From Synechococcus lacustris (GTDB lineage: Bacteria; Cyanobacteriota; Cyanobacteriia; PCC-6307; Cyanobiaceae): a stretch of 64,000 bases of DNA. Location: the NCBI GenBank assembly GCA_903943975.1, contig CAJAQB010000001.1, positions 1-64,000 on the forward strand, in the 5' to 3' direction. The notes under the pieces are model-generated. The model saw only the letters and a list, made by a program, of their open reading frames with translations, ran no database searches and was not told the DNA's origin. Positions 1 through 64,000 of this stretch are shown here, piece after piece. Within the stretch, counting starts at the first letter, position 1. The number at the start of each line of letters is the position of its first letter. Position numbers and translations under genes: made by a program.

Positions 1-336
1 AGCCCGGTCTCAGGGCAGCGCTCAATCACCGCTGAAAACGTGTGCATGGTGGTGGACTCCGTCTGGCCATTCTGCTGCGGACATCCCAGGAATGAAAGGC
101 CCCAGCCCCCCGAACCTGCCGGCAAGGCCTGTGGTGAATGACCTGCTGACCTTGCATTTGGCACATCGGCTGGAGCGTTTCCCGACAGGCGGCGACACCG
201 GTCTCGATGCTAATTGACATCAAACAACAGAGCAACGAATCACCCGAACTGGGCTTCCACCTGCTCAATCAGTGCCTCTGCTTGGGTGCATCCTCGTAGC
301 GGTAGAAGCTCGGTTATACCCACACCCCGTGTGACT
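1..336. other. Left-edge stretch without a supported gene
   Basis: No convincing gene is seen. On the minus strand, directly after the nucleotidyltransferase fragment stops, short open pieces such as one ending AEALIEQVEAQFG look like the decayed tail of a partner gene. Minimal nucleotidyltransferases are often paired with a HEPN-domain protein, so a destroyed partner is possible, but I cannot identify it. The ORF at 26-268 has no recognisable domain. Confidence 0.3.
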
Positions 337-588
337 TCATGAGTAATCACTGAGCAGCACGCCCTGGATGATGGCCTCATGCACCAGGGATCCAGGCTCA
401 CGCAAGCGACGTGCGGCTTCTCCGCTGGAGTGGAGCACCAGATCGACCGACAGGTCAGGTTGGGCTACTGCTCCCCAGAGTTCCGCAAGCAAGGCAAAGC
501 GGTCTTGCCCTGCAAGCCAGGCATCTGGAGCCGTGATCAGCAGGTCGACATCTGAAGCAGCACGAGCCTCTCCTCGAGCTCTATGGTG
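337..588 (-). pseudogene. Truncated minimal nucleotidyltransferase (MNT) domain
   Basis: The last 80 or so residues of ORF 337-714 match a nucleotidyltransferase of the MNT type, the usual antitoxin partner of HEPN toxins. The motif RARGEARAASDVDLLI corresponds to the family signature GSxARGxxxxxSDxDLL, with the metal-binding acidic pair in SDVDLL. The glycine-serine of the signature is replaced by HH, and the 40 residues before it (MPFKYPLISS...) have no family resemblance and run through the repeats at 611-661. The 5' end of the gene has therefore been replaced by unrelated DNA, most simply by an insertion at about 585-610. Normal family members are about 100-140 residues. A functional product is unlikely. 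Confidence 0.6.
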
Positions 589-610
589 GCTTGGCTTGAG
601 AGGGAAAAAG

Positions 611-661
611 TGCAGATATGCAGATACGAGGGATAACAAGTGCAGATAAGAGGGGTGACAA
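611..661. repeat. Tandem 20-bp repeats, IS21-like transposon end
   Basis: Two near-identical 20-mers lie 22 bp apart: GCAGATACGAGGGATAACAA at 620-639 and GCAGATAAGAGGGGTGACAA at 642-661. A partial third copy (TGCAGATAT) precedes them. Read on the minus strand the block begins TTGTCACC. IS21-family elements have ends starting TGT with several internal 20-bp repeats, so this may be a leftover terminus. No istA or istB gene and no matching inverted end were seen at the other side of the UbiD cluster. A tandem operator for the UbiD operon is the alternative. Confidence 0.4.
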
Positions 662-746
662 TTTTTCTGAACCCTGGGGCAGCGGCTCGAAATCAATGGA
701 TACTTAAAGGGCAAGGATCCCTGTAGGCAGTATTTACAAAATCAAA

Positions 747-2543
747 ATGAAAACCAACTCCACACCACCCCGCGCATACGACGACCTCCAGGCCCATCTT
801 GCAAAGCTAAATCATTACGGGCTTCTTCATACGATCGACATCCCGGTCAACAAAGACCGCAACCTTCATCCCCTAGTACGCTGGAGTTATGTTTCACAGC
901 TTGAATCCCGCGAACGAAAGGGATTCTATTTCACCAATGTCACTGACAGCAACGGGGTGAACTACAAGGGAAACTGCGATGTTTGCGTTGCAACAACCGC
1001 AGGAAATGAGCAGATCTATGCTGTTTCGATGGGCCTTGATGCTCAATTTGATGTAAAGAATCCCGAGATCGACGTCCCGGCTCTCAGCCAGGCCATAGCA
1101 GATAAATGGGCGCAAGCCTTTAGCAATCCGGTGGCCGCAGTCGAGGTAACCGCTGAAGAAGCACCTGTTCAGGAAATCATCATCACCGGCGAAGATCTCA
1201 TCGGCAACGACAAGGGGCTTGCATCATTGCCGATCCCGAATAACACCCCTGGTTTTGATACTGCACCGTATTTTTCTGCGGGACTCTGGGTCACAAAACC
1301 GCTAGATGGCGAACGGGAAAACATCTCTCAAAACCGTACTAATATCAAAGCTTCAAATCGTATGTGCGGGATGTGGCTGATCCAGACCGGCGGCGATGCC
1401 CATAAAAATTGGGAAACCTATAAGAAGGCCGGCAAGAAAATGCCAGTTGCGCTGGTTGTCGGGGCTCCTCCCTCCCTCCAGCTTATCGGCCCGCAAAAAA
1501 CACCGGGCAACATCGATGATTTGGATGTGGCCGGAGGTCTTGTCGGAGCACCGATCCGGAAAGTGCGTTGCAAGACTGTCCCTCTCTTTGTCCCGGCTGA
1601 TGCAAATATCGTTATCGAAGGCTGGGTCGACCCAGAAGTCCTCGAAATGGAGGCGCCCTTCGGCGAATCCCACGGCTACATGAGCATCGAGGAATACAAC
1701 CACCGGATCGAGGTGACCGCAATCACCCGCCGGAAACATGCCATCATCACCTCGATGATCTCTCAGATGGCACCCTCTGAATCAGGCGTCATCAAGCGAC
1801 TCAACTACGGCGCCATAACCTTAAATTTCCTCAAAAATACGCTCGGAATAAATCAAGTACTTAAGGTAGATTTGCACGAGGCTATGGTCGGCGTGTCACG
1901 ATTTACGGTAATAGTTTTTGAGCGCAACACGCCAAAAACAGAAATTTGGCGGGGCCTTCGCGGAGCAACCGTAGCCATGCGCTCGGTGGGCAAGATCACA
2001 GTGGCAGTGGACGAGGATATTGATCCCACAAACCTTGAAGAAGTCCTCTGGTCGATTGCCTACCGCGCCCACCCGAAGCAAGATTACGAAATCCTTGACT
2101 ATCAGGCAAACGGCCATGCGCCGAAGCTACGGCATATGTTCTGGGAGTCGCTGGTCATGATTGATGCCACGCTCAAATACGATATGGCTCCGATCGCCCT
2201 GCCAAAAAAAGAATTTATGCTCGAGGCAAAGGACCTCTGGGAAAAAGCGGGATTACCTCCTGTCCGACCTGCCCGGAAATGGTTTGGCTACAGCCTGGGC
2301 GACTGGTGCGATGAGTGGGATGCGTGCGCCCAGCGGGCCGTCGATGGCAAATGGCTCCTCAATGGCATTCGGACACAAAAAAGCGTGAGCACCGACGACA
2401 TTGGCGGGCCAACCACTGGGATCCCCCGACACGCCACCGCTATCTACGACGAAAAAACCGGTGAAATCCGGTATCCAAAAGGATTTCCGGTGACAGATGA
2501 CGCGATTCCAGACTTCTCTGCCAAGGATCTCTCTGAGTTCTGA
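747..2543 (+). CDS. UbiD-family prenyl-FMN decarboxylase (paralogue 1)
   Basis: Enzymes of this family decarboxylate (or carboxylate) alpha,beta-unsaturated or aromatic acids using prenylated FMN. The active-site signature LEMEAPFGESHGYMSIEEYN, with the conserved acidic residues of the ExPxGE region, lies near residue 300, followed by a stretch with SMISQMAPSESGVIKR. At 598 residues it is longer than the usual 490 or so. It resembles the third ubiD of this cluster over its length: both begin with a DLxxHLxxLxxxGLLHxIDIP segment and share HPLVRW. The start has no clear Shine-Dalgarno sequence. First gene of a same-strand run ubiD-ubiX-ubiD-prpF-ubiD. Codon choice is more AT-rich than in the flanking genes, suggesting transfer. 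Substrate unknown. Confidence 0.9.
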   Translation: MKTNSTPPRAYDDLQAHLAKLNHYGLLHTIDIPVNKDRNLHPLVRWSYVSQLESRERKGFYFTNVTDSNGVNYKGNCDVCVATTAGNEQIYAVSMGLDAQFDVKNPEIDVPALSQAIADKWAQAFSNPVAAVEVTAEEAPVQEIIITGEDLIGNDKGLASLPIPNNTPGFDTAPYFSAGLWVTKPLDGERENISQNRTNIKASNRMCGMWLIQTGGDAHKNWETYKKAGKKMPVALVVGAPPSLQLIGPQKTPGNIDDLDVAGGLVGAPIRKVRCKTVPLFVPADANIVIEGWVDPEVLEMEAPFGESHGYMSIEEYNHRIEVTAITRRKHAIITSMISQMAPSESGVIKRLNYGAITLNFLKNTLGINQVLKVDLHEAMVGVSRFTVIVFERNTPKTEIWRGLRGATVAMRSVGKITVAVDEDIDPTNLEEVLWSIAYRAHPKQDYEILDYQANGHAPKLRHMFWESLVMIDATLKYDMAPIALPKKEFMLEAKDLWEKAGLPPVRPARKWFGYSLGDWCDEWDACAQRAVDGKWLLNGIRTQKSVSTDDIGGPTTGIPRHATAIYDEKTGEIRYPKGFPVTDDAIPDFSAKDLSEF

Positions 2544-2565
2544 CCCCCTCTCTGCAAGGAGCCTC

Positions 2566-3150
2566 ATGAAAAAGCGCTTAATTGTCGGAATCACTGGGGC
2601 CTCAGGGACGATATACGGTGTTCGTCTTCTTGAGATCCTTCGGGAAATCGGCGGGATCGAAACCCACCTCATTACATCTAAGGCCGTTGAACGAACCACC
2701 AGCGAGGAAGGGGGGCGACCGATAAAAGAGATCAAAGCGCTGGCAGACGTCGTCCACGACGAACAGGATATCGGTGCCTCGATCGCAAGCGGTTCCTTCC
2801 GCACGATGGGGATGATCGTCGCGCCCTGTTCGGTGAAGACGATGTCGAGCATCGCAAATTGCATCACTGGGTCGCTGATGACGCGAGCTGCCGATGTCGT
2901 GCTAAAGGAACGCCGTCGCCTTGTCCTGATATTTCGCGAAACGCCCTTCCACCTCGGGCACCTGCGCAACCTGACCGCCCTTACAGAAATGGGAGCCATC
3001 ATCGCCCCCCCGATCCCATCGTTCTACCATCAGCCACAAACGGTCGGCGACATTGTCGATCAGTCGGTCCGTCGCGTCCTCGATCTTTTTGATCTTGACG
3101 TTCCAGGCATCAAACGCTGGAAAGAAACCCTCTCCAAAAGCGATCCCTGA
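2566..3150 (+). CDS. ubiX: UbiX-like flavin prenyltransferase
   Basis: UbiX attaches a dimethylallyl unit to reduced FMN, making the prenyl-FMN cofactor that UbiD enzymes need. The flavin-binding start GITGASGTIYGVRLLEIL, the central APCSVKTMSSIANCI, and the C-terminal RETPFHLGHLRNLTAL and PSFYHQPQT motifs are all present in a protein of normal length (194 residues). I chose the ATG at 2566, preceded by GCAAGGAG, over the ORF start at 2497, which would overlap the upstream gene. Only 22 bp separate it from the first ubiD, so cofactor maker and cofactor user are probably co-transcribed. Having its own ubiX beside three ubiD genes points to a self-sufficient pathway rather than ubiquinone synthesis. 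Confidence 0.92.
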   Translation: MKKRLIVGITGASGTIYGVRLLEILREIGGIETHLITSKAVERTTSEEGGRPIKEIKALADVVHDEQDIGASIASGSFRTMGMIVAPCSVKTMSSIANCITGSLMTRAADVVLKERRRLVLIFRETPFHLGHLRNLTALTEMGAIIAPPIPSFYHQPQTVGDIVDQSVRRVLDLFDLDVPGIKRWKETLSKSDP

Positions 3151-3215
3151 AAAAAAGCGCAGCGGAAAAATAAAATCAATTCTTTCGGCAAAAAACCAAC
3201 CAAAAAGAATTAACA

Positions 3216-4811
3216 ATGAAACAACAGTCCCTCAGCGATTTCGTAAACGACCTCGAAAAGATCGGCCAGCTAGTCCGCATCCGTGAGGAAAAGCGGGTTG
3301 ACGAACTTCCGCAGATCATGGAGCAGAATCCCGACAAGGCCGTTCTTGTCGAAAAGGTCAAGGATTCGGAATTCCAGTTCCTGGCAAATGCCTACTCCAA
3401 CAGAATCCAGTATGCCCATGCGCTGGCATGCCAGGGCGATGAACTGGCGCAGGAAGTGGCGAAGTTTGGAACGAGGACATTCCAACCGGTTTTGGTGCCA
3501 ACGGCTCCTTGCAAGCACGTTATTATAAAAGGGAACGATGTCGATTTGACAAAGCTCCCGCTGTTTCTGCACCACGACCACGACGGCAATGCGTATCTGC
3601 AAGATACCAGTGTCATCTCGCGAGACCCGGACACGGGACTCATGAACTGGGGCATCTATCGTCTGATGTTCCGGTCAAAAAATGAAACAAATGTGGACAT
3701 GCGCAACGACAGCCACAAGGCGCGGGTCCACGCAAAAAAATACCAGGCGAAAGGCGTGGATATGCCGGTCGCCATTGTCATCGGGGGGCCGACGCTCGAT
3801 AAAATCGCTTCCATGTATACCATACCAGGCGTCGACGACTGGGACGTGCTTGGCGGGTTTTATGGCGAGCCTGCCAAGTTGGTGAAATGTGAAACCAATG
3901 ACTTAACTGTTCCTGCAAACGCCGAAATCGTCCTGGAAGGAAGAATCCTGACAACCGAGGGATGGATCTACGACGAAGGCCCCTATGGCGAATTCACGGG
4001 AACTTACGGAGGTGGCTTGCCCGAAAACTGCCGCATGGTCGTGGATTGTGTCACCTATCGTAAAAATGGCATCTACCAGCACGCCACGATCGGCGGGCTT
4101 CATCCCGGGAGAACGGATATGGCGGTTTGGAATGCCACGATAGAAGCCGATATTTATAAGGCGCTTGAAAATGCCGGCATCCAAGTATTGAATGTTTACC
4201 TTCCTAACAACGGCTCCACAAACATCGCGTATGCAAGAATTAAGACTGTTGGAGGTGGCGACGCCAAGCAGGCCCTTGGAATCATGCTCACCTGTTCGCG
4301 GCAGTGGCTGCCAAAGATAGCCTACGTTTTCGACGATGACGTTGATATCTTTGACCCCGACCGGGTGATGTGGGCTCTTGCATGGCGGTTGGATCCGGCC
4401 AAGGATATTATGGTTATGCCCGAGCAGAATGTTTTGCCGCTTGAGCCGATGTGCATGACCAACAAGCCACCGGTTCACCTCGCAAAAGTCGGTTTCGACT
4501 GCACGATCCCTGTGGTGGGCGATGTCGATCGCCTCTCCTTTGCCGCTTGCACCGTGACGGAACCGCTCGGCGATGTTCCGAAGGATCTGAAAATCATGAC
4601 TGAGGCCGAACTCGTCGCTGCCATGACGAAGCATATCGAGGAGGCTCCCCGCACCTGGCACGAAATCCTCAAGCACTTCCACGGCCAGCCGTATCCCAAC
4701 ATCTACCGCGCTTTCGGCGAGCTGCGCCACAAGCTCGGGCGCATGGCTGACGAGAGACCGGCCTATCCCTATGCCTTTTCCGAGAGTTGTTTTGTCTATA
4801 ATGAGAAATAG
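3216..4811 (+). CDS. UbiD-family decarboxylase (paralogue 2)
   Basis: A 531-residue UbiD-fold protein of a different subgroup from its two neighbours. The start MKQQSLSDFVNDLEKIGQLVRI is typical of UbiD/gallate-decarboxylase-type members. The active-site segment reads YDEGPYGEFTGTYGG near residue 255, retaining the acidic residues that act with prenyl-FMN. Family knowledge predicts a soluble oligomer acting on an unsaturated or aromatic acid; the substrate cannot be read from sequence. It follows ubiX after 65 bp and is only 6 bp before prpF, so it is the middle of the operon. Whether the three UbiD proteins form one hetero-oligomer, as multi-subunit carboxylases do, or act in succession is open. 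Confidence 0.9.
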   Translation: MKQQSLSDFVNDLEKIGQLVRIREEKRVDELPQIMEQNPDKAVLVEKVKDSEFQFLANAYSNRIQYAHALACQGDELAQEVAKFGTRTFQPVLVPTAPCKHVIIKGNDVDLTKLPLFLHHDHDGNAYLQDTSVISRDPDTGLMNWGIYRLMFRSKNETNVDMRNDSHKARVHAKKYQAKGVDMPVAIVIGGPTLDKIASMYTIPGVDDWDVLGGFYGEPAKLVKCETNDLTVPANAEIVLEGRILTTEGWIYDEGPYGEFTGTYGGGLPENCRMVVDCVTYRKNGIYQHATIGGLHPGRTDMAVWNATIEADIYKALENAGIQVLNVYLPNNGSTNIAYARIKTVGGGDAKQALGIMLTCSRQWLPKIAYVFDDDVDIFDPDRVMWALAWRLDPAKDIMVMPEQNVLPLEPMCMTNKPPVHLAKVGFDCTIPVVGDVDRLSFAACTVTEPLGDVPKDLKIMTEAELVAAMTKHIEEAPRTWHEILKHFHGQPYPNIYRAFGELRHKLGRMADERPAYPYAFSESCFVYNEK

Positions 4812-4817
4812 GATCCC

Positions 4818-5987
4818 ATGAAAACAGTTCGCGGTATCTTCATGCGGGGAGGAACCAGTAAGGGTGTCTATTTCCACGCCAAGGATCTTCCCAGTGATCC
4901 GAAATTGCGAGACAAAGTGATTCTAGATGTCTATGGCAGCCCCGACATTACTGAGATTGATGGTCTTGGTGGGGCAGATGTTTTGACAAGTAAGACCGCC
5001 ATCATCGAGCGAAGCGCAAGGAAAGATGCCGACGTGGATTACACTTTCGGTCAGGTAATGTTTACGGAGGCGCTGGTCGATTATCGCATCAATTGCGGCA
5101 ACATTTCAGCAGGGGTGGGACCGTTTGCCGTGGACGAGGGATTAGTTGATGATGCGGTGGAGCCGATTACGAGGGTGAGAATTTATAATACCAATACCCA
5201 GAAGATTCTCATCGCCGAGGTACCGGTGAAAAACGGCAAAGCGGTCGTTGAGGGGGATTACAGCATCAGCGGAGTTCCGGGAACCGGGGCAAAAATAACG
5301 CTTGATTTTTCCCAAACAGTAGGCAGCCAGGGCATGGGGCTTCTGCCGACCGGCAAGGTGAGCGAAAAGTTGACGGTGAAGGAAGTAGGCACATTCGATG
5401 TTTCCATCGTGGACGCAGCTAATCTTGCCGTGTTTGTCCCTGCCGAGGCTGTAGGCCTGAGCGGCAAGGAACGCTTTGAAGAAATCCTGGATCACAAAAA
5501 ACTCGGGGAAATCGCAGACAATATTCGTGGAACCGTGGGTGTAAAACTGGGGCTATATCCGGATCTTAAAAGCTTTTTAAGCATCAACCCAACCATGCCG
5601 TTCTGTATCTTTGTTCACCCGCCTGTCGATTATGTCAACTACGAGAACGGAGACCCCGTTCTTGCCTCTTCACAAGATCTCAGGGGGCTGATTCGATTTG
5701 CAGGAGCTTTCCATCATGCCTATTCAGGAACCGGTGCCGTCTGCACGGCGGTGGCGGCCCGCATCGAAGGGACAACGGTTCATGATGCTGTTCCCAAAGA
5801 ACGCATGAACGAGCCAATCATCAGCATCGGGCATCCTTCGGGCATCATCGAAGTCGAAATTAGAGTTGAGAAACAGGGTGATGATTACAAAATTCTTCGG
5901 GCAGCCTACGGTCGCACCTCTCGCAGAATCATGGAAGGCACTATCCACTTGAAGCCTTGGGCGGAGAGAATCGCTGAGTTGCGATGA
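4818..5987 (+). CDS. PrpF/GalD-family isomerase (DUF453)
   Basis: This 389-residue protein has the diaminopimelate-epimerase-like fold of PrpF (2-methylaconitate isomerase) and GalD (4-oxalomesaconate tautomerase). These move a carbon-carbon double bond in tri- or dicarboxylic acids by proton transfer. The N-terminal FMRGGTSKGVYF, a lysine in TSKTAII (about residue 59) and INCGNISAGVG with cysteine near 93 are the family hallmarks. The ATG at 4818 has TAGGATCC upstream, 6 bp after ubiD2. Its place among ubiD genes suggests it creates the alpha,beta-unsaturation a UbiD enzyme needs, or isomerises a product; that is inference. No aconitase-like partner is present. Confidence 0.88.
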   Translation: MKTVRGIFMRGGTSKGVYFHAKDLPSDPKLRDKVILDVYGSPDITEIDGLGGADVLTSKTAIIERSARKDADVDYTFGQVMFTEALVDYRINCGNISAGVGPFAVDEGLVDDAVEPITRVRIYNTNTQKILIAEVPVKNGKAVVEGDYSISGVPGTGAKITLDFSQTVGSQGMGLLPTGKVSEKLTVKEVGTFDVSIVDAANLAVFVPAEAVGLSGKERFEEILDHKKLGEIADNIRGTVGVKLGLYPDLKSFLSINPTMPFCIFVHPPVDYVNYENGDPVLASSQDLRGLIRFAGAFHHAYSGTGAVCTAVAARIEGTTVHDAVPKERMNEPIISIGHPSGIIEVEIRVEKQGDDYKILRAAYGRTSRRIMEGTIHLKPWAERIAELR

Positions 5988-6015
5988 TTTTAGCCAGCCT
6001 CAACAATTGAGAATC

Positions 6016-7680
6016 ATGCCAAACCCGCGCACTTACACCGATCTCAACGAACACCTGACAGCACTGAAGAAGGAGGGCTTGCTCCATATTATAGATATTC
6101 CGATCAATAAAGACAAACACCTTCACCCGCTGGTCCGCTGGCAGTTCCGTGGAGGGATCACATCAGCTGAACGCAAAGGGTTCCACTTCACGAATGTGAC
6201 CGATGGGGCCGGCACTAAGTATGGAGGATCATGCGCGGTCGGAGTGCTGGCCTCCAACCAGCGCATTTACGAAGTCGGAATGGCGGCCACGGCAATGGAG
6301 ATCGGGCCCAAATGGCTCGCGGCCATGGCCAATCCAATCCCGCCACGACTCGTCACAAACGCAGAGTGCCAGGAGGTGGTGATTGCGCGTTCAGAGATCT
6401 GCGACAGCAATGGCCTTGATCTCCTACCTGTCCCGATTTCAACCCCGGGGTTCGATGTGGCCCCCTACTTCACCGCCGGGTGCTGGATTACAAAAGACCC
6501 GGATACGAATATCCAAAATATGGGAGTTTATCGCGGGCACATCAAGTCCTGCGACCGCATAGGAGTGATGATGGAGATGTCCACCCTAGCCGGGGGCTAT
6601 GTGCATTGGAAAAAGTATCAGGCAGCGGGACAGAGGATGCCCGTGGCTCTGGTCCTAGGAGCGCCTCCGATCGTGGAGTTTACCGGCCCGCAGAAACTTC
6701 CGTTGGGGCAGGATGAACTCGGAGTCGCTGGCGCATTGGCGGGTGGAGCAATCAATGTTGTTCGTTGTAAAAGCGTTGATCTGGTTGTTCCGGCGGAGGC
6801 TCAAGCCATCATTGAGGGCTGGATTGATACCGATATCCTCGAGCCCGAGGGGCCGTTTGGCGAGAGCCACGGTTATATGCAAATCGAGGAATATAACTTC
6901 GTCATGCATGTCGAAACGATCACCTTCAGACGCAATCCCATCATCACCTCAATGATCTCCCAGGTGACACCAAGCGAGTCTAGCGTTATCAAAAAACTTG
7001 CCTACGAACCGATCTTTCTCGACCATCTGCGCAACCATCTCAACATCAAATCAGTCCAGCGCATTTCGATGCACGAACCGCTCACGAACCTGCGCAAGGT
7101 TATCTCGGTCGTACTTGATCGCAACGTGACACAAACAGAGGTTTGGCGCGCTCTTCAAGGGCTGTCATCCCTACAGCCAGCGGTCGGGAAGATTTGTGTA
7201 GCCGTGAATGAGGACATCGACCCAGACAACTCCGACCAATTGCTATGGGCGATTGCCTACCGCGCAAACCCAGTATCAGACATTCAGATCCTGAACTATC
7301 GCTCGCCGGGGCACGTACCTAGAACCGCCTCAACCGGCACGGAATCGACGCTGTTTATTGATGCCACGCTGAAATCCGATTTCCCGCCTGTCGCCTTGCC
7401 CAAAAAGGAATTTATGGAGGAAGCCAAGCTGATCTGGGAACAGTTAGGTCTGCCCCCGCTTCATCCCGAAACGCCGTGGCATGGTTACGACCTCGGACAG
7501 TGGTGCCAGGAATGGGATGAAATGGCCGCCAAAGCCACCGCCGGAAATTGGAAGGAAAACGGGGCCCGCGCCCTCTCGCTGCGTACGCACTTGGATGACC
7601 CCCAAGCGGAAGCCGCTGGAATCATCGCCGAATTGCGCTCAAAAGATTGCCCAACCCCTTCGCCTATCGCAAATACCTAG
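6016..7680 (+). CDS. UbiD-family decarboxylase (paralogue 3)
   Basis: Third UbiD protein (554 residues from the ATG at 6016; the ORF track uses an upstream TTG at 6007). It is clearly a diverged copy of the first: shared N-terminal DLNEHLTALKKEGLLHIIDIP and HPLVRW, shared active-site segment LEPEGPFGESHGYMQIEEYN, and shared SMISQVTPSESSVIKK. Insertions and C-termini differ, so the duplication is not recent. It starts 28 bp after prpF and closes the operon. The first and third proteins are both longer than typical UbiD and may be a specialised subfamily. The similarity to gene 1 within one operon hints at two related subunits or two related substrates. Confidence 0.9.
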   Translation: MPNPRTYTDLNEHLTALKKEGLLHIIDIPINKDKHLHPLVRWQFRGGITSAERKGFHFTNVTDGAGTKYGGSCAVGVLASNQRIYEVGMAATAMEIGPKWLAAMANPIPPRLVTNAECQEVVIARSEICDSNGLDLLPVPISTPGFDVAPYFTAGCWITKDPDTNIQNMGVYRGHIKSCDRIGVMMEMSTLAGGYVHWKKYQAAGQRMPVALVLGAPPIVEFTGPQKLPLGQDELGVAGALAGGAINVVRCKSVDLVVPAEAQAIIEGWIDTDILEPEGPFGESHGYMQIEEYNFVMHVETITFRRNPIITSMISQVTPSESSVIKKLAYEPIFLDHLRNHLNIKSVQRISMHEPLTNLRKVISVVLDRNVTQTEVWRALQGLSSLQPAVGKICVAVNEDIDPDNSDQLLWAIAYRANPVSDIQILNYRSPGHVPRTASTGTESTLFIDATLKSDFPPVALPKKEFMEEAKLIWEQLGLPPLHPETPWHGYDLGQWCQEWDEMAAKATAGNWKENGARALSLRTHLDDPQAEAAGIIAELRSKDCPTPSPIANT

Positions 7681-7720
7681 CCAAGCCTCCCGCCATCACT
7701 ACGGCGTTTGGCAGCAGTAA

Positions 7721-7930
7721 GACTGCATCACTAGACCCTGGGATTTTCGGCGTGGCCGCCGGGGTGGGTCAACGCCCAATGGCAGCACCAGTCCCCCCAG
7801 CAGCAGTCCCTCTGCTCACCATTACCGCTGCAAAGAAATTGGTTACTATGCCCGTGCCAAGGAGCTATTGCGGCAGGGACACAGCTATCTCGATGGCAAC
7901 GGGGATGGGGTGGCTTGCTCTAGCGATTAA
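7721..7930 (+). pseudogene. 5'-truncated excalibur-domain gene
   Basis: Missed by the ORF track because no start codon remains. The open frame ends in RCKEIGYYARAKELLRQG followed by SYLDGNGDGVACSSD, which is the excalibur calcium-binding-like motif (cysteine pair with DxDxDGxAC). It is preceded by a short Ser/Pro/Gly linker. Excalibur proteins are usually secreted with an N-terminal signal or nuclease domain; that part is missing, and an in-frame stop at 7718 separates the frame from the UbiD cluster. Its stop overlaps the tspO stop on the other strand. The break marks the right edge of the foreign-looking segment. Confidence 0.6.
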
Positions 7931-8399
7931 GCCGCTGCATCTGCCAGGTCACATAGGTGCCCACCGGACTCCAGAGCAGATAGGGAATCAACAGCAACCA
8001 GGCGGGCTGGGACAGCGGTGCCACCAGCAGCGCTAGGGCTACACCCCAAACCCAGCCCGCAAAACCAAGCACCGTGCCATTGCCTAGGCAGCGGGTACGA
8101 CAGATCAGCCAGGTGTAGCTCTGCACCAGCACCAGTAATCCCAGATAGCCACCCATCAGCCCCCAGCTTGGGCTTGCCGACCAGCTGAGCAAAGCTGAGA
8201 AGTAAAAACAGGCATAGATGCTGATCCAGATCAATGGGATCAAACCTTCAAAGCTGAGCCAATCGGGACGCCGCAGGCGCAGGAACCAGGCGAAATCCTC
8301 ACGGCTGGGATTCAGTGCAGCCGCAACGGCCACCAGCACCAGCAGGAGTACCAACGCAACGGCCACAGCCCCTTCCTCTGACCACAAGAGCCTGGCCAA
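7920..8399 (-). CDS. TspO/MBR-like membrane protein
   Basis: A 159-residue hydrophobic protein with about five membrane segments, matching the tryptophan-rich sensory protein (TspO/MBR) fold that binds tetrapyrroles and related ligands. Supporting features are the conserved RRPDWLSFEGLIPLIW near residue 45, aromatic-rich helices, and the closing LLIPYLLWSPVGTYVTW. TspO proteins in phototrophs are linked to porphyrin export and stress signalling. No ATG is available; TTG at 8399 or an internal GTG must be used, as an in-frame stop lies a few codons upstream. It converges on the excalibur remnant with an 11-bp overlap. Confidence 0.7.
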   Translation of the reverse strand: MARLLWSEEGAVAVALVLLLVLVAVAAALNPSREDFAWFLRLRRPDWLSFEGLIPLIWISIYACFYFSALLSWSASPSWGLMGGYLGLLVLVQSYTWLICRTRCLGNGTVLGFAGWVWGVALALLVAPLSQPAWLLLIPYLLWSPVGTYVTWQMQRLNR

Positions 8400-8475
8400 C
8401 AGATTTTATGCAAAAACCGAATAAACAGCCAACACTGCTGAACAGCGGCAGGCTGGTGGTAGTGGCGCTGTGCTG

Positions 8476-8805
8476 ATGGCCCGGACCTTACTGCTGCTAG
8501 CCCTAGCCGTTACGGCCTCTCTGGGCTCTACGGCCCTAGCCCAGCAGCCCGTACGGCCGCTGCCACGGCTGGGTAGCTGCCCGATTGGGTACTACAGCTC
8601 CGGTAGCTATTGCGTGCCCTCCAGCGCTGGCAACAGCCGTGGCGCCATTGAAAAAACAGGCAACAGCTGTCCGATTGGTTTTTATAGCGCTGGTAACTAC
8701 TGCCTCAGCAGTCCACAAAACGAACGGGAGGCAATCCAGAAAACCGGCAATTCCTGCCCAATCGGCTGGTTTAGCTCCAGCAGTTACTGCGTTAAAAGCC
8801 GTTGA
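8476..8805 (+). CDS. Small secreted protein with three CPIGYYSSGSYC repeats
   Basis: I do not recognise a named family. The protein (109 residues from the ATG at 8476; GTG at 8470 is possible) begins with a classic signal peptide ending in ALAQQ. The mature part contains three near-identical units of about 33 residues: SCPIGYYSSGSYCVPSS, SCPIGFYSAGNYCLSS and SCPIGWFSSSSYCVKS. Each carries two cysteines eight residues apart, so one disulfide per unit is likely. Spacers (AIEKTGN, AIQKTGN) repeat as well. Such small cysteine-repeat proteins occur in picocyanobacteria, probably periplasmic or extracellular. Function unknown. Confidence 0.75.
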   Translation: MARTLLLLALAVTASLGSTALAQQPVRPLPRLGSCPIGYYSSGSYCVPSSAGNSRGAIEKTGNSCPIGFYSAGNYCLSSPQNEREAIQKTGNSCPIGWFSSSSYCVKSR

Positions 8806-8850
8806 TGCCGGCAGAAGACCTACCGGCGGACCTAGAGGCGGACCTACCGG

Positions 8851-9099
8851 CAGGCCCCCGGCAGAACTGCCGCCTTAAGCAGCAATGGCCACAGGCTCTC
8901 GCTCCTCTGGGGCCCGTGCCACTGGCGCCTGCTCCTCTAGGGCTGAACCTTCTGGGATTTCCGGATAGATCAAATCCGCCGCCTGCCTGGCATCTCTGAG
9001 CACTTGAAATAGCAGCTTGGGCGATTGCTTGAGTAGGTCAATCTAGTGGCCGAGGTAGGCGTGTTCGGCGACGATTAGGTATGCGCCCGCCTACGTAGT
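8851..9099. repeat. Direct repeat, copy 1 (ArdC tail plus junction motif)
   Basis: About 250 bp that recur at 11074-11325 in the same orientation with scattered substitutions. Both copies begin CAGGCCCCCGGCAGAAC and both end exactly at CTACGTAGT, after which the sequences differ. The 2-kb interval between the copies holds the hsdM remnant and the zeta-like pair. Homologous exchange between the copies could delete that interval. The right end contains a motif also seen near 18405 and 20735. Confidence 0.85.
8875..9080 (-). pseudogene. ArdC-like zincin antirestriction protein, C-terminal scrap 1
   Basis: On the minus strand this copy reads AYLGH, then a stop, then IDLLKQSPKLLFQVLR and ARQAADLIYPE. 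This resembles the tail of ArdC-type proteins (ssDNA-binding plus zincin-like domain), where YLxxWLxxLKxD...IFxAAxxAQxAxD is typical. A TGG tryptophan codon has become TAG, as comparison with copy 2 shows. The catalytic part is absent. Clearly non-functional. Confidence 0.5.
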
Positions 9100-9172
9100 T
9101 GACACCGGGCACTTTCGTTTTCACGTGGTCGATCCAGGAATCGGGAACATGAGCTGTATCTGGCTCCAGGCC
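9100..9172 (-). pseudogene. Scrap of a type I methyltransferase C-terminus
   Basis: A short piece reads EPDTAHVPDSWIDHVKTKVP, matching HVPDDWIDHSKTKKGYEIPF near the end of the HsdM remnant encoded just upstream on the same strand. It then runs into VNYVGGR, which is the start of the repeated junction motif. It is therefore the tail of a second HsdM-like gene cut off by the repeat. Confidence 0.45.
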
Positions 9173-9173
9173 C

Positions 9174-9371
9174 TCAGCCCTCATCGCTCGGCTCCAGCGC
9201 CCTTTCCAGCTCAGTGCCCTGCAGGATGCGCAGCTCGCCATCCATCTCCACGGCGATGCCGGTGCCGGTCTGGCGGGCCAGCTCCCGGGCCCGCTGTCCG
9301 GCACGGAGCAAGGCAACGGAGACGTGTTGCAGGTCGGGGTCCTGGCGCTCGGTGGTGAATCCTGCTGTCAT
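9174..9371 (-). CDS. Small partner protein of the zeta-like kinase (putative antitoxin)
   Basis: A 65-residue acidic protein whose ATG overlaps the stop of the zeta-like gene by four bases (ATGA). It reads DLQHVSVALLRAGQRARELARQTGTGIAVEMDGELRIL, a helix followed by a short strand pair. I cannot assign it to a named antitoxin family. Its size, tight coupling to a zeta-like P-loop kinase and position immediately downstream support a toxin-antitoxin role, as inference. Confidence 0.6.
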   Translation of the reverse strand: MTAGFTTERQDPDLQHVSVALLRAGQRARELARQTGTGIAVEMDGELRILQGTELERALEPSDEG

Positions 9372-9889
9372 GGTCGGCCTCCTTCGCTGAGCAGCCTCGG
9401 GGCTGGTCCACCATTATCGATCGTCTGCCACTCGTTGACCAACTGCCGGTACAAGCCCTCGTAGTTTCTGAGCCCAGCCTTCAAGCGCCTGGCGATGACA
9501 TCCGGAGGGATCGCATGTCCACCCTGTCGTACGCGAAGTTGAACTCGGGCCGTCGCTTGCTCCACCGATCGCAGCTGGAGAAAGACCAGCTTCACTGAGT
9601 ATCCCAGGCTTTGCCAGGAGCTGATCCGATGGACATAAGCCTTGCCTGAAAGCGTGGTTTCAAACGCAAAGCTGATCCCAGCTGCCCCGCAGCGATCGAT
9701 CTCCTCCAGCATCAGCCGCCCCGCCCGCCGGGCTGCAAGTTCCGGCGCAAATGGCGACAGACCGGCGGCGATCAGATCAGCATTGATGAAGGTGGTAATG
9801 CCAACCTCCAACGGCAGATATTCACGGGCAAACGTGGTTTTGCCGGCGCCATTGGGTCCGGCGATGATGATGATTCTTTTCTCAGCCAC
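9368..9889 (-). CDS. Zeta-toxin-like P-loop kinase
   Basis: A 173-residue protein starting with KRIIIIAGPNGAGKTTFAREYLP, a Walker A motif, followed by FINADLIAAGLSPF and RRAGRLMLEEI, typical of the zeta-toxin/AAA_33 family. Zeta toxins phosphorylate UDP-N-acetylglucosamine and block wall synthesis; small chromosomal relatives are often of unproven activity. FAFETTLSG and the arginine-rich IARRLKAGLRNYEGLY segment complete the domain. The start is GTG at 9889, overlapping the hsdM remnant by 8 bases. The small gene overlapping its 3' end is probably its antitoxin. Confidence 0.8.
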   Translation of the reverse strand: MAEKRIIIIAGPNGAGKTTFAREYLPLEVGITTFINADLIAAGLSPFAPELAARRAGRLMLEEIDRCGAAGISFAFETTLSGKAYVHRISSWQSLGYSVKLVFLQLRSVEQATARVQLRVRQGGHAIPPDVIARRLKAGLRNYEGLYRQLVNEWQTIDNGGPAPRLLSEGGRP

Positions 9890-10982
9890 TCAACCCCCCG
9901 ATCATCTCCAGGATCCGATCTGTCACCTGTTTCAGCTCGGCATCAATCTCTTCCAGGGGCCTTGGCGGTGTGAACACGTAGAAGTGTCTATTGAATGGAA
10001 TCTCGTAGCCCTTCTTGGTCTTGCTGTGGTCTATCCAGTCGTCGGGTACGTGGGGCAGTACCTCTCGCTCGAAGTAGGTCTCCACGTCTTCTGACAGCGG
10101 CACGCTCTCTGTGTCTCTCAGGCTGCTGTCGACCTGGGGCTTCCCTTTCGCTTTGCCCTTTTGCCCCAAAAGAACGTTCCCTGCCTCGTCTCTCACTGGC
10201 CTCTCAACCGTGATCGTGCGGTAGCTAAAGGCTTCATTGCGGAAAATCTTGCTGATTGGCTTGCCATCCTTTGGGTTATGGCTGACCAAGTGCTCCTCAG
10301 CAATGCTCAGCATCCCCCCAGTGCCTGCTGTGGGGTCGTACAGGCTGCGAACGATGCCTGGTTGGGTCAGGGCGTCGTCGTCTTCGATAAAGATGAGGTT
10401 CACCATCAACCGGATGACCTCGCGGGGTGTGAAGTGCTCACCAGCGGTCTCATTCGATAGTTCCGCGAACTTCCGAATCAGCTCCTCAAACACCAACCCC
10501 ATCTGGGCGTTGCTGACCGTTTCGGGGTGCAGGTCAATCTGACCGAACTTCTCCGTGACCAGGTACAGCAGGTTGGCCTTGTCCAGCTTTTCCACCTGAA
10601 GGCTGAACTCAAAGCTCTCAAAGATGTCCCGAACTGCTGGGCTGAACCCTTGGATGTAGCTCCGTAGGTTCTCGGCGATGTTGTCGCCGTCACCCATCAG
10701 CCGCTTCATGTCCAGCGGCGTGGTGCTGCAGAAGTTATGGCCAGCCTTGCGGAGCAGGAAAGGCTCCGGGTCAAGTCCCTGTCCCTCCCGTAGGGCCTTC
10801 TCCTCCAGTACCGCCGCCTTGGTCGGCTCCAACACACAGTCCAGGCGCCTCAAGACGGTGAAAGGCAGGATGACCTTGCCGTAGTCGCTTTGCTTGTAGT
10901 CGCCCCGGAGTAGGTCGGCTACTGACCAAATAAAGGCAGAGAGGTTGGTTGCGGCCAAGCAGCGCCCAGGCAGTGCCCCCAT
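9882..10982 (-). pseudogene. hsdM: Type I restriction methylase HsdM with catalytic middle deleted
   Basis: HsdM is the N6-adenine methyltransferase subunit of type I restriction systems. The frame is open for 366 residues and retains the N-terminal helical domain (SVADLLRGDYKQSDYGKVILPF), FTPREVIRLMVNLIF and the SAM-binding motif YDPTAGTGGMLS near residue 215. Straight after HLVSHNP it jumps to KPISKIFRNEAFSYRTITVERP, which belongs near the C-terminus. About 200 residues, including the catalytic NPPF/Y motif, are missing, with the frame preserved. Full-length relatives run to 500 residues or more. No hsdS is present. It probably cannot methylate DNA, though a stable truncated protein is possible. 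Confidence 0.8.
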
Positions 10983-11073
10983 CTTGTATGCAGGCCTTTC
11001 AATCTGCTATGGCCTTTGGACTTTCCCCGGCTTTTAGGTGTTGGCTCCAAGGTGCAGGCAGAAGGCCTAGGAG

Positions 11074-11325
11074 CAGGCCCCCGGCAGAACTGCCGCCTTA
11101 AGCAGCGATAGCCACGGCTGGCCCCACTGGGGCTGGCTCTGGAACAGGGGCTTCCTGCCCCTCTGGGGCTGAACCTTCTGGGATTTCCGGATAGATCAAA
11201 TCTGCCGCCTGCCTGGCTTCCCTGAGCACTTGAAATAGCAGCTTGGGCGATTGCTTGAGTAGCTCAATCCAGTGGCCGAGATAGGCGTGTTCGGCGACGA
11301 TTAGGTATGCGCCCGCCTACGTAGT
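11074..11325. repeat. Direct repeat, copy 2 (ArdC tail plus junction motif)
   Basis: Second copy of the repeat at 8851-9099. It is slightly longer because of small insertions in the proline/alanine-rich part. It ends at CTACGTAGT and is followed immediately by the Eco57I-like methylase fragment. Confidence 0.85.
11098..11310 (-). pseudogene. ArdC-like antirestriction protein, C-terminal scrap 2
   Basis: Reads AYLGHWIELLKQSPKLLFQV then LREARQAADLIYPEIPEGSA on the minus strand, ending in a proline-rich tail and TAA at 11098. It lacks the N-terminal ssDNA-binding and HExxH metallopeptidase parts expected of a roughly 300-residue ArdC protein. Unlike copy 1 its frame is open, but no start of the gene remains: the sequence upstream belongs to another, oppositely oriented gene fragment. 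Confidence 0.5.
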
Positions 11326-11327
11326 CG

Positions 11328-12128
11328 GAGCAATCGTCATCCTCGCTTCGGGTCTACGAGGGCAAGTGTGGCTGGCAGTTTGATCACCGCTATTCATCCT
11401 TTGAGAATGGTGACTACATGCCCCTTCCGGACAGCCTCAAGGATTCCGTATTTGAGATAGAAACGGAGTACCACCTCTTGGATGATCAGTTCAATGAGAT
11501 CCTCAAAGGATACAAATCAACTTTTTGGGGGTCGCTGAACGCATTTCTAGGATTCAGAAGAGTTAGCAGGTCAACGGATGAGCGGACAATGGTCGCGTGC
11601 ATCCTGCCGCCTCAGCCCTCGACCTATGGCTGGATATTAAGTCTTGGCATGTCTGCAGAATACATGGCAGCCCTTTGCGGGGTATAGAATACTTTAACGT
11701 TTGACTATCTGCTGCGTAATAGTCTTAGCCAGCCAAGCATTCCCCAAGGAGTTGTCGAGCAAGTCGCCGTTCCTGATTCTTCCTCTGTAGATTTCTATTT
11801 TGTAGTACCAAGAGTACTTGAGCTTTCTTACACCAGTCTTTCGTTGAAGCCCTGGGCCCAAGACATCGGCTACGACGGCCCACCCTTCTTCTTCGATCCC
11901 GAACGCCGCGCCCTGCTGCGGGCCGAACTCGATACCTACTACGCCCACCCCTACGGCCTCACTCTCGACGAGCTGCGCTACATCCTCGATCCCGCTGATG
12001 TGATGGGCCCCGATTACCCCAGCGAAACCTTCCGCGTACTCAAGAATAACGAGATCCGCCAGTTCGGCGAGTACCGCACACAGAGGTTGGTGCTGGAGGC
12101 GTGGGATCGGTTGTTTGGGGGTGGGTGA
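11328..12128 (+). pseudogene. Eco57I/PglX-like DNA methylase, C-terminal part with one in-frame TAG
   Basis: One reading frame runs from the repeat junction to TGA at 12126, broken only by TAG at 11685. The first half reads VYEGKCGWQFDHRYSSFENG and FLGFRRVSRSTDERTMVACI, and the second half DIGYDGPPFFFDPERRALLR and DPADVMGPDYPSETFRVLKN. Both resemble the target-recognition and C-terminal parts of large class I restriction-methylase proteins such as Eco57I-type or BREX PglX. The methyltransferase core (1000 residues or so in relatives) is gone, cut by the repeat. The TAG sits where relatives read GxLNSLxFDY. The track splits it into 11418-11687 and 11844-12128, both in the same frame. Confidence 0.7.
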
Positions 12129-12173
12129 TGGGTTGCAGCCCTCTCTAGAGTTACCGCAGAGGCGAAGCATCGA

Positions 12174-12407
12174 ATGAACAGCCAGCTGGATCGCATCACC
12201 ATGAATCCTGCCGTTTGCCACGGCAAACCCACCATCCGCGGTCTGCGCTACCCCGTGGATGTGGTGCTTGATCTGCTCGCTGCGGGCATGAGCGTGGCGG
12301 AGATCCTTGCCGATTACCCCGATCTCGAAGCCGCTGACATCTCCGCCGTCTTGTCCTACGCCGCCCAGTTGTCACGGGTTCAGAGCGTTGAGCTGCTGTC
12401 TGCATGA
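12174..12407 (+). CDS. DUF433 antitoxin
   Basis: A 77-residue DUF433 protein: DRITMNPAVCHGKPTIRGLR then VDVVLDLLAAGMSVAEILAD and YPDLEAADISAVLSYAA are the family hallmarks, a winged-helix-like DNA-binding antitoxin. Its stop overlaps the next start as ATGA, the standard arrangement for DUF433/DUF5615 toxin-antitoxin pairs, in which the antitoxin neutralises the toxin and represses the pair. Confidence 0.88.
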   Translation: MNSQLDRITMNPAVCHGKPTIRGLRYPVDVVLDLLAAGMSVAEILADYPDLEAADISAVLSYAAQLSRVQSVELLSA

Positions 12408-12757
12408 AGATCCTGCTGGACGCCCAGTTGCCTCGCTCACTGGTTCGGATTCTCCAGGCCGAGGGTTGCGATGCCGTGCACACCATTGATCTTCCTGAAG
12501 GCAACCGCAGTACGGATTCATCGATCAGTGCAAGGGCTGATGATCAAGGTCGCGTGGTTTTCAGTAAGGATGCCGACTTTATTCAGAGCCTGCTGTTACA
12601 GGGATCTCCCAGGAAGCTGCTCGTCGTCGCAACAGGCAATATCAGCAACAAGGAGCTGTCTACGTTGTTGATCCGTTGGCTCCCATCACTGAAAGATCTG
12701 TTCCTAAGCCACGACCTGATCGAGTTGCATCGATCAGCATTGATCATCCGGCGTTGA
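12404..12757 (+). CDS. DUF5615 PIN-like toxin
   Basis: A 117-residue PIN-like (Mut7-C related) protein, presumed RNase toxin of the DUF433 pair. MKILLDAQLPRSLVRIL carries the first acidic residue of the active site, and VVFSKDADFIQSLLLQGSP the second cluster. The C-terminal NKELSTLLIRWLPSL segment is also typical. It is full length and in frame, so this pair appears intact, unlike most genes around it. Confidence 0.85.
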   Translation: MKILLDAQLPRSLVRILQAEGCDAVHTIDLPEGNRSTDSSISARADDQGRVVFSKDADFIQSLLLQGSPRKLLVVATGNISNKELSTLLIRWLPSLKDLFLSHDLIELHRSALIIRR

Positions 12758-12767
12758 TCTTTCGGTA

Positions 12768-13385
12768 TTGATCTTTCTGGCCGCCGTCGATAACGCCGCC
12801 GCCTTCATCCCGGCACTGGAGTGGCTGGCTAACGAGATCCTCGGCAACATCCTTACCCACGCCGCAGCAGAAACCCCCGGTGTGGTCTGCGCCCAGTACC
12901 GCCCCAAGCAGCAACGCTTCGACATCGGCATCTGCGACATGGGCCGCTGTCTGCTCGGCTCCTACGAAATCGTGCGCCTGAATGGCGGCACCTATCAGAT
13001 CTGGACGGGGGATGTGGTCTATGAACTCAACAAGGGCAAGCGGCGGCCCGGTTTCCAGGGCATGCCGCCGCTACTCGGCACGGGGGTGGAGTGCCTGTTC
13101 CTCAATCAGCTAACGGAATTCGCCAGCGACAGCGGCCTCGATCTGGCCAGTGAATGCATCCACACCGGCGGTCGAGCGCCCGCCAAACTTCTGCGCCGCA
13201 AAATCCAGGGCCTCCTGCCCGCCATGGACGGGGAACCCTTGATCCTGGATTTCTCCGGTGTCAAATCCGCCGCCAGCAGCTTTCACGACGAACTGCTCGG
13301 ACGTCTCGCGGCAGAAGACCCCCGCGGTCAGGCCATGGCCAACGTCGTGGTGGCGCAGCGGTTGGGGCGGCAGATCAGCGGCTGA
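12768..13385 (+). pseudogene. HATPase plus DUF4325 STAS-like protein with internal loss
   Basis: The open frame of 205 residues joins three parts. First is WLANEILGNILTHAAAETPG, like the N-box helix of GHKL ATPases (ExxxNxxxHA). Next comes a stretch ending PPLLGTGVECLF, like the G-box end of the same fold. Last is ILDFSGVKSAASSFHDELLG, the DUF4325 STAS-like signature. The segment between the first two, which should carry the ATP-lid and the DNGxG motif, is shortened, and the N-terminus lacks an ATG (TTG at 12768). Full-length relatives, often in defence or regulatory loci, are about 300 residues or longer. I judge it degraded, though a shortened protein could be made. Confidence 0.5.
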
Positions 13386-13416
13386 CGGTTTTGACGGTTT
13401 GACATAGGATCAGCCC

Positions 13417-13764
13417 ATGAGCGCGATCAGCCCAGCCCTCCTCAACGACGTGACTGCTGCCCTGCGGGATGCAGGCCGCAGCGACCTGGTTGAGCGCCTA
13501 ATGGCAAGCGCTAAGGCAGACACGCTCACCAGCACGCAAGCTGCCGCACTGCTTGGCGTGGCTTCCGCCAACACCGTGAAGAACTGGCTGGATGGCGGCT
13601 ATTTCCCAGGAGCGTTTCAAACCCCAGGCGGTCACTGGCGTTTTTCCCGCGAAGACGTCGAATCGGTCAAAATGCGCATGGAAGAACTTCGTGCCCGCAA
13701 TCGACACGGGGATCTCATGCCAGTGGGAGGGGATGAGGACAGCGTTCATCCACCTCTGCCCTGA
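13417..13764 (+). CDS. Excisionase-type helix-turn-helix protein (orphan antitoxin)
   Basis: A 115-residue DNA-binding protein. The central TLTSTQAAALLGVASANTVK followed by NWLDGGYFPGAFQTPGGHWR and FSREDV is the MerR/excisionase-like helix-turn-helix with wing. Proteins of this form, with an N-terminal helical region, are usually the antitoxin of a PIN-domain toxin encoded directly downstream. Here the next sequence is an HsdR scrap instead, so the expected toxin is missing. It could also act as an independent regulator. Confidence 0.75.
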   Translation: MSAISPALLNDVTAALRDAGRSDLVERLMASAKADTLTSTQAAALLGVASANTVKNWLDGGYFPGAFQTPGGHWRFSREDVESVKMRMEELRARNRHGDLMPVGGDEDSVHPPLP

Positions 13765-13775
13765 GGTTTCAGCCA

Positions 13776-14144
13776 TCCGCTGAGCCGGCCTTCACAGATC
13801 AAATACACACCTGGTCTTTATCGGCAGCGAAGACCGGCATCGCCGACGAAGTCGGCACCGCCAGTAACGACGACAAGGTGGGCTACGTAGGCACGGTAAT
13901 TCGGAACAAGCTGCTGGAGTCCAAAACCCTGCAGCTTCAAGCAGCCAGCAACAGCAGAGAACAGTTCGCCAGCTCACCGGACCTCGCTCGGGCTCAACAG
14001 GACGCAATCATCGACGCCCTTGACGCCCACCAGGCCATGAACAGCCAAGCATTGAATAGCCCATACCTTCAGAGGCGAATGCTGGAGATGCTGCTGGGGA
14101 ACTTCAATCTCTGGGAAGGGCTCAGGGAGAAAGCCCTCAGTTAG
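13776..14144 (+). pseudogene. Type I restriction HsdR, C-terminal scrap
   Basis: GYVGTVIRNKLLESKTLQLQ then AASNSREQFASSPDLARAQQ and DAIIDALDAHQAMNSQALNS match the C-terminal helical region of HsdR endonuclease/translocase subunits (NxxLESxxLxxQAxxNSxEQFxxSPDL). The frame remains open upstream to about 13776 without a start codon and without family resemblance. HsdR is normally around 1000 residues; nuclease and helicase parts are absent. Together with the HsdM remnant this shows that one or more type I restriction loci once stood here. Confidence 0.65.
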
Positions 14145-14371
14145 CTCCCGGCCAATAGCGTCTGCGTAGTTGAAACCGATCAACCAGAGCCAGGACGTTG
14201 CAAAACGCAGGGGCTCCCCTTGCTGTTACTGGATCTTTGCTTTGCAAGTGCAGATTCCTGCTCACTGGCGAGTTGCTGCGAACCGATCACCCCTCCCTGA
14301 TCCGCTGAGTGGATCCGTGGCGAACCTGAGGGAGGTAGCATTAAAGTGTTGCTCGCATTGGAATCCAGTGA
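14145..14371. other. Intergenic, nothing recognised
   Basis: No open frame or repeat of note. It presumably contains the promoter of the downstream DMT permease; no confident -10/-35 was identified. Confidence 0.3.
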
Positions 14372-15337
14372 ATGATTCCATCTAGATTGGCACCTCTGGC
14401 TCTCTTGGGGTATGTGATGTTGCGCGGTTGTGATGCCAGTGTCCTGAAGTGGCTGCAGGAAAGAGGTGCCGCCACTCTGCTTCGAACGGCAGGAGGTGAG
14501 GATCCAATCAGCTTTGGCAATGTCTTTTTCTTTGCCAATCTGGCCACAGGAATGGTTGTGTTGCTCTTGGATCGGGTTTGCCTGAAGCGTCAATTGCCAC
14601 AACTTGTGCTCCTCGATCGAAGCCTTTTGTGTTTGCGTTCGGCCCTGGGTAGCTTGATTGGACCGATCTGTTATTTCCTGGCGCTTCAGAGATTGACCGT
14701 GATAAGCCAGACGTTGCTGTTCACGTTAATTCTCCCCGTCACCGCGCTACTAGCACAGCTGCTCCTGCGAGAACCTCTGCCCAAGAGATTCTGGTTCAGC
14801 TTTGCGTTGCTGCCATTGGGATTGCTAATCAGCCGTAATGTTGATCTGTCGTTACCCTCAGCTTCGCCCTGGAGTGGCCTGGATCCTGTCGGTCTTGCCT
14901 TGGGCTTGCTCAGCGTATTAGCCTTTTCTGCTTCCGGAGTTCTGAATCGGGTCGTGGTGGACAAGGGGTGGGGTGCAGGCCTGACGATTGGCCTGACAAA
15001 TCTGTTGGCAGCGTTGGTCTTTGGGACGATCACACTTGTTTTTTATGGTCCAGAGCAATTTCTTTATATGCGCTGGTGGTGGTTGTTTGGTCTGATTTTA
15101 GTGTACACCGCTTGTATTAATCTTGGCGGTGAACTGTTGCTTTTGATGAGTTACCGCGGACTGGGGGCGATCACGGTCGCCCTGTGGGGTAATGGCGGGA
15201 TATTTGTATCGTTGGTGAGTGCCTACCTGCTGCTTGGCGAAGCGCTCAGCGTGCGCACCCTGATGGGGGCTTTCTTGATCTTGGCGGCATTGCTGATGGC
15301 AGGCGCGAAGCCAGTGAGCAATCCTGAAGTTGCCTAG
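14372..15337 (+). CDS. EamA/DMT-family permease
   Basis: A 321-residue integral membrane protein with about ten hydrophobic segments in two similar halves, the layout of drug/metabolite transporters. The first half includes LRSALGSLIGPICYFLALQRLTV, and the second half ends with ALWGNGGIFVSLVSAYLLLGEALSVRTLMGAFLI, typical of the EamA repeat (GExxxxxxxxGxxLI). Export of amino acids or small metabolites is common in the family; no substrate can be stated. It overlaps the convergent acfC-like gene by four bases at the stop codons. Confidence 0.82.
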   Translation: MIPSRLAPLALLGYVMLRGCDASVLKWLQERGAATLLRTAGGEDPISFGNVFFFANLATGMVVLLLDRVCLKRQLPQLVLLDRSLLCLRSALGSLIGPICYFLALQRLTVISQTLLFTLILPVTALLAQLLLREPLPKRFWFSFALLPLGLLISRNVDLSLPSASPWSGLDPVGLALGLLSVLAFSASGVLNRVVVDKGWGAGLTIGLTNLLAALVFGTITLVFYGPEQFLYMRWWWLFGLILVYTACINLGGELLLLMSYRGLGAITVALWGNGGIFVSLVSAYLLLGEALSVRTLMGAFLILAALLMAGAKPVSNPEVA

Positions 15338-16140
15338 CGTACATAGCCGGCCCTACGCATCAGCTTTTGAGCCTCATCGGAAACCAGGAATCGAACGAAG
15401 GATGCGGCTTGTGGATCCGCAGAGTTCGACAGAGCAATATTCAAATCTCTCCAGATGCTTCGATCACTCGAGATGGGAATTGCCTGGAGCACCTTGGGAT
15501 TGTCAACAACCCATTCAGGCCATGTGATCCAGGCGTCGGCATCAAGCTCCTTGAATGCCTTGAAGCTGGCACCAGAACCCGTTGAAAAATCCACGATATT
15601 GCGGCGAAAGCGCTTTACATCCTCCAGATTTCCAAGTCGCCCGGCTATGTCTTCCCAAGTGCCCGTGCCCGATGTGTTGGCAATACCAGATCCTTCGGTA
15701 ACAACGATGCGGATGCCTGGCTGGAGCAAATCCGCAAACTTTTGAATACGGCGTGGATTTCCATTTTTAACGGCAATGATCGCTGGCCGAAGATAGATTG
15801 GAACAACGTCTTTTGATGGGAAGCTGGGAAACGATTGTAGAAATGCGGTCATTGATTGTTCTGATGTTCCCCAGATGATGTCCGCATCGACCTGTGCTTG
15901 TTTGGACCAGGATGGTTCTGGTCCGCAGACGATCTTGACCTTGGCACCCTTGCCCTTTTCCCATGCATCTGCTACTTTGCGCAAGGCATTTTGCGGGCCG
16001 CAGGCACCATAAAGTCTGATCACACCATCTAGGGATTGGTGGCGGTTTACTTCTGTGGGAGATGGCTGGCTTTGAACCATAGACGCAGCAGGCACCAGGA
16101 TGGCAGTGAACGCCATAAGGGTGTAAAAGATTCGATGCAT
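15334..16140 (-). CDS. AcfC-like periplasmic substrate-binding protein
   Basis: A 268-residue secreted protein of the type II periplasmic binding fold. It has an N-terminal signal peptide, then VIRLYGACGPQNALRKVADAW, IVCGPEPSWSKQAQVDADIIWG, IYLRPAIIAVKNGNPRRIQKF, GTGTWEDIAGRLGNLEDVKRFRRNI and DAWITWPEWVVDNP. These match the accessory colonisation factor AcfC family, relatives of ModA and sulfate-binding proteins. The ATG at 16140 follows GGAGTTGCT. No ABC permease or ATPase is adjacent, so it either works with a remote transporter or as a stand-alone anion-binding protein. The gene is less GC-rich than the housekeeping genes. Confidence 0.78.
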   Translation of the reverse strand: MHRIFYTLMAFTAILVPAASMVQSQPSPTEVNRHQSLDGVIRLYGACGPQNALRKVADAWEKGKGAKVKIVCGPEPSWSKQAQVDADIIWGTSEQSMTAFLQSFPSFPSKDVVPIYLRPAIIAVKNGNPRRIQKFADLLQPGIRIVVTEGSGIANTSGTGTWEDIAGRLGNLEDVKRFRRNIVDFSTGSGASFKAFKELDADAWITWPEWVVDNPKVLQAIPISSDRSIWRDLNIALSNSADPQAASFVRFLVSDEAQKLMRRAGYVR

Positions 16141-16196
16141 AGCAACTCCAGTTTGGAAGGTTGATCTAATATCTGAGTTGTGCAGGGATTAGTCAT

Positions 16197-16889
16197 TTAT
16201 ATGAGTCCATCTTTTACAATTAGAATAAGGCTTTTCCGCTTTTCGTTGCAGGAGGCATTACTGCTTGCAGCACATTCTTTGTCGTTTCTCCTAACTTGTA
16301 TCAGAGAGTCGCCGAGTTCAAAAGTCTTGAATCCTGCTGGGAATGATAGCGAGAGGACGGCTGTTTGATCGCCGATTGTTTCGGTCCAATGGGTCATCCC
16401 GGCAGGGAGAAAAGCAACCATCCCTTGCGTTAGAACTTCTCCATGAACTTGACCTTTGTCGTCAATTAAGTATGTCTTTGCCTTCCCTGAGACAAGGATT
16501 TGCTGTTCCCAGGTGTCATGCCAGTGTGGTGCACGGGCTGCCCCAGGCTTGATCTCTACTAGTGCTGAGTCGGTGTCAGAAACTTCCAGATCCTTTTTTT
16601 TGCAGTATGCAACCGTGCCTCCTTCATATTGACTGATGCCAATACTTCTGGGATCGCATGCAAACCTAAGCGCTGCAGTTGGCTTTGAAGACGATCCAGA
16701 GTATTTAAGTGGTGGAATATTCTGGGCAGGAGTCTCGGCAATATTCCCAATTTTTTTGCCGCTGGCAGAGCCAATCGAGGCGCCGTTCGGCTGTAGCTCC
16801 CGAGCACTTACTGGGGATAATTCAATGTGGGAAATCAAGAATATAATGCCCAAGGTCAAAGCAAGTATAATTGTGGCCTTAATTTTCAT
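16197..16889 (-). CDS. Secreted single-domain cupin protein
   Basis: A 230-residue protein with an N-terminal membrane-spanning signal, a low-complexity linker and one cupin beta-barrel. The metal-binding motif PHWHDTWEQQILVSGKAKTY lies near residue 120 and the second cupin motif GMVAFLPAGMTHWTETI near 165; together they supply the His/Glu/His ligands. Cysteines in the first and last thirds may form disulfides. The domain alone does not define a reaction: dioxygenase, sugar-binding and regulatory cupins all look like this. It lies 56 bp upstream of, and on the same strand as, the AcfC-like gene, so they may be expressed together. Confidence 0.75.
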   Translation of the reverse strand: MKIKATIILALTLGIIFLISHIELSPVSARELQPNGASIGSASGKKIGNIAETPAQNIPPLKYSGSSSKPTAALRFACDPRSIGISQYEGGTVAYCKKKDLEVSDTDSALVEIKPGAARAPHWHDTWEQQILVSGKAKTYLIDDKGQVHGEVLTQGMVAFLPAGMTHWTETIGDQTAVLSLSFPAGFKTFELGDSLIQVRRNDKECAASSNASCNEKRKSLILIVKDGLI

Positions 16890-16976
16890 GCTTCGTTGAT
16901 TTGGTGCTGCAAGTTTAGTTGTCTGATCTTTGCTGTCTCGATCCTCGACCTAGAATGCCAGATATTGTCATAAAAA

Positions 16977-17382
16977 TTGATTTTTTGCAACCACAAGATC
17001 AGCGCAGCGGGCATCCTGGATTCGACCTTCTCCTTCGGGATTACCGATTCAACGATCACGGCTAAGGACTTCAACACTGCCCAAATCAGTGCCACCAGCA
17101 CCGGTGGTGATGCTTGGAGCAAACTCCAGTCCTCTTCTACTGGCATTGCTGACCTGACTGGTACCCATTCCATTACTGATTCCGGCTCAATCACTGCCAT
17201 TGCATCAGATCAAGGCTTTGCCCATTCAGCAACGGTCTCTGGCTCCTCCACTGCCTTTGCTACGCAAGAAGCAATTGGTATGAGTGGGTATGAGTGGGTA
17301 TGAGGTTTATAACCACTCTGATCTGACACTGAGTGCTCAGGCAATGGTGACCTCTGAGGCAAATAGTTCTGCTGTGAGCTGA
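16977..17382 (+). pseudogene. Ser/Thr-rich protein gene frameshifted at a 10-bp tandem repeat
   Basis: The ORF at 16977-17303 reads a Ser/Thr/Ala-rich, beta-like sequence (GIADLTGTHSITDSGSITAI) and stops just after MSGYEWV. The stop is created by a tandem 10-bp repeat. If one unit is removed, the frame continues cleanly as GMSGYEVYNHSDLTLSAQAM and VTSEANSSAVS to TGA at 17380-17382. Similar composition across the junction supports this being one gene. No start with a good ribosome site or named domain is visible; it may be the tail of a larger secreted protein. Either a frameshifted relic or a slippage-switched gene. Confidence 0.45.
17277..17304 (+). repeat. 10-bp tandem repeat, 2.8 copies
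   Basis: GGTATGAGTG occurs twice in a row, followed by GGTATGAG. Ten is not a multiple of three, so gain or loss of one unit changes the reading frame of the gene around it. Confidence 0.9.
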
Positions 17383-17477
17383 CTAATCAGTACCTAAATA
17401 CTGATCTGGTCCATCAATCCCCCAGGTGGCTCAAATGGAGAGCTCTCATCTTTCCAGGCAGAGCGGCTTTCGGTCAT

Positions 17478-17777
17478 TCATTCCTGTGCTGGCTCACAGA
17501 AGGTGCTCTCAAGGTCGCGGGCCCCATGCAGAACCCGCACGATCTGAATTCCACCGGAAACAGTGACATAGAAGATGACGTAACGCCCCACAGGAAAACT
17601 GCGCAGACCATCGGCCAGTTCGTCCCGTCGTCGCCCGATGCCGGGCTGGTGCGCCAGCACCTGGAACTTCTGGTCGATCAAATCAATGAATGCATCGGCG
17701 TGGGCGTCGCTGTCATCGGCGATGAACTCCCAGATTTCAGCTAGATCAGCCTTGGCGCGAGGTTGGAGAACAATCAC
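17478..17777 (-). CDS. parE: ParE/RelE-family toxin
   Basis: A 99-residue toxin of the ParE branch: MIVLQPRAKADLAEIWEFIA near the N-terminus, PGIGRRRDELADGLRSFPVG in the middle, and YVIFYVTVSGGIQIVRVLHG at the end are the family pattern. ParE proteins inhibit DNA gyrase. It starts 9 bp after the parD stop, so the pair is co-transcribed. Both genes are full length. Confidence 0.88.
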   Translation of the reverse strand: MIVLQPRAKADLAEIWEFIADDSDAHADAFIDLIDQKFQVLAHQPGIGRRRDELADGLRSFPVGRYVIFYVTVSGGIQIVRVLHGARDLESTFCEPAQE

Positions 17778-17786
17778 CTGGTTGGT

Positions 17787-18062
17787 TCAAGCGCCCTGGG
17801 GAGCAGAGCGGCGAGACGCCTTGCGCTTGCGTCCGTCCTGTTTGATCTCGTCCGCATTCCAAGGGGTCGGCTCCCCGCTGTTGAGGCCTTCGTGGATGTC
17901 GAGGCGCAGTTGCTGGAGCTTGAGAGAGACCATCTGGTCTTGCTGATCCATGAGCCTGAGGGCTTCGCGGACCACCTCGCTGGCGGAGGTGTAAAGGCCA
18001 GAGGCGACCTTGGCCTTCACCATGGCTTCGAGCTGAGGCGAGAGGCTGACATTCATGGTCAT
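17787..18062 (-). CDS. parD: ParD-family antitoxin
   Basis: A ribbon-helix-helix antitoxin of about 91 residues from the ATG at 18062 (the ORF track starts 17 codons earlier at 18113 without support; ATG at 18056 also fits). MNVSLSPQLEAMVKAKVASG then LYTSASEVVREALRLMD is the ParD DNA-binding domain, and the charged C-terminal tail is the toxin-wrapping part. It precedes parE and probably represses its own promoter. Confidence 0.87.
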   Translation of the reverse strand: MTMNVSLSPQLEAMVKAKVASGLYTSASEVVREALRLMDQQDQMVSLKLQQLRLDIHEGLNSGEPTPWNADEIKQDGRKRKASRRSAPQGA

Positions 18063-18113
18063 AACGACCTCCACGGACCACTGCCAAGATTTCGAGCCTA
18101 CGGATCCTGGCAA

Positions 18114-18870
18114 GCAATGTCAATTTTTGCCATCAGCGCTCCACCGCTGGGCCCGCTACAAATTAGGCCTCTCGTTGGGGAACAACGCCACCAGCTGCGG
18201 ATCGATGCAACCCCTGGTGGCACCCAGGGGGCATGGTGGAGTTACCCCGATTTGGCAGACAGTCGTGCCGCTAGGGGTGGTGGATCGTCTCAAGCATGGC
18301 CGCCAGGGCAAGCTTGATCCGTTCATCCCGGTGGCCGACAGAAGCCAACATCACCGCTGAGCGGGGGCTGGCAGGTGGGACGCAGTGGCACGAATATGTT
18401 TGACGACAATTAGGTAGGCGGGTAGCGCCAACTAGATAGGCGGGTCTCAGGACGCGACAACAGGGCTCCGATCACGGTCTGGAGCCTGTGATGCCCGCCC
18501 CTCTGTTGTTGCGGATCAAGGAGCGCTACATGGCAAAACGAACCGATGGGCGGAGCCATCGGTGTTGGCCGCGCAATCCAGGCAATGGCAAGCAGGGCAC
18601 AGTGCAGGTTTTGGGCCTCGATGACCTGCCAGAGCTACTGGAGTCGATCAAGAATCGTGTTATGGATTCCACAGCATCCAGTAAGCCCAGAGCCCAGGGC
18701 TAAAAGTCGGTATTGACCCTCTGCCAGCAGGGCTTGAGTGCCCCACCGATCAAACGAATCGACACTGGCATCGCAGTGCTAGGGGGTAGACCACTGGAAA
18801 GTGATCCGGTACGGACTCGCTGATGCGACGCAAGCACTCACCGCTGCGTCACTGTTGTCGAGGGCCTAGC
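18114..18870. other. 757-bp gene-poor stretch with a possible IS end
   Basis: No convincing gene. ORF 18488-18703 (71 residues, containing VQVLGLDDLPELLESIKNR) and a scrap reading IDATPGGTQGAWWSYPDLAD may be decayed coding pieces that I cannot identify. At 18405-18455 two tandem units, ACAATTAGGTAGGCGGGT and CCAACTAGATAGGCGGGT, about 22 bp apart, resemble the repeated ends of IS21-type elements and the motif that closes the 250-bp direct repeats. Confidence 0.4.
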
Positions 18871-19743
18871 TCACTCGCCCAGGGCTTCCGCCACTGCCCG
18901 CTGGAAGACCTCCTCCTCAGGGCTGAGGCCTGTCCAGCGCTGGAAGATCTGCATGGCAAGCTGCACCAGCATTTCAACCCCATCCACGATCGGGCAGCCC
19001 CGCTCCAACGCCGTAGACAGGAAGGGTGTAATCCGCGGGTTGGTGATCACATCCACCACCACACAGGCCGGATCTACCGTCTCCCAGCGAACGGGCACTG
19101 GTTCTAGCTCCGGTGCGCAACCCAGGTGGGTGGCATTCATTAGCAGCGTGGTGCCCTCAGGTACCAGCACCTCCCCCTGCCATGGTTGCCACAACGCCGG
19201 CACACCGGAAGCACGCGTCACTGTGGCCGCCACCTCCTCGCCCTGTTCCTGGCGGCGCGTAACAAGGGTGAGATGGGCAGCGCCGGCCCAGGCCATCTCA
19301 ACCGCCATCGCCCTGCCGGCTCCGCCGGCCCCCAACATCACGACCCGCTGACCAGCCAGCGGCGCCACCTTTTCGATCGCCTTCACTACGCCCTTACCGT
19401 CGTTGTTATGGCCGATCAGGCGGCCCTGGTCGATGGTGAGGTAGTTAGCGGCACCGATGGCACGCACGTCATCGTCTATCTCATCAAGCAGTGACATCGC
19501 CGCGACCTTGTAGGGCACTGTGATCGCCATGCCGCGATAACCCAGGGGCGCTAGGGCCTTTACTGCCAGGGCCAAATCCGCCTCGCTGGCGATGTCGTTC
19601 TTCCAAAACTGCCAGGGCAGTCCGTAGTGGGCATACACGGCATCGAACATGCGGTCAATCGGGTTCTCGGCCACGGGATGACCAAGCATCCCGGTCATTT
19701 GCTTCTGGGGAGGGATCAAAGCAGGGTCCAATACGTCTACCAA
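18871..19743 (-). CDS. Shikimate-dehydrogenase-like protein, paralogue 1
   Basis: A 290-residue AroE-family NADP-dependent oxidoreductase. The Rossmann segment VVMLGAGGAGRAMAVEMAWAG, the catalytic lysine in AITVPYKVAA and the aspartate in IGHNNDGKGVVKAIE are present. The usual substrate-binding motif HSxSPxxHN at the N-terminus is replaced by GHPVAENPIDRMFDAVYAHY. The C-terminal VDGVEMLVQLAMQIFQRWTG is standard for AroE. Both the canonical cyanobacterial aroE and related quinate or other polyol dehydrogenases are possible, and the changed motif argues for a different substrate. A second copy with the same unusual motif lies in opposite orientation at 22958. Confidence 0.85.
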   Translation of the reverse strand: MVDVLDPALIPPQKQMTGMLGHPVAENPIDRMFDAVYAHYGLPWQFWKNDIASEADLALAVKALAPLGYRGMAITVPYKVAAMSLLDEIDDDVRAIGAANYLTIDQGRLIGHNNDGKGVVKAIEKVAPLAGQRVVMLGAGGAGRAMAVEMAWAGAAHLTLVTRRQEQGEEVAATVTRASGVPALWQPWQGEVLVPEGTTLLMNATHLGCAPELEPVPVRWETVDPACVVVDVITNPRITPFLSTALERGCPIVDGVEMLVQLAMQIFQRWTGLSPEEEVFQRAVAEALGE

Positions 19744-19929
19744 CCACTCTGCACGAAGTACGCATCTGGAAACCCATCACCCGGCTAGCGAAGTAGTTGT
19801 TCATATCGCAAGGGAACATCTTTTTGCCGGCCTTGAGGGCCATCGAGAAGAGCCAAACAGTTTCCGGGCAACCCGTAACCATGCCGCTAGCATTGATAAC
19901 AATGCAAGCGCGCCAGGAGTCTTGGTCCG

Positions 19930-20184
19930 ATGGCTTCCCTGACCGTCCGCAACCTCGATGACAACCTCAAATCCCGGCTCCGGCTCCAGGCCGCTCGCCA
20001 TGGCCGCTCGATGGAGGAAGAGGTACGGGTGATCCTGAGGGAGGCCATTGAGCCTCAGGCTTCGAGCGTGGCCGGCGCCATTGGTTTAGGCAGCCGCATT
20101 CGCGCCCACTTCGCTGACCTAGGCGGTGTGGAGCTTGATCTGATGCAGCGGACCTCTAGCCCCGAACCGGCGGCTTTCAGTTGA
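19930..20184 (+). CDS. FitA/Arc-type antitoxin (orphan)
   Basis: An 84-residue ribbon-helix-helix protein: MASLTVRNLDDNLKSRLRLQ followed by AARHGRSMEEEVRVILREAI is the FitA signature. FitA-type antitoxins bind DNA and neutralise a VapC/FitB PIN toxin. The toxin gene begins 9 bp later but is broken, so the antitoxin appears to persist alone. It might still cross-neutralise other PIN toxins or regulate; that is inference. Confidence 0.82.
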   Translation: MASLTVRNLDDNLKSRLRLQAARHGRSMEEEVRVILREAIEPQASSVAGAIGLGSRIRAHFADLGGVELDLMQRTSSPEPAAFS

Positions 20185-20193
20185 GCAGCGGCC

Positions 20194-20427
20194 ATGGTCC
20201 TGCTTGACACCAACGTGCTCTCCGAGCTGATGCGCCCTGATCCCCACCCCGCAGTGCTCCTGTGGAGCGATCAGCTCGATCCATGGCCTGGCCCGCCTAC
20301 CGGCAGGTCGGCGTCGCCAAAGCCTTGAGGAGCGCTGGGAGCAATTGGCGCCAGCCTGGCCACCCGCAATACAGCCGACTTTGCAGATGTGGGCCTCTCT
20401 CTGATTAATCCCTGGGTAACACCATGA
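20194..20427 (+). pseudogene. VapC/FitB PIN toxin with centre deleted
   Basis: Starts correctly as MVLLDTNVLSELMRPDPHPA, with the first catalytic aspartate, and ends correctly as GASLATRNTADFADVGLSLI NPW, with the second acidic cluster. The two parts are in the same frame, separated by a TGA at about 20326. Roughly 60-80 residues of the middle of a normal 135-140 residue toxin are gone. The gene follows its antitoxin and cannot make a complete nuclease. Confidence 0.75.
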
Positions 20428-20765
20428 CCACCACCCCCGTTGCCATTCGCATCCACGAAAGCCTTGATTTGGCCTTTGCCAGCAAACGCCTGGTGTTTTG
20501 TTACGACGCCGCAGGTGAATGGGCTGATGTTTTCGATAGCTATGCCGGCAAGGATTTGCAGAAACTACGAGTGGAAGGCAATGAGTTTGCCAGCAAGGTG
20601 CTGATCTCCGGGACCGTACGGCCACTAAACCTTGAAACCAGAATAGCGGTGATCACATCGTTTACTTCCCCTAGCAAGGGCCTCCAGGATCAGCGCCGGC
20701 AGATCAGGGCGATCAGCTGGTGGCAGGAAGAGACCGGTGTCAACTACTTAGGGGGCCGCGCTTGA
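20424..20765 (+). pseudogene. pglZ: BREX PglZ N-terminal scrap
   Basis: The first 60 residues, including ESLDLAFASKRLVFCYDAAG and LQKLRVEGNEFASKVLI, match the opening of the BREX phosphatase-like protein PglZ (FxxxRIVFWYDxxxEF...V...NEFxxK). After that the sequence does not follow the family and stops after 113 residues, where PglZ has 800 or more. The end, TGVNYLGGRA, coincides with the repeated junction motif. This is a relic of a BREX or related phage-exclusion locus, consistent with the PglX-like tail at 11328. Confidence 0.6.
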
Positions 20766-20936
20766 TTTGTGGACAGTTGGCGGGTAATTGACGCCTGGTC
20801 AGGACGCTGAGCGCAGTGCCCGCTTGCGGCCATAGCTCTCGCCACTTATTTGAACGCTGGTGCTGTGGTCCACCAGGTCAAACAGCACCGAAGTATCGGC
20901 CTGGCATAGGCAAAAGGCGCGGCGCAGACTATCGCT

Positions 20937-21123
20937 ATGCCTAGGGCCACAGCCAAGTCGATGGCCGAAATCCTGGACCTCACGGGCGAACGCAAAAAGG
21001 GGCCCGCCATCCGCCGCCTGATGGGCCCAGCGGTTCTTGAGCAGTGAGTGGGGCGTAGCGCTGGAGACCTACGAGGCCGACCAGGAGCGCGGGCGCCAGC
21101 GGGACCAGGAGCTCGCCCCATGA
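20937..21123 (+). pseudogene. Broken antitoxin of a VapC pair
   Basis: Begins MPRATAKSMAEILDLTGERK KGPAIRRLM and ends, in a different frame, EWGVALETYEADQERGRQRD QELAP with its TGA overlapping the following ATG. The pieces look like the two ends of one small antitoxin gene with a deletion that also shifts the frame. The DNA-binding half appears first and the toxin-binding tail last. Family not identified with certainty. Confidence 0.5.
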
Positions 21124-21317
21124 CCCTGCTGCTCGATACCAGCCTCTGGATCGACTTCACCCGCGCCCGCAGCCCTGCGCACTTAAAGCAGTTCATCGCA
21201 CCCTTCGTGCTGGATCCCAAGGCCCACCTGGCCGAACCGGTGCGCTTCGATGCCGACTTCGAGGCCATCGCCTCGGTGAGTGAGCTGCGCCTACAGCGGC
21301 TGGAACGCCCTGCCTGA
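21121..21317 (+). pseudogene. Second VapC PIN toxin with centre deleted
   Basis: MTLLLDTSLWIDFTRARSPA carries the first catalytic aspartate and leads into HLAEPVRF. The following DADFEAIASVSELRLQRLER is the C-terminal end of a VapC. About 70 residues between them are absent but the frame is kept, leaving 65 codons instead of about 135. Its ATG overlaps the antitoxin stop (ATGA), the original operon arrangement. Same kind of damage as the PIN gene at 20194. Confidence 0.65.
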
Positions 21318-21427
21318 CCCCATGCCCTCAGCCAGCAGGCAACGGTGATGGGGTGGCTTGCGAGAGCTTGCGGCGACGGCGTTGAGATGATCGGAATGAC
21401 GCCGGCTGGTTCCGCGAGGATCGATCC

Positions 21428-22129
21428 ATGAATCCTGCCGCTCCTTCCGCGCCACGGTTGATCGATGGACCTGATGCTGCGCCAGCCACCGTGCTGCTGG
21501 CCCATGGGGCCGGGGCACCGATGGACAGCCCGTTCATGGCGGCCATCGCCAGCGGACTGGCCGAGATGGGCTGGCGGGTGGTGCGCTTTGAGTTTGCGTA
21601 TATGGCCCGGATGCGCGAAACGGGTCGCCGCCAGGGGCCCGATCGGATGCCCGTTCTGCAGGAGGTGTTCCGTCAGCAGGTGCGGCTCGAGAAGACGCAG
21701 CAACCGGGCCGGCCGGTGTTCATCGGTGGCAAGTCGATGGGCGGCCGCGTGGCCAGCCTTTTGGTTGATGAACTGGCCGCCAGCGATGGGGTGCGCGGTT
21801 GTCTGTGCCTGGGCTATCCGTTCCACCCGCCTGGCAAGCCGCTTCAGCTGCGCACCGAGCACCTGGCCGGACTGCAGACTCCAACCCTGATCCTGCAGGG
21901 GGAGCGGGACAGCTTTGGCCGCCGCGAGGAGGTGGATACCTACAGCCTCTCGCCGCAGCTGCAGCTGCGCTGGATCCCCAGCGGGGACCACAGCTTCAAG
22001 CCCACCCGCAGCTCCGGCCTGAGCGAGGCGGAGAACTGGGCCACGGCAGTGGCTTTGGGTGATCAGTTCCTGCGGGAGCTTGCTCAGGCCGGGATCGAGC
22101 TCGATACCAATGTCCTGGGGGCAAGCTGA
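21428..22129 (+). CDS. Alpha/beta hydrolase, KANSL3/Tex30-like
   Basis: A 233-residue serine hydrolase fold protein. TVLLAHGAGAPMDSPFMAAI provides the oxyanion region, IGGKSMGGRVAS holds the nucleophile serine near residue 105, LQGERDSFG the acidic residue, and IPSGDHSFKP the catalytic histidine. These match the bacterial members of the KANSL3/Tex30 (dienelactone-hydrolase-like) family. Substrate unknown; the family is widespread and often single-copy. It is full length and has the high-GC codon use of the host genes, unlike the relics on either side. Confidence 0.82.
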   Translation: MNPAAPSAPRLIDGPDAAPATVLLAHGAGAPMDSPFMAAIASGLAEMGWRVVRFEFAYMARMRETGRRQGPDRMPVLQEVFRQQVRLEKTQQPGRPVFIGGKSMGGRVASLLVDELAASDGVRGCLCLGYPFHPPGKPLQLRTEHLAGLQTPTLILQGERDSFGRREEVDTYSLSPQLQLRWIPSGDHSFKPTRSSGLSEAENWATAVALGDQFLRELAQAGIELDTNVLGAS

Positions 22130-22153
22130 TCCTGAGTGCTAACAGCTTATAAA

Positions 22154-22501
22154 CTAGGTTTGGTCCCTGTCTCGGTAGCCCAACACCTGTAGATCACCAC
22201 TACTCCAACTGGCCAGCTTGATCAGTTCACTCACCACATAGCTCTCCAGCAGTGGCCCAAAGCGGGAGCGATCGCGCTGCAGGTTGACCGTGGTGCAGCC
22301 AAGCAGATTGGCGAGCAAACCGGAATCAAGGAACTGCAACTTGGGGGTTTTCACAATTCTGGAGAGACGGTTACTCCACCAGGGCTGGATGCGACGCAGC
22401 AGAAACAACTGTTCAAACACCCCCAGATATTTCGCTGCAGTTTTGTTATCCAGCCCCACCTGGCCGGCTAATTGGTTCACATTAGTGAGTTGGCCCGCCA
22501 T
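22154..22501 (-). pseudogene. AAA ATPase with DUF4143, middle fragment
   Basis: NVNQLAGQVGLDNKTAAKYL, GVFEQLFLLRRIQPWWSNRL and LQFLDSGLLANLLG are the winged-helix and DUF4143 part of the AAA_14 ATPase family. ESYVVSELIKLASWSSGDLQ followed by YRDRDQT shows the start of the nuclease-like end, which then stops early. The Walker ATPase domain that should precede it (200 residues) is absent. A fragment of a gene normally of 380-420 codons. Confidence 0.7.
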
Positions 22502-22957
22502 CGACTAGGGCTTCCCTAAGCAACGGGGTGAGGCGCCGCTCCAGCAGAGACTCGAATGGCATGACAACTACAGCGGCCAGATTGGAATGGGAGGCCGGCA
22601 TGAATGGATTTCAATAACACCAGTCGCCTTAAATCGCCCCCCAAGGTTTCCACCGTCAACCGCAAACTGCAGAACAGGAGCCTGCTCATCGGTCTGGTGG
22701 AGTCGGTGGTGCACGACTGCGGGATCGCCTGAACCCCTACCGGAGCCGGGCCCGTCTGCAGCCCAAGAACTTGTTGTCAGCTGAAATCCAGTAATTTGTA
22801 TCTTATCAAGATGCGCTAGTAAATAATTGATAACACCCCATCACAAATCCGATAAATCTCTACCCCTTGCCATTTCTTGAAGAGAAATGACTAGCGTGCC
22901 AACTTAACGGGGGATCCTGGGCAGTTGTAAGTTGATCCCAGCTACCGCCCCTAGGCC
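22502..22957. other. Intergenic with the upstream region of aroE paralogue 2
   Basis: Mostly without coding support; a 42-codon frame starting MDFNNTSRLKSPPK at about 22605 is unidentified. The last 160 bp are AT-rich compared with the surroundings and probably carry the promoter of the downstream gene. No clear terminator was found. Confidence 0.35.
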
Positions 22958-23806
22958 ATGATTCCCTCCCAGAAACAGATGACCGGGATGCTGGGCCATC
23001 CGGTGGCAGAGAACCCGATCGACCAGATGTTTGATGCGGTCTATGCCCATTACGGCCTCAACTGGCAGTTCTGGAAAAACGATGTGCTTTCCAGCGAGCT
23101 GTTGCGACCAGCTGTAGCGGGCCTGGTGCCCTTGGGGTATAGCGGCATGTGCATCACCGTTCCCTACAAGGTGGATGTGCTGCCGCTGCTGGATGCGGTG
23201 GATGCTGATGTGAAAGCTATTGGTGCAGCCAACTACCTCACGATCGAAAACGGCCGCATGATCGGCCATAACAACGACGGCAAGGGGGTGGTGAAAGCGA
23301 TCGAGAAGCAACGCAGTCTCAAGGGCCAAAAGGTGGTAATGCTGGGGGCCGGAGGCGCTGGCCGGGCCATGGCCGTGGAGCTCGCCTGGGCCGGTGCCGC
23401 CCAGCTCACGCTCGTCACCCGCCGGGAGGAACAAGGCCGGGAGGTGGCAGAACGGGTAACCGCAGCTTCCGGCGTACCTGCAACATGGCAGGCCTGGAAT
23501 TCACCGGTGTTGGTGCCTGCGGGCACCACCCTCCTAATGAATGCCACCCACCTGGGCTGCGCCCCAGAGTTGGAGCCTGTGCCAGTGGACTGGAGCAGCA
23601 TTGAACCAGGCTGTTTGGCGGTGGATGTAATCACCAATCCGCGATATACACCATTTCTGCTCAAGGCCCGCGAGCACGGTTGTGCCGTGGTGGATGGCGT
23701 GGAAATGCTGGTGCAGCTAGCAATGCAAATCTTTTCCACCTGGACAGGAATCACTCCAGACGAAGCAGTATTTCAACGGGCCGTATCCACTGCCCTAGGT
23801 GAATAA
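22958..23806 (+). CDS. Shikimate-dehydrogenase-like protein, paralogue 2
   Basis: A 282-residue AroE-family protein closely similar to the one at 18871 but on the opposite strand. It keeps the Rossmann glycines (VVMLGAGGAGRAMAVELAWA), lysine in CITVPYKVDV and aspartate in NNDGKGVVKAIE, and shares the atypical GHPVAENPIDQMFDAVYAHY in place of the shikimate-clamping serines. Its sequence starts at the MIPSQKQMTG block, suggesting that the longer N-terminus of paralogue 1 may be over-called. Two such copies 3.2 kb apart point to a local inverted duplication that has since diverged, with rearranged material between. Confidence 0.85.
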   Translation: MIPSQKQMTGMLGHPVAENPIDQMFDAVYAHYGLNWQFWKNDVLSSELLRPAVAGLVPLGYSGMCITVPYKVDVLPLLDAVDADVKAIGAANYLTIENGRMIGHNNDGKGVVKAIEKQRSLKGQKVVMLGAGGAGRAMAVELAWAGAAQLTLVTRREEQGREVAERVTAASGVPATWQAWNSPVLVPAGTTLLMNATHLGCAPELEPVPVDWSSIEPGCLAVDVITNPRYTPFLLKAREHGCAVVDGVEMLVQLAMQIFSTWTGITPDEAVFQRAVSTALGE

Positions 23807-23876
23807 CAGCTAATTTGTTAACTTTTCTAGTGCCGGTCAAGGTGCTTACCTCAATCGTAGGCACCCCCAACAATCT

Positions 23877-24650
23877 CTAAAAGTGATCCTTACGGCGGCG
23901 AATTTCCGCCAGCACCGCCGCCGGTTCGCGTTCGCCCGTAACCGCCTGTAGGGCGGGCTCCCCCCAGCGCAAAAAGGGGTTGGTGGCCAGCTCTAAATCA
24001 ATGCGGGAGGGCACCGTTGGCTCCCCGGCCGCCCGTAGGGCTTGCACCTGCTGCCAGCGCTGTTGCAACGCCGGATTAGCTGCGTCTTGGGTGAGGGCAA
24101 AACGCAGATTTGCCTCGGTGTATTCATGGGCGCACCACACCCTTGTGTCGCCAGGCAGGGCCGCCAATTGCTGCAGGGAAGCCAGCATCTGCGCCGCAGT
24201 GCCCTCAAACAGGCGGCCACAGCCGCCGGCAAACAGGGTGTCGCCACAGAACAGCTCTGGCCCCTGCCCCTGGGCCGCCGGCAGGTAAAAGGCGATGTGG
24301 GCCCGGGTGTGGCCCGGCACCGCTAAAACCTGCAGCGGCCGACCAAACAAATCCAACTGATCGCCAGCGGCCAAACCACGGGTTTGGAAAGGAATCCGCT
24401 GTTTATCGGCGGCGGCGGCCCACACCTGGGCCTGGGGCCAGCGGCACAGCAAATCCGGCGTACCGCCGATGTGGTCGCTGTGGTGATGGGTGTGTAAAAC
24501 CAGCGCTAATTCCAAGCCCCGCTGCTCTAGCAGCGCCTGCACCGGGGCCGCCACGGCTGGGTCCACCACCGCCGCCTGGCCCCGGTCGGGATCCGCCAGC
24601 ACGAACACATAGTTGTCGTTCAGCACCGGCAAACGCAGGATCTCCAGCAC
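23877..24650 (-). CDS. gloB: Hydroxyacylglutathione hydrolase (glyoxalase II)
   Basis: A metallo-beta-lactamase-fold hydrolase that splits S-lactoylglutathione to lactate and glutathione in methylglyoxal detoxification. The metal-binding motif HTHHHSDHIGG, the later VPGHTRAHIAF, FCGDTLFAGGCGRLFEGT and CAHEYTEANLRFA are all standard. I prefer the GTG at 24650 (257 residues, with GGAGAG upstream) because the protein should begin VLEILRLPVLNDNYVF; the ORF track's longer start at 24725 adds an unconserved leader that reaches into the hisG promoter region. Divergent from hisG. Confidence 0.9.
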   Translation of the reverse strand: MLEILRLPVLNDNYVFVLADPDRGQAAVVDPAVAAPVQALLEQRGLELALVLHTHHHSDHIGGTPDLLCRWPQAQVWAAAADKQRIPFQTRGLAAGDQLDLFGRPLQVLAVPGHTRAHIAFYLPAAQGQGPELFCGDTLFAGGCGRLFEGTAAQMLASLQQLAALPGDTRVWCAHEYTEANLRFALTQDAANPALQQRWQQVQALRAAGEPTVPSRIDLELATNPFLRWGEPALQAVTGEREPAAVLAEIRRRKDHF

Positions 24651-24740
24651 CGGCTCTCCACCACTGGGGCCAGTGTGGCGCTGAAAACCGCCAGCTGGGG
24701 GCAGGGTCCTCGTTAAAGTCCGCATCTGGTGTGGCTGGCC

Positions 24741-25385
24741 ATGATCACCGTTGCCCTACCCAAGGGGGCCCTGCTCAAGGATTCGGTGGCCCGTTTTGCG
24801 GCGGCTGGCCTTGATTTCAAGGCAATTACCGACCCAAACAACCGTCTATTGATGGTGCCCAGTGCCTGTGGCAGGGCCCGGGCCCTGCTGGTGCGCAACG
24901 GGGACGTGCCGGTTTATGTGGCCTATGGCCAGGCCCAGCTGGGGGTGGTGGGTTACGACGTGCTGCGGGAACAACAACGCACCGTTGCCCAGTTACTGGA
25001 CCTCGGCTTTGGCGGCTGCCGCATGGCCGTGGCCGTGAAGGCCTCCAGCCCCTATCGCCGCGCCGCCGATCTGCCGGCCCATTGCCGGGTGGCCAGCAAA
25101 TTCACCCGTTGTGCCAGTGATTTCTTCGGGGCGCTCGACCTGCCCGTAGACCTGATCCACCTCACCGGCTCCGTGGAGCTGGGGCCGCTCACCGGCATCT
25201 CAGAAGCAATCGTTGACCTGGTGGCCACCGGCCGCACCCTCAAGGACAACGGCCTGATCGCCATTGAAGATCTGTTCTTCAGCACCGCCCGGCTGATCGG
25301 CAACCCCCTGGCCCTGCGGCTAGACACCGGCCTACTCCAAAACCTGGTGGCGGCGATGGAAGAGCAAGGGGTGGAGCATGCCTAA
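24741..25385 (+). CDS. hisG: ATP phosphoribosyltransferase, short form
   Basis: Catalyses the first step of histidine synthesis, joining ATP and [24 protein letters not shown] opens the protein, [20 protein letters not shown] and [28 protein letters not shown] form the PRPP-binding part. At 214 residues it lacks the C-terminal regulatory domain, so it is the short HisG that needs HisZ, which must be encoded elsewhere. ATG at 24741 is chosen over the track's GTG four codons upstream. Its stop overlaps the ABC transporter start by 8 bases, suggesting coupled translation. Confidence 0.92.
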
Positions 25386-27195
25386 AGGGGGCAACAAGGG
25401 AGGCAACGGCCAAGGGGGCGGCCAAGACCTCAAACGCCTCAAACGGTTGCTGCCCTACCTGTTTCGCGACCGGCGCCGCCTAGTCACCGCCCTTGTGTTG
25501 CTGCTGCCGGTGGCGGCGGCCAGTGCGGTGCAGCCGCTGCTGGTGGGTCAGGCCATCTCCGTGCTGCGCCATGAACCGGCCTGGCCCTGGCTGGCGGCGA
25601 TGCCGATGGCCCAGGCGATTCGTAGCCTGGTGGCGCTGCTGCTGGGGGCGGTGTTGCTGCGCTTGGCCCTCCAGGGCAGCCAGAGTTTTCTGGTGCAAAC
25701 CATCGGTCAACGGCTCACCGCCCGGCTGCGGGTGGATTTATTTCGCCATGCCCTCAACCTCTCGTTGAGCTTCCACGACCGCACCCCCGTGGGCAAATTG
25801 CTCACCCGGCTCACCAGTGATGTGGATGCCCTGGCGGAGGTATTTGGCAGTGGCGCCATCGGCGTGCTGGCCGACCTGGTGACCCTGGCGGTGATCGCCA
25901 CCCTGATGCTTTCGATCGACATGCGCCTGGGCCTGCTGCTGCTGGCCCTCCAGCTGCCGGTGGCTTACTTAGTGATCAACCTGCAGCAGCGCTACCGCAA
26001 GGCCAACTACCGGGTGCGGGAGGAACTGGGCCAGCTCAATGCCGACCTCCAGGAAAATCTCCAGGGGCTGGAGGTGGTGCAGATGTTCCGGCGCGAACAG
26101 CTCAACAGTGAACGTTTTGCCCGTACCAACGACAAATACCGCCGGGCCGTAGATGGCACGATCTTCTACGACAGTGCCATCTCCGCCCTACTGGAATGGG
26201 TGGCGCTGATTGCTGTGGCCCTGGTGCTGGCCATCGGCGGTGGCCTGGTGGGCGCTGAACTGATCGGCCTTGGCACCCTCACCACTTTTATCCTCTATTC
26301 CCAGCGCTTGTTTGATCCCCTGCGCCAGATGGCCGAGCGCTTCACCCAGATCCAGGGGGGCCTCACGGCCGTGGAACGGATTGCTGAACTACTCGACCAA
26401 CCCCTGGAAATCATCGAAAGCAGCCGGCCGGCCGCACAACAAACCGTCGCTGAACAACAGGGGGAGGTGATATTTGAGAACGTCAGTTTCGGCTACCGCG
26501 ACAACGATCCAATCCTCAAGGAACTGAACCTGCGCATTGCCCCGGGTGAACATGTGGCCCTGGTGGGGCCCACCGGTTCAGGCAAAACCACGGTGATTCG
26601 GCTGCTCTGTCGCCTTTACCAACCCCAGCAGGGCCGCATCCTGCTGGATGGCGTAAACATTCAAGATCTGCCAATCCCCGAACTGCGGCGGCGGCTGGGG
26701 GTGGTGCTGCAGGACACCTTCCTATTCAGCGGCAGCGTGGCCGACAACCTGCGGCTTGATTCCAACATCCCCCGCCCTGATCTGGAACGGCTTTGTGGCG
26801 AACTGGGGCTGGAACCGCTGCTGGAACGCCTGCCCCAGGGGCTAGATACGCCCCTGCGGGAGCGGGGCGGCAACCTCAGTTCCGGCGAACGTCAACTGCT
26901 GGCGGTGGCGCGGGTGGCCCTGCGCAACCCCTCGGTGCTGGTGATGGATGAGGCCACCGCCTTCATGGACCCGGCCACCGAGGCCACCCTGCAGCGGGAC
27001 CTCGGTCGGCTGCTGGATCACCGCACCGCCATCGTGATCGCCCACCGCCTCGCCACGGTGGAGGCCAGTGATCGGATCCTGGTGCTGAAACGCGGGATGC
27101 TGGTGGAGCAGGGCAGCCATCTGGAACTGAGGCGCCAGGGGGGCCTCTATGCCCAATTGGCAGATCTACAGGAACGGGGACTGGCCAGTCTCTGA
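25378..27195 (+). CDS. ABC exporter half-transporter (membrane plus ATPase domains)
   Basis: A 605-residue type I ABC exporter: six membrane helices in the first 320 residues (including [20 protein letters not shown]), then the nucleotide-binding domain with Walker [20 protein letters not shown]-loop [18 protein letters not shown], signature [20 protein letters not shown] and Walker [13 protein letters not shown]. The D-loop reads AFMD rather than the usual SALD. MsbA/MDR-type relatives export lipids or drugs as homodimers. The N-terminus is a glycine/lysine-rich soluble leader. Overlaps hisG and lies 63 bp before a GNAT gene. Substrate unknown. Confidence 0.9.
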
Positions 27196-27258
27196 AAACA
27201 CCCGTCTCTTAGTAACCGCCACACCACTTCCTAGAGTTCCACTAACACCACCCGCCCC

Positions 27259-27756
27259 ATGGCATTGTCTACGGCTGAACCGCTGCTGGATCAGCTCTAT
27301 GGAGCCCACTGGCGGGAACTGGCCACAAGTAATCAAAAACTACGGCTGGTGGCGAGCCTGGAACGGCCCATCGACCTGGTGGAACTGGAACAACTTTGTG
27401 ATGCGGTGGGCTGGAGCCGCCGCCCCCTGAGGCGGGTGCGCAAGGCCCTGGACCACAGCCTGCTGGTGATGGGCCTCTGGCGCCACGACCCCCGCCTACC
27501 GCGGCTGGTGGGGTTTGCCCGCTGCACCGGCGATGGGGTACTAGACGCCACGATCTGGGACCTGGCGATCCACCCCCTTTACCAACGGTCCGGCCTCGGC
27601 AAGGGCCTGATGGCGGTGTTACTGGAACGCCTGCGCGCCATGGAGGTGGAAAAAGTAACGCTGTTTGCTGATCCAGGCGTGGTGGAGTTCTACCAACAAC
27701 AGGGCTGGACCCTGGAACCGCGGGGCGAACGCTGTGTGTTTTGGTATGCCCGCTGA
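27259..27756 (+). CDS. GNAT-family N-acetyltransferase
   Basis: A 165-residue acetyltransferase. The acetyl-CoA-binding motif A reads LAIHPLYQRSGLGKGLMAVL (RxxGxG as RSGLGKG), preceded by VGFARCTGDGVLDATIWD and followed by VTLFADPGVVEFYQQQGWTL. The first 60 residues, about which less can be said, form a cyanobacterial extension. Such single-domain members are common in picocyanobacteria downstream of the ABC exporter; substrate unknown. Confidence 0.85.
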   Translation: MALSTAEPLLDQLYGAHWRELATSNQKLRLVASLERPIDLVELEQLCDAVGWSRRPLRRVRKALDHSLLVMGLWRHDPRLPRLVGFARCTGDGVLDATIWDLAIHPLYQRSGLGKGLMAVLLERLRAMEVEKVTLFADPGVVEFYQQQGWTLEPRGERCVFWYAR

Positions 27757-27765
27757 GCCAGCAAC

Positions 27766-27987
27766 TCAGGCAGCCCAGCGCTGGTCTTCCCTAGGGGAAC
27801 GCCGGGAACGGGCTTGGCGCGACAGCGATTGACGGCCCTCCAGGATGCGCGTACCAACGTCGTTGTATTGGCGGCCTAGGCGAGTTAATTCATCTTCCTG
27901 AACTCTGCGGAATGCCAGGCTGCGCTGATTGGCAGGCTGGAGACCCAGCAGATAACCCAGAAACTTCAGCAGCGAAAAATCAGCCAT
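27766..27987 (-). CDS. Small conserved-type protein of unknown function
   Basis: A 73-residue protein, MADFSLLKFLGYLLGLQPAN then RRVQEDELTRLGRQYNDVGT RILEGRQSL, amphipathic at the N-terminus and strongly basic at the C-terminus. It converges on the GNAT gene with a 9-bp gap. I do not recognise the family; the host-like codon use and fit into the gap favour a real gene. No strong ribosome-binding site. Confidence 0.55.
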   Translation of the reverse strand: MADFSLLKFLGYLLGLQPANQRSLAFRRVQEDELTRLGRQYNDVGTRILEGRQSLSRQARSRRSPREDQRWAA

Positions 27988-28254
27988 GGGCGGCCCGCCA
28001 GTTATCTCACTGGCGCCATTGTCCGCGATGGCTGGTGATTAGCAAGGCCTGAGAAAAGTTGAGTTTAACAACAGCAAAGCTTCTGCAATTAGGCAATTAA
28101 AGGGATTTTCCCAGAGCAGAGGAACCTGTAACAGGCCGTAATCCCATAACCACCCCAAGCCCACAAGCCCCACGGCCCAGCCAGGCTATCTGCATAAAGC
28201 CTGCATTTCCGCTACATTGGCGGGGTACGGTCCAAGGTTCCACCCCAAAGACAG

Positions 28255-28431
28255 ATGCAGACACCCCTAAACCCCGCCGCCCGCCGCCGGGAGCTGCTAA
28301 CCCGCTCCCCCCAGAGAATTTCGATCACGATCCCTTGGGAGACCCACCGCCGCCTCACCGAGCGCAGCGACGAAGAGGGGCGCAGCACCTCAAACCTGGC
28401 CAGCTACCTGCTGGAACGGGGCCTGGCCTGA
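28255..28431 (+). CDS. Small ribbon-helix-helix (CopG-like) protein
   Basis: Not in the ORF track because of its length (58 residues). QRISITIPWETHRRLTERSD followed by EEGRSTSNLASYLLERGL has the strand-helix-helix pattern of CopG/Arc-type DNA-binding proteins, with the characteristic S/T-N-L-A-S-Y-L-L second helix. It ends 9 bp before a strong terminator hairpin on the same strand, which supports an independent short transcript. Probably a regulator or plasmid-maintenance-like protein. Confidence 0.7.
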   Translation: MQTPLNPAARRRELLTRSPQRISITIPWETHRRLTERSDEEGRSTSNLASYLLERGLA

Positions 28432-28440
28432 TCCCATAAC

Positions 28441-28470
28441 AAAGCCCGGGATATGACTCCCGGGCTTTTA
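28441..28470 (+). terminator. Intrinsic terminator after the ribbon-helix-helix gene
   Basis: A perfect 10-bp stem AAAGCCCGGG / CCCGGGCTTT with an 8-base loop, followed by TTTA. Reads in both directions because the stem begins with AAA, but best explains the end of the short upstream transcript. Confidence 0.85.
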
Positions 28471-28570
28471 CATATAGGGGCGGAGCGGCCGGCGGCGGCG
28501 CCTGGGGCGAAAACGTTCAAAGGCTGGCTTCCGTTACCCGGGGGCACCTAAGACGATGCAACGGGTTATC

Positions 28571-28845
28571 CCTTGGTAGGACCTGGAAGCCACAAATCTC
28601 GTAGAGACTGTTGGAGCAGGTTCCTGAACGTCAGCACACTCCTTATTTCTGGTTAGGTGGAGTGTCATCCATCACTGAAGCCTCCGAATCTGTGAACATA
28701 TTCTTGCTGCCTGATCGAGCGACGGAGGCTATCAGCAATAGATGTTTATCCAGCTAAGCACAAGCCCAAAACCCCTGGCAAATCAGAAAGCAGCCGCTGC
28801 AGCCACTGGCCAGGCTGCCCAGCCAAAGCCTGGTTTTGGGCCGAG
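28571..28845 (+). ncRNA. Structured intergenic region, candidate small RNA
   Basis: No gene fits here, yet four complementary stems follow each other: GGACCTG/CAGGTTC (28579/28617), ACACTCC/GGAGTGT (28636/28659), AGCCTCCG/CGGAGGCT (28679/28723) and GCCCAAAACC/GGTTTTGGGC (28764/28832), the last enclosing CCTGGC/GCCAGG. It follows the terminator of the CopG-like gene. I could not match it to tmRNA, RNase P RNA, SRP RNA or a known riboswitch by eye. Strand is a guess. Confidence 0.35.
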
Positions 28846-29054
28846 GCATTTGTAAGATCAGCACAGATCAGCCCGCCGCCCCAGCGGGGAGCAACAATGA
28901 AGCTCATCCTGCTTGAACTGCTGATCCTGATGCGCCTGGCCTGCCACGACGGAGTGATGCTGGATCACCGGCGAATGCCGCCAAGGCTTCAATCCCGGGA
29001 AGCGCGCCTGGCGATCAGACGTCCCTGGAAAAGAGGGCGCAAAAAGGTATCAAT

Positions 29055-29357
29055 GTGGTCTCTGTTGCTACCAAACAGCTACCAGGCCAGCATATTTCCG
29101 GCCTGAAGCTTTTGCGTTACTTTCGCTACAGTTTGCTGGCCCTGGCGCTACTCAACACGGCCAGCGCCCATGGGGAACTCCGTCAAGACTGTTTGGCCTG
29201 GGCCCGCAGCAGCGGCCCCCAGCAGCACGAGCTTGCCAACCGCATCGGCACAGAGCTGCTGCTCACCAAAAACCATCGGCTCGAGGGGTTAGATCCAGAC
29301 CATCCCCAGAGCCTTTACCGCTACCAAGACATTCAACGGGTCTGCCGGGGCAATTGA
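29055..29357 (+). CDS. Small secreted protein of unknown function
   Basis: The frame contains a signal-peptide-like segment LLRYFRYSLLALALLNTASAHG and then a mature part of about 60 residues with two cysteines (ELRQDCLAWARSSGPQQHEL and QDIQRVCRGN). The GTG start at 29055 is only the first available; the true start may lie closer to the signal. An overlapping ORF upstream (28897-29106) has a good ribosome site, GGGGAGCAACA, but no recognisable content, and I leave it out. Function unknown. Confidence 0.5.
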   Translation: MVSVATKQLPGQHISGLKLLRYFRYSLLALALLNTASAHGELRQDCLAWARSSGPQQHELANRIGTELLLTKNHRLEGLDPDHPQSLYRYQDIQRVCRGN

Positions 29358-29361
29358 ACAC

Positions 29362-30342
29362 TCAGGGGTTCTGGCGCTGGATCAAATCCTCGTAGGCCCT
29401 AGAGAAGCCTTCGCCAAGCGCCCCGCGCAGGCCGCCATCAGCGGCAAAAGCTTCCAGCGCCATGGGCAGATCCCTGGGTAGAGAAGCGGCTTGGGGGGGA
29501 TCGGTATAGCTGTTGGCGTCACACCTGGGGCCAGGGTCCAACTGCCGTTCGATGCCATCGAGACCCGCCGCCAGCACCGCCGCCTGCAGCAGGTAGGGGT
29601 TAGCCGCCCCATCGGCTAGGCGCAACTCCAGCCGTTGGTCATCCGGGATGCGCACCATATGGGTGCGGTTATTACCGCCATAGCTGATCCAGGCCGGAGA
29701 CCAGGTGGAACCGGAACTGGTCTGGGCACCAGCCAGCCGCAGATAACTGTTGGCCGTGGGATTGGTAATGGCGCAAAGGGCTGGGGCATGGGCCAAGATG
29801 CCGCCGAGGAAGTGATAGGCAAGTTGAGACAGTCCCAGCACCCCGGCGGGGTCATGGAAGAGATTGCGGCCCTCGCTGTTCCAGAGGGAAAGATGCAGGT
29901 GGGCGCCATTGCCGGTGAGCTGGGCAAATGGTTTGGGCTGGAAACTCACCCCAAGCCCATGGCGTTCAGCCACAGCCTGCACCATCACCCGGAAGAAGGC
30001 ATGGCGATCAGCGGTTAGCAACGAGCTAGCGAAGGTCCAATTCAGCTCAAATTGACCATTGGCATCCTCATGGTCGGCCTGATATGGGCGCCAACCCAAT
30101 TGCTCCATGCCCTCCAGCAGTTCAGCAATCAATGGGTAATGGCGCATCAGCGCCAGTTGGTCGTAGCAGGGCTTGGTTTGCTGATCAAGTTCATCGGCAA
30201 TCGCCGTACCCTGGCGGTTAACCAGGAAAAACTCCGGTTCAACCCCCGTACGAAAATCAAAGCCCAGGGCTGCGGCCCGGGCCAGTTGCCGCTGCAACAC
30301 CAACCGGGGAGACTGCTCTAGGGAAGGCGCCACTGGAAAACA
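29362..30342 (-). pseudogene. glnT: GlnT-type glutamine synthetase, 5'-truncated
   Basis: The last 320 or so residues of a glutamine-synthetase-family protein: LGFDFRTGVEPEFFLVNRQG (start of the catalytic barrel), YQADHEDANGQFELNWTFAS (metal and glutamate site), TGNGAHLHLSLWN, and RLAGAQTSSGSTWSPAWISY GGNNRTHMVRIP. These match the GlnT/type III-like branch found near guanidine and polyamine genes. The N-terminal domain is missing: at about 30342 the sequence switches to a guanidine-hydrolase gene in another frame. The ORF start at 30420 lies inside that other gene. Catalytic barrels alone are not active in this family, so the product is probably inactive. Confidence 0.75.
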
Positions 30343-30344
30343 CA

Positions 30345-30829
30345 TGGGCAATGCCCTTTGAAATCTGATCGAAAGATTTCTCGTTATTAGCTGGAATCGT
30401 GAAGATATCACCCACATCACAGAGCGTAATCTGTTCGCGCAGGTCTACCCCCATCTCATAGTTGTAGGGGGTATAGAGGGCCGAAATGCGACGGATACCC
30501 TGGGGACCAAAGCGGGTGCCTGGCCTGTAGGTGGTACCGCTGTCATGGGGTACGCCCACCACGGCCACATCAAATTCTCCGACCCGATTTACATCTTCGA
30601 TGTAAGGGGCCTTCATGAAAGTGTTGATGCCCGCATAATGGGGCAATTCGCCCCTCGAAAAGGTGGAAATTCGGCGGTCAATAATGCTTTCGGCCGCCTC
30701 CAGCCCATAGCGATGGCCCTGGTCCACCTCCTGTTGCCAGCCCGTAAGAGGCAGGGAACGTTCTTTCTCAAGGGCCTCCATCCCTTCAGTGGGATGGCGA
30801 CGCTCAAAGGCGCCTGAAACTTCTGTCAT
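30345..30829 (-). pseudogene. gdmH: Guanidine hydrolase (GdmH, ureohydrolase family), 3'-truncated
   Basis: The first 160 residues of a ureohydrolase with the long N-terminus found in cyanobacterial guanidine hydrolases: INTFMKAPYIEDVNRVGEFD, VAVVGVPHDSGTTYRPGTRF and GPQGIRRISALYTPYN. It breaks off at KGIAHVFSSGAFP, just before the expected VVLGGDHS. All metal-binding residues (GGDHS, DAHxD, DxDxxDP) are therefore lost. ATG at 30829 fits the family start; the ORF's upstream extension is within the riboswitch. The riboswitch in front supports guanidine rather than agmatine as the original substrate. A single deletion joined it to glnT. Confidence 0.8.
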
Positions 30830-30854
30830 TGGCGGGCGGCGGGGGGTGGGGCGG

Positions 30855-30972
30855 TCTCCCGGGCTTTTATCCCTCCGTGCAACCGGGTTTACCCCGGTGA
30901 GTTCCTCTCGGACCAGACACCCAGAAGCCAATCGCCGGGACGATCAGAGGCTGGGTCGGAACCCTAGGAACT
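30855..30972 (-). promoter_or_regulatory. Guanidine-I riboswitch (ykkC class)
   Basis: On the minus strand the leader contains, in order, CTAGGGTTCCGACC, CTGGTCCGAGAGGAA, an ACCGGGG...CCCGGT hairpin, GCACGGAGGGATAAAAGCCC and GGGAGA. These are the conserved blocks of the guanidine-I (ykkC) aptamer, which binds guanidinium and turns on detoxification or degradation genes. It ends 25 bp before the gdmH start. The aptamer appears complete although its target gene is truncated. Confidence 0.88.
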
Positions 30973-31014
30973 ACTTCCGCCTTTCAATGGTCAGGCTAGT
31001 GGGACTGGGCCGCT

Positions 31015-31028
31015 GTAACGCTTGCTAC
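31015..31028 (-). promoter_or_regulatory. Possible NtcA site upstream of the guanidine riboswitch
   Basis: GTAACGCTTGCTAC fits the nitrogen regulator NtcA consensus GTA-N8-TAC. It lies about 40 bp before the aptamer, and TAGCCT 16 bp farther on could be a -10 box, though the usual spacing is 22-23. With only six fixed bases, chance matches are expected every few kilobases. Confidence 0.4.
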
Positions 31029-31233
31029 GGAAAGCCGCAGCAGTCAGCAAAAGATTCGAATGGCCTGGCTAGGCGCTCCCCTCGCGACGAACCAGTGGCG
31101 CCCCTTGTTGAGTGCGGATTTAATACCAACACCCAGACCCACGAAAAAGCAACAAATCAACTATTATTTGCCTATACCTGGCGATTAAGGGGCACTTTAA
31201 ACATGATTGCCACAGGGTATTTGCGCCAATCAT

Positions 31234-31260
31234 GTTCAGAGTGAACTCGATTGAGTGCAG
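31234..31260 (+). promoter_or_regulatory. Palindromic nif operator candidate upstream of fdxH
   Basis: A perfect inverted repeat GTTCA-GAG-TGAAC at 31234-31246, followed after four bases by TTGAGTGCAG. It lies about 97 bp before the fdxH ATG. The same pair of elements occurs in front of fdxB and the palindrome also in front of modA. Confidence 0.6.
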
Positions 31261-31342
31261 TCTAAGACCTGGGGAAACAAGCCAAAAACAGCATCAAACC
31301 CGATCCAGATCCCCAACAGTGGGCGGGTTAGCAAATGGGTCA

Positions 31343-31642
31343 ATGGCAACCTTCAACGTTCAATTAGTGAACAAGCGCAAAAACCTGGATGTGGTGATTC
31401 CAGTGGGAGAAGGGCAGACTATCTATGATGCCTCTCTGGATGCGGGCCTAGATCTTCCCTACAGCTGTGGCACAGGCAATTGTTCCAGCTGCACAGGCAA
31501 GGTGGAAGAGGGTTCCGTTGAACATGAAAATCAGAAGTTCCTCAGCGATGAGCAGATCGCCAGTGGCTATGTGCTGCTCTGCACCGCTAAGCCGCTGAGC
31601 GATTGCCGCATCCGCACCCACCAGGAGGCCTATCTGGTTTGA
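31343..31642 (+). CDS. fdxH: Nitrogenase-type [2Fe-2S] ferredoxin
   Basis: A 99-residue plant-type ferredoxin with LPYSCGTGNCSSCTGKVEEG and a fourth cysteine in VLLCTAKPLSDC, so all four cluster ligands are present. FdxH-type ferredoxins donate electrons to dinitrogenase reductase (NifH). The location beside cnfR and the nif genes supports this over a photosynthetic PetF role. I chose the ATG at 31343 (MATFNVQLVNK); the ORF's earlier start at 31232 runs through the operator-like palindrome. The nif-specific promoter elements are about 100 bp upstream. Confidence 0.87.
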   Translation: MATFNVQLVNKRKNLDVVIPVGEGQTIYDASLDAGLDLPYSCGTGNCSSCTGKVEEGSVEHENQKFLSDEQIASGYVLLCTAKPLSDCRIRTHQEAYLV

Positions 31643-31772
31643 ACTGGGGGCCCAAGGGGGCTGAGCAGGGGATTTCCGTAGCATCAATGGCAGCACAGTA
31701 TCCCTGAAGCGATCAATGCTGTGGGCATGTTTCCCCTGAACCAGTCCCCCAAAACTGGTCAGCCCTGTGGAG

Positions 31773-33446
31773 ATGAGTCGAACGATTCCGGTCAGTGCCT
31801 GTGATCTCTGCGGCACCTGTGCGAGCACCTGTCCCTACGGGGCGATTTCCTTGGTGCAGGGCCGTTACAAAATCGACCCAAACCTCTGCAAAAACTGCAA
31901 AGACGAGGGGGGGAAACCGGTTTGCGTGATCACCTGCCCAGGCAGCCTTCCCCAAGCGGCCAAGGCCCGACGGGGCCGTGGACGACTGCTTAGTAGGGGG
32001 GCGGCCGAGCTGGAGGCCCCAGCCGAAGATCGCCAAATGCATTTCGCCTCCTGCCTACCGGTGTGGGAGGCCGCCAACTTGTTGTCCCAGGGGCTCGACG
32101 CCTGCCAAGGGGAACAGCCCAGGCTGCTGATCGAACGCCAGGCCTCCCAGGTCTGGATGGGGCTGGGGCTGGCGGCGGAGCTGCGGGCCGATGCCAAGGG
32201 GCGCTGGCGCTCGCCAGAGGCGATGGCGCCGCTGCCGCGCAACCAGGCCCTAAAGGCCCTCAACGGCTTTGATCCCCGCAATGTGGCCCTGCATTTACTC
32301 TTGGCGGCCAGGGCCACAGGCCTCAACGAGGCCTGGGCAGAAACGATCGTGCTCGACGATCGCTACCTAGAGCGGATGCTCGGCCTAGACCGTCGCCGCG
32401 ACCTGAACCGACCGGAACGGCTCAGCCTGATCAAAACGATGATGCTGCAGGTGCTGCGGCTGGTGCTGGAGCTGCGCTGTGAAGCAATGGGCAGCCTGCC
32501 GGAGCTAACAATTAGCAAAGATCCCCTCTGGCGGCTGCTGGAGCTCGAACACCATTTTCAAACCGATGAATTAGGCCAAACCCACCTGGCTGGACTGACA
32601 TTCCACCTGCGGGCTGGCGGCTGGAGCCGGTATTTCCTTAATGCCGCCGGTCAACGTGAGCAAACGGCCCTACTGCAATACGGCCAACTGCCGATGGAAT
32701 TACCCCGGGCTGTGATGCGCCATTGGCAACAGCACCCCGGCGCCGTGCGTTTACTGGTGTGGCTGCTATTCAAACTGCGGCTGGGGCAACAACACACCCT
32801 GCTGGTTTCCACCTTGATGCGGATCGCCTACGGCCAGGAGCGCCTGCAGGCTGCCGGCCAAGACCGGGAACTACGCAAACGCTTGGTGCGTTCCTATGAG
32901 GCCGATCTGTTGGTACTGCTAGAGGAGGGGCTGAGGGCCCGCTTCCATCCCCAGCTCTATCCCGATGAGATCAGACCCCTATGGCACACCCTGGAGGAAG
33001 TGCCAGACGACCCGGAGGAGGCCATTGCCTACTGGACCCGCGATGGGGCCAGCGACCAAAGCCTCACCGACCAGGCCCCCCGTAATAAGTACCGACGCCT
33101 GATGCAGGCCCGCATCCAGGGCTTTGATCTGGATGGTGGTTGGCGCCAGGGGCGAGGTGAACGTTCCAACCGCCGCGCTTTACCCGCCAAGGGTCCGCAA
33201 AATATGGCGGAAGCCGATCCGTTACTACAGCCCCAGGCGATCCAGGAGGCGCGGCTACGGCTGGGCCTAAGCCAACGGTCCCTGGCCGGCTTAATGCAAC
33301 GCAGCCAGAGCTGGGTACGGGATCTTGAAAGTGGTCGCTGCAAGGCTTCTGCCACAGATCGCCAACTGCTCGAACGGGTGCTGGAGCTGAAAGCCCCGGA
33401 CCCCACCCCGAATAAATCGCTGGTTTCAGCAGCGTCGAGCGGCTAA
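31773..33446 (+). CDS. cnfR: CnfR (PatB-like) activator of nif genes
   Basis: A 557-residue protein with two N-terminal [4Fe-4S] ferredoxin-like motifs (CDLCGTCASTCPYGAI and NLCKNC...CVITCP), a long helical middle, and a C-terminal XRE-type helix-turn-helix, RLGLSQRSLAGLMQRSQSWV. This architecture is that of cyanobacterial CnfR/PatB, which switches on nif transcription under micro-oxic, nitrogen-poor conditions; the Fe-S centres are thought to sense oxygen. The ATG at 31773 is preferred to the GTG two codons earlier. It sits between the two nif ferredoxin genes, an arrangement that fits its role as local master regulator. Confidence 0.9.
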   Translation: MSRTIPVSACDLCGTCASTCPYGAISLVQGRYKIDPNLCKNCKDEGGKPVCVITCPGSLPQAAKARRGRGRLLSRGAAELEAPAEDRQMHFASCLPVWEAANLLSQGLDACQGEQPRLLIERQASQVWMGLGLAAELRADAKGRWRSPEAMAPLPRNQALKALNGFDPRNVALHLLLAARATGLNEAWAETIVLDDRYLERMLGLDRRRDLNRPERLSLIKTMMLQVLRLVLELRCEAMGSLPELTISKDPLWRLLELEHHFQTDELGQTHLAGLTFHLRAGGWSRYFLNAAGQREQTALLQYGQLPMELPRAVMRHWQQHPGAVRLLVWLLFKLRLGQQHTLLVSTLMRIAYGQERLQAAGQDRELRKRLVRSYEADLLVLLEEGLRARFHPQLYPDEIRPLWHTLEEVPDDPEEAIAYWTRDGASDQSLTDQAPRNKYRRLMQARIQGFDLDGGWRQGRGERSNRRALPAKGPQNMAEADPLLQPQAIQEARLRLGLSQRSLAGLMQRSQSWVRDLESGRCKASATDRQLLERVLELKAPDPTPNKSLVSAASSG

Positions 33447-33511
33447 ATGCAGATGCACAATTTAACTGGCAGCGACCCTGCCAGGCCCACAAATCAATCC
33501 CAGCGGTTATT

Positions 33512-33537
33512 GTTCATTCTGAACGGGTTGAGTGCAG
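33512..33537 (+). promoter_or_regulatory. Palindromic nif operator candidate upstream of fdxB
   Basis: GTTCA-TTC-TGAAC at 33512-33524, then GGG and TTGAGTGCAG. Same layout as in front of fdxH, 111 bp before the fdxB ATG. A CTGGCAG/CTGCCAG hairpin at about 33466-33484 without a T-run precedes it and may attenuate cnfR read-through. Confidence 0.6.
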
Positions 33538-33634
33538 CAAGCAACCACAAATCGCTAGCATGTAAGGAAGACAAAACCCTGCAAGTAAAGGAAACAGGGA
33601 GATAACCTGGCTTTGCGGCCAAAGCATCCCTACC

Positions 33635-33952
33635 ATGACAACCACCAGCGCCACTAACCTACTAAGCGGCCTAAACTTCGGCGGCAAAAGCTGGACGCCA
33701 AATTTCGTTCAAACGATCGACCAGAGTCTCTGCATCGGCTGTGGTCGTTGCTTTAAATCCTGCGGCCGCTCAGTGCTGATGCTGCGCTGCCTTGATGAAA
33801 ATGGAAACCTGATAAGTAGCGATGATGAAGAAGATGAAGAATACGAACGCAAGGTGATGACCATTGCCAGCCAAGACAATTGCATCGGCTGTGAAAGCTG
33901 TTCAAGGGCCTGTCCGAAGGGTTGCCTCAGCCATGCCCCCTTGGCGGTTTGA
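33635..33952 (+). CDS. fdxB: nif-specific ferredoxin III (2 x [4Fe-4S])
   Basis: A 105-residue bacterial-type ferredoxin: [20 protein letters not shown] and [19 protein letters not shown] give two clusters, with the long acidic insert ([11 protein letters not shown]) between them that marks the FdxB/ferredoxin III family of diazotrophs. It probably supplies electrons for nitrogenase or for cofactor assembly. Transcribed rightward from its own operator-like region; converges on the mop gene with a 9-bp gap. Confidence 0.9.
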
Positions 33953-33961
33953 GGCCAGGTC

Positions 33962-34390
33962 TCAGTTAGGCACGCCGAGGATGATCGAGGAGGCCTTGAT
34001 CACCACCTCGGCAGTGCCGCCAGCGGCAAGGCCCAGCTCCTGGACAGCCCCAAGAGTAACGATCGCATGGATTGCAGTGCCATTGGCCAGGGCCAGGCTC
34101 ACCTCAGCATTTACAGCCCCAGGCGTAACAGATTGAATCGATGCCTTGATAATATTGCGGGCCGAGAGTTTGTAGCCCGAGCTATCAGTTAGCAACAAAA
34201 TAGAAGAAGCCTTAACTAGGGCCACCACCGGTTTGCCCACCAGGATACCGAGGCTTTCAGCGCTTTTGTTGGTAATGATTGCCACGAGGCTTTCGCCCCC
34301 CGCCAGGCTCAGATCCACCTCGCTGTTCACAGCCCCTGCTGTAATCCCTGTCACCGTGCCAATCAGGACGTTGCGAGCACTCACTTTCAT
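33962..34390 (-). CDS. Molybdenum-binding protein with two Mop domains
   Basis: A 142-residue protein consisting of two similar halves, each opening KxSARN (KVSARNVLIGTVTGITAGAV and KLSARNIIKASIQSVTPGAV), the molybdopterin-binding-like Mop/TOBE domain. Such di-Mop (ModG-like) proteins bind and store molybdate in the cytoplasm. It is last in the leftward molybdate block, 29 bp after modBC. It supplies molybdenum for the iron-molybdenum cofactor. Confidence 0.88.
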   Translation of the reverse strand: MKVSARNVLIGTVTGITAGAVNSEVDLSLAGGESLVAIITNKSAESLGILVGKPVVALVKASSILLLTDSSGYKLSARNIIKASIQSVTPGAVNAEVSLALANGTAIHAIVTLGAVQELGLAAGGTAEVVIKASSIILGVPN

Positions 34391-34419
34391 GCTGATCTGA
34401 AGCTGAATTGATCAATTTA

Positions 34420-36348
34420 TTATACAGCTGTTTCACACAACAGCAACAGCCGCGCCTCCGCCACCGATAACAACCAAGGCTGGGGATGCTCCCGCAGCTC
34501 AAGCCAGTCCTCACGGCGGATCTCCACTTGAATTGGCGAGGGATGCTGATTTTGATCAAGGTTGGCTTTCGGATTTTTACTCGGTTTAGCCGCTATTACA
34601 TACACACTTACTCGATGGGGGCCCTCACTGAACTTCTGCAGCTCACAGAGCCATTGGTTGGGCCCCAGCTGGCTGCCGGCGGCTGGGGCAGGGTTGAGCT
34701 TGAGGTGGTTAGCCCGGATACCCACTTGACTGAACTGCGACTTTGGGGGAAGTTCAACACTGATTTGCAACTGCCAATCCAGCGCCCATAGCTGGGTGGG
34801 ATCCGGCAAGCGCCGCAGCCTTGAAAAATTCTTACAGCCACTGAGGCGAGCCACGATCAATTGCTGGGGGTGATCAAACACCCCATGCTTAGGCCCATGG
34901 GCGAGCACCTGGCCGCGGTCAAGCACGATCAAGTCATCACAAAGCCGGTAAGCCTCCTCCAGGTCATGGGTCACCAGCATGGCAGGCACACCACAGTCCT
35001 TCAACAGATCAGCCATTTGCTGCTGGAGTTGGCGCCGTAGGTAGGTATCTTGGGCAGAAAAAGGCTCATCCAGCAGCAACATTTCAGGCTCAATCGCCAG
35101 GGCCCTGGCCAAGGCCACCCGTTGCTGCTGACCGCCTGAAAGCTGGCCTGGAAAGCGTTGGGCCATGGCCAAAAGCCCGACGCGGCTGAGTTGATCGGCC
35201 ACCCGCTGCCGCCGCTCACTGGCAGGCAAATGAGCGAGACCAAAGCCCACATTATCCAGCACACTAAGGTGCGGAAACAGGGCATAATGTTGAAATACCA
35301 AACCCATTCGCCGCTTTTGCAGTGGCACGTTCACCGCGCTCCTACTATCAAACAAAAGGCGCCCATTCAGTTCGATGCGTCCCCTGGAGGGTGCATCCAA
35401 TCCAGCAAGGCAGCGCAGCAATTGACTCTTACCTGCCCCGGAAGCGCCAAGAATGCCTAGGCGCCCAGAGCTAGTTTCAAAATCAAGCTGCAAGGGAAAA
35501 TCTGCCAACTGACGTTCAAGCGCCACACTCAAATGAAATGACTGCGCTTTTAAAACTGCTGGCTTAGGCGGCTCAGGGATCAGTGGTGGCTGGACCAGCT
35601 GGGCCTCAAGTTGCGGGGCTCTCGAGCCATGCTGGCGGGCAAATCTTTGACCATTGGCCCTGCGTTCCAGCCGTTGCATCAGCAGCAGGCTTATGCCATT
35701 GAGGGCCAACACAAACATCGTCCAGAACCAGGCCCTACTGGTATCACCAGCGTCAACAGCGGCAAAAATTGCCAGGGGAAGGGTTTGGGTTCTACCGGGA
35801 ATATTGCCAGCCAACATCAAGGTGGTGCCAAATTCCCCCAGGGCCCGGGCAAAGCTAAGGCTGATGCCGGCCACCAGCCCCGGCAAGGCCAATGGCAAGC
35901 TGATTTCACGCATCACCCGCCATTCAGAGGCACCAAGGCTGCGGGCCACCTGGGGCAATGAATCATCAATCTGATCCAGAGCTGCCAAGGCAGAGCGATA
36001 CATCAAGGGGAAAGCACACACGCTAGAACTAAGCACCGTGGCCTGCCAAGTAAAAACAATCTCGATGCCAATTTCATGCAAGGGGCCACCTATCGGGCCA
36101 TGGCGACCAAGCAATTGCAGCAAGATAAATCCCAGCACCGTGGGTGGCAGCACCAGGGGCGAAAGCAGCAGCAGATCAGCTGCAGTGCGTTTCGCCCCAT
36201 GCCAGAGCCGTACCTGCTGGGCGCTGTAGATACCAAGGGGAGCCACCAGCAGAACAGCCAGGCTGGCACTGCGCAGCGACAGCCAGAGGGGGGAGAGGTC
36301 AACGGTTGACAAGTAACTGATGAAGCTAGGGGCCCCCAAGGGAATCAC
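34420..36348 (-). CDS. modBC: Molybdate ABC transporter, fused permease and ATPase (ModBC)
   Basis: A 642-residue fusion. Residues 1-225 are the ModB permease with five or six membrane helices and the EAA-type loop ARSLGASEWRVMREISLPLA LPGL. From about 285 it is the ModC ATPase: GILGASGAGKSQLLRCLAGL (Walker A), LSGGQQQRVALARALAIEPE (signature) and MLLLDEPFSAQD (Walker B). A weaker C-terminal TOBE-like tail follows. Such fusions are known in cyanobacteria. Its start overlaps the modA stop by four bases. Acts in the plasma membrane with ModA. Confidence 0.93.
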   Translation of the reverse strand: MIPLGAPSFISYLSTVDLSPLWLSLRSASLAVLLVAPLGIYSAQQVRLWHGAKRTAADLLLLSPLVLPPTVLGFILLQLLGRHGPIGGPLHEIGIEIVFTWQATVLSSSVCAFPLMYRSALAALDQIDDSLPQVARSLGASEWRVMREISLPLALPGLVAGISLSFARALGEFGTTLMLAGNIPGRTQTLPLAIFAAVDAGDTSRAWFWTMFVLALNGISLLLMQRLERRANGQRFARQHGSRAPQLEAQLVQPPLIPEPPKPAVLKAQSFHLSVALERQLADFPLQLDFETSSGRLGILGASGAGKSQLLRCLAGLDAPSRGRIELNGRLLFDSRSAVNVPLQKRRMGLVFQHYALFPHLSVLDNVGFGLAHLPASERRQRVADQLSRVGLLAMAQRFPGQLSGGQQQRVALARALAIEPEMLLLDEPFSAQDTYLRRQLQQQMADLLKDCGVPAMLVTHDLEEAYRLCDDLIVLDRGQVLAHGPKHGVFDHPQQLIVARLSGCKNFSRLRRLPDPTQLWALDWQLQISVELPPKSQFSQVGIRANHLKLNPAPAAGSQLGPNQWLCELQKFSEGPHRVSVYVIAAKPSKNPKANLDQNQHPSPIQVEIRREDWLELREHPQPWLLSVAEARLLLLCETAV

Positions 36349-37169
36349 TTGGCGCCAGGAGTAACAGCACCACTAGAGAGGGGAATCAAGCCATAACGCT
36401 TGAACACCTGGCTCGCTTGGGGGGTGGTGAGCGACGACAGGTAGGCCTTAGCTTGCTGCGGTTGGCCACTGCTTTTAATCACAGCAGCGCTATAACGAAT
36501 CGGCAGGTGGCTTTTGGGCAGTGCAGCCGCAACAATACGCAGGTTAGCCACGTTCTGCACATCACTACGATAAACAAAGCCAGCATCCACATCGCCAGCA
36601 GCTATGGCATTAGCCACAGCTCTCACTGAACCCAAGGGCACCAACTTAGCTTGAACCGCATCGGTAAGCTTGTAAAAAGCCAGGGTCTGACGGGCATAAT
36701 CACCGGCGGGCACACTGCCATCACCGATTGCAATCCGGCGAATTGAATCAGCGGTGAGCCCCTGGATAGACAGGGAACTTAGGTTGCTTGATGTGGGAAC
36801 AACCAGCACAAGTTCATTGCCAAGGATATCGCGACGGCTACCGGGTAGCAGCAGCCCTGCCTTATCTAGGGCTTCCATCTGCTTTTCAGCGGCGCTAACA
36901 AATACATCAATGGGCGCCCCTTCCTGAATCTGCTTTTGCAACACACCAGAGGAAGCAAAATTGAAAGTGGGCGTCGGCAACTTTTGAGCCTTGGCAAAGC
37001 CAGGGGCCAGGGCCTGCAGCGGTTCAGTTAAACTCACTGCAGCCCCCACCAGCAAAGGGGCACCAGGGGCCGCCTGACTAGCGGCAAGGCCAAAACCAGA
37101 AACTGCAAGCAAGCCAAGAACGGTAAAACCGGCAACCAGCAGGGAACGACGACGAAGCATACTAAACAT
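36345..37169 (-). CDS. modA: Periplasmic molybdate-binding protein
   Basis: A type II binding protein with a signal peptide (LLVAGFTVLGLLAVSGFGLA), then LLVGAAVSLTEPLQALAPGF, FNFASSGVLQKQIQEGAPID VFVSA and AGDVDAGFVYRSDVQ, the standard ModA pattern; serines in AAVSLT and ASSG bind the oxyanion. The track starts at a TTG at 37187; ATG at 37169 or 37160 is more likely. First gene of the modA-modBC-mop unit. Upstream are an operator-like GTTCA palindrome and a perfect NtcA-type site, in line with nitrogen control. Confidence 0.92.
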   Translation of the reverse strand: MFSMLRRRSLLVAGFTVLGLLAVSGFGLAASQAAPGAPLLVGAAVSLTEPLQALAPGFAKAQKLPTPTFNFASSGVLQKQIQEGAPIDVFVSAAEKQMEALDKAGLLLPGSRRDILGNELVLVVPTSSNLSSLSIQGLTADSIRRIAIGDGSVPAGDYARQTLAFYKLTDAVQAKLVPLGSVRAVANAIAAGDVDAGFVYRSDVQNVANLRIVAAALPKSHLPIRYSAAVIKSSGQPQQAKAYLSSLTTPQASQVFKRYGLIPLSSGAVTPGAK

Positions 37170-37332
37170 CGCATCAAAGATGAACAAATAAGACTATAGG
37201 CCAACCAAAAGCAGCAAGAACAAGACCACTCAACCTTGCTTGCTTCAGCCAAGCAATGATGTCGCGCAAAACACAAGCTGCAATGATAAATCGAAGCAAT
37301 TTCGCGAAAAACCAGGTTCCTGACAGCTACAA

Positions 37333-37345
37333 GTTCAGAGTGAAC
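37333..37345 (-). promoter_or_regulatory. Palindromic nif operator candidate upstream of modA
   Basis: GTTCA-GAG-TGAAC, identical to the fdxH copy. It lies about 165 bp before the modA start. The TTGAGTGCAG companion is not present in recognisable form on either side. Confidence 0.55.
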
Positions 37346-37412
37346 AGAAAAAACAAACAATGAGGGGGCGACAAGCTAAAAATATAAACTGTAGGAAAAA
37401 TTTAGGGCAGGG

Positions 37413-37426
37413 GTACGGGTATTTAC
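37413..37426 (-). promoter_or_regulatory. NtcA-type site upstream of modA
   Basis: GTACGGGTATTTAC is a perfect GTA-N8-TAC, and the palindrome extends to GGGTA-N8-TACCC. TACAGT 19 bp farther on the minus strand could be the -10 box. A near copy, GGGGTACGGGTCTTT, occurs upstream of nifB at about 47467. Confidence 0.5.
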
Positions 37427-37445
37427 CCGTTAGCCTGAAGTCCGG

Positions 37446-37856
37446 CTATGCGTGCTGGCAGGATTCCAGGTTCCAATTATTGGCCGTAGCTAAATTGCCT
37501 GCAGGGCTTAAACCAATCCAGTCCTGCAAAAGCCCTGGATCAAAACCACAAACGCGGCGATTACCCACTACCATCAAGGGGCGACGGATCAGTAGCGGGT
37601 CTTCCAACATCAACTCGAGCGCCGCATCTGCATCAAGGGCAGCGGGATTAATCTCACCAGACTTAACTCTTGGCGCATTCATGTTGAAGCGCTCAGCAAC
37701 GGGCAAACCAGAGAAATACTTTGCCAACTCACTGGCCCGCCAGGGCTGGGTAAGTAAATCCTGCACATCAATGCGATGGCCAGACTCCCGCAGCAATCTC
37801 AACTGCTTACCAGCCGCGAGGCAGCCAAGCTTGGTGTAGAAGGTGATGTAGGCCAT
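37446..37856 (-). CDS. ArsC/Spx-like nitrogenase-associated protein
   Basis: A 136-residue thioredoxin-fold protein of the arsenate-reductase-like family seen in many nif clusters (sometimes called NifO-like or nitrogenase-associated protein). MAYITFYTKLGCLAAGKQLR has a single N-terminal cysteine with no CxxC, and LLIRRPLMVVGNRRVCGFDP matches the family's conserved L(I/L)RRP loop. ATG at 37856 is chosen because the track's longer start overlaps nifT. Last gene of the leftward nif run, 10 bp after nifT. Role probably regulatory or protective for nitrogenase; not established. Confidence 0.82.
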   Translation of the reverse strand: MAYITFYTKLGCLAAGKQLRLLRESGHRIDVQDLLTQPWRASELAKYFSGLPVAERFNMNAPRVKSGEINPAALDADAALELMLEDPLLIRRPLMVVGNRRVCGFDPGLLQDWIGLSPAGNLATANNWNLESCQHA

Positions 37857-37866
37857 AGGGGCAAAC

Positions 37867-38070
37867 TCAGAGGCGACGGGCTTCAACGGTGCAGGGAATT
37901 TTCAAGGAATCAAAACTGGTATCAAGCTGGAGTTCCCAACCATTAGCAAGGGTAATAATACTGTTTCCAGTATCATCAAGACGCTGCTCAGTGATTTCTT
38001 CCTCGAGATCCTTTTTGGCAATATAAGCCAAAAGCTGATCAGTCTGGCTGTTGCGAAGCATCACTTTCAT
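37867..38070 (-). CDS. nifT: NifT/FixU family protein
   Basis: A 67-residue beta-rich protein of the NifT family: MKVMLRNSQTDQLLAYIAKK DLEEEI followed by TLANGWELQLDT is the family pattern. Its function in nitrogen fixation is unclear and usually dispensable. Overlaps the nifZ stop by four bases (ATGA), as part of the nifV-Z-T group. Confidence 0.9.
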   Translation of the reverse strand: MKVMLRNSQTDQLLAYIAKKDLEEEITEQRLDDTGNSIITLANGWELQLDTSFDSLKIPCTVEARRL

Positions 38071-38366
38071 TTAGCAATCTCAGGGGTTTGGGCAGGAACA
38101 TAGGCTGGATCGTCACAGCTGATCAACTCCAGGCGGCGGCAGCCAACGATGCGACCGGTGGCCATAAAGTGGACGGCATAGATATAAGAAGTTTGCAGGA
38201 AAGTGCCAATGCTGATCACATAGCCAGTTTCCCCCTTCTTAGCCAGATTGGCGCCGATATCCACCCCGGGGAAGGTGCCATCATTGCGAATCATCTTGCG
38301 TAACTGCACCTTTTCACCAATTTCAAAAATCGGTGGGCCGTCTAGCTCCTGTTCATCGGAAATCAT
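38067..38366 (-). CDS. nifZ: NifZ, P-cluster maturation factor
   Basis: A 99-residue NifZ: FEIGEKVQLRKMIRNDGTFP GVDIGANLAKKGETGYVISI GTFLQ and YAVHF are typical. NifZ helps convert the P-cluster precursor in the NifDK protein. The start overlaps the nifV stop by one base and the stop overlaps nifT, so translation is probably coupled. Confidence 0.92.
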   Translation of the reverse strand: MISDEQELDGPPIFEIGEKVQLRKMIRNDGTFPGVDIGANLAKKGETGYVISIGTFLQTSYIYAVHFMATGRIVGCRRLELISCDDPAYVPAQTPEIAK

Positions 38367-39481
38367 CAGTGAACCTCCAAGGGAATCAAAGCCACTACTT
38401 CCTCAGGCAACAGGCCCCGACCAAGCGCCACCGCCTGGGCACGTACCCGTTGCAATAGGCCCGCCAACCTTTCAGTGGCCACCTCAATACCCTGGCTCTG
38501 CAACACCGCCGCCAAAGATTGGCGACCGGAATGTTTGCCCACCGCCAATTCATGGCGGCGACCAACTAAGGCGGGATCAAAGGATTGATAGGTGCGCACA
38601 TCGCGCAGAACACCGGCGCCATGGATGCCCGATTCATGCACAAAGGCATTTCGGCCCACCACCGGTTTCCAGGGGGGCAGTGGTGCCCCAGACCATTGGG
38701 CCACCAGGGCAGACACCTCAGCCAGCCCTTCGGTACGGATGCCGGTGGCTACGGCCAGAATCTGCTGGCTGGCTAAGGCCACCTCCTCCAGGGCCGCATT
38801 ACCGGCCCGTTCGCCAAGGCCATTCACCGTGGTATTCACGGCTAAGGCCCCAGCCCTAAGGCCTGCCAAGGCATTGGCGGTAGCCATGCCCAGGTCGTTG
38901 TGGGTATGCATCTCGATCGGCAAGCCGATCTTGAGCAGGTCAGTTACCCAGCTATAGGTGCTGAAGGGATCCAGGATGCCCACCGTATCGCAAAAGCGAA
39001 AACGATCAGCCCCCAATCCCTTCACCCAAGCGAGCAAGTCCTGCAGTTCCTGCCGATCCGCTCGCGAAGCATCCTCACCGCCCACACTGACACTCAGCCC
39101 ACTGTCAAGCGAGAACTTAACGGCATCGGCCAATTGTTGATGTAAGCGGCGGCGATCCCCGCCAAACTTGGCCTCCACCTGTACAGAAGACACAGGAAAG
39201 GAGATGTGCACTCGACGCAGGCCGCAGCGGATGCTGGCGGCCACGTCGTCAATGCGGGCCCGGTTCCAGCCGATCAGGGTGGGCCCCAGATCGGCGGCAA
39301 CCATGGCCTTAATCGCCTTGCATTCGTCCCCCCCCATGGCGGGGATACCAACTTCCAGCTCTGGCACACCGAGGGCAGCCAGCTGCCGGGCAATGGCAAG
39401 CTTTCGATCGGCGCGAAAGGCCACGCCGGCCGCTTGCTCGCCATCGCGCAGCGTTGTGTCGTTGATCAAGACGGAGGCCAT
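38366..39481 (-). CDS. nifV: Homocitrate synthase
   Basis: Condenses acetyl-CoA and 2-oxoglutarate to homocitrate, the organic ligand of the iron-molybdenum cofactor. [20 protein letters not shown] (active-site DTTLRDGEQ), [26 protein letters not shown] and [16 protein letters not shown] are the DRE-TIM synthase motifs. ATG at 39481 (371 residues) is preferred over the GTG at 39490, which lies in the nifK stop. It follows nifK closely, so it is likely read through from nifHDK. Confidence 0.95.
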
Positions 39482-39489
39482 GGCAACCA

Positions 39490-41028
39490 CTAGCGGATCA
39501 GGTCGTAGGAGATATCGGTCTTGGCAGGAATGATCGTGTTGCGATCTAGCTCATCCAGGATCGTGTTAACAATCCAGTTGAGAAGATTGATCGTGCCCTC
39601 GTAGCCGAAGATCGAGTAGCGGTGCAGGTGATGGCGATCGAAAATCGGGTAGCCAATCCGCACGAAGGGAACCTTCGTGTCGCGCCACAGATACTTGCCG
39701 TAGGAGTTACCGATCAGCAGATCCACCGGCTCAGTGAAGAGCAGTGAACGCATGTGCCAGAGGTCCTTACCACCCCAGATTGTTGCCGAAGCACCAGAGG
39801 GGCTGGTGTCGAGCAGGGCGCGCAGTTCCGTTTCAAAGTCAGCGTTGCTGTTGGAAACAACGATGTGTACCGGTTCAGCACCCACCTCCAGCAGGAACTG
39901 CACCAGACCGATCACCAGGTCGGGGTCGCCATAGAGGGCCACCCGTTTGCCGTGGAGCCACGCCTGGGAGTCGGTGAGGGCATCAACGGCACGGCCGCGT
40001 TCGATTTCCAATTCCTTGGGAATCGGCTTACCGCTAAGGGCGGAAAGCTTCATCAGGAATTCATCGGTGCCGCGGATGCCCACGGGACGCACCACCTGGT
40101 TGGGCTGCTCCCAGCTGTCTAGCAGCTTGCGGGTACGCACGGTGCTATAGGCCTGCATGCAAATGGTGGCCTCGGCATTGATCGCGTCAGCAGCATCCTC
40201 AAGGGGAGTACCACCGGGATACATCTGATAGGTGCCGGTGTTGGGCGAATCCAACACATCGGAGTTATCAGCCAGCAGGTTGATGTTTACATCCATCAAC
40301 TTAGCGATGCGCTTCACCTCGCGGATGTTACCCACATAGGTTTCAAAGCCGGGGATGATATTGATGCGGCCGTTACGCCAAGAGCCCGTGGGCTTCTCAG
40401 GATTAAGGGTGGTAAGGATATTCTTGAGCATTTCGTCGTAGCCCGTGATGTGGGAGCCAACGAAACTGGGGGTATGGGCGTAGGGAACGGGGAAATCAGC
40501 GGGAACAGAGTTCTCGTGCTTTGCGTTGGTAATGAAAGCGTGAAGGTCATCACCGATCACCTCTGCCATGCAGGTGGTGGAGACGGCAATCATTTTTGGC
40601 TTGTAAAGGTTGTAGCAGTTAGCTAAACCCTCGATCATGTTGGATTGACCTCCAAAAACAGCCGCGTCTTCAGTCATCGATGAGGAGACCGCCGAGAAGG
40701 GCTCCTTAAAGTGACGGGTGAAGTGGGAACGGAAGTAGGCAACACAACCCTGGGAGCCATGCACGAAGGGAAGGGTTCCCTCAAAGCCGGAGGCGGCCAG
40801 GATGGCGCCCAGCGGTTGGCAAGCCTTGGCGGGATTGACCGTGAGGGCTTCACGGGCAAAGTTCTTCTCGCGGTACTCCCATCCCTTTGTCCAATCGGCT
40901 ACGCGCTCAATTTCCTCGGGGGGATGGCAGCCTTCAAACTGCTTCTTTTCTTCAAAGAGCTGTTGGTATTCCGGTTGGTGGAACAGCTCAACGTGGTCTT
41001 TGATGTTCTCAATGTCATTCTGGGCCAT
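39490..41028 (-). CDS. nifK: Nitrogenase MoFe protein beta chain
   Basis: A 512-residue Nif[35 protein letters not shown] holds two P-cluster cysteines, and [19 protein letters not shown] a third. [18 protein letters not shown] and the C-terminal domain with [17 protein letters not shown] are standard. With NifD it forms the alpha2-beta2 dinitrogenase that reduces N2. Lies 42 bp after nifD. Confidence 0.97.
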
Positions 41029-41070
41029 GGTACTAGGGGAGAGGAGTGGTGTTTAAAGAAGGCAAATAAA

Positions 41071-42528
41071 TCACCAGGGGGTGGGGATTAGATTCCAGGT
41101 GGGGCTATTGAGGGCAAGGTCCATGTCACGGGCAAAGATGGCAAAGCCGTCGTAACCGTGGTAGGGGCCGGAATAATCCCAGGAGTGCATCTGACGGAAT
41201 GGAAGTGCCATCTTCTGGAACACATACTTCTCTTTGATGCCAGAGGCCACCAAGTCAGGATTCAGCTCTTTAACAAAGTGTTCAAACTCACTGGCGCTCA
41301 CATCGTCATAGATGAGGGTGCCGTTTTCGATGTAGTGGGTGGTGCGCTTGTAATCATCGTTGTGGCCAAACTCATAGCCAGTGGCCACCAGTTCCATGCC
41401 GAGGTCTTGGAAAGCAGGCACCACGTGCCTGGGCCGCAGGCCACCCACCATCAGCGCCACAGTCTTACCCTGGAGGCGAGGACGGAACTTGTCAAGGATA
41501 CCCTTAATCTGGGCCTCGTACTTGGCAATAACTTCTTCAGCCTTTTCTTGAATTGTGGAATCAAAGCGTGCGGCGATGGTACGCAGGGATTCAGCAATCT
41601 GGGTGGGACCAAAGAAGTTGTATTCCAGCCAGGGAATCTCGTAGGTCTCTTCCATGTGGCGGGCAATGTAGTTCATCGACCGGTAGCAGTGAACGAGGTT
41701 GAGTTTCACCTTAGGGGTGAGAAACATTTCGTTCAGGGTGCCATCACCTGACCACTGGGAAACCACCCGCAGGCCGATTTCTTCCAGCAGAATCCGGCTA
41801 GACCAGGCATCACCACCGATGTTGTAGTCACCAATGATTGCCACGTCATAGGGGCCGACCTCATGGCCCTGCTCCTTGGCCACCTTTTCTGCATTCGGGA
41901 AAACCCAGTCGCGGATGGTGTCGTTGGCGATGTGGTGACCCAGGGATTGGGAAACACCACGGAAGCCCTCACAACGGACCGGAACGATCGTTTTGCCGGT
42001 CTCTTTGGCAGCCTTACGGGCGACGGCCTCAATGTCGTCACCAATCAGTCCAATCGGACACTCAGATTGGATCGACTGACCCCGGTTAAGGGGGAAGAGT
42101 TCTTCAACTTCGTCGATCAACTTGGCAAGCTTCTTGTCACCACCGAACACAACATCACGCTCCTGGAAGTCGGAGGTGAATTGCATTGTGCCGAAGCTAT
42201 CCACACCGGTGGTACCGATGTAGTAGTTACGACGACCAGACCATGAATAATAGCCACAACCTACCGGACCATGGCTAATATGCACCATATCCTTGATGGG
42301 ACCCCAAACCACACCCTTGGAGCCGGCGTAGGCGCAGCCGCGGGTGGTCATGGAACCAGGCACAGACTTGACGTTGGATTTCACCCCACAGTCAGCCTTG
42401 GCATGGTCATAGACATTGAGGTGCTTGGCACGCTTTTTCTTAGCCTTCTCGGGATAGGGCTCGAGCACTTCCTCGATTAGGGCATTAACATCAACCGGCA
42501 CGGTTGGACGGGGTTCGGTAAAAGTCAT
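41071..42528 (-). CDS. nifD: Nitrogenase MoFe protein alpha chain
   Basis: A 485-residue NifD from the ATG at 42528 (MTFTEPRPT); the ORF's 17 extra codons upstream are intergenic. P-cluster cysteines lie in [40 protein letters not shown] and [15 protein letters not shown]. The cofactor ligands are the cysteine in [19 protein letters not shown] and histidine in [17 protein letters not shown]. All are intact. Second gene of nifHDK. Confidence 0.97.
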
Positions 42529-42606
42529 GGTGAGGAATGATTGGAGAGAAGGGCTTACCCGGCAGCCTGGTAAGCCCAAGGAAAATGGCGTTAATCGCCA
42601 CTAAAC

Positions 42607-43536
<930 letters not shown>

Positions 43537-43588
43537 TCAGGCCCTCAGTAGCAACTGAGGAAGGGAAAGAAGCTGGGATGAACCTGCA

Positions 43589-43616
43589 GCTGCCCGTCCG
43601 GAGGAGAACGGGCTGC
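43589..43616 (-). promoter_or_regulatory. Hairpin in the nifH leader
   Basis: GCCCGT/ACGGGC (43592-43597 with 43608-43613), extended by two more pairs beyond a T-T mismatch. It lies about 90 bp before nifH, between nifU and nifH. Leader hairpins that end processed nifH transcripts are described in other cyanobacteria, so mRNA stabilisation is a reasonable guess; no T-run argues against a terminator. Confidence 0.45.
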
Positions 43617-43648
43617 CGATAATTGGTGGAAATAATTAGTCATGGTTC

Positions 43649-44494
43649 TTAAGGCACCTGTACAACACGGATACTGGATTCGAGCCGCTCCCTCAGCCTG
43701 GCCTCAACGGCATAGCGAAGGGTGTCTGCACTGGAACTGCATGTGCTGCAATTTCCACGTAATTGCACATGTAGTTCGTCACCAACTAAACCGCAAACCT
43801 GAATGTCACCGCCATCCGCCTTCAGGTAGGGGCGAATGTCTTGCTCGATAACTGCATCAATCTGCTGGAGGCGCACCACCAGGGGGGCCTGGGGTGGTGC
43901 ATCGGCAGCTGGGTTTGATTCAGAGACAATCGCATCGATTGTGTGCAGGCAACTGCCACAACCGCCACCGGCCTTGATGTACTGGGTAACTTGCTCGGTG
44001 GTACGCAGTCCATTCTCGGCAATTACCCGGCGAATGCGGGAGTCACTGATACCAAAACACTGGCATATCAGCACACCCTCATCATCGTGATGATCCTCCC
44101 TGGTAATCCCTCGGTAGTTGTAAATGGCGGCCTCAAGCGCCTCTTGCCCCATCACTGAGCAGTGAATCTTTGCCTCGGGCAAACCGCCCAGAAAATCAGC
44201 GATCTCGGCATTGGTAACCAGTAGGGCTTCGTCTAGCTTTAGGCCCTTAACCAGCTCAGTTAGCGCTGAAGAAGAAGCAATCGCACTGGTGCAACCGAAG
44301 GTTTGGAAACGGGCATCCAGAATGCGATCGGCCTCCACATCGATTTTCAGGTGCAAGCGCAAGGCATCACCACAGGCGATGCTGCCCACTTCCCCCACCG
44401 CCAGGGCCGTGGTGGGATCGGAGCTGGACTCAAAACTGCCCTGGTTGAGCGGGTTATGGAAAAGCTCTAGGACCTTCTCGGAATAGTTCCACAT
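43649..44494 (-). CDS. nifU: NifU, Fe-S cluster scaffold
   Basis: A 281-residue three-domain NifU. Residues 1-125 are the IscU-like scaffold (VGSIACGDALRLHL, FQTFGCTSAIASSSALTELV, KIHCSVMGQEALEAAI), the middle is the [2Fe-2S] Bfd-like domain (ICQCFGISDSRIRRVI and GCGSCLHTI), and the end is the Nfu-like domain with GNCSTCSSS. It accepts sulfur from NifS and builds clusters for NifH and NifB. Located between nifS and nifH, same strand. Confidence 0.96.
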   Translation of the reverse strand: MWNYSEKVLELFHNPLNQGSFESSSDPTTALAVGEVGSIACGDALRLHLKIDVEADRILDARFQTFGCTSAIASSSALTELVKGLKLDEALLVTNAEIADFLGGLPEAKIHCSVMGQEALEAAIYNYRGITREDHHDDEGVLICQCFGISDSRIRRVIAENGLRTTEQVTQYIKAGGGCGSCLHTIDAIVSESNPAADAPPQAPLVVRLQQIDAVIEQDIRPYLKADGGDIQVCGLVGDELHVQLRGNCSTCSSSADTLRYAVEARLRERLESSIRVVQVP

Positions 44495-44552
44495 GGTGCT
44501 GATGGCGAAGGGGTGAAGGGAAGAAAAATTGAGGGGAAATGCTGAGTAGGAA

Positions 44553-45776
44553 TTACTCCTTTGGATTAGTGGGTGCTAATTCCATCTGCTTGAGCCAAGC
44601 CACGTCGTCGTCGCTAAAAGGCGACAGATCCCGCAGCCTTTGCACCACCCCAGGCATCAGTTCAAGTACCCGATCAACTTCCTCTGCCGTGGTGAAACGG
44701 GAGAGTGAAAAGCGAATCGAACCGTGCAGGGTGGTGTAGGGCACCGCCATGGCCCGCAGCACATGGGAGGCCTCCAGGGAGCCGGAGGTGCAGGCAGAAC
44801 CGGAGGAGGCGCAGATGCCGAAGCTATCGAGGGAGAAGAGGATCGATTCCCCCTCGATGTACTTGAAACCGATGTTGCTGGTGTTAGCCAGGCGGCTGGT
44901 GCCAACACCATTCACCACACAATCGCTGATCAGGGCCTGTAAACCCACCTCGAGGCGATCACGCAGCACGCCCACCGCCGCAATGGCGCCCGTTTGCAGA
45001 GCTTCACGGGCCTCACTTGCCGCCTGGCCCAGGCCGACAACACCAGCCACATTTTCTGTGCCTGCCCGGCGACCGCGTTCCTGATGGCCCCCCAGCAGAA
45101 AGGGCTGGAAGCGCACACCACGGCGCAGGTAGAGGGCACCCACCCCCTTGGGCCCATGGATTTTGTGGGCCGAAAGGGTGAGCAGATCCACCGGCAGGCT
45201 GCGCAGATCGATCGGCGCCTTACCCACCATCTGCACCGCATCCACATGCCAGAGGGCTCCGGCCTCTTTCACCAGCTCGCCGATCTGCTCCAGGGGAAAA
45301 GTGACCCCCGTTTCATTGTTGGCCGCCATGGTGGAAACCAGGGCGGTGGGGGTGCGCAACGCCTCGGCCAGCTGAACTAAATCCAACTGACCATGGCCGT
45401 CTACGCCGATAACAACGAGGTCGTAGCCCTCCTTTTCCAGCTGGCGGCACACATTGAGCACACAGGGGTGCTCAACTGCCGTGGTGATGATCCGGCGCCT
45501 ACCGGCCATGGTGGCGACCGCCGAGCGGATCGCACTGTTGTTGCCTTCACTGCCGCAGCTGGTGAACACCACCTCCGTGGGTTCAGCACCGATCAAGGCT
45601 GCCACCTCATAGCGGGCCTGCTTGATCGCCAAACCCACCTCACCACCGAAGCGATGCATGGAGGAAGGGTTGCCGTAGGTTTGGCGGTAAAAGGGGAGCA
45701 TGGCGTCCAACACCCCTTCGCTTACCTGGGTGGTGGCGTTGTTATCGAGATAGGTGAGGGGAGGAATGGTGCTCAT
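44553..45776 (-). CDS. nifS: Cysteine desulfurase
   Basis: A 407-residue PLP enzyme that takes sulfur from cysteine for NifU. TYLDNNATTQVSEGVLDAML starts the protein, LLTLSAHKIHGPKGVGALYL holds the PLP lysine, and GICASSGSACTSGSLEASHV the reactive-site cysteine. Length and motifs are normal for NifS. Lies between nifB and nifU; the fdxN gene often found between nifB and nifS in heterocystous strains is absent here. Confidence 0.96.
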   Translation of the reverse strand: MSTIPPLTYLDNNATTQVSEGVLDAMLPFYRQTYGNPSSMHRFGGEVGLAIKQARYEVAALIGAEPTEVVFTSCGSEGNNSAIRSAVATMAGRRRIITTAVEHPCVLNVCRQLEKEGYDLVVIGVDGHGQLDLVQLAEALRTPTALVSTMAANNETGVTFPLEQIGELVKEAGALWHVDAVQMVGKAPIDLRSLPVDLLTLSAHKIHGPKGVGALYLRRGVRFQPFLLGGHQERGRRAGTENVAGVVGLGQAASEAREALQTGAIAAVGVLRDRLEVGLQALISDCVVNGVGTSRLANTSNIGFKYIEGESILFSLDSFGICASSGSACTSGSLEASHVLRAMAVPYTTLHGSIRFSLSRFTTAEEVDRVLELMPGVVQRLRDLSPFSDDDVAWLKQMELAPTNPKE

Positions 45777-45836
45777 GGGGTGAACGGCAGTGAATTGGTT
45801 AGCTGTGATGGCAAAAGAGGGAAACTGGCTGGCGAT

Positions 45837-47330
45837 TTAGCAGCCCGCCAAGAGGGCAGCGGAGCCATCAAGGGGTGCTGGCTCAAGTTCCGGGAGCTGA
45901 CCTGTAGTGATGTCGCCGTATACCTGGCGCACCGCCACTGAAATCAGCTCATGGGTTTCAATCACCCTCACGCCGAGATGGGCCAACTGCTGGCGGGGTG
46001 ATGCACCAATCCGACTAACCAGCACCGCGGCGCAGTCTTCCAGCACTGAAGCAATACCCTTCATCGCTGCCTCTTCGCCGTAGCCCCCCTGGCAGTAGTG
46101 ATCAACCTTGCGGTGGCCAACGAAGCGGCTGCCTTGGCTATCCACTTCGTACACCTGAAATTCCTTGGCGTGGCCGAAGTGCTGATTAACAAGACCACCG
46201 CCCTTGCTGGCGACGGCCAGAAGCAGCGTCGGTCCAGCAGGGGTGCCAGCAGCTGCAGCGGCCTCAGCGGCGGCAGCTGCAAGCACTTTTTCCGCCTGGT
46301 GCATCTGCTTACGGAACATTTCGATCGACTCGCGGGCCTGTTCGCGGGCGCCGTGATCCAGCACAGGGGTGGTAGCCATTACCTTCTCTTTGCTGAATTC
46401 CTGGGAGCGGTCTTCCCCCAGCAAACCCACCGCATCGGCACGGCATTGGCGGCAATGGCGCATCATCCGCACCGCCCCTTCACCGCAGGCGTCCTGCAGG
46501 CTGGTGAGCTCCGCCGGGGTGGGTCCCCGCTGGCCGCGCAGGCCAAACACCGTGCCGTGCTCCGGCGCCGAGATCAGCGGCATGATGTTGTGGAGGAAGG
46601 CACCGCGTTCGCGGATCGCCCGATTCACCTCGATCAGGTGTTCGTCATTGATCCCAGGGATCATCACCGAATTCACCTTGACCAGGATGTCTGCCTCCCG
46701 CAGCAGATCCAGGCTCTCCATCTGGCGTTCATGGAGCAGTTGCGAGGCCTCGCGACCGCGGTAGCGACGGCGCTCGAAATGGACCCAGGGATAGATCTCG
46801 GCACCGATGTCCGGATCGATCATGTTGATCGTGAGGGTCACGTGATCGATGTTGAGGCCCTTGAGCCGCTCGATGTGGTCCGGCAGGGCTAGGCCATTGC
46901 TGGAGAGACAGAGCTTTAGGTCTGGGGCCTCGCTGGCAATACGATCAAAGGTTTCAAAGGTGTGCTCCGGGTTGGCCAGGGGGTCTCCCGGACCGGCGAT
47001 ACCCACCACGGTGAGCTGGGGAATTTTCTCCGCCACCACCAGCACCTTGTGGGCGGCCTCCCTGGGGTTGAGCAATTCGCTCACCACCCCAGGACGGCTT
47101 TCGTTGGCGCAATCGTATTTACGGTTACAGAAATTGCACTGGATATTGCATGCCGGAGCCACGGCCACATGCATCCGTGCATAGTGATGATGGGCCTCTT
47201 CGCTATAGCAAGGGTGCTTTTCAATCCTGGCGCGGGTGCGTTCGTCCATTTGAGGTGCAGCCGGTTTGGCTTTTGCAGTGGACGGACAATTGCAGCTGGC
47301 CTTGGAAGCGGAGGAGGGAGCTTTCGTCAT
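45837..47330 (-). CDS. nifB: NifB, radical-SAM cofactor synthase
   Basis: Builds the Fe8S9C core (NifB-co) of the iron-molybdenum cofactor. [28 protein letters not shown] contains the radical-SAM CxxxCxxC cluster, [15 protein letters not shown] is the SAM-binding part, and [18 protein letters not shown] provides further cluster ligands. A NifX-like domain ([20 protein letters not shown]) forms the last 110 residues. The ATG at 47330 gives 497 residues; the track's GTG at 47438 adds 36 less typical ones and cannot be excluded. First gene of the leftward nif run, divergent from nifE. Confidence 0.95.
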
Positions 47331-47438
47331 GGCGTCGCGAAAGAACTGCGATGCACCTGTCTTAACCGGTGCTTTAAACACGAAGCCCGGCGCCTTAGGT
47401 TGATTAGGGCTGCACTCGTTGCTCAAATCGACTGGCAC

Positions 47439-47924
47439 AAAAGGCTTTTATTTTTCCTTCGGGTTGGGGTACGGGTCTTTCTGGGAAGGTGTGAAGGTAT
47501 TCAGAAACGGCAAATTGGCGCTGAATTTGATTAGGCGAAGGAAATCAGTAACCATCGATTCAAATCAATTGAATCCGCCCAACGGCAGGCCAAGGGATGT
47601 CATCGATTGCAGTTACCGTTGCTACAGCACTCAAGCAAAGCTGGCCTGAGTGCACAGATCACAGCGGCGACCATGCTGTAGCGTTTAATACTGTTTTAAT
47701 AGGTACAACGAACCGGGCGATGGCGTTGAGTGGAAAGGAATACAGCCACCTCACCCCAGTGAATTGCTAAGCGGCAGACTTGCTGGATTTGCAGCTGCTG
47801 TTCCCGTGGGGGTTTTGGTGATTGAAGCCAAAACTTTGAGGGCATTGAGGAGCCGCCCTGGCGATCTTGCCGGCCAAACGTGATGTTTATGGTCTTGGCA
47901 TCTGCCAGAGCAGGAGATCTGCTG
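47439..47924. promoter_or_regulatory. nifB-nifE divergent control region
   Basis: Nearly 490 bp without a gene. It contains GGGGTACGGGTCTTT at about 47467 (close to the modA NtcA site), a perfect inverted repeat GATTCAA-ATCAA-TTGAATC at 47557-47575, GCACTCA-N13-TGAGTGC at 47627-47653, an NtcA-type site at 47678, and GTTGAGTG at 47725. The TGAGTG core recurs in the fdxH and fdxB promoters, making this a likely target of CnfR and NtcA. Confidence 0.6.
47678..47691. promoter_or_regulatory. NtcA-type site in the nifB-nifE spacer
   Basis: GTAGCGTTTAATAC is a perfect GTA-N8-TAC. GTTTTAATAGGTAC (one mismatch) follows two bases later, giving a tandem arrangement. It is about 235 bp before nifE and 350 bp before nifB. 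Confidence 0.5.
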
Positions 47925-49313
47925 ATGGTTCATGCACCCACCAACCGTGAACTGCTGACCGAACCGGCCTGCAGCCACAATCCAGCCGCCAAGGGCGGTT
48001 CAGCCAAAAAAGGCTGTGCCCAGAAGGCTAAACCTGGGGATGCCCAGGGGGGCTGCGCCTTTGATGGCGCCCTGATCACCCTGGTGCCCATCACCGATGT
48101 CGCCCACCTGGTCCACGGGCCGATCGCCTGTGGGGGCCACTCCTGGGGCACCCGCGGCAGCCTTTCCTCCGGTCCGCAGCATTATCGCCACGGTTTTACC
48201 ACAGATCTAAACGAGCACGACATCATCTTTGGTGCAGAAACCAAGCTGCGCCAAGCGATTGAGGCGATCGCCCGGGACCATCGCCCCAAGGCGATCTTTG
48301 TTTATGCCACCTGCGTCACCGCCCTGATCGGTGAAGACCTGGATTCGGTTTGCAAGCAGGCGGCCCAGGCCCTGGCGCTGCCAGTGATCCCAGTGCACAG
48401 CGCTGGCTTTCGCGGCAGCAAAAACTTCGGCAACCGCCTGGGGGGCCAGGCCCTGCTCGACCATGTGATCGGCACCAGCCAAGCGCCCCGCCAAGCCGGC
48501 CCCTCAATCAACATCATCGGTGAGTACAACATCGCCGGTGAGGTCTGGGCGGTGGAGCCGCTGCTGGAGGCCCTAGGCATCCGCGTTCAGGCCAGGATCA
48601 CCGGCGATGGCCGCTATGAAGCGATCGCCGCCGCCCACCAGGCCGATCTCAATGTGGTGATCTGCTCCAAGGCGCTGCTGAATGTGGCCCGCACGATGGA
48701 GGAGCGCTACGGCATTCCCTTTATTGAAGCCTCCTTCTATGGCTCCGCCAATGTGAGCCAATGCCTGCGCCAGATCGTTGATCATTTGGTGGATTCAAAG
48801 CTGGCCGATCTTTCGCTGATCGACCGCTCGGAGGCGTTGATTGCCACCCATACCGCACTGATGGGTAGCCAACTGGAGCCCTATCGGCAACGGCTGGCCG
48901 GCAAACGCATCGTGCTCTACACCGGTGGCGTTAAAAGCTGGTCGATCATCGCCGCCGCCGCCGACCTCGGCATGAAGGTGGTGGCCACCAGCATCAAGAA
49001 AAGCACCGCCGATGACAAGGCCCGCATCGAGGAATTGCTGGGTCCCGACGGGGTGTTGATCGAAAAAGGTGGCGCCGCCGAAATTCTCGACGTGATCGCC
49101 CGCACCGGTGCAGACATGTTGATCGCCGGTGGTCGCAATCAGTACACGGCCCTCAAGGCCCGCATCCCCTTCCTAGACATCAACCAGGAACGCCACCACG
49201 CCTACGCCGGCTACGAGGGCATCGTTGCCTTGGCCAGGGAAATCGATGAGGCGATGCACAGCCCCGTTTGGGAGCAGGTGCGTAGGCCGGCCCCCTGGGA
49301 GCAGGAACCATGA
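47925..49313 (+). CDS. nifE: FeMo-cofactor scaffold protein NifE
   Basis: NifE and NifN form the NifD/K-like scaffold on which NifB-co is matured with molybdenum and homocitrate. The segments PGDAQGGCAFDGALITLVPI and HGPIACGGHSWGTRG carry the cluster cysteines, and VYATCVTALIGEDLDSVCK another. The ATG at 47925 (462 residues), with CAGGAG 8 bp upstream, is preferred to the track's start at 47880. Its stop overlaps the nifN start by four bases. Confidence 0.95.
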   Translation: MVHAPTNRELLTEPACSHNPAAKGGSAKKGCAQKAKPGDAQGGCAFDGALITLVPITDVAHLVHGPIACGGHSWGTRGSLSSGPQHYRHGFTTDLNEHDIIFGAETKLRQAIEAIARDHRPKAIFVYATCVTALIGEDLDSVCKQAAQALALPVIPVHSAGFRGSKNFGNRLGGQALLDHVIGTSQAPRQAGPSINIIGEYNIAGEVWAVEPLLEALGIRVQARITGDGRYEAIAAAHQADLNVVICSKALLNVARTMEERYGIPFIEASFYGSANVSQCLRQIVDHLVDSKLADLSLIDRSEALIATHTALMGSQLEPYRQRLAGKRIVLYTGGVKSWSIIAAAADLGMKVVATSIKKSTADDKARIEELLGPDGVLIEKGGAAEILDVIARTGADMLIAGGRNQYTALKARIPFLDINQERHHAYAGYEGIVALAREIDEAMHSPVWEQVRRPAPWEQEP

Positions 49314-50599
49314 CCAGCACTAAACCAGCTAGCACCGCCGCCCCGCCGCGGCAGGCCCTGGCCGTAGACACCTTCAAACACAGCCCGGCCCTTGGGGCGG
49401 CCCTGGCGCTACTGGGGGTAAAGGGCTCGGTGCCCCTACTGCATGGGGCCCAGGGCTGCACCGCCGCCGCCAAGGTGGTGTTGGTGAAGCACTTCAGAGA
49501 AGCAATCCCCCTGGCCACCACGGCCATGGATGAGGTGAGCACCGTGCTTGGCGGCGACGCCAACATCATCGAGGCGATTGCCACCCTCTATGGCAAGTCA
49601 AAGCCAAAGCTGATTGGCCTCTGCTCCACGGCCCTCACCGAAACCCGGGGCGACGATCTCGAGGGGGCGGTTTGTCGCCTGCGACAACAGCACCCAGATC
49701 TGGCGGAGTTGCCCATCGCCGTGATCCACTCCCCTGATTTCATGGGCGGTTTGCAGGAGGGCTTTGCTGCGGCAGTGGGCTCCCTGCTGGAGACCTTCGC
49801 CAGCCCCGGGCCCACCATCCCCGGCCAGATAACAGTGCTGGCCAATGCCTGCCTCGCCCCCGGCGATGGTCAGGAGCTCAAGGATCTACTGGAGGCCTTT
49901 GGCTACCAGCCCCTGCTCGTGCCAGATCTCTCTGATTCCCTTGATGGCCGCCTCAGTGAAGCGCCTTCCCCCTTGGCCCAGGGGGGCATCAGCGTGGAGC
50001 AGTTGCGGCTGGTGGGGCGCTCCGAACAGGTGATTGTGATTGGCGAAAGCTTGGCCGCCGTAGGGGCCCGGCTGGCGGAACGCTGCCACTGCTCACTCAC
50101 CAGCATTCCCCAGCTGATGAGCCTCGAGGCGGTGGATGGCTTCATTCACCAACTCAGCCGCTGGAGTGGACGCCCGGTGCCGGAGCGCTACCGCCGCCAA
50201 CGGCGCCAGGTGCTGGATGCCCTGCTAGACACCCACTTCTACTTCGGTAACAAGCGGGTGCCCCTGGCCCTGGAGGGCGATCTCCTCCAGGGCATGGTGG
50301 CCTTCCTGCAGGCCTGCGGCGCCAAGGTCCAAACGGCCCTCACCCCCCAGATCGGTGACCTGGCGCTGTTGGGGGAAAGTTGCGATGGCGCCCACCTGCT
50401 GGTGGCCAGCTCCCAGGCAGCTGCCCTGGCCCAAAGCAAAGGCATACCCCTCTATCGGCTCGGCTTCCCGATCACCGACCGCTTGGGCCAGGGCCTACGG
50501 GTGTCGATCGGCTACGCCGGGCTGCTGCGTCAACTGATCGAGCTGGGCAACATCTTGCTCGAACAGGAGTTAGCCCACCCCGTTCATCCCGGCGGATGA
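49310..50599 (+). CDS. nifN: FeMo-cofactor scaffold protein NifN
   Basis: A 429-residue partner of NifE. FKHSPALGAALALLGVKGSV PLLHGAQGCTAAAKVVLVKH is the NifK/NifN-type cluster-binding start, and LGGDANIIEAIATLYGKSKP KLIGLCSTALTETRGDDL follows. Full length, in frame, overlapping nifE by ATGA, so the two scaffold subunits are made together. Confidence 0.95.
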   Translation: MTSTKPASTAAPPRQALAVDTFKHSPALGAALALLGVKGSVPLLHGAQGCTAAAKVVLVKHFREAIPLATTAMDEVSTVLGGDANIIEAIATLYGKSKPKLIGLCSTALTETRGDDLEGAVCRLRQQHPDLAELPIAVIHSPDFMGGLQEGFAAAVGSLLETFASPGPTIPGQITVLANACLAPGDGQELKDLLEAFGYQPLLVPDLSDSLDGRLSEAPSPLAQGGISVEQLRLVGRSEQVIVIGESLAAVGARLAERCHCSLTSIPQLMSLEAVDGFIHQLSRWSGRPVPERYRRQRRQVLDALLDTHFYFGNKRVPLALEGDLLQGMVAFLQACGAKVQTALTPQIGDLALLGESCDGAHLLVASSQAAALAQSKGIPLYRLGFPITDRLGQGLRVSIGYAGLLRQLIELGNILLEQELAHPVHPGG

Positions 50600-50649
50600 G
50601 CTTCTGACTTCGACTCCAGAAACAATCCCCATCACCATTCGCCACTGCC

Positions 50650-51030
50650 ATGTACGTCGCCTTCGCTAGCCAAGACCAAATTCACATCGATGCCCATTTC
50701 GGCTGGTGCCCCTTTCTGGAGATCTACAAGGTTTCCACCGAGGGCCATGAGCTGCATCAATCGATTGCTTTCCCCCCCGGGGCCGAGCAGGACGGAGATG
50801 AAAACAAACTGACCCCAAGAATCAATGCCGTGCGGGCCTGCACCCTCGTTTATGTAACCGCCATCGGCGGCAGTGCGGCGGCCCGCTTGATCCGCGAACG
50901 GATCACACCGATCCGCAACCCCAACCCCAGCGAGCCGATCGAATCACTGCTCGATCGCTTGGTGGTGATGCTCCAGGGCACTCCCCCCCCCTGGCTGCGC
51001 AAGGTGCTGCAAGCCCAGCAGGTGACTTGA
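50650..51030 (+). CDS. nifX: NifX, cofactor carrier
   Basis: A 126-residue NifX-type protein: MYVAFASQDQIHIDAHFGWC PFLEIYKVSTEGHEL and VTAIGGSAAARLIRERITPI RNPN are conserved. NifX binds NifB-co and a precursor in transit to NifEN. It starts 50 bp after nifN and precedes the DUF269 gene, the usual order. Confidence 0.94.
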   Translation: MYVAFASQDQIHIDAHFGWCPFLEIYKVSTEGHELHQSIAFPPGAEQDGDENKLTPRINAVRACTLVYVTAIGGSAAARLIRERITPIRNPNPSEPIESLLDRLVVMLQGTPPPWLRKVLQAQQVT

Positions 51031-51067
51031 AGCCCGAAAGTCTTCCACCCCCATCAGCATTCCTCCA

Positions 51068-51550
51068 ATGACCACCCCCCAACCCTCCATTCCTGAACTG
51101 GCCGAACCTGGGGCCCTGCTCCAGAGCGAAGCCAGCAAAGCCCTCACCCAACAGATCCGCGTTAACGACCCCTACGGCACCCTGCGGAACTGGGGCGATG
51201 AGCTGCTGATCAAGCCCTTCCTGGTGACCCGCGAGAAGAAGCGCAGCATCAGCATCGAAGGTCCAGTGGAATCGGCAACCCGCGGCCGAATCCAGGCCTT
51301 CTTTCGTTCCCTGGCCCATCGGATCGAATCCCGCACGGGCTTGATGACCCAGATGGTGCTGGATATCAATGAAGAGGGTTTTGGCTGGGCCCTGGTATTT
51401 GCCGGGCACCTGGTGCTGGTGAACCGCACCCTGCGGGATGCCCATCGCTTCGGCTTCCTCAACCTGGTGGAACTGGTGGCTGAATCCGACAAGCTCACCG
51501 AGCAAGCGGTGGCGCTAGCCGAACGCTATCCGGAGGTCGGTAACCCATGA
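51068..51550 (+). CDS. NifX-associated protein (DUF269)
   Basis: A 160-residue protein of the DUF269 family always found beside nifX: IRVNDPYGTLRNWGDELLIK PFLVTREKKRSISIEGPVES and GFGWALVFAGHLVLVNRTLR DAHRFGF are the family pattern. Role in cofactor assembly is likely but not defined. Its stop overlaps the next start (ATGA). Confidence 0.92.
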   Translation: MTTPQPSIPELAEPGALLQSEASKALTQQIRVNDPYGTLRNWGDELLIKPFLVTREKKRSISIEGPVESATRGRIQAFFRSLAHRIESRTGLMTQMVLDINEEGFGWALVFAGHLVLVNRTLRDAHRFGFLNLVELVAESDKLTEQAVALAERYPEVGNP

Positions 51551-51786
51551 CCAGCAATGGCGACGACTTCCGGCAACTCGACAGCGAGGTGCTGCGCCAA
51601 CGGATCCGTTCGCTAAACAGCAAGGCCGGACAGATGAAGATGGATCTCCATGATCTAGCTGAAGGTTTGCCCGCTGATTTCGAGCAGTTGCCTGGCCTTG
51701 CCGCCCAAACCCACGCGATCTTTGCCCAACTTGATGCCATGCGGCGCCACCTGCGCGAGCAGGAAGCCACCAGTACCCCTACCTGA
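51547..51786 (+). CDS. CCE_0567-type metalloprotein (DUF683)
   Basis: A 79-residue helical-hairpin protein. LDSEVLRQRIRSLNSKAGQM KMDLHDLAEGLPADFEQLPG matches the small DUF683/CCE_0567 family, conserved in nif clusters and known to form four-helix bundles that bind iron or nickel. Overlaps the DUF269 gene by four bases, and lies 8 bp before nifW. Confidence 0.88.
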   Translation: MTSNGDDFRQLDSEVLRQRIRSLNSKAGQMKMDLHDLAEGLPADFEQLPGLAAQTHAIFAQLDAMRRHLREQEATSTPT

Positions 51787-51794
51787 ACTTCGCC

Positions 51795-52136
51795 ATGACA
51801 GCCATGACCCCTAACAAATCCGCAGCCTTGGCGACGATGGCTGGTTTCAAGCAGCTGGTGGATGCGGAAGATTATTTCCGCTTCTTCTCCCTTGACTTTG
51901 ATCCCCAGGTGCTGAATGTGAATCGGCTGCATATCCTGCGCCACTTCTCCAATCAGCTCTCCAGCCAGGCTCCAACCTCAGAAGTTGCCGAAACAGAAGC
52001 CCAGTGCTTCGAGCGCCACCGCCGGGCCCTAGAGGAGGCCTATGCCCTGTTTGAGCACTCCAGCGGCGTAGAACAAAAGCTATTTGCTGTTTTCCGCCAA
52101 ACCCCTGGGCACATCGTGCGCCTGGAGGACCTATGA
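51795..52136 (+). CDS. nifW: NifW, nitrogenase stabilising protein
   Basis: A 113-residue NifW: FKQLVDAEDYFRFFSLDFDP QVLNVNRLHILRHFSN is the family signature. NifW binds NifDK and aids its maturation or protection from oxygen. Overlaps the hesA start by four bases. Confidence 0.93.
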   Translation: MTAMTPNKSAALATMAGFKQLVDAEDYFRFFSLDFDPQVLNVNRLHILRHFSNQLSSQAPTSEVAETEAQCFERHRRALEEAYALFEHSSGVEQKLFAVFRQTPGHIVRLEDL

Positions 52137-52912
52137 CCTTGGCGCCGCCCCTGGCCCCGCTCTCCCCTGGGCTCACTGAGCAGCAGCGGGAGCGCTACCG
52201 CCGCCAACTGCAGCTCCCCAACTTCGGCGAAGCCGCCCAACAGCGGCTGCTGGAAAGCAGCGTGTTGGTTACCGGCGTGGGCGGCCTGGGCGGCACCGTT
52301 GCCCTTTACCTGGCGGCGGCGGGCATTGGCCAGCTGGTGCTGGCCCGGGGCGGCAACCTGCGCCTAGACGATCTCAACCGTCAGGTGCTGATGCGCAACG
52401 ACGGTGTGGGCAAATTGCGGGTAGATCAGGCCGCCGAAAGCCTGCGCCGTTTCAATCCGGAAACGCTGGTGGTGGCGGTGGCCGATTACGTCACCGCCGA
52501 AAACGTCGGCGGCCTGGTGGCCCAGGCCGAGATCGCCGTGGATGCCACCCACAACTTTGAGGAGCGCTATCTGCTGAATGACGCCTGTCTCCAGGCAGGT
52601 ATCCCGATGGTGGAGGCCGCCATGGACGACATGGAGGCCCACTTGACCACGATCGTGCCGGGCCTCACCCCCTGCCTGCGCTGCCTCAATCCAGAGCCGC
52701 CCCCCTGGGACCGCCGCGGTTTCGGCGTGCTCGGCGCCGTTTCCGGTGCCCTTGCCTGCCTCGCCGCCCTGGAGGTGATCAAACAACTCACCGGTTGTGG
52801 CCCCACCCTCCAAGGCGAGCTGGCCCGCCTTGATTTCAACCAGCTCTCGATGCGGCGATTGCGGCTGCAGCGGGATCGCCACTGCCCCAGCTGCGGCTCG
52901 CTTCAGCCCTGA
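52133..52912 (+). CDS. hesA: HesA, ThiF/MoeB-type adenylyltransferase
   Basis: A 259-residue E1-like enzyme. VLVTGVGGLGGTVALYLAAA is the nucleotide-binding loop, DLNRQVLMRNDGVGK the next conserved block, and CLRCLNPEPPPWDR plus HCPSCGSL hold the zinc cysteines. HesA proteins in nif clusters probably adenylate the C-terminus of a small sulfur carrier, which fits the MoaD-like gene two positions on. Confidence 0.92.
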   Translation: MTLAPPLAPLSPGLTEQQRERYRRQLQLPNFGEAAQQRLLESSVLVTGVGGLGGTVALYLAAAGIGQLVLARGGNLRLDDLNRQVLMRNDGVGKLRVDQAAESLRRFNPETLVVAVADYVTAENVGGLVAQAEIAVDATHNFEERYLLNDACLQAGIPMVEAAMDDMEAHLTTIVPGLTPCLRCLNPEPPPWDRRGFGVLGAVSGALACLAALEVIKQLTGCGPTLQGELARLDFNQLSMRRLRLQRDRHCPSCGSLQP

Positions 52913-52942
52913 CCAGCACCAACCCTTCGCCCCCCTACTGCC

Positions 52943-53311
52943 ATGTGCGTCCGTTTTACTGAACCCGCTGAGCTGCGGCTGCGCAGCCTGATCCGCTCCC
53001 GCAACCTCGGCCCCGAAGCCGGCATTCGCGTCAGCGTTAGCGATGGTGGCTGTGCTGGCCGCAGCTACGACCTCAAGGTGGTAGCCGAACCCCAGGCCGA
53101 TGATCACCCCTTCAAGGTGGGCGCCGTTGCCGTTTATGTGGACAACAGCAGCCTGCCGGACCTGCGTGGCGTGGAGGTGGATTTTGTGGAGGGGGTGATG
53201 GAAAGCGGTTTCCGTTTCTCAAATCCCCAGGCCAGTGGCAGCTGTGGCTGCGGCAAGTCTTTTTCCACCGCGGAAAACTGCAGCACGGAGAGCAGCTGTC
53301 ATGGCCATTGA
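52943..53311 (+). CDS. hesB: HesB/IscA-type Fe-S carrier
   Basis: A 122-residue A-type carrier: ISVSDGGCAGRSYD-like segment with the first conserved cysteine (here VSVSDGGCAGRSYDLKVV) and GSCGCGKSF with the paired cysteines near the end. It transfers Fe-S clusters during nitrogenase maturation. A cysteine-containing tail (AENCSTESSCHGH) extends beyond the usual end. Its last codons overlap the MoaD-like start. Confidence 0.9.
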   Translation: MCVRFTEPAELRLRSLIRSRNLGPEAGIRVSVSDGGCAGRSYDLKVVAEPQADDHPFKVGAVAVYVDNSSLPDLRGVEVDFVEGVMESGFRFSNPQASGSCGCGKSFSTAENCSTESSCHGH

Positions 53312-53576
53312 CGTATACCTACCCCACGGCTGGCAGCGCCTGGGCATTGAACAGAGCCACATCAGCAGCGAAGCGAGAAGTATCGGTGAATTAATCGAGC
53401 TGCTCGAACAACGCTGGCCGCTGCTGGCCAAGGAGTGGCGGGGCAAAAATACATCCCTGGTCAGCCATCTGAAGCTATTCATCAATGGCGAACAGCTGGC
53501 CAAGGAAGGGGCCGAAGCCCAGGAGCTGAGCTCCGGTGATTGCGTTGATGTGCTGCTGCCGATCTCGGGGGGCTGA
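53301..53576 (+). CDS. MoaD/ThiS-like small sulfur carrier
   Basis: A 91-residue ubiquitin-fold protein from the ATG at 53301. It ends in VDVLLPISGG, the diglycine C-terminus that HesA-like enzymes adenylate, and has FINGEQLAKEG and SSGDCVDV typical of MoaD. The track's longer start lies inside hesB. With hesA and hesB it makes a complete sulfur-activation set for metallocluster assembly; a role in molybdopterin synthesis is the alternative. Confidence 0.88.
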   Translation: MAIDVYLPHGWQRLGIEQSHISSEARSIGELIELLEQRWPLLAKEWRGKNTSLVSHLKLFINGEQLAKEGAEAQELSSGDCVDVLLPISGG

Positions 53577-53595
53577 TGGCTAAAGGGGGGCCAAC

Positions 53596-53889
53596 TCAGT
53601 CCCGCTCACCCCGGGCCGGGCGCCCCAAACCACAGACAGCCATCATCTGCGCTTCCACCTGACGCAGTTGCTGGCGATCCGGTACATCCCGGTCTAACCG
53701 CCGCACCTTTACGGCAAAACTCATGAAAAACTTAAACATATCCTTTTCGGCTATGCCGTAGAGCCGACAGGTGTCGTACAGGGCCTGGGTCATGCAGTCC
53801 AACGCCGGCTCCACCGGAGCATCGCCGGGCACAACGCCGTCTACCAAACGAAAGGCCGCAGCGGTAAGCGCACGCTCGATCGAACCCAT
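53596..53889 (-). CDS. Unknown protein at the nif cluster edge
   Basis: A 97-residue soluble protein: EPALDCMTQALYDTCRLYGI AEKDMFKFFMSFAVKVRRLD then QQLRQVEAQMMAVCGLGRPA. Largely helical, with three cysteines. I do not recognise the family. It converges on the nif cluster from the other side with a 19-bp gap, has host-like codons, and looks like a real gene. Confidence 0.65.
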   Translation of the reverse strand: MGSIERALTAAAFRLVDGVVPGDAPVEPALDCMTQALYDTCRLYGIAEKDMFKFFMSFAVKVRRLDRDVPDRQQLRQVEAQMMAVCGLGRPARGERD

Positions 53890-54235
53890 CCCAAAACCAG
53901 CAGGTGCTCAAAGCGTATAAATGGCTACCGTTTAAGGCAAGCCGTTATTGCGAAGACGTAATACATGATTCTTTAACCTTGCGGGCTGGCGGCAGGGTTT
54001 AAGCAAAGAACCCCGGCCAGCTATCTGAAAGAAAATAACAAGACTTACGCAATTCAAAAACAGCAATTGACAGGCAAAAATTAACACAAATCAATGCCAA
54101 TCCCGGCCTAAATATTGATATATATTCGATCACAGGGAACATTAAAGAGCTTGGCCGGGTGCTTGATGGCTGGATCAGCTCTAGCCCGCCAACCCCCCAT
54201 GGGCGAATCTGGCTAGCGACCGCTATTGCCGCCAG
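53890..54235. other. Intergenic before the permease
   Basis: About 345 bp, AT-rich between 54020 and 54140 (ATAAATGGC, TATTGATATATATTCG and similar). It probably carries divergent promoters for the unknown gene and the permease. No NtcA consensus or hairpin of note was seen. Confidence 0.35.
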
Positions 54236-55822
54236 ATGACCCAGAGCACCCCCCGCTGGTTTGTAAAGGGAGATCTGGATGGCTGGCTGGGCCTCGGGCT
54301 AGACAACCTGATCCAGCTGCTGCTGATCCTTTCCCTCTGCGGCGGGGTTTTGGGATATCCGGAGGAGTTGTTATTTGGCAAGATTCTGCCTGGGGTGGGC
54401 ATCAGCCTGCTGGTGGGCAACCTGGCCTATGCCGTGCAGGCCTATCAACTGGGCCAGCGGGAGGGCCGCTCAGACCGCACCGCCCTGCCCTACGGCATCA
54501 ACACAGTTTCCCTGTTTGCTTTCATTTTTCTGGTGATGTTGCCAGTGAAACTGGCGGCCAGGTCGAGCGGCCTTGATGAGGCCAGCGCCGTGCAACTCTC
54601 CTGGGAGGCCGGCCTGATGGCCTGCCTGGGCTCTGGCCTGCTGGAGGCCGGTGGTGCCTTCGTGGCCGATGCCCTGCGGCGCTGGCTGCCCCGGGCCGCC
54701 CTGCTCTCCACCCTGGCCGGCATTGCCCTGGGCTACATCTCCCTGGGCTTTCTGCTGCAGACCTATGCCCAACCGGTGGTGGGGCTGTCGGTGCTGGCCG
54801 TGATCCTGGTCACCTACTACGGAGGGGTGCGCCTGCCCCTGCCCGGCGGTTTGGTGGCCGTGCTGCTGGGGGTGGCCCTGGCTTGGGCCACGGGGCTGAT
54901 CCCCAGCGATGCCGCCAGCTGGCGGGCAAGTGTGCAACAGATCGGTTGGCATCTGCCACAGCTAGAGCTCGCAGCCCTTTGGCATGGCCGGTCCCAATTA
55001 CTACCCTGGCTGGGGGTGATCGTGCCCATGGGTCTGTTCAACATCCTCGGCTCACTCCAAAACCTTGAAAGTGCTGAGGCCGCCGGTGATCGCTATCCGG
55101 CGCGCAGTTCCCTATTAATCAATGGCCTCGGCACCATCACCGCCGCCGCCCTCGGCTCCTGTTTCCCCACCACGATCTACATCGGCCATCCCGGCTGGAA
55201 GGCGATGGGGGCCCGCATTGGCTACTCCTGGCTGAATGGCCTGGTGATGGCCCTGGGCTGCCTATTTGGCCTGTTTGGGGTGGTGGGTCAGTTGGTGCCG
55301 ATAGAAGCCGGCATGGCCATCGTGCTCTACATCGGGGTGGTGATCACCGCCCAGAGCTTCCAGGCCACCCCCGAACGCCATGGGCCAGCGGTGGTGCTCG
55401 GCTTGATGCCAGGGCTGGCCGGCTGGGGGGCAACACTTTTAAAGGCTGGCCTGCGCACGGCAGGGGCCGGGGCTGGAGGCAGCGAGCAAAACTTCGGCCC
55501 CTGGATCCTCAGCTCCCTGGAGCAATCAGATATCTGGGCGGCAGGACTATTTGCCCTGGAACAGGGCCAGATCATTTCGGCGATGCTGCTGGCGGCAATG
55601 CTGGTATTCGTGATCGAACGCCAGTTCTTGAGAGCCGCCCTGCTGGCGGCCATCGCCGCCGGCGCCGCCTGGCTGGGCTTGATCCATGCCTGGCAGTTCA
55701 CCGCCTCAGACACGGTGCTGCAACTGGGCTGGGGGGTGGGTGCCCCCTGGGCGATGGGCTATGGGGTGATGGCCTTGGTGTTTAGCTCGGCCGCAGCCCT
55801 GCGGGCTCGCCAGAGCCCCTAG
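54236..55822 (+). CDS. NCS2/AzgA-like membrane permease
   Basis: A 528-residue protein with 12 or more hydrophobic segments. DNLIQLLLILSLCGGVLG, SDRTALPYGINTVSLFAFIF and LINGLGTITAAALGSCFPTT IYIGHPGWKAMGARIGYSWL resemble the nucleobase:cation symporter 2 superfamily, closest in style to the AzgA branch. Purine or related nitrogen compounds are plausible substrates; the similarity is too distant to name one. It stands alone on its strand and overlaps the convergent DUF2721 gene by four bases. Confidence 0.75.
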   Translation: MTQSTPRWFVKGDLDGWLGLGLDNLIQLLLILSLCGGVLGYPEELLFGKILPGVGISLLVGNLAYAVQAYQLGQREGRSDRTALPYGINTVSLFAFIFLVMLPVKLAARSSGLDEASAVQLSWEAGLMACLGSGLLEAGGAFVADALRRWLPRAALLSTLAGIALGYISLGFLLQTYAQPVVGLSVLAVILVTYYGGVRLPLPGGLVAVLLGVALAWATGLIPSDAASWRASVQQIGWHLPQLELAALWHGRSQLLPWLGVIVPMGLFNILGSLQNLESAEAAGDRYPARSSLLINGLGTITAAALGSCFPTTIYIGHPGWKAMGARIGYSWLNGLVMALGCLFGLFGVVGQLVPIEAGMAIVLYIGVVITAQSFQATPERHGPAVVLGLMPGLAGWGATLLKAGLRTAGAGAGGSEQNFGPWILSSLEQSDIWAAGLFALEQGQIISAMLLAAMLVFVIERQFLRAALLAAIAAGAAWLGLIHAWQFTASDTVLQLGWGVGAPWAMGYGVMALVFSSAAALRARQSP

Positions 55823-56262
55823 AAACGCTGCCTAAGCGAACTAGTACTCAAGCCGATATCCACCAGAAACAGCACCAGCCCCAGCATCAATGCCCCCATC
55901 GCCACCATGAACAGGGGACTAACCGCTGCCCCCAGGGGCAACTGCTTGCTGGCATCGGCAAACAGATTGATTACCACTGCCGCCACCAAGAGGGCCGCAA
56001 AGGTGCAGCAGCCAATGGCCAGGCTCAGCAACTGAATCCGCAGTTTTTGCAGCTTGAATTCACGACGTTCCCTGGTGGCAATATTTTTCCTTTGTGGGCT
56101 CCCCTCTGCCAGCAACCCATGGGCCCGATCCACCACCCGGGCGAGACGACTGGCCAACACATTTAAAAAACCCGCCACCCCAGAAAACAAAAAGGCCGGT
56201 GCGGCAGACAGCTGGATGGCATGGGCCAAGGCCAAGGCTGATTCGGAACTAGTCATCAGCAC
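55819..56262 (-). CDS. DUF2721 membrane protein
   Basis: A 147-residue protein with three membrane segments. AIQLSAAPAFLFSGVAGFLN VLASRLARVVDRA followed by the charged block ATRERREFKLQKLRIQLLSL AIGCCTFAALLVA is the DUF2721 pattern. Function unknown. Converges on the permease gene, and lies 19 bp after a tiny membrane-protein gene on the same strand, perhaps one transcript. Confidence 0.85.
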   Translation of the reverse strand: MLMTSSESALALAHAIQLSAAPAFLFSGVAGFLNVLASRLARVVDRAHGLLAEGSPQRKNIATRERREFKLQKLRIQLLSLAIGCCTFAALLVAAVVINLFADASKQLPLGAAVSPLFMVAMGALMLGLVLFLVDIGLSTSSLRQRF

Positions 56263-56281
56263 TAATCGTCGGAACCAAGCA

Positions 56282-56443
56282 TCAGCTCACGTTAAGCACC
56301 ACCCCCAGCACCAGCAGCATCAAAGCAATCGTGCCAATGGCCCAACGGACATGGCGCTGGGCATCGGCATTGGTCTCGCCAAAGCTCATCGCCCCCTCAT
56401 CGGCATAGAGGTTGTCGTGATTTTCCTCGTCGTGGGTATGCAT
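56282..56443 (-). CDS. 53-residue single-helix membrane protein
   Basis: Too short for the ORF track. MHTHDEENHDNLYADEGAMS FGETNADAQRHVRWAIGTIA and a C-terminal hydrophobic helix (LMLLVLGVVLNVS) suggest a small membrane-anchored protein with an acidic, histidine-containing head facing the cytoplasm. Codon use is host-like, and the spacing to the DUF2721 gene is 19 bp. Family not recognised. Confidence 0.6.
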   Translation of the reverse strand: MHTHDEENHDNLYADEGAMSFGETNADAQRHVRWAIGTIALMLLVLGVVLNVS

Positions 56444-56499
56444 CTAAACCCTGCAAAAGTGTCTATATAAAATCTAGGCACGGCAAACCAGTGGCAGCG

Positions 56500-56590
56500 G
56501 ATTAACGTATTAAATATTAATACATTACATATAATGTATTAATGTTTAATGTATTTAGTTTGAATTTATTAAGCTTGAATTTATTAAATT
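56500..56590. repeat. AT-rich spacer with inverted and direct repeats
   Basis: A sharply AT-rich stretch in a GC-rich setting. It has a perfect inverted repeat TAATACATTA-CATA-TAATGTATTA (56517-56540) and a 13-bp direct repeat TTGAATTTATTAA at 56559 and 56574. It lies between the end of the protease gene and the small membrane-protein gene, 1.2 kb upstream of dnaA. It may hold the promoter of the leftward genes or a DNA-unwinding element; no DnaA box was recognised. Confidence 0.6.
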
Positions 56591-56619
56591 GCTTTCCAAG
56601 CCGTTGGCGAAATATCCGC

Positions 56620-57732
56620 CTAGCCCTGGGGGCGGGGCAGTTCACCGGGCCGCAGCTTGAGCGACTTGGGCTGCCCCCCCCTATCGACGGTCACAGATAG
56701 TTCTGCCCCCACCAGGCCCCGGTCCACAGCCACCTGCACATCCGAGGGGCTCTTCACCACCTGGCCAGCCACCTCAACAATCAAATCGCAGGTTTTCAGG
56801 CCCCCCTCGGCGGCCGGGCTGGCCTGCACCACATCCACCACCACAACGCCATTACGTTCTGGCAGGCGACAACTGTTGCCGGTGGCATTCACCTCCCGGG
56901 CCAACTGAGGGGTGAGGGCCTGGAGTCGCACCCCCAGGTAAGGGTGACTGGCGCGGCCCCGCTCCAGGATCTGCTGGGCCACCAGCCGCGCCTTATTGAT
57001 CGGGATCGCAAAACTGAGGCCGGCGCCAGGGGCCTGGCGGATCGCCGTATTGATGCCGATCACCTGGCCGCGGTCGTTGATCAAGGGTCCACCGCTATTG
57101 CCAGGGTTCACCGCCGCATCGGTTTGGATGAAGGCCACCCGTTGGCCGCCGCCGAGGGCATCGGTGCGGGCCGTGGCGCTCACAATCCCGAGGGTCACTG
57201 TGTTGTCTAACCCCAGGGGGTTGCCAATCGCAATCGCCCATTCGCCAGGGCGCACCACGGAGGAATTACCAAGCGGTGCCACCGGCAAGCCTTGGGCCGC
57301 CACCTTCACCACCGCCACGTCGGTGAGCGGATCGGCCCCCAGCACCTTGCCGGGATAACTGCGGCCATCGGGCAGGGTCACCGAAACGTTGTCTGCCCCT
57401 TCCACCACATGGGCATTAGTGAGCAACACCCCATCGGAGCGGGTAATGAAGCCAGAGCCCAAGCCCTGCTGCTCCTGCACCGGCGGCCCTGAGCCGAAAA
57501 TGCCCCCCATCGGGTTCACCACTTCCTTCTTGGTGTCGATTCGCACAACCGCTGGACCCACCTTGGCCACCGCATCGGCCACAAAGCTGTTGCCCTGCTG
57601 CAGAGGCGCAGCCGTAGGCCCATCACTCACGAGGGGGGCCTTGGTGGGGGCAGGGCGCTGGAAGGGCCACTGGCAGCCTGCCAGCAGCAGCAGGGCAGCC
57701 ACTGGCAGGCCAATCAGGGGGTTTCGGGACAC
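56620..57732 (-). CDS. DegP/HhoA-type serine protease with PDZ domain
   Basis: A 370-residue periplasmic quality-control protease. The N-terminus has a lipoprotein signal ([11 protein letters not shown]). The catalytic triad lies in [13 protein letters not shown] (His), [11 protein letters not shown] (Asp) and [20 protein letters not shown] (Ser), and one PDZ domain ([28 protein letters not shown]) forms the C-terminal 95 residues. Length and single PDZ fit the cyanobacterial Hho family. GTG start. Divergent from dnaA. Confidence 0.92.
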
Positions 57733-57842
57733 CGGGACCTAGGCAGGAAAAAATGGATGAATGCAGTATCGCGCCAGTCAGTGGGGGCCGGTGGCTCCCC
57801 CTATATTCGGTCCTCGGCCCAGGGTGGATCGGTTCTCCTCAC

Positions 57843-59228
57843 GTGACTGGCTCCCCCCCCCCTGATACGACTCTCTGGGAACGGGTGCAGGAGGAACTGC
57901 AGTCGAACCTGAGCAAACCCACCTTTGAAACCTGGATCCGCCCTGCCCGCTGCCTGGCAAGCCGGCCGGGAAGGCTGGAGCTAGAGGCGCCAAATACCTT
58001 TGCCGCCGGCTGGTTGCGGCGCAATTACCAGGGCTTGATCGCCGAGGTGGCCAGCGCCATCACCGCCGCCCCGGTGGAGGTGGTGATCAGCGCCGCCGAA
58101 GGCAGCGAACAGCAGCCGCTGCCACCAATGGCGGAGGCAGCGCCAAAACCAGGGCCGGAGACCAGCTCCAATCCGGGGCCACTGCCGCGCCTAAAGGCCA
58201 ACCTCAACCCCCGCTATGTGTTCCAGCGGTTTGTGGTGGGCCCCAATAGCCGCATGGCCCATGCGGCGGCCTTGGCCGTGGCCGAATCCCCCGGCCGGGA
58301 ATTCAACCCACTATTTCTCTGTGGCGGGGTGGGCCTGGGCAAAACCCACCTGATGCAGGCAATCGGCCACTACCGACTGGAGATAGATCCCACCGCCAGG
58401 GTCTTCTATGTGTCTACGGAAACCTTCACCAACGACCTGATCCTGGCGATTCGCAAGGACGGCATGCAGGCCTTCCGCGACCGCTATCGAGCCGCAGATC
58501 TGATCCTGGTGGATGACATTCAGTTCATCGAAGGCAAGGAATACACCCAGGAGGAATTTTTCCATACCTTTAATGCGCTCCATGAGGCGGGCCGCCAGAT
58601 CGTGATCGCCAGTGACCGCCCCCCCAGCCAGATCCAACGGCTGCAGGAACGGCTGATCTCGCGTTTTTCCATGGGCCTGATTGCAGACATCCAGGCACCG
58701 GATCTGGAAACCCGCATGGCGATCCTGCACAAGAAAGCTGAGCAGGAGGAGATGCGTTTACCGCGGGACCTGATCCAATACCTGGCCGGTCGTTTCACCT
58801 CCAACATCCGGGAGCTGGAGGGGGCCCTCACCCGGGCGGTGGCCTTTGCCTCGATCACAGGCCTACCGATGACCGTGGAATCGGTGGCGCCACTGCTGGG
58901 CACAGGCATGCCCGATGGCGATATAAATCCAAAACTAGTGCTGGACAAGGTGGCCGAAGTCTTTGGCGTGAGCGCCGAGGAAATGTGCAGCAGCAGCCGC
59001 AAGCGGGCCGTGAGCCAGGCCCGCCAGGTGGGCATGCATCTGATGCGCCAGTGCACCGACTTAAGCCTGCCCAAAATCGGCGACCATTTCGGCGGCAAAG
59101 ATCACACCACCGTGATGTATGCCGTGCAACAGGTGGATAAAAAACTGGCCACTGACCCTAATCTCGCCAACCAGGTGCAACAGGTGAAGGATCTGCTGCA
59201 AATGGATTCCCGTCGCAAACGCAAATAA
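57843..59228 (+). CDS. dnaA: Chromosomal replication initiator DnaA
   Basis: Full-length DnaA (461 residues from the GTG at 57843). [24 protein letters not shown] is domain [21 protein letters not shown] the start of the AAA+ part, [17 protein letters not shown] the Walker [21 protein letters not shown] Walker B, and [20 protein letters not shown] the DNA-binding signature. The track's start at 57753 lies in the protease promoter region; the [11 protein letters not shown] is more typical. oriC was not located. Confidence 0.95.
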
Positions 59229-59259
59229 CTGGTCTAGACATCTGGGCATAAATCCTGCG

Positions 59260-59850
59260 CTAATCCTTATCGGTTAGCGTTTCAATAATTCCCGTTGAGA
59301 TATCATAAAACAACGGCTTCACCACAAGCTTTCCGGCGCGAACCTTATCGGTAAGCAACACACTCCTCTGCACAATGCGCTGGGAAGAGATCACAACATT
59401 ATGACGACAGGCAGAGTGCAAAGGCGGAAAGGGGTTGTGGCGACTGAGATTCAACCTGATGCCGCCTATCAGCTCCTCCAGCGAAGGGGTAAGCACCAGA
59501 TCAAAATCTAGGGCGGCACTAACAGCCCCACATTGATCATGGCCAAGCACAATAATCAAGCCCACATCAAGAAACTGAACGGCATACTCCAAAGAGGCCA
59601 CCGATGAAACAGTTGGCGTATTACCAGCACTCCTAACAACAAATAAATCACCGAGACCAGTATCAAATAAAAACTCAACTGGCACCCTGGAATCGGCGCA
59701 GCCCAACACCGCCGCCATCGGCCGTTGAATTTTTGAAACCTCAGCTAGGCGCTCCTTAGAAGTATTCGGATGCAGGCAAGAACCTTCAGAGAAACGTTGA
59801 TTGCCCTGCATCAAGGTTTCAAAGACTTGCTCTGGCGTTAGGGAATCCAT
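59260..59850 (-). CDS. Beta-class carbonic anhydrase
   Basis: A 196-residue beta-carbonic anhydrase from the ATG at 59850. Zinc ligands lie in VLGCADSRVPVEFLFD (Cys with the Asp-Arg dyad) and VLGHDQCGAVSAALDF (His, Cys); VVRSAGNTPTVSSVASLEYA is also conserved. It interconverts CO2 and bicarbonate. It follows the Rubisco genes on the same strand but after a strong terminator, so it may have its own promoter. Sub-cellular place unknown; it is not a carboxysomal CsoSCA. Confidence 0.9.
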   Translation of the reverse strand: MDSLTPEQVFETLMQGNQRFSEGSCLHPNTSKERLAEVSKIQRPMAAVLGCADSRVPVEFLFDTGLGDLFVVRSAGNTPTVSSVASLEYAVQFLDVGLIIVLGHDQCGAVSAALDFDLVLTPSLEELIGGIRLNLSRHNPFPPLHSACRHNVVISSQRIVQRSVLLTDKVRAGKLVVKPLFYDISTGIIETLTDKD

Positions 59851-59869
59851 GGGAAGAGAAGTCAATTAC

Positions 59870-59912
59870 AAAAAAATGGTGAATGGAGACAGAGAACTGT
59901 CATCCATTCACC
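59870..59912 (-). terminator. Intrinsic terminator after cbbS
   Basis: A 10-bp perfect stem GGTGAATGGA/TCCATTCACC with a small inner GACAG/CTGTC stem, followed on the minus strand by seven T residues. It closes the Rubisco operon 30 bp after cbbS. Confidence 0.9.
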
Positions 59913-59941
59913 AAGGAATCTGAATCAAATTCAGGGTCAGA

Positions 59942-60283
59942 TCAGGCGGCAGCCTTGAATACAACGAAGCTGGAACCTTGATTCTGCAGCTTGCTATCGT
60001 AGCCAATCAACTTGATGTGATGATCGGGGTAGGCCTTGTGGGCAGCTTCGAGTTCGGAAAGAACTACGTTGAGATCCTTTTCACCGAAGAAAGGAATCTT
60101 CCACTGATCCCAGTAGATATTCATCGACTTGCTGGGATGAACATGCTCGATGGAAGGGCTCCAACCGCTCTTGATGATATAAGCGATCTGCTGGTGCAGT
60201 TGCTCAGTCGTGAAAGCAGGCAGGAAGCTGAAGGTTTCAAGGGTGGCTACGGTTTTGTAGTCACCAGTGTTGATGGCAGACAT
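59942..60283 (-). CDS. cbbS: Rubisco small subunit
   Basis: A 113-residue small subunit. DYKTVATLETFSFLPAFTTE QLHQQIAYIIKSGWSPSIEH and MNIYWDQWKIPFFGEKDLNV VLSELEAAHKAYPDHHIKLI are standard. It follows cbbL by 81 bp and is ended by a strong terminator. The usual partner csoS2 of alpha-cyanobacteria is not behind it. Confidence 0.95.
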   Translation of the reverse strand: MSAINTGDYKTVATLETFSFLPAFTTEQLHQQIAYIIKSGWSPSIEHVHPSKSMNIYWDQWKIPFFGEKDLNVVLSELEAAHKAYPDHHIKLIGYDSKLQNQGSSFVVFKAAA

Positions 60284-60364
60284 GGGGTGAAGTGCTGAGG
60301 TTTTAGAAACGAATCCGAAGGGCAGGAGTTGGGGCGCAGAAAAAATCTGCGCCCTCAGCTACCT

Positions 60365-61786
60365 TCAGCCAGCGACTACATCGAGCTTGTCGACGGTGTC
60401 GAACTCAAACTTGATTTCCTTCCAGGTTTCCAGGGCGATCGCGAGCTCAGGGCTGGACTTGGCAGCAGCGGTGAGGATGTCGCGGCCTTCGCGCTCGATC
60501 TGACGACCGGCGTTGCGGGCTTCGACAACGGCCTCCAGGGCCACACGGTTGGCGGCGGCGCCGGCGGCTGAACCCCAGGGGTGGCCGTGGGTACCACCAC
60601 CGAATTGCAGCACGGAGTCGTCGCCAAAGATGGCCACCAGGGCGGGCATGTGCCACACGTGGATACCACCGGAGGCGACGGCAAACACGCCGGGCATCGC
60701 GCCCCAATCTTGGTCGAAGAAGTTACCGCGGCTGCGGTCTTCGGCCACAAACGATTCGCGCAGTTGATCCACGAAACCGAGGGTGGTTTGACGGTCGCCT
60801 TCCAGCTTGCCGACCACGGTGCCGGTGTGGAGGTGGTCACCACCGGAGAGACGCAGGCACTTGGCGAGCACCCGGAAGTGGATGCCGTGGCGGGGGTTGC
60901 GGTCGATCACAGCGTGCATGGCACGGTGGATGTGCAGCAGCATGCCGTTATCACGGCACCACTTGGCCAGACTGGTGTTGGCGGTGAAGCCACCGGTCAG
61001 GTAGTCGTGCATGATGATCGGCTGGCCCAGTTCCTTAGCGAACTCGGCGCGCTTGAACATCTCTTCAACGGTGGGAGCCGTGACGTTCAGGTAGTGGCCC
61101 TTGCGCTCACCGGTTTCTGCTTCGGCAGAACGGATGGCTTCAGCCACAAACTCAAAACGATTCTGCCAGCGCATGAAGGGCTGGGAGTTGATGTTTTCGT
61201 CATCCTTGGTGAAGTCAAGACCACCGCGGAGGCATTCGTACACAACCCGACCGTAGTTGCGGCCAGAGAGGCCAAGCTTCGGCTTGATGGTGCAACCCAG
61301 CAGGGGGCGACCGTACTTGTTCATCTTGTCGCGTTCGACCCGGATGCCGTTCGGAGGACCTTGGCAGGTCATCACGTAGGCGATCGGGAAGCGCACGTCT
61401 TCAAGACGCAGGCTACGCAGGGCCTTGAAGCCGAACACGTTGCCCACCAGCGAGGTGAGCACGTTGACGACGGAGCCTTCTTCAAAGAGCTCGATCGGAT
61501 AGGCAACGAAAGCGTAGAAGGCCTCGGAATCTCCGGGTACTTCTTCGATTTTGTAGGCGCGACCCTTGTAGTAGTCAAGGTCGGTGAGAAGCTCAGACCA
61601 GCAGGTGGACCAGGTGCCGGTGGAGGATTCAGCTGCTACAGCAGCTGCCACCTCTTCATTTGCAACACCTGCCTGGCCGACTACTTTGAAGACGGCGAGA
61701 AGATCTGTATCCCGGGGGGTGTAATCCGGGGTCCAGTACATGTGCCGGTATTCTTTGACACCAGCGTCGTACTTTTTTGCAGCCAT
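60365..61786 (-). CDS. cbbL: Rubisco large subunit, form IA type
   Basis: A 473-residue large subunit that fixes CO2. The start [29 protein letters not shown], the active-site [40 protein letters not shown] (carbamylated lysine), and [33 protein letters not shown] are intact. The start is typical of form IA, found in alpha-cyanobacteria and proteobacteria. Ribosome site CAGGAAAC precedes the ATG. The gene is divergent from chlN, a placement like the carboxysome locus of Synechococcus and Prochlorococcus, but csoS1 is not in front of it. Confidence 0.95.
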
Positions 61787-63472
<1,686 letters not shown>

Positions 63473-63522
63473 ATACCCCTAGCCCCCCCTTCCCCACCGC
63501 CCCTTCCCATGGAACTAGCCCT

Positions 63523-64000
63523 TTGGAACTAACCCTCTGGACCTACGAAGGCCCCCCCCATGTGGGCGCCATGCGAATCGCCGCCTCAATGGAAGGCGTG
63601 CACTACGTGCTCCATGCCCCCCAGGGGGACACCTACGCCGACCTGCTGTTCACGATGATTGAGCGGCGCAACAAGCGTCCACCGGTCACCTACACCAGCT
63701 TCCAGGCCAGGGATCTCGGCGGCGACACCGCTGATTTGGTGAAGCGTTCCATAACTGATGCGGTGGAACGCTTCCAGCCCCAGGCCCTGCTGGTGGGTGA
63801 AAGCTGCACCGCTGAACTGATCCAAGACCAACCCGGCACCCTGGCCCAGGGCATGGGCTTCAAGCTGCCGATCGTGAACCTGGAACTACCGGCCTATTCC
63901 AAAAAGGAAAACTGGGGCGCCGCCGAAACCTTTTATCAACTCTGTCGCACCCTGCTTAAGGGCCAGATACCAGCCCCCGGCAGCGCCAAACCCAGCCCCC
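63523..64000 (+). CDS. chlB: Light-independent protochlorophyllide reductase subunit B (partial)
   Basis: The first 159 codons of chlB; it continues past the window end and is absent from the ORF track. [47 protein letters not shown] and [20 protein letters not shown] are typical, with the cluster cysteine in ESCTAELIQ. The protein should start [10 protein letters not shown]. Here that start is a TTG at 63523. An ATG 14 bp earlier (63509) belongs to a near-duplicate of the same bases and leads to a stop after seven codons. Confidence 0.93.

Follow-up and report, generated by a model that had tools for sequence, protein, structure and literature searches.

Synechococcus lacustris carries a five-gene operon encoding three UbiD-type proteins (UbiD-a, UbiD-b, and UbiD-c), a UbiX flavin prenyltransferase, and a PrpF-family isomerase. 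With a probability of about one half we regard it as the compact, acquired form of an undescribed prFMN-dependent decarboxylation cassette, where PrpF and UbiD-b act in tandem and UbiD-a and UbiD-c form a pair. The same set, in some cases with further genes, recurs in a small number of unrelated bacteria from three other phyla. This recurrence suggests that the genes encode a metabolic pathway not yet described. UbiD enzymes add or remove CO2 reversibly and are wanted as biocatalysts, and many of them are without a known substrate.

The Operon and Its Genes

The window analyzed is a stretch of 64,000 nucleotides from the start of contig CAJAQB010000001.1. Five full-length, co-directional ORFs are found at positions 747-7680 of its forward strand (Table 1), in the order UbiD-a, UbiX, UbiD-b, PrpF, and UbiD-c, with intergenic gaps of 22, 65, 6, and 28 nt, respectively. 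The initial annotation described three UbiDs, a UbiX, and a PrpF in a tight run without any transporter or regulator. This description holds, as all five ORFs are intact, the gaps span 6-65 nt, the Pfam and NCBIfam assignments agree with it, and neither a transporter nor a regulator is encoded inside the run. Neither a tRNA nor a flanking repeat could be identified at the operon. Since the gene set is found again in 11 other clusters, the grouping goes beyond chance.

Table 1. Genes of the S. lacustris operon, with positions in the window.
Gene and predicted function	Position	Strand	Remarks
UbiD-a, prFMN-dependent (de)carboxylase	747..2543	+	598 aa; C-terminal extension; clade exclusive to the cassette
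UbiX, flavin prenyltransferase (prFMN synthesis)	2566..3150	+	Assigned by Pfam and NCBIfam; in 12/12 clusters
UbiD-b, second UbiD subfamily	3216..4811	+	531 aa; cassette relatives 66-73% identical; far from known UbiDs
PrpF, double-bond (delta) isomerase	4818..5987	+	389 aa; K59, C93, and C309 present
UbiD-c, UbiD-a paralogue (49% identity)	6016..7680	+	554 aa; belongs to a large proteobacterial UbiD subfamily

UbiX contains the Flavoprotein/UbiX Pfam domain (E = 2.3e-41) and passes two NCBIfam UbiX models, with scores of 262 bits (cut-off 188) and 226 bits (cut-off 109). It is an extra copy, as another UbiX-like gene is found on contig C9 of the host genome; a fourth UbiD, of the canonical type, is encoded on contig C19.

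The Three UbiD Proteins

UbiD-a, UbiD-b, and UbiD-c all belong to the UbiD family, the Pfam domain being recognized with 156, 194, and 174 bits (cut-off 23.3; E = 6.8e-46, 2.9e-57, and 3e-51, respectively). The catalytic positions N-x4-R, E, and E-(G/A)-P-(F/Y)-G-E are retained in each of them, and based on domain and catalytic residues they are predicted to be prFMN-dependent (de)carboxylases.

In the UbiD tree the 24 UbiD-a and UbiD-c genes from the 12 clusters form one starred clade (98*), and the UbiD-a genes form a clade of their own (100*). UbiD-a and UbiD-c therefore stem from a duplication within the cassette, with both copies retained across four phyla. UbiD-b forms a separate, deep clade. 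The initial annotation asked for such a tree, and none of the three proteins groups with the characterized UbiDs compared, which include HmfF, VdcC, canonical UbiD, and ppcA/ppcB. HmfF, VdcC, and canonical UbiD are found in separate 100* clades, on branches of more than two changes per column.

The predicted structure of UbiD-a (pLDDT 80.9) displays the UbiD fold. The 2,5-furandicarboxylate decarboxylase HmfF (PDB 6h6v), VdcC/ShVdcC, and Escherichia coli UbiD share the fold and the catalytic motif with the UbiDs of the window, while the identities are about 22-26%, with several classes scoring alike and the clades apart. A Foldseek search with UbiD-a likewise named no substrate, as HmfF, VdcC, UbiD, HudA, AroY, and Fdc1 score alike. 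The AlphaFold model of UbiD-b has a pLDDT of 33 and was left out of the evidence. The nearest plasmid-borne relative of UbiD-b, from Methylobacterium nodulans (57%), is a solitary gene without the cassette. Relatives of UbiD-c often have Mo-hydroxylase genes nearby (43 of 85 loci).

The PrpF Protein

PrpF is a clear member of its Pfam family (360 bits, E = 1.4e-107). The equivalog models for 2-methylaconitate isomerase (TIGR02334, 266.9 bits against a cut-off of 440.6) and 4-oxalomesaconate tautomerase (NF033377, 307.9 bits against 440) are both missed. The closest relative with a solved structure is the 3-methylitaconate isomerase Mii (PDB 3g7k; 48% identity), where K62 and C96 align with K59 and C93 of the window PrpF; C309 is kept as well. 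Lys73 and Cys107 are known to matter in a Shewanella PrpF (PMC5690661). The two proteins form no starred grouping in the PrpF tree, and Mii differs from the window PrpF in its role in nicotinate fermentation. To our knowledge, Mii has no link to UbiD.

Other PrpF genes were considered as members of the cassette and not counted. Those in the Reyranella genomes lie outside the clusters and group with 2-methylaconitate isomerases, while that of Methylocapsa is surrounded by unrelated genes. Plasmid-encoded relatives found by tblastn (41-48%) have MmgE/PrpD, TTT-transporter, or aconitase genes as neighbors, a UbiD gene being absent from the neighborhoods inspected.

Related Clusters in Other Bacteria

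The 11 other clusters are found in Reyranellaceae, in Beijerinckiaceae-family genomes, in one Lentisphaeria, and in one actinomycete, so that the cassette is spread over four phyla, Cyanobacteriota included. Each of the 12 clusters contains UbiD-a, UbiD-c, and UbiX. UbiD-b is present in eight of them, once with an apparent frame break, and is decayed in one more, that of Methylocapsa. The initial annotation knew of no system with this make-up; the make-up itself is thus not unique, while its function does appear to be undescribed in the open-access literature. No paper was found there that names a UbiD-PrpF-UbiX or a UbiD-methylitaconate system, or that links UbiD with PrpF, and the sole match for UbiD together with MmgE mentions each once.

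One type of PrpF (67-69% identical) adjoins UbiD-b in three cases, namely the window, a Lentisphaeria (69% identical to the window PrpF), and a Beijerinckiaceae-family genome (68%). The proposed link between PrpF and UbiD, judged mechanistically sensible from the sequence of the window, is thereby strengthened, as it is seen in three phyla. A second PrpF type is found inside or beside two clusters lacking UbiD-b. The Reyranella clusters have UbiD-b and neither of these PrpF types, showing that PrpF is not obligatory for the cassette. In one of the Reyranella clusters the genes are followed by those of a protocatechuate 3,4-dioxygenase.

The operon was also thought to be self-contained, which it probably is not. 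Related clusters variously have additional genes, for MmgE/PrpD, a second UbiD-b, a PNPOx-like protein, or a chaperone resembling LpdD; MmgE/PrpD is carried by both the Lentisphaeria and the Beijerinckiaceae-family clusters with the window-type PrpF. In the latter genome, a single run of eight genes encodes UbiD-c, UbiD-a, UbiX, a PNPOx-like protein, two copies of UbiD-b, PrpF, and MmgE/PrpD. The pathway encoded in the window may be partial, since MmgE/PrpD is missing from the operon and neither PNPOx nor an LpdD-like gene is found in the host genome.

Proposed Pathway and Alternative Readings

We infer the order of the steps, the pairing of UbiD-a with UbiD-c, and the chemistry from the sequences. 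The substrates would be unsaturated or (hetero)aromatic polycarboxylic acids, and UbiX would supply prFMN to all three UbiDs. A di- or tricarboxylate resembling aconitate or itaconate may have its C=C bond shifted by PrpF to the α,β-position of a carboxylate, which UbiD-b, encoded beside it, would then remove. The duplicated UbiD-a and UbiD-c would be partners, probably in one heteromeric enzyme and possibly in two successive steps, acting on a second acid of the same route that is probably (hetero)aromatic or conjugated. In the fullest version of the cassette, MmgE/PrpD may contribute a dehydration or a decarboxylation beside PrpF. A PrpF feeding a decarboxylase has a precedent in Adi1 and Tad1 of Ustilago maydis, which are also encoded by clustered genes with the isomerase upstream of the decarboxylase step (PMC4720413). 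However, Tad1 is of the CMLE type and not a UbiD, no UbiX is involved, and the fungus makes and exports itaconate. More tentatively, a PrpF delta-isomerase and UbiD tandem acting on an aliphatic unsaturated polycarboxylate might be joined to a heteromeric UbiD-a/UbiD-c decarboxylase in a mobile module that would serve the phototroph in the salvage or synthesis of an unsaturated acid.

The main competing explanation, which we consider rather unlikely, is that a single heteromeric (de)carboxylase of an aromatic compound is built from the UbiDs, PrpF acting later or being incidental. Phenylphosphate carboxylase has two UbiD subunits, and its cluster in Azoarcus/Thauera (ppcBDAG with UbiD and UbiX) resembles the operon in having three UbiD-family genes and UbiX in a single run, in Azoarcus KH32C as ppcB-ppcD-ppcA-ppcG-UbiD-UbiX. 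In N47, the naphthalene carboxylase cluster includes four UbiD-like genes, and a heteromeric complex, of about 750 kDa, is proposed (PMC12016498). Two UbiD-like subunits in the aniline carboxylation of D. anilini are 52% identical (PMC7500099), compared to 49% for UbiD-a and UbiD-c. The phenylphosphate cluster differs, however, in its UbiD clades, in ppcD and ppcG, neither of which is in the operon, in an adjoining PEP/pyruvate-binding gene, and in the lack of PrpF. No UbiD of the window groups with ppcA or ppcB, and the corresponding models are far from passed (TIGR02723, at most 162 against 565 bits; TIGR02724, at most 106 against 469). The N47 cluster, compared by description only, has nine genes and belongs to an anaerobic sulfate reducer, PrpF being unmentioned in the passages considered. 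Phosphate-handling, gamma-subunit, and CoA-ligase genes were not recognized, and both PrpF and MmgE/PrpD are repeatedly linked to the cassette.

Such multi-UbiD clusters imply that three UbiDs need not mean three steps. Three successive decarboxylations of one polycarboxylated compound, with a double-bond shift by PrpF between them, are a less likely explanation still. The operon does encode three distinct UbiDs and an isomerase with no further enzymes, some clusters have a second UbiD-b, and tandem arrays of two to four UbiD-c-like genes exist at other loci (L030, L036, L045). On the other hand, no candidate polycarboxylate is known, and UbiD-a and UbiD-c, born within the cassette and always co-occurring, fit partners as well as successive steps.

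Origin of the Operon

At E ≤ 1e-60, no UbiD-a match is found in any other of 386 cyanobacterial genomes, in line with the initial view that these genes are unexpected in a photoautotroph. The contig is genuinely cyanobacterial, and so are the flanks of the operon, which was therefore acquired horizontally by one picocyanobacterium from a source outside the cyanobacteria.

That the operon is passenger DNA, unexpressed or decaying, seems improbable. Its presence in one of 386 genomes, its position close to a contig end with zeta-toxin-like and HsdM-like ORFs as neighbors, a promoter scan barely above chance, and the degraded UbiD-b of Methylocapsa would fit this; yet all five genes are full length, closely packed, and keep their catalytic residues, and the codon usage is only moderately atypical. 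An assembly or binning artefact, suggested by the foreign affinities and the location within the first 7.7 kb of the contig, can practically be dismissed, as the closest relatives of a TspO-like gene located 240 nt downstream belong to the family (64%) and genus (54%) of the host, the region at 20-39 kb matches relatives, nif, rbcL, chlN, and dnaA follow further along the contig, and the stated contamination of the assembly is 0%.

Significance

The cassette links two uncharacterized UbiD clades to PrpF, and in its fullest form also to MmgE/PrpD, which narrows the class of substrates to be considered. It is a compact gene set for expression, and the eight-gene relative makes its function directly testable through growth and knock-out experiments. 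Its transfer into a picocyanobacterium shows that such a route can be acquired as a single block.

The UbiD-UbiX Operon and its Host Genome

The initial annotation described a tight UbiD-UbiX-UbiD-PrpF-UbiD run, and this description holds: five co-directional, full-length ORFs are separated by 22, 65, 6, and 28 nt in order, and the family assignments of all five proteins are backed by Pfam and NCBIfam. All three UbiD proteins (UbiD-a, -b, and -c) retain the family's catalytic residues at N-x4-R and E/E. The predicted structure of UbiD-a (pLDDT 80.9) displays the UbiD fold and is about equally close to several UbiD classes. PrpF has the catalytic lysine and cysteine, which align to K62 and C96 of 3-methylitaconate isomerase (PDB 3g7k) and by the same motifs correspond to K73 and C107 of Shewanella PrpF, both required for function (PMC5690661). 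Outside the operon, one more UbiD, a canonical one, and a second UbiX-like gene are encoded in the host genome (2.47 Mb in 23 contigs, completeness 95.4%, contamination 0%); the operon thus supplies its own, extra prenyl-FMN (prFMN) synthase.

The operon is foreign to cyanobacteria, yet genuinely part of this contig. No other genome in the phylum (386 genomes, 143 genera) has a UbiD-a match at E<=1e-60, and PrpF was found in none of 59 relatives. The contig itself is cyanobacterial, since the TspO-like gene, the first downstream of the operon, finds its closest relatives within the same family (64%) and genus (54%), the 20-39 kb region matches relatives, and nif, rbcL, chlN, and dnaA are found further on. 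The operon genes have a lower G+C content (51-56%) and somewhat atypical codon usage, as do some neighbours. Neither a tRNA nor flanking repeats were detected at the operon. Nearby, a zeta-toxin-like ORF overlaps an HsdM-like methylase ORF, and the pair is possibly a restriction-modification remnant. The window also contains two shikimate dehydrogenase-like genes (about 73% DNA identity, 3 kb apart) and the nif genes of this small-genome Cyanobiaceae-like host, accompanied by mod genes named from translations. Transfer of a nitrogenase operon has been reported for Vulcanococcus (PMC5902973).

Features of the window and gene orders of related clusters (a, b, c: UbiD-a, -b, -c)
Locus	Feature or gene order	Position (strand)
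Window	operon, a-UbiX-b-PrpF-c	747-7680
Window	UbiD-a, operon gene 1	747-2543
Window	UbiX, gene 2	2566-3150
Window	UbiD-b, gene 3	3216-4811
Window	PrpF, gene 4	4818-5987
Window	UbiD-c, gene 5	6016-7680
Window	TspO-like gene	7920-8399
Window	zeta-toxin-like ORF	9368-9889 (-)
Window	HsdM-like methylase ORF	9882-10982 (-)
Window	shikimate dehydrogenase-like	18871-19743 (-)
Window	shikimate dehydrogenase-like	22958-23806 (+)
Window	modA, modBC-like	34420-37187
Window	nifV, nifK, nifD, nifH, nifU, nifS, nifB, nifE, nifN	38366-50599
Reyranella	c-a-b-UbiX-PNPOx; b doubled in one genome, unrecognised in another	
Reyranella MAG (L023)	protocatechuate 3,4-dioxygenase beta, alpha (pcaHG), directly after c-a-b-UbiX-PNPOx	12777-14037
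Lentisphaeria	b-PrpF-MmgE/PrpD-b; opposite strand a-LpdD-like-c-UbiX	single 20.7-kb contig
Beijerinckiaceae-family (L145)	c-a-UbiX-PNPOx-b-b-PrpF-MmgE/PrpD	7295-18094
L146	c-a-UbiX-PNPOx-PrpF	
Actinomycete	PrpF adjoining UbiX-a-another UbiD-PNPOx-c	

Distribution and Phylogeny of the Cassette

The neighbourhood search that had been proposed showed that the gene set recurs, but its order and content vary. A tblastn map comprises 12 clusters, the window included; UbiD-a, UbiD-c, and UbiX are present in all 12, a PNPOx-like gene in 10, UbiD-b in eight (with an apparent frame break in the Reyranella L023 copy), and PrpF in or beside five. The Methylocapsa cluster retains only a fragment of UbiD-b. 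When genome contigs were scanned, where locus counts are lower bounds, UbiD-a orthologues (62-67%) were found at five loci only among the matches listed, the remaining ones being UbiD-c-like (<=48%). Kin searches found UbiD-a in 6 of 75 Reyranellaceae genomes, 3 of 397 of the Methylocapsa family, and 1 of 388 of the phylum of the Lentisphaeria genome. Some UbiD-c-like loci (L030, L036, L045, and others), from Rhodospirillaceae and relatives, have two to four such genes in tandem, and the UbiD-c-like loci taken together often have molybdenum hydroxylase, CoxG-like, and TTT-binding-protein genes nearby.

In a quick 63-row UbiD tree, with SH-aLRT support only and long branches flagged by the program, a single clade of 24 sequences (98) unites UbiD-a and UbiD-c from every one of the 12 clusters and contains no others. 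The UbiD-a genes are a clade of 12 (100) arising inside UbiD-c, which indicates that UbiD-a originated by duplication in this cassette and that the two copies have since travelled as a pair between phyla. UbiD-b forms its own clade (100) on a long branch. The window UbiDs grouped with none of HmfF, VdcC, E. coli UbiD, or ppcA/ppcB, which are among the characterised UbiDs placed in the tree, only some of those known.

The PrpF proteins of the window, Lentisphaeria, and L145 constitute one clade (100/100) and are 67-69% identical. A second type (77-79% identical to each other) is found inside or next to the L146 and actinomycete clusters, both without UbiD-b, and in Methylocapsa, away from the cluster, where UbiD-b is decayed. 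Clusters without UbiD-b or with a decayed one (L011, L146, L097/L131, L013) go with the second type, while those holding both UbiD-b and PrpF have the window type. PrpF thus joined the cassette in two lineages, and this argues for a functional link of PrpF with the cassette.

The Lentisphaeria gene is called LpdD-like because it matches Pfam PF21758 (bacterial proteasome-assembling-chaperone-like), and LpdD, a prFMNH2-binding UbiD chaperone, folds like the proteasome chaperone Pba3/4 (PMC10865409); we infer that they are one family. Nothing in the host genome matches PF21758.

Possible Function

UbiX makes prFMN, with which UbiD enzymes decarboxylate alpha,beta-unsaturated or aromatic acids. 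PrpF proteins shift C=C bonds in polycarboxylates, and the MmgE/PrpD family includes 2-methylcitrate dehydratases and cis-aconitate decarboxylase. The coupling of PrpF to UbiD suggested initially, in either direction, fits the gene neighbourhoods: window-type PrpF adjoins UbiD-b in all three genomes having it, and MmgE/PrpD as well in two. Because of this adjacency, and because in Ustilago trans-aconitate from the PrpF isomerase Adi1 feeds the decarboxylase Tad1 (PMC4720413), it is proposed that PrpF would provide UbiD-b with an alpha,beta-unsaturated di- or tricarboxylate.

More probably, UbiD-a and UbiD-c work as a pair, with a second and perhaps (hetero)aromatic acid as their substrate. Molybdenum hydroxylase genes lie within ~8 kb of 43 of the 85 loci searched, nearly all UbiD-c-like, and pcaHG follows one Reyranella cluster; as pointers to the acid these neighbours are suggestive only. 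The pairing could be that of a heteromeric carboxylase. Like the window operon, the phenylphosphate carboxylase cluster has multiple UbiD genes, which there serve one heteromeric enzyme, and further precedents are naphthalene carboxylase, with four UbiD-like genes and ~750 kDa (PMC12016498), and aniline carboxylation, with two UbiD-like subunits 52% identical (PMC7500099). A full carboxylase reading must make PrpF and MmgE/PrpD later steps, while supply of UbiD-b by PrpF allows a heteromeric a/c pairing. Readings as three stepwise decarboxylations or as a silent passenger operon have less support. The eight-gene run of L145 is the fullest version of the cassette and the best experimental system.
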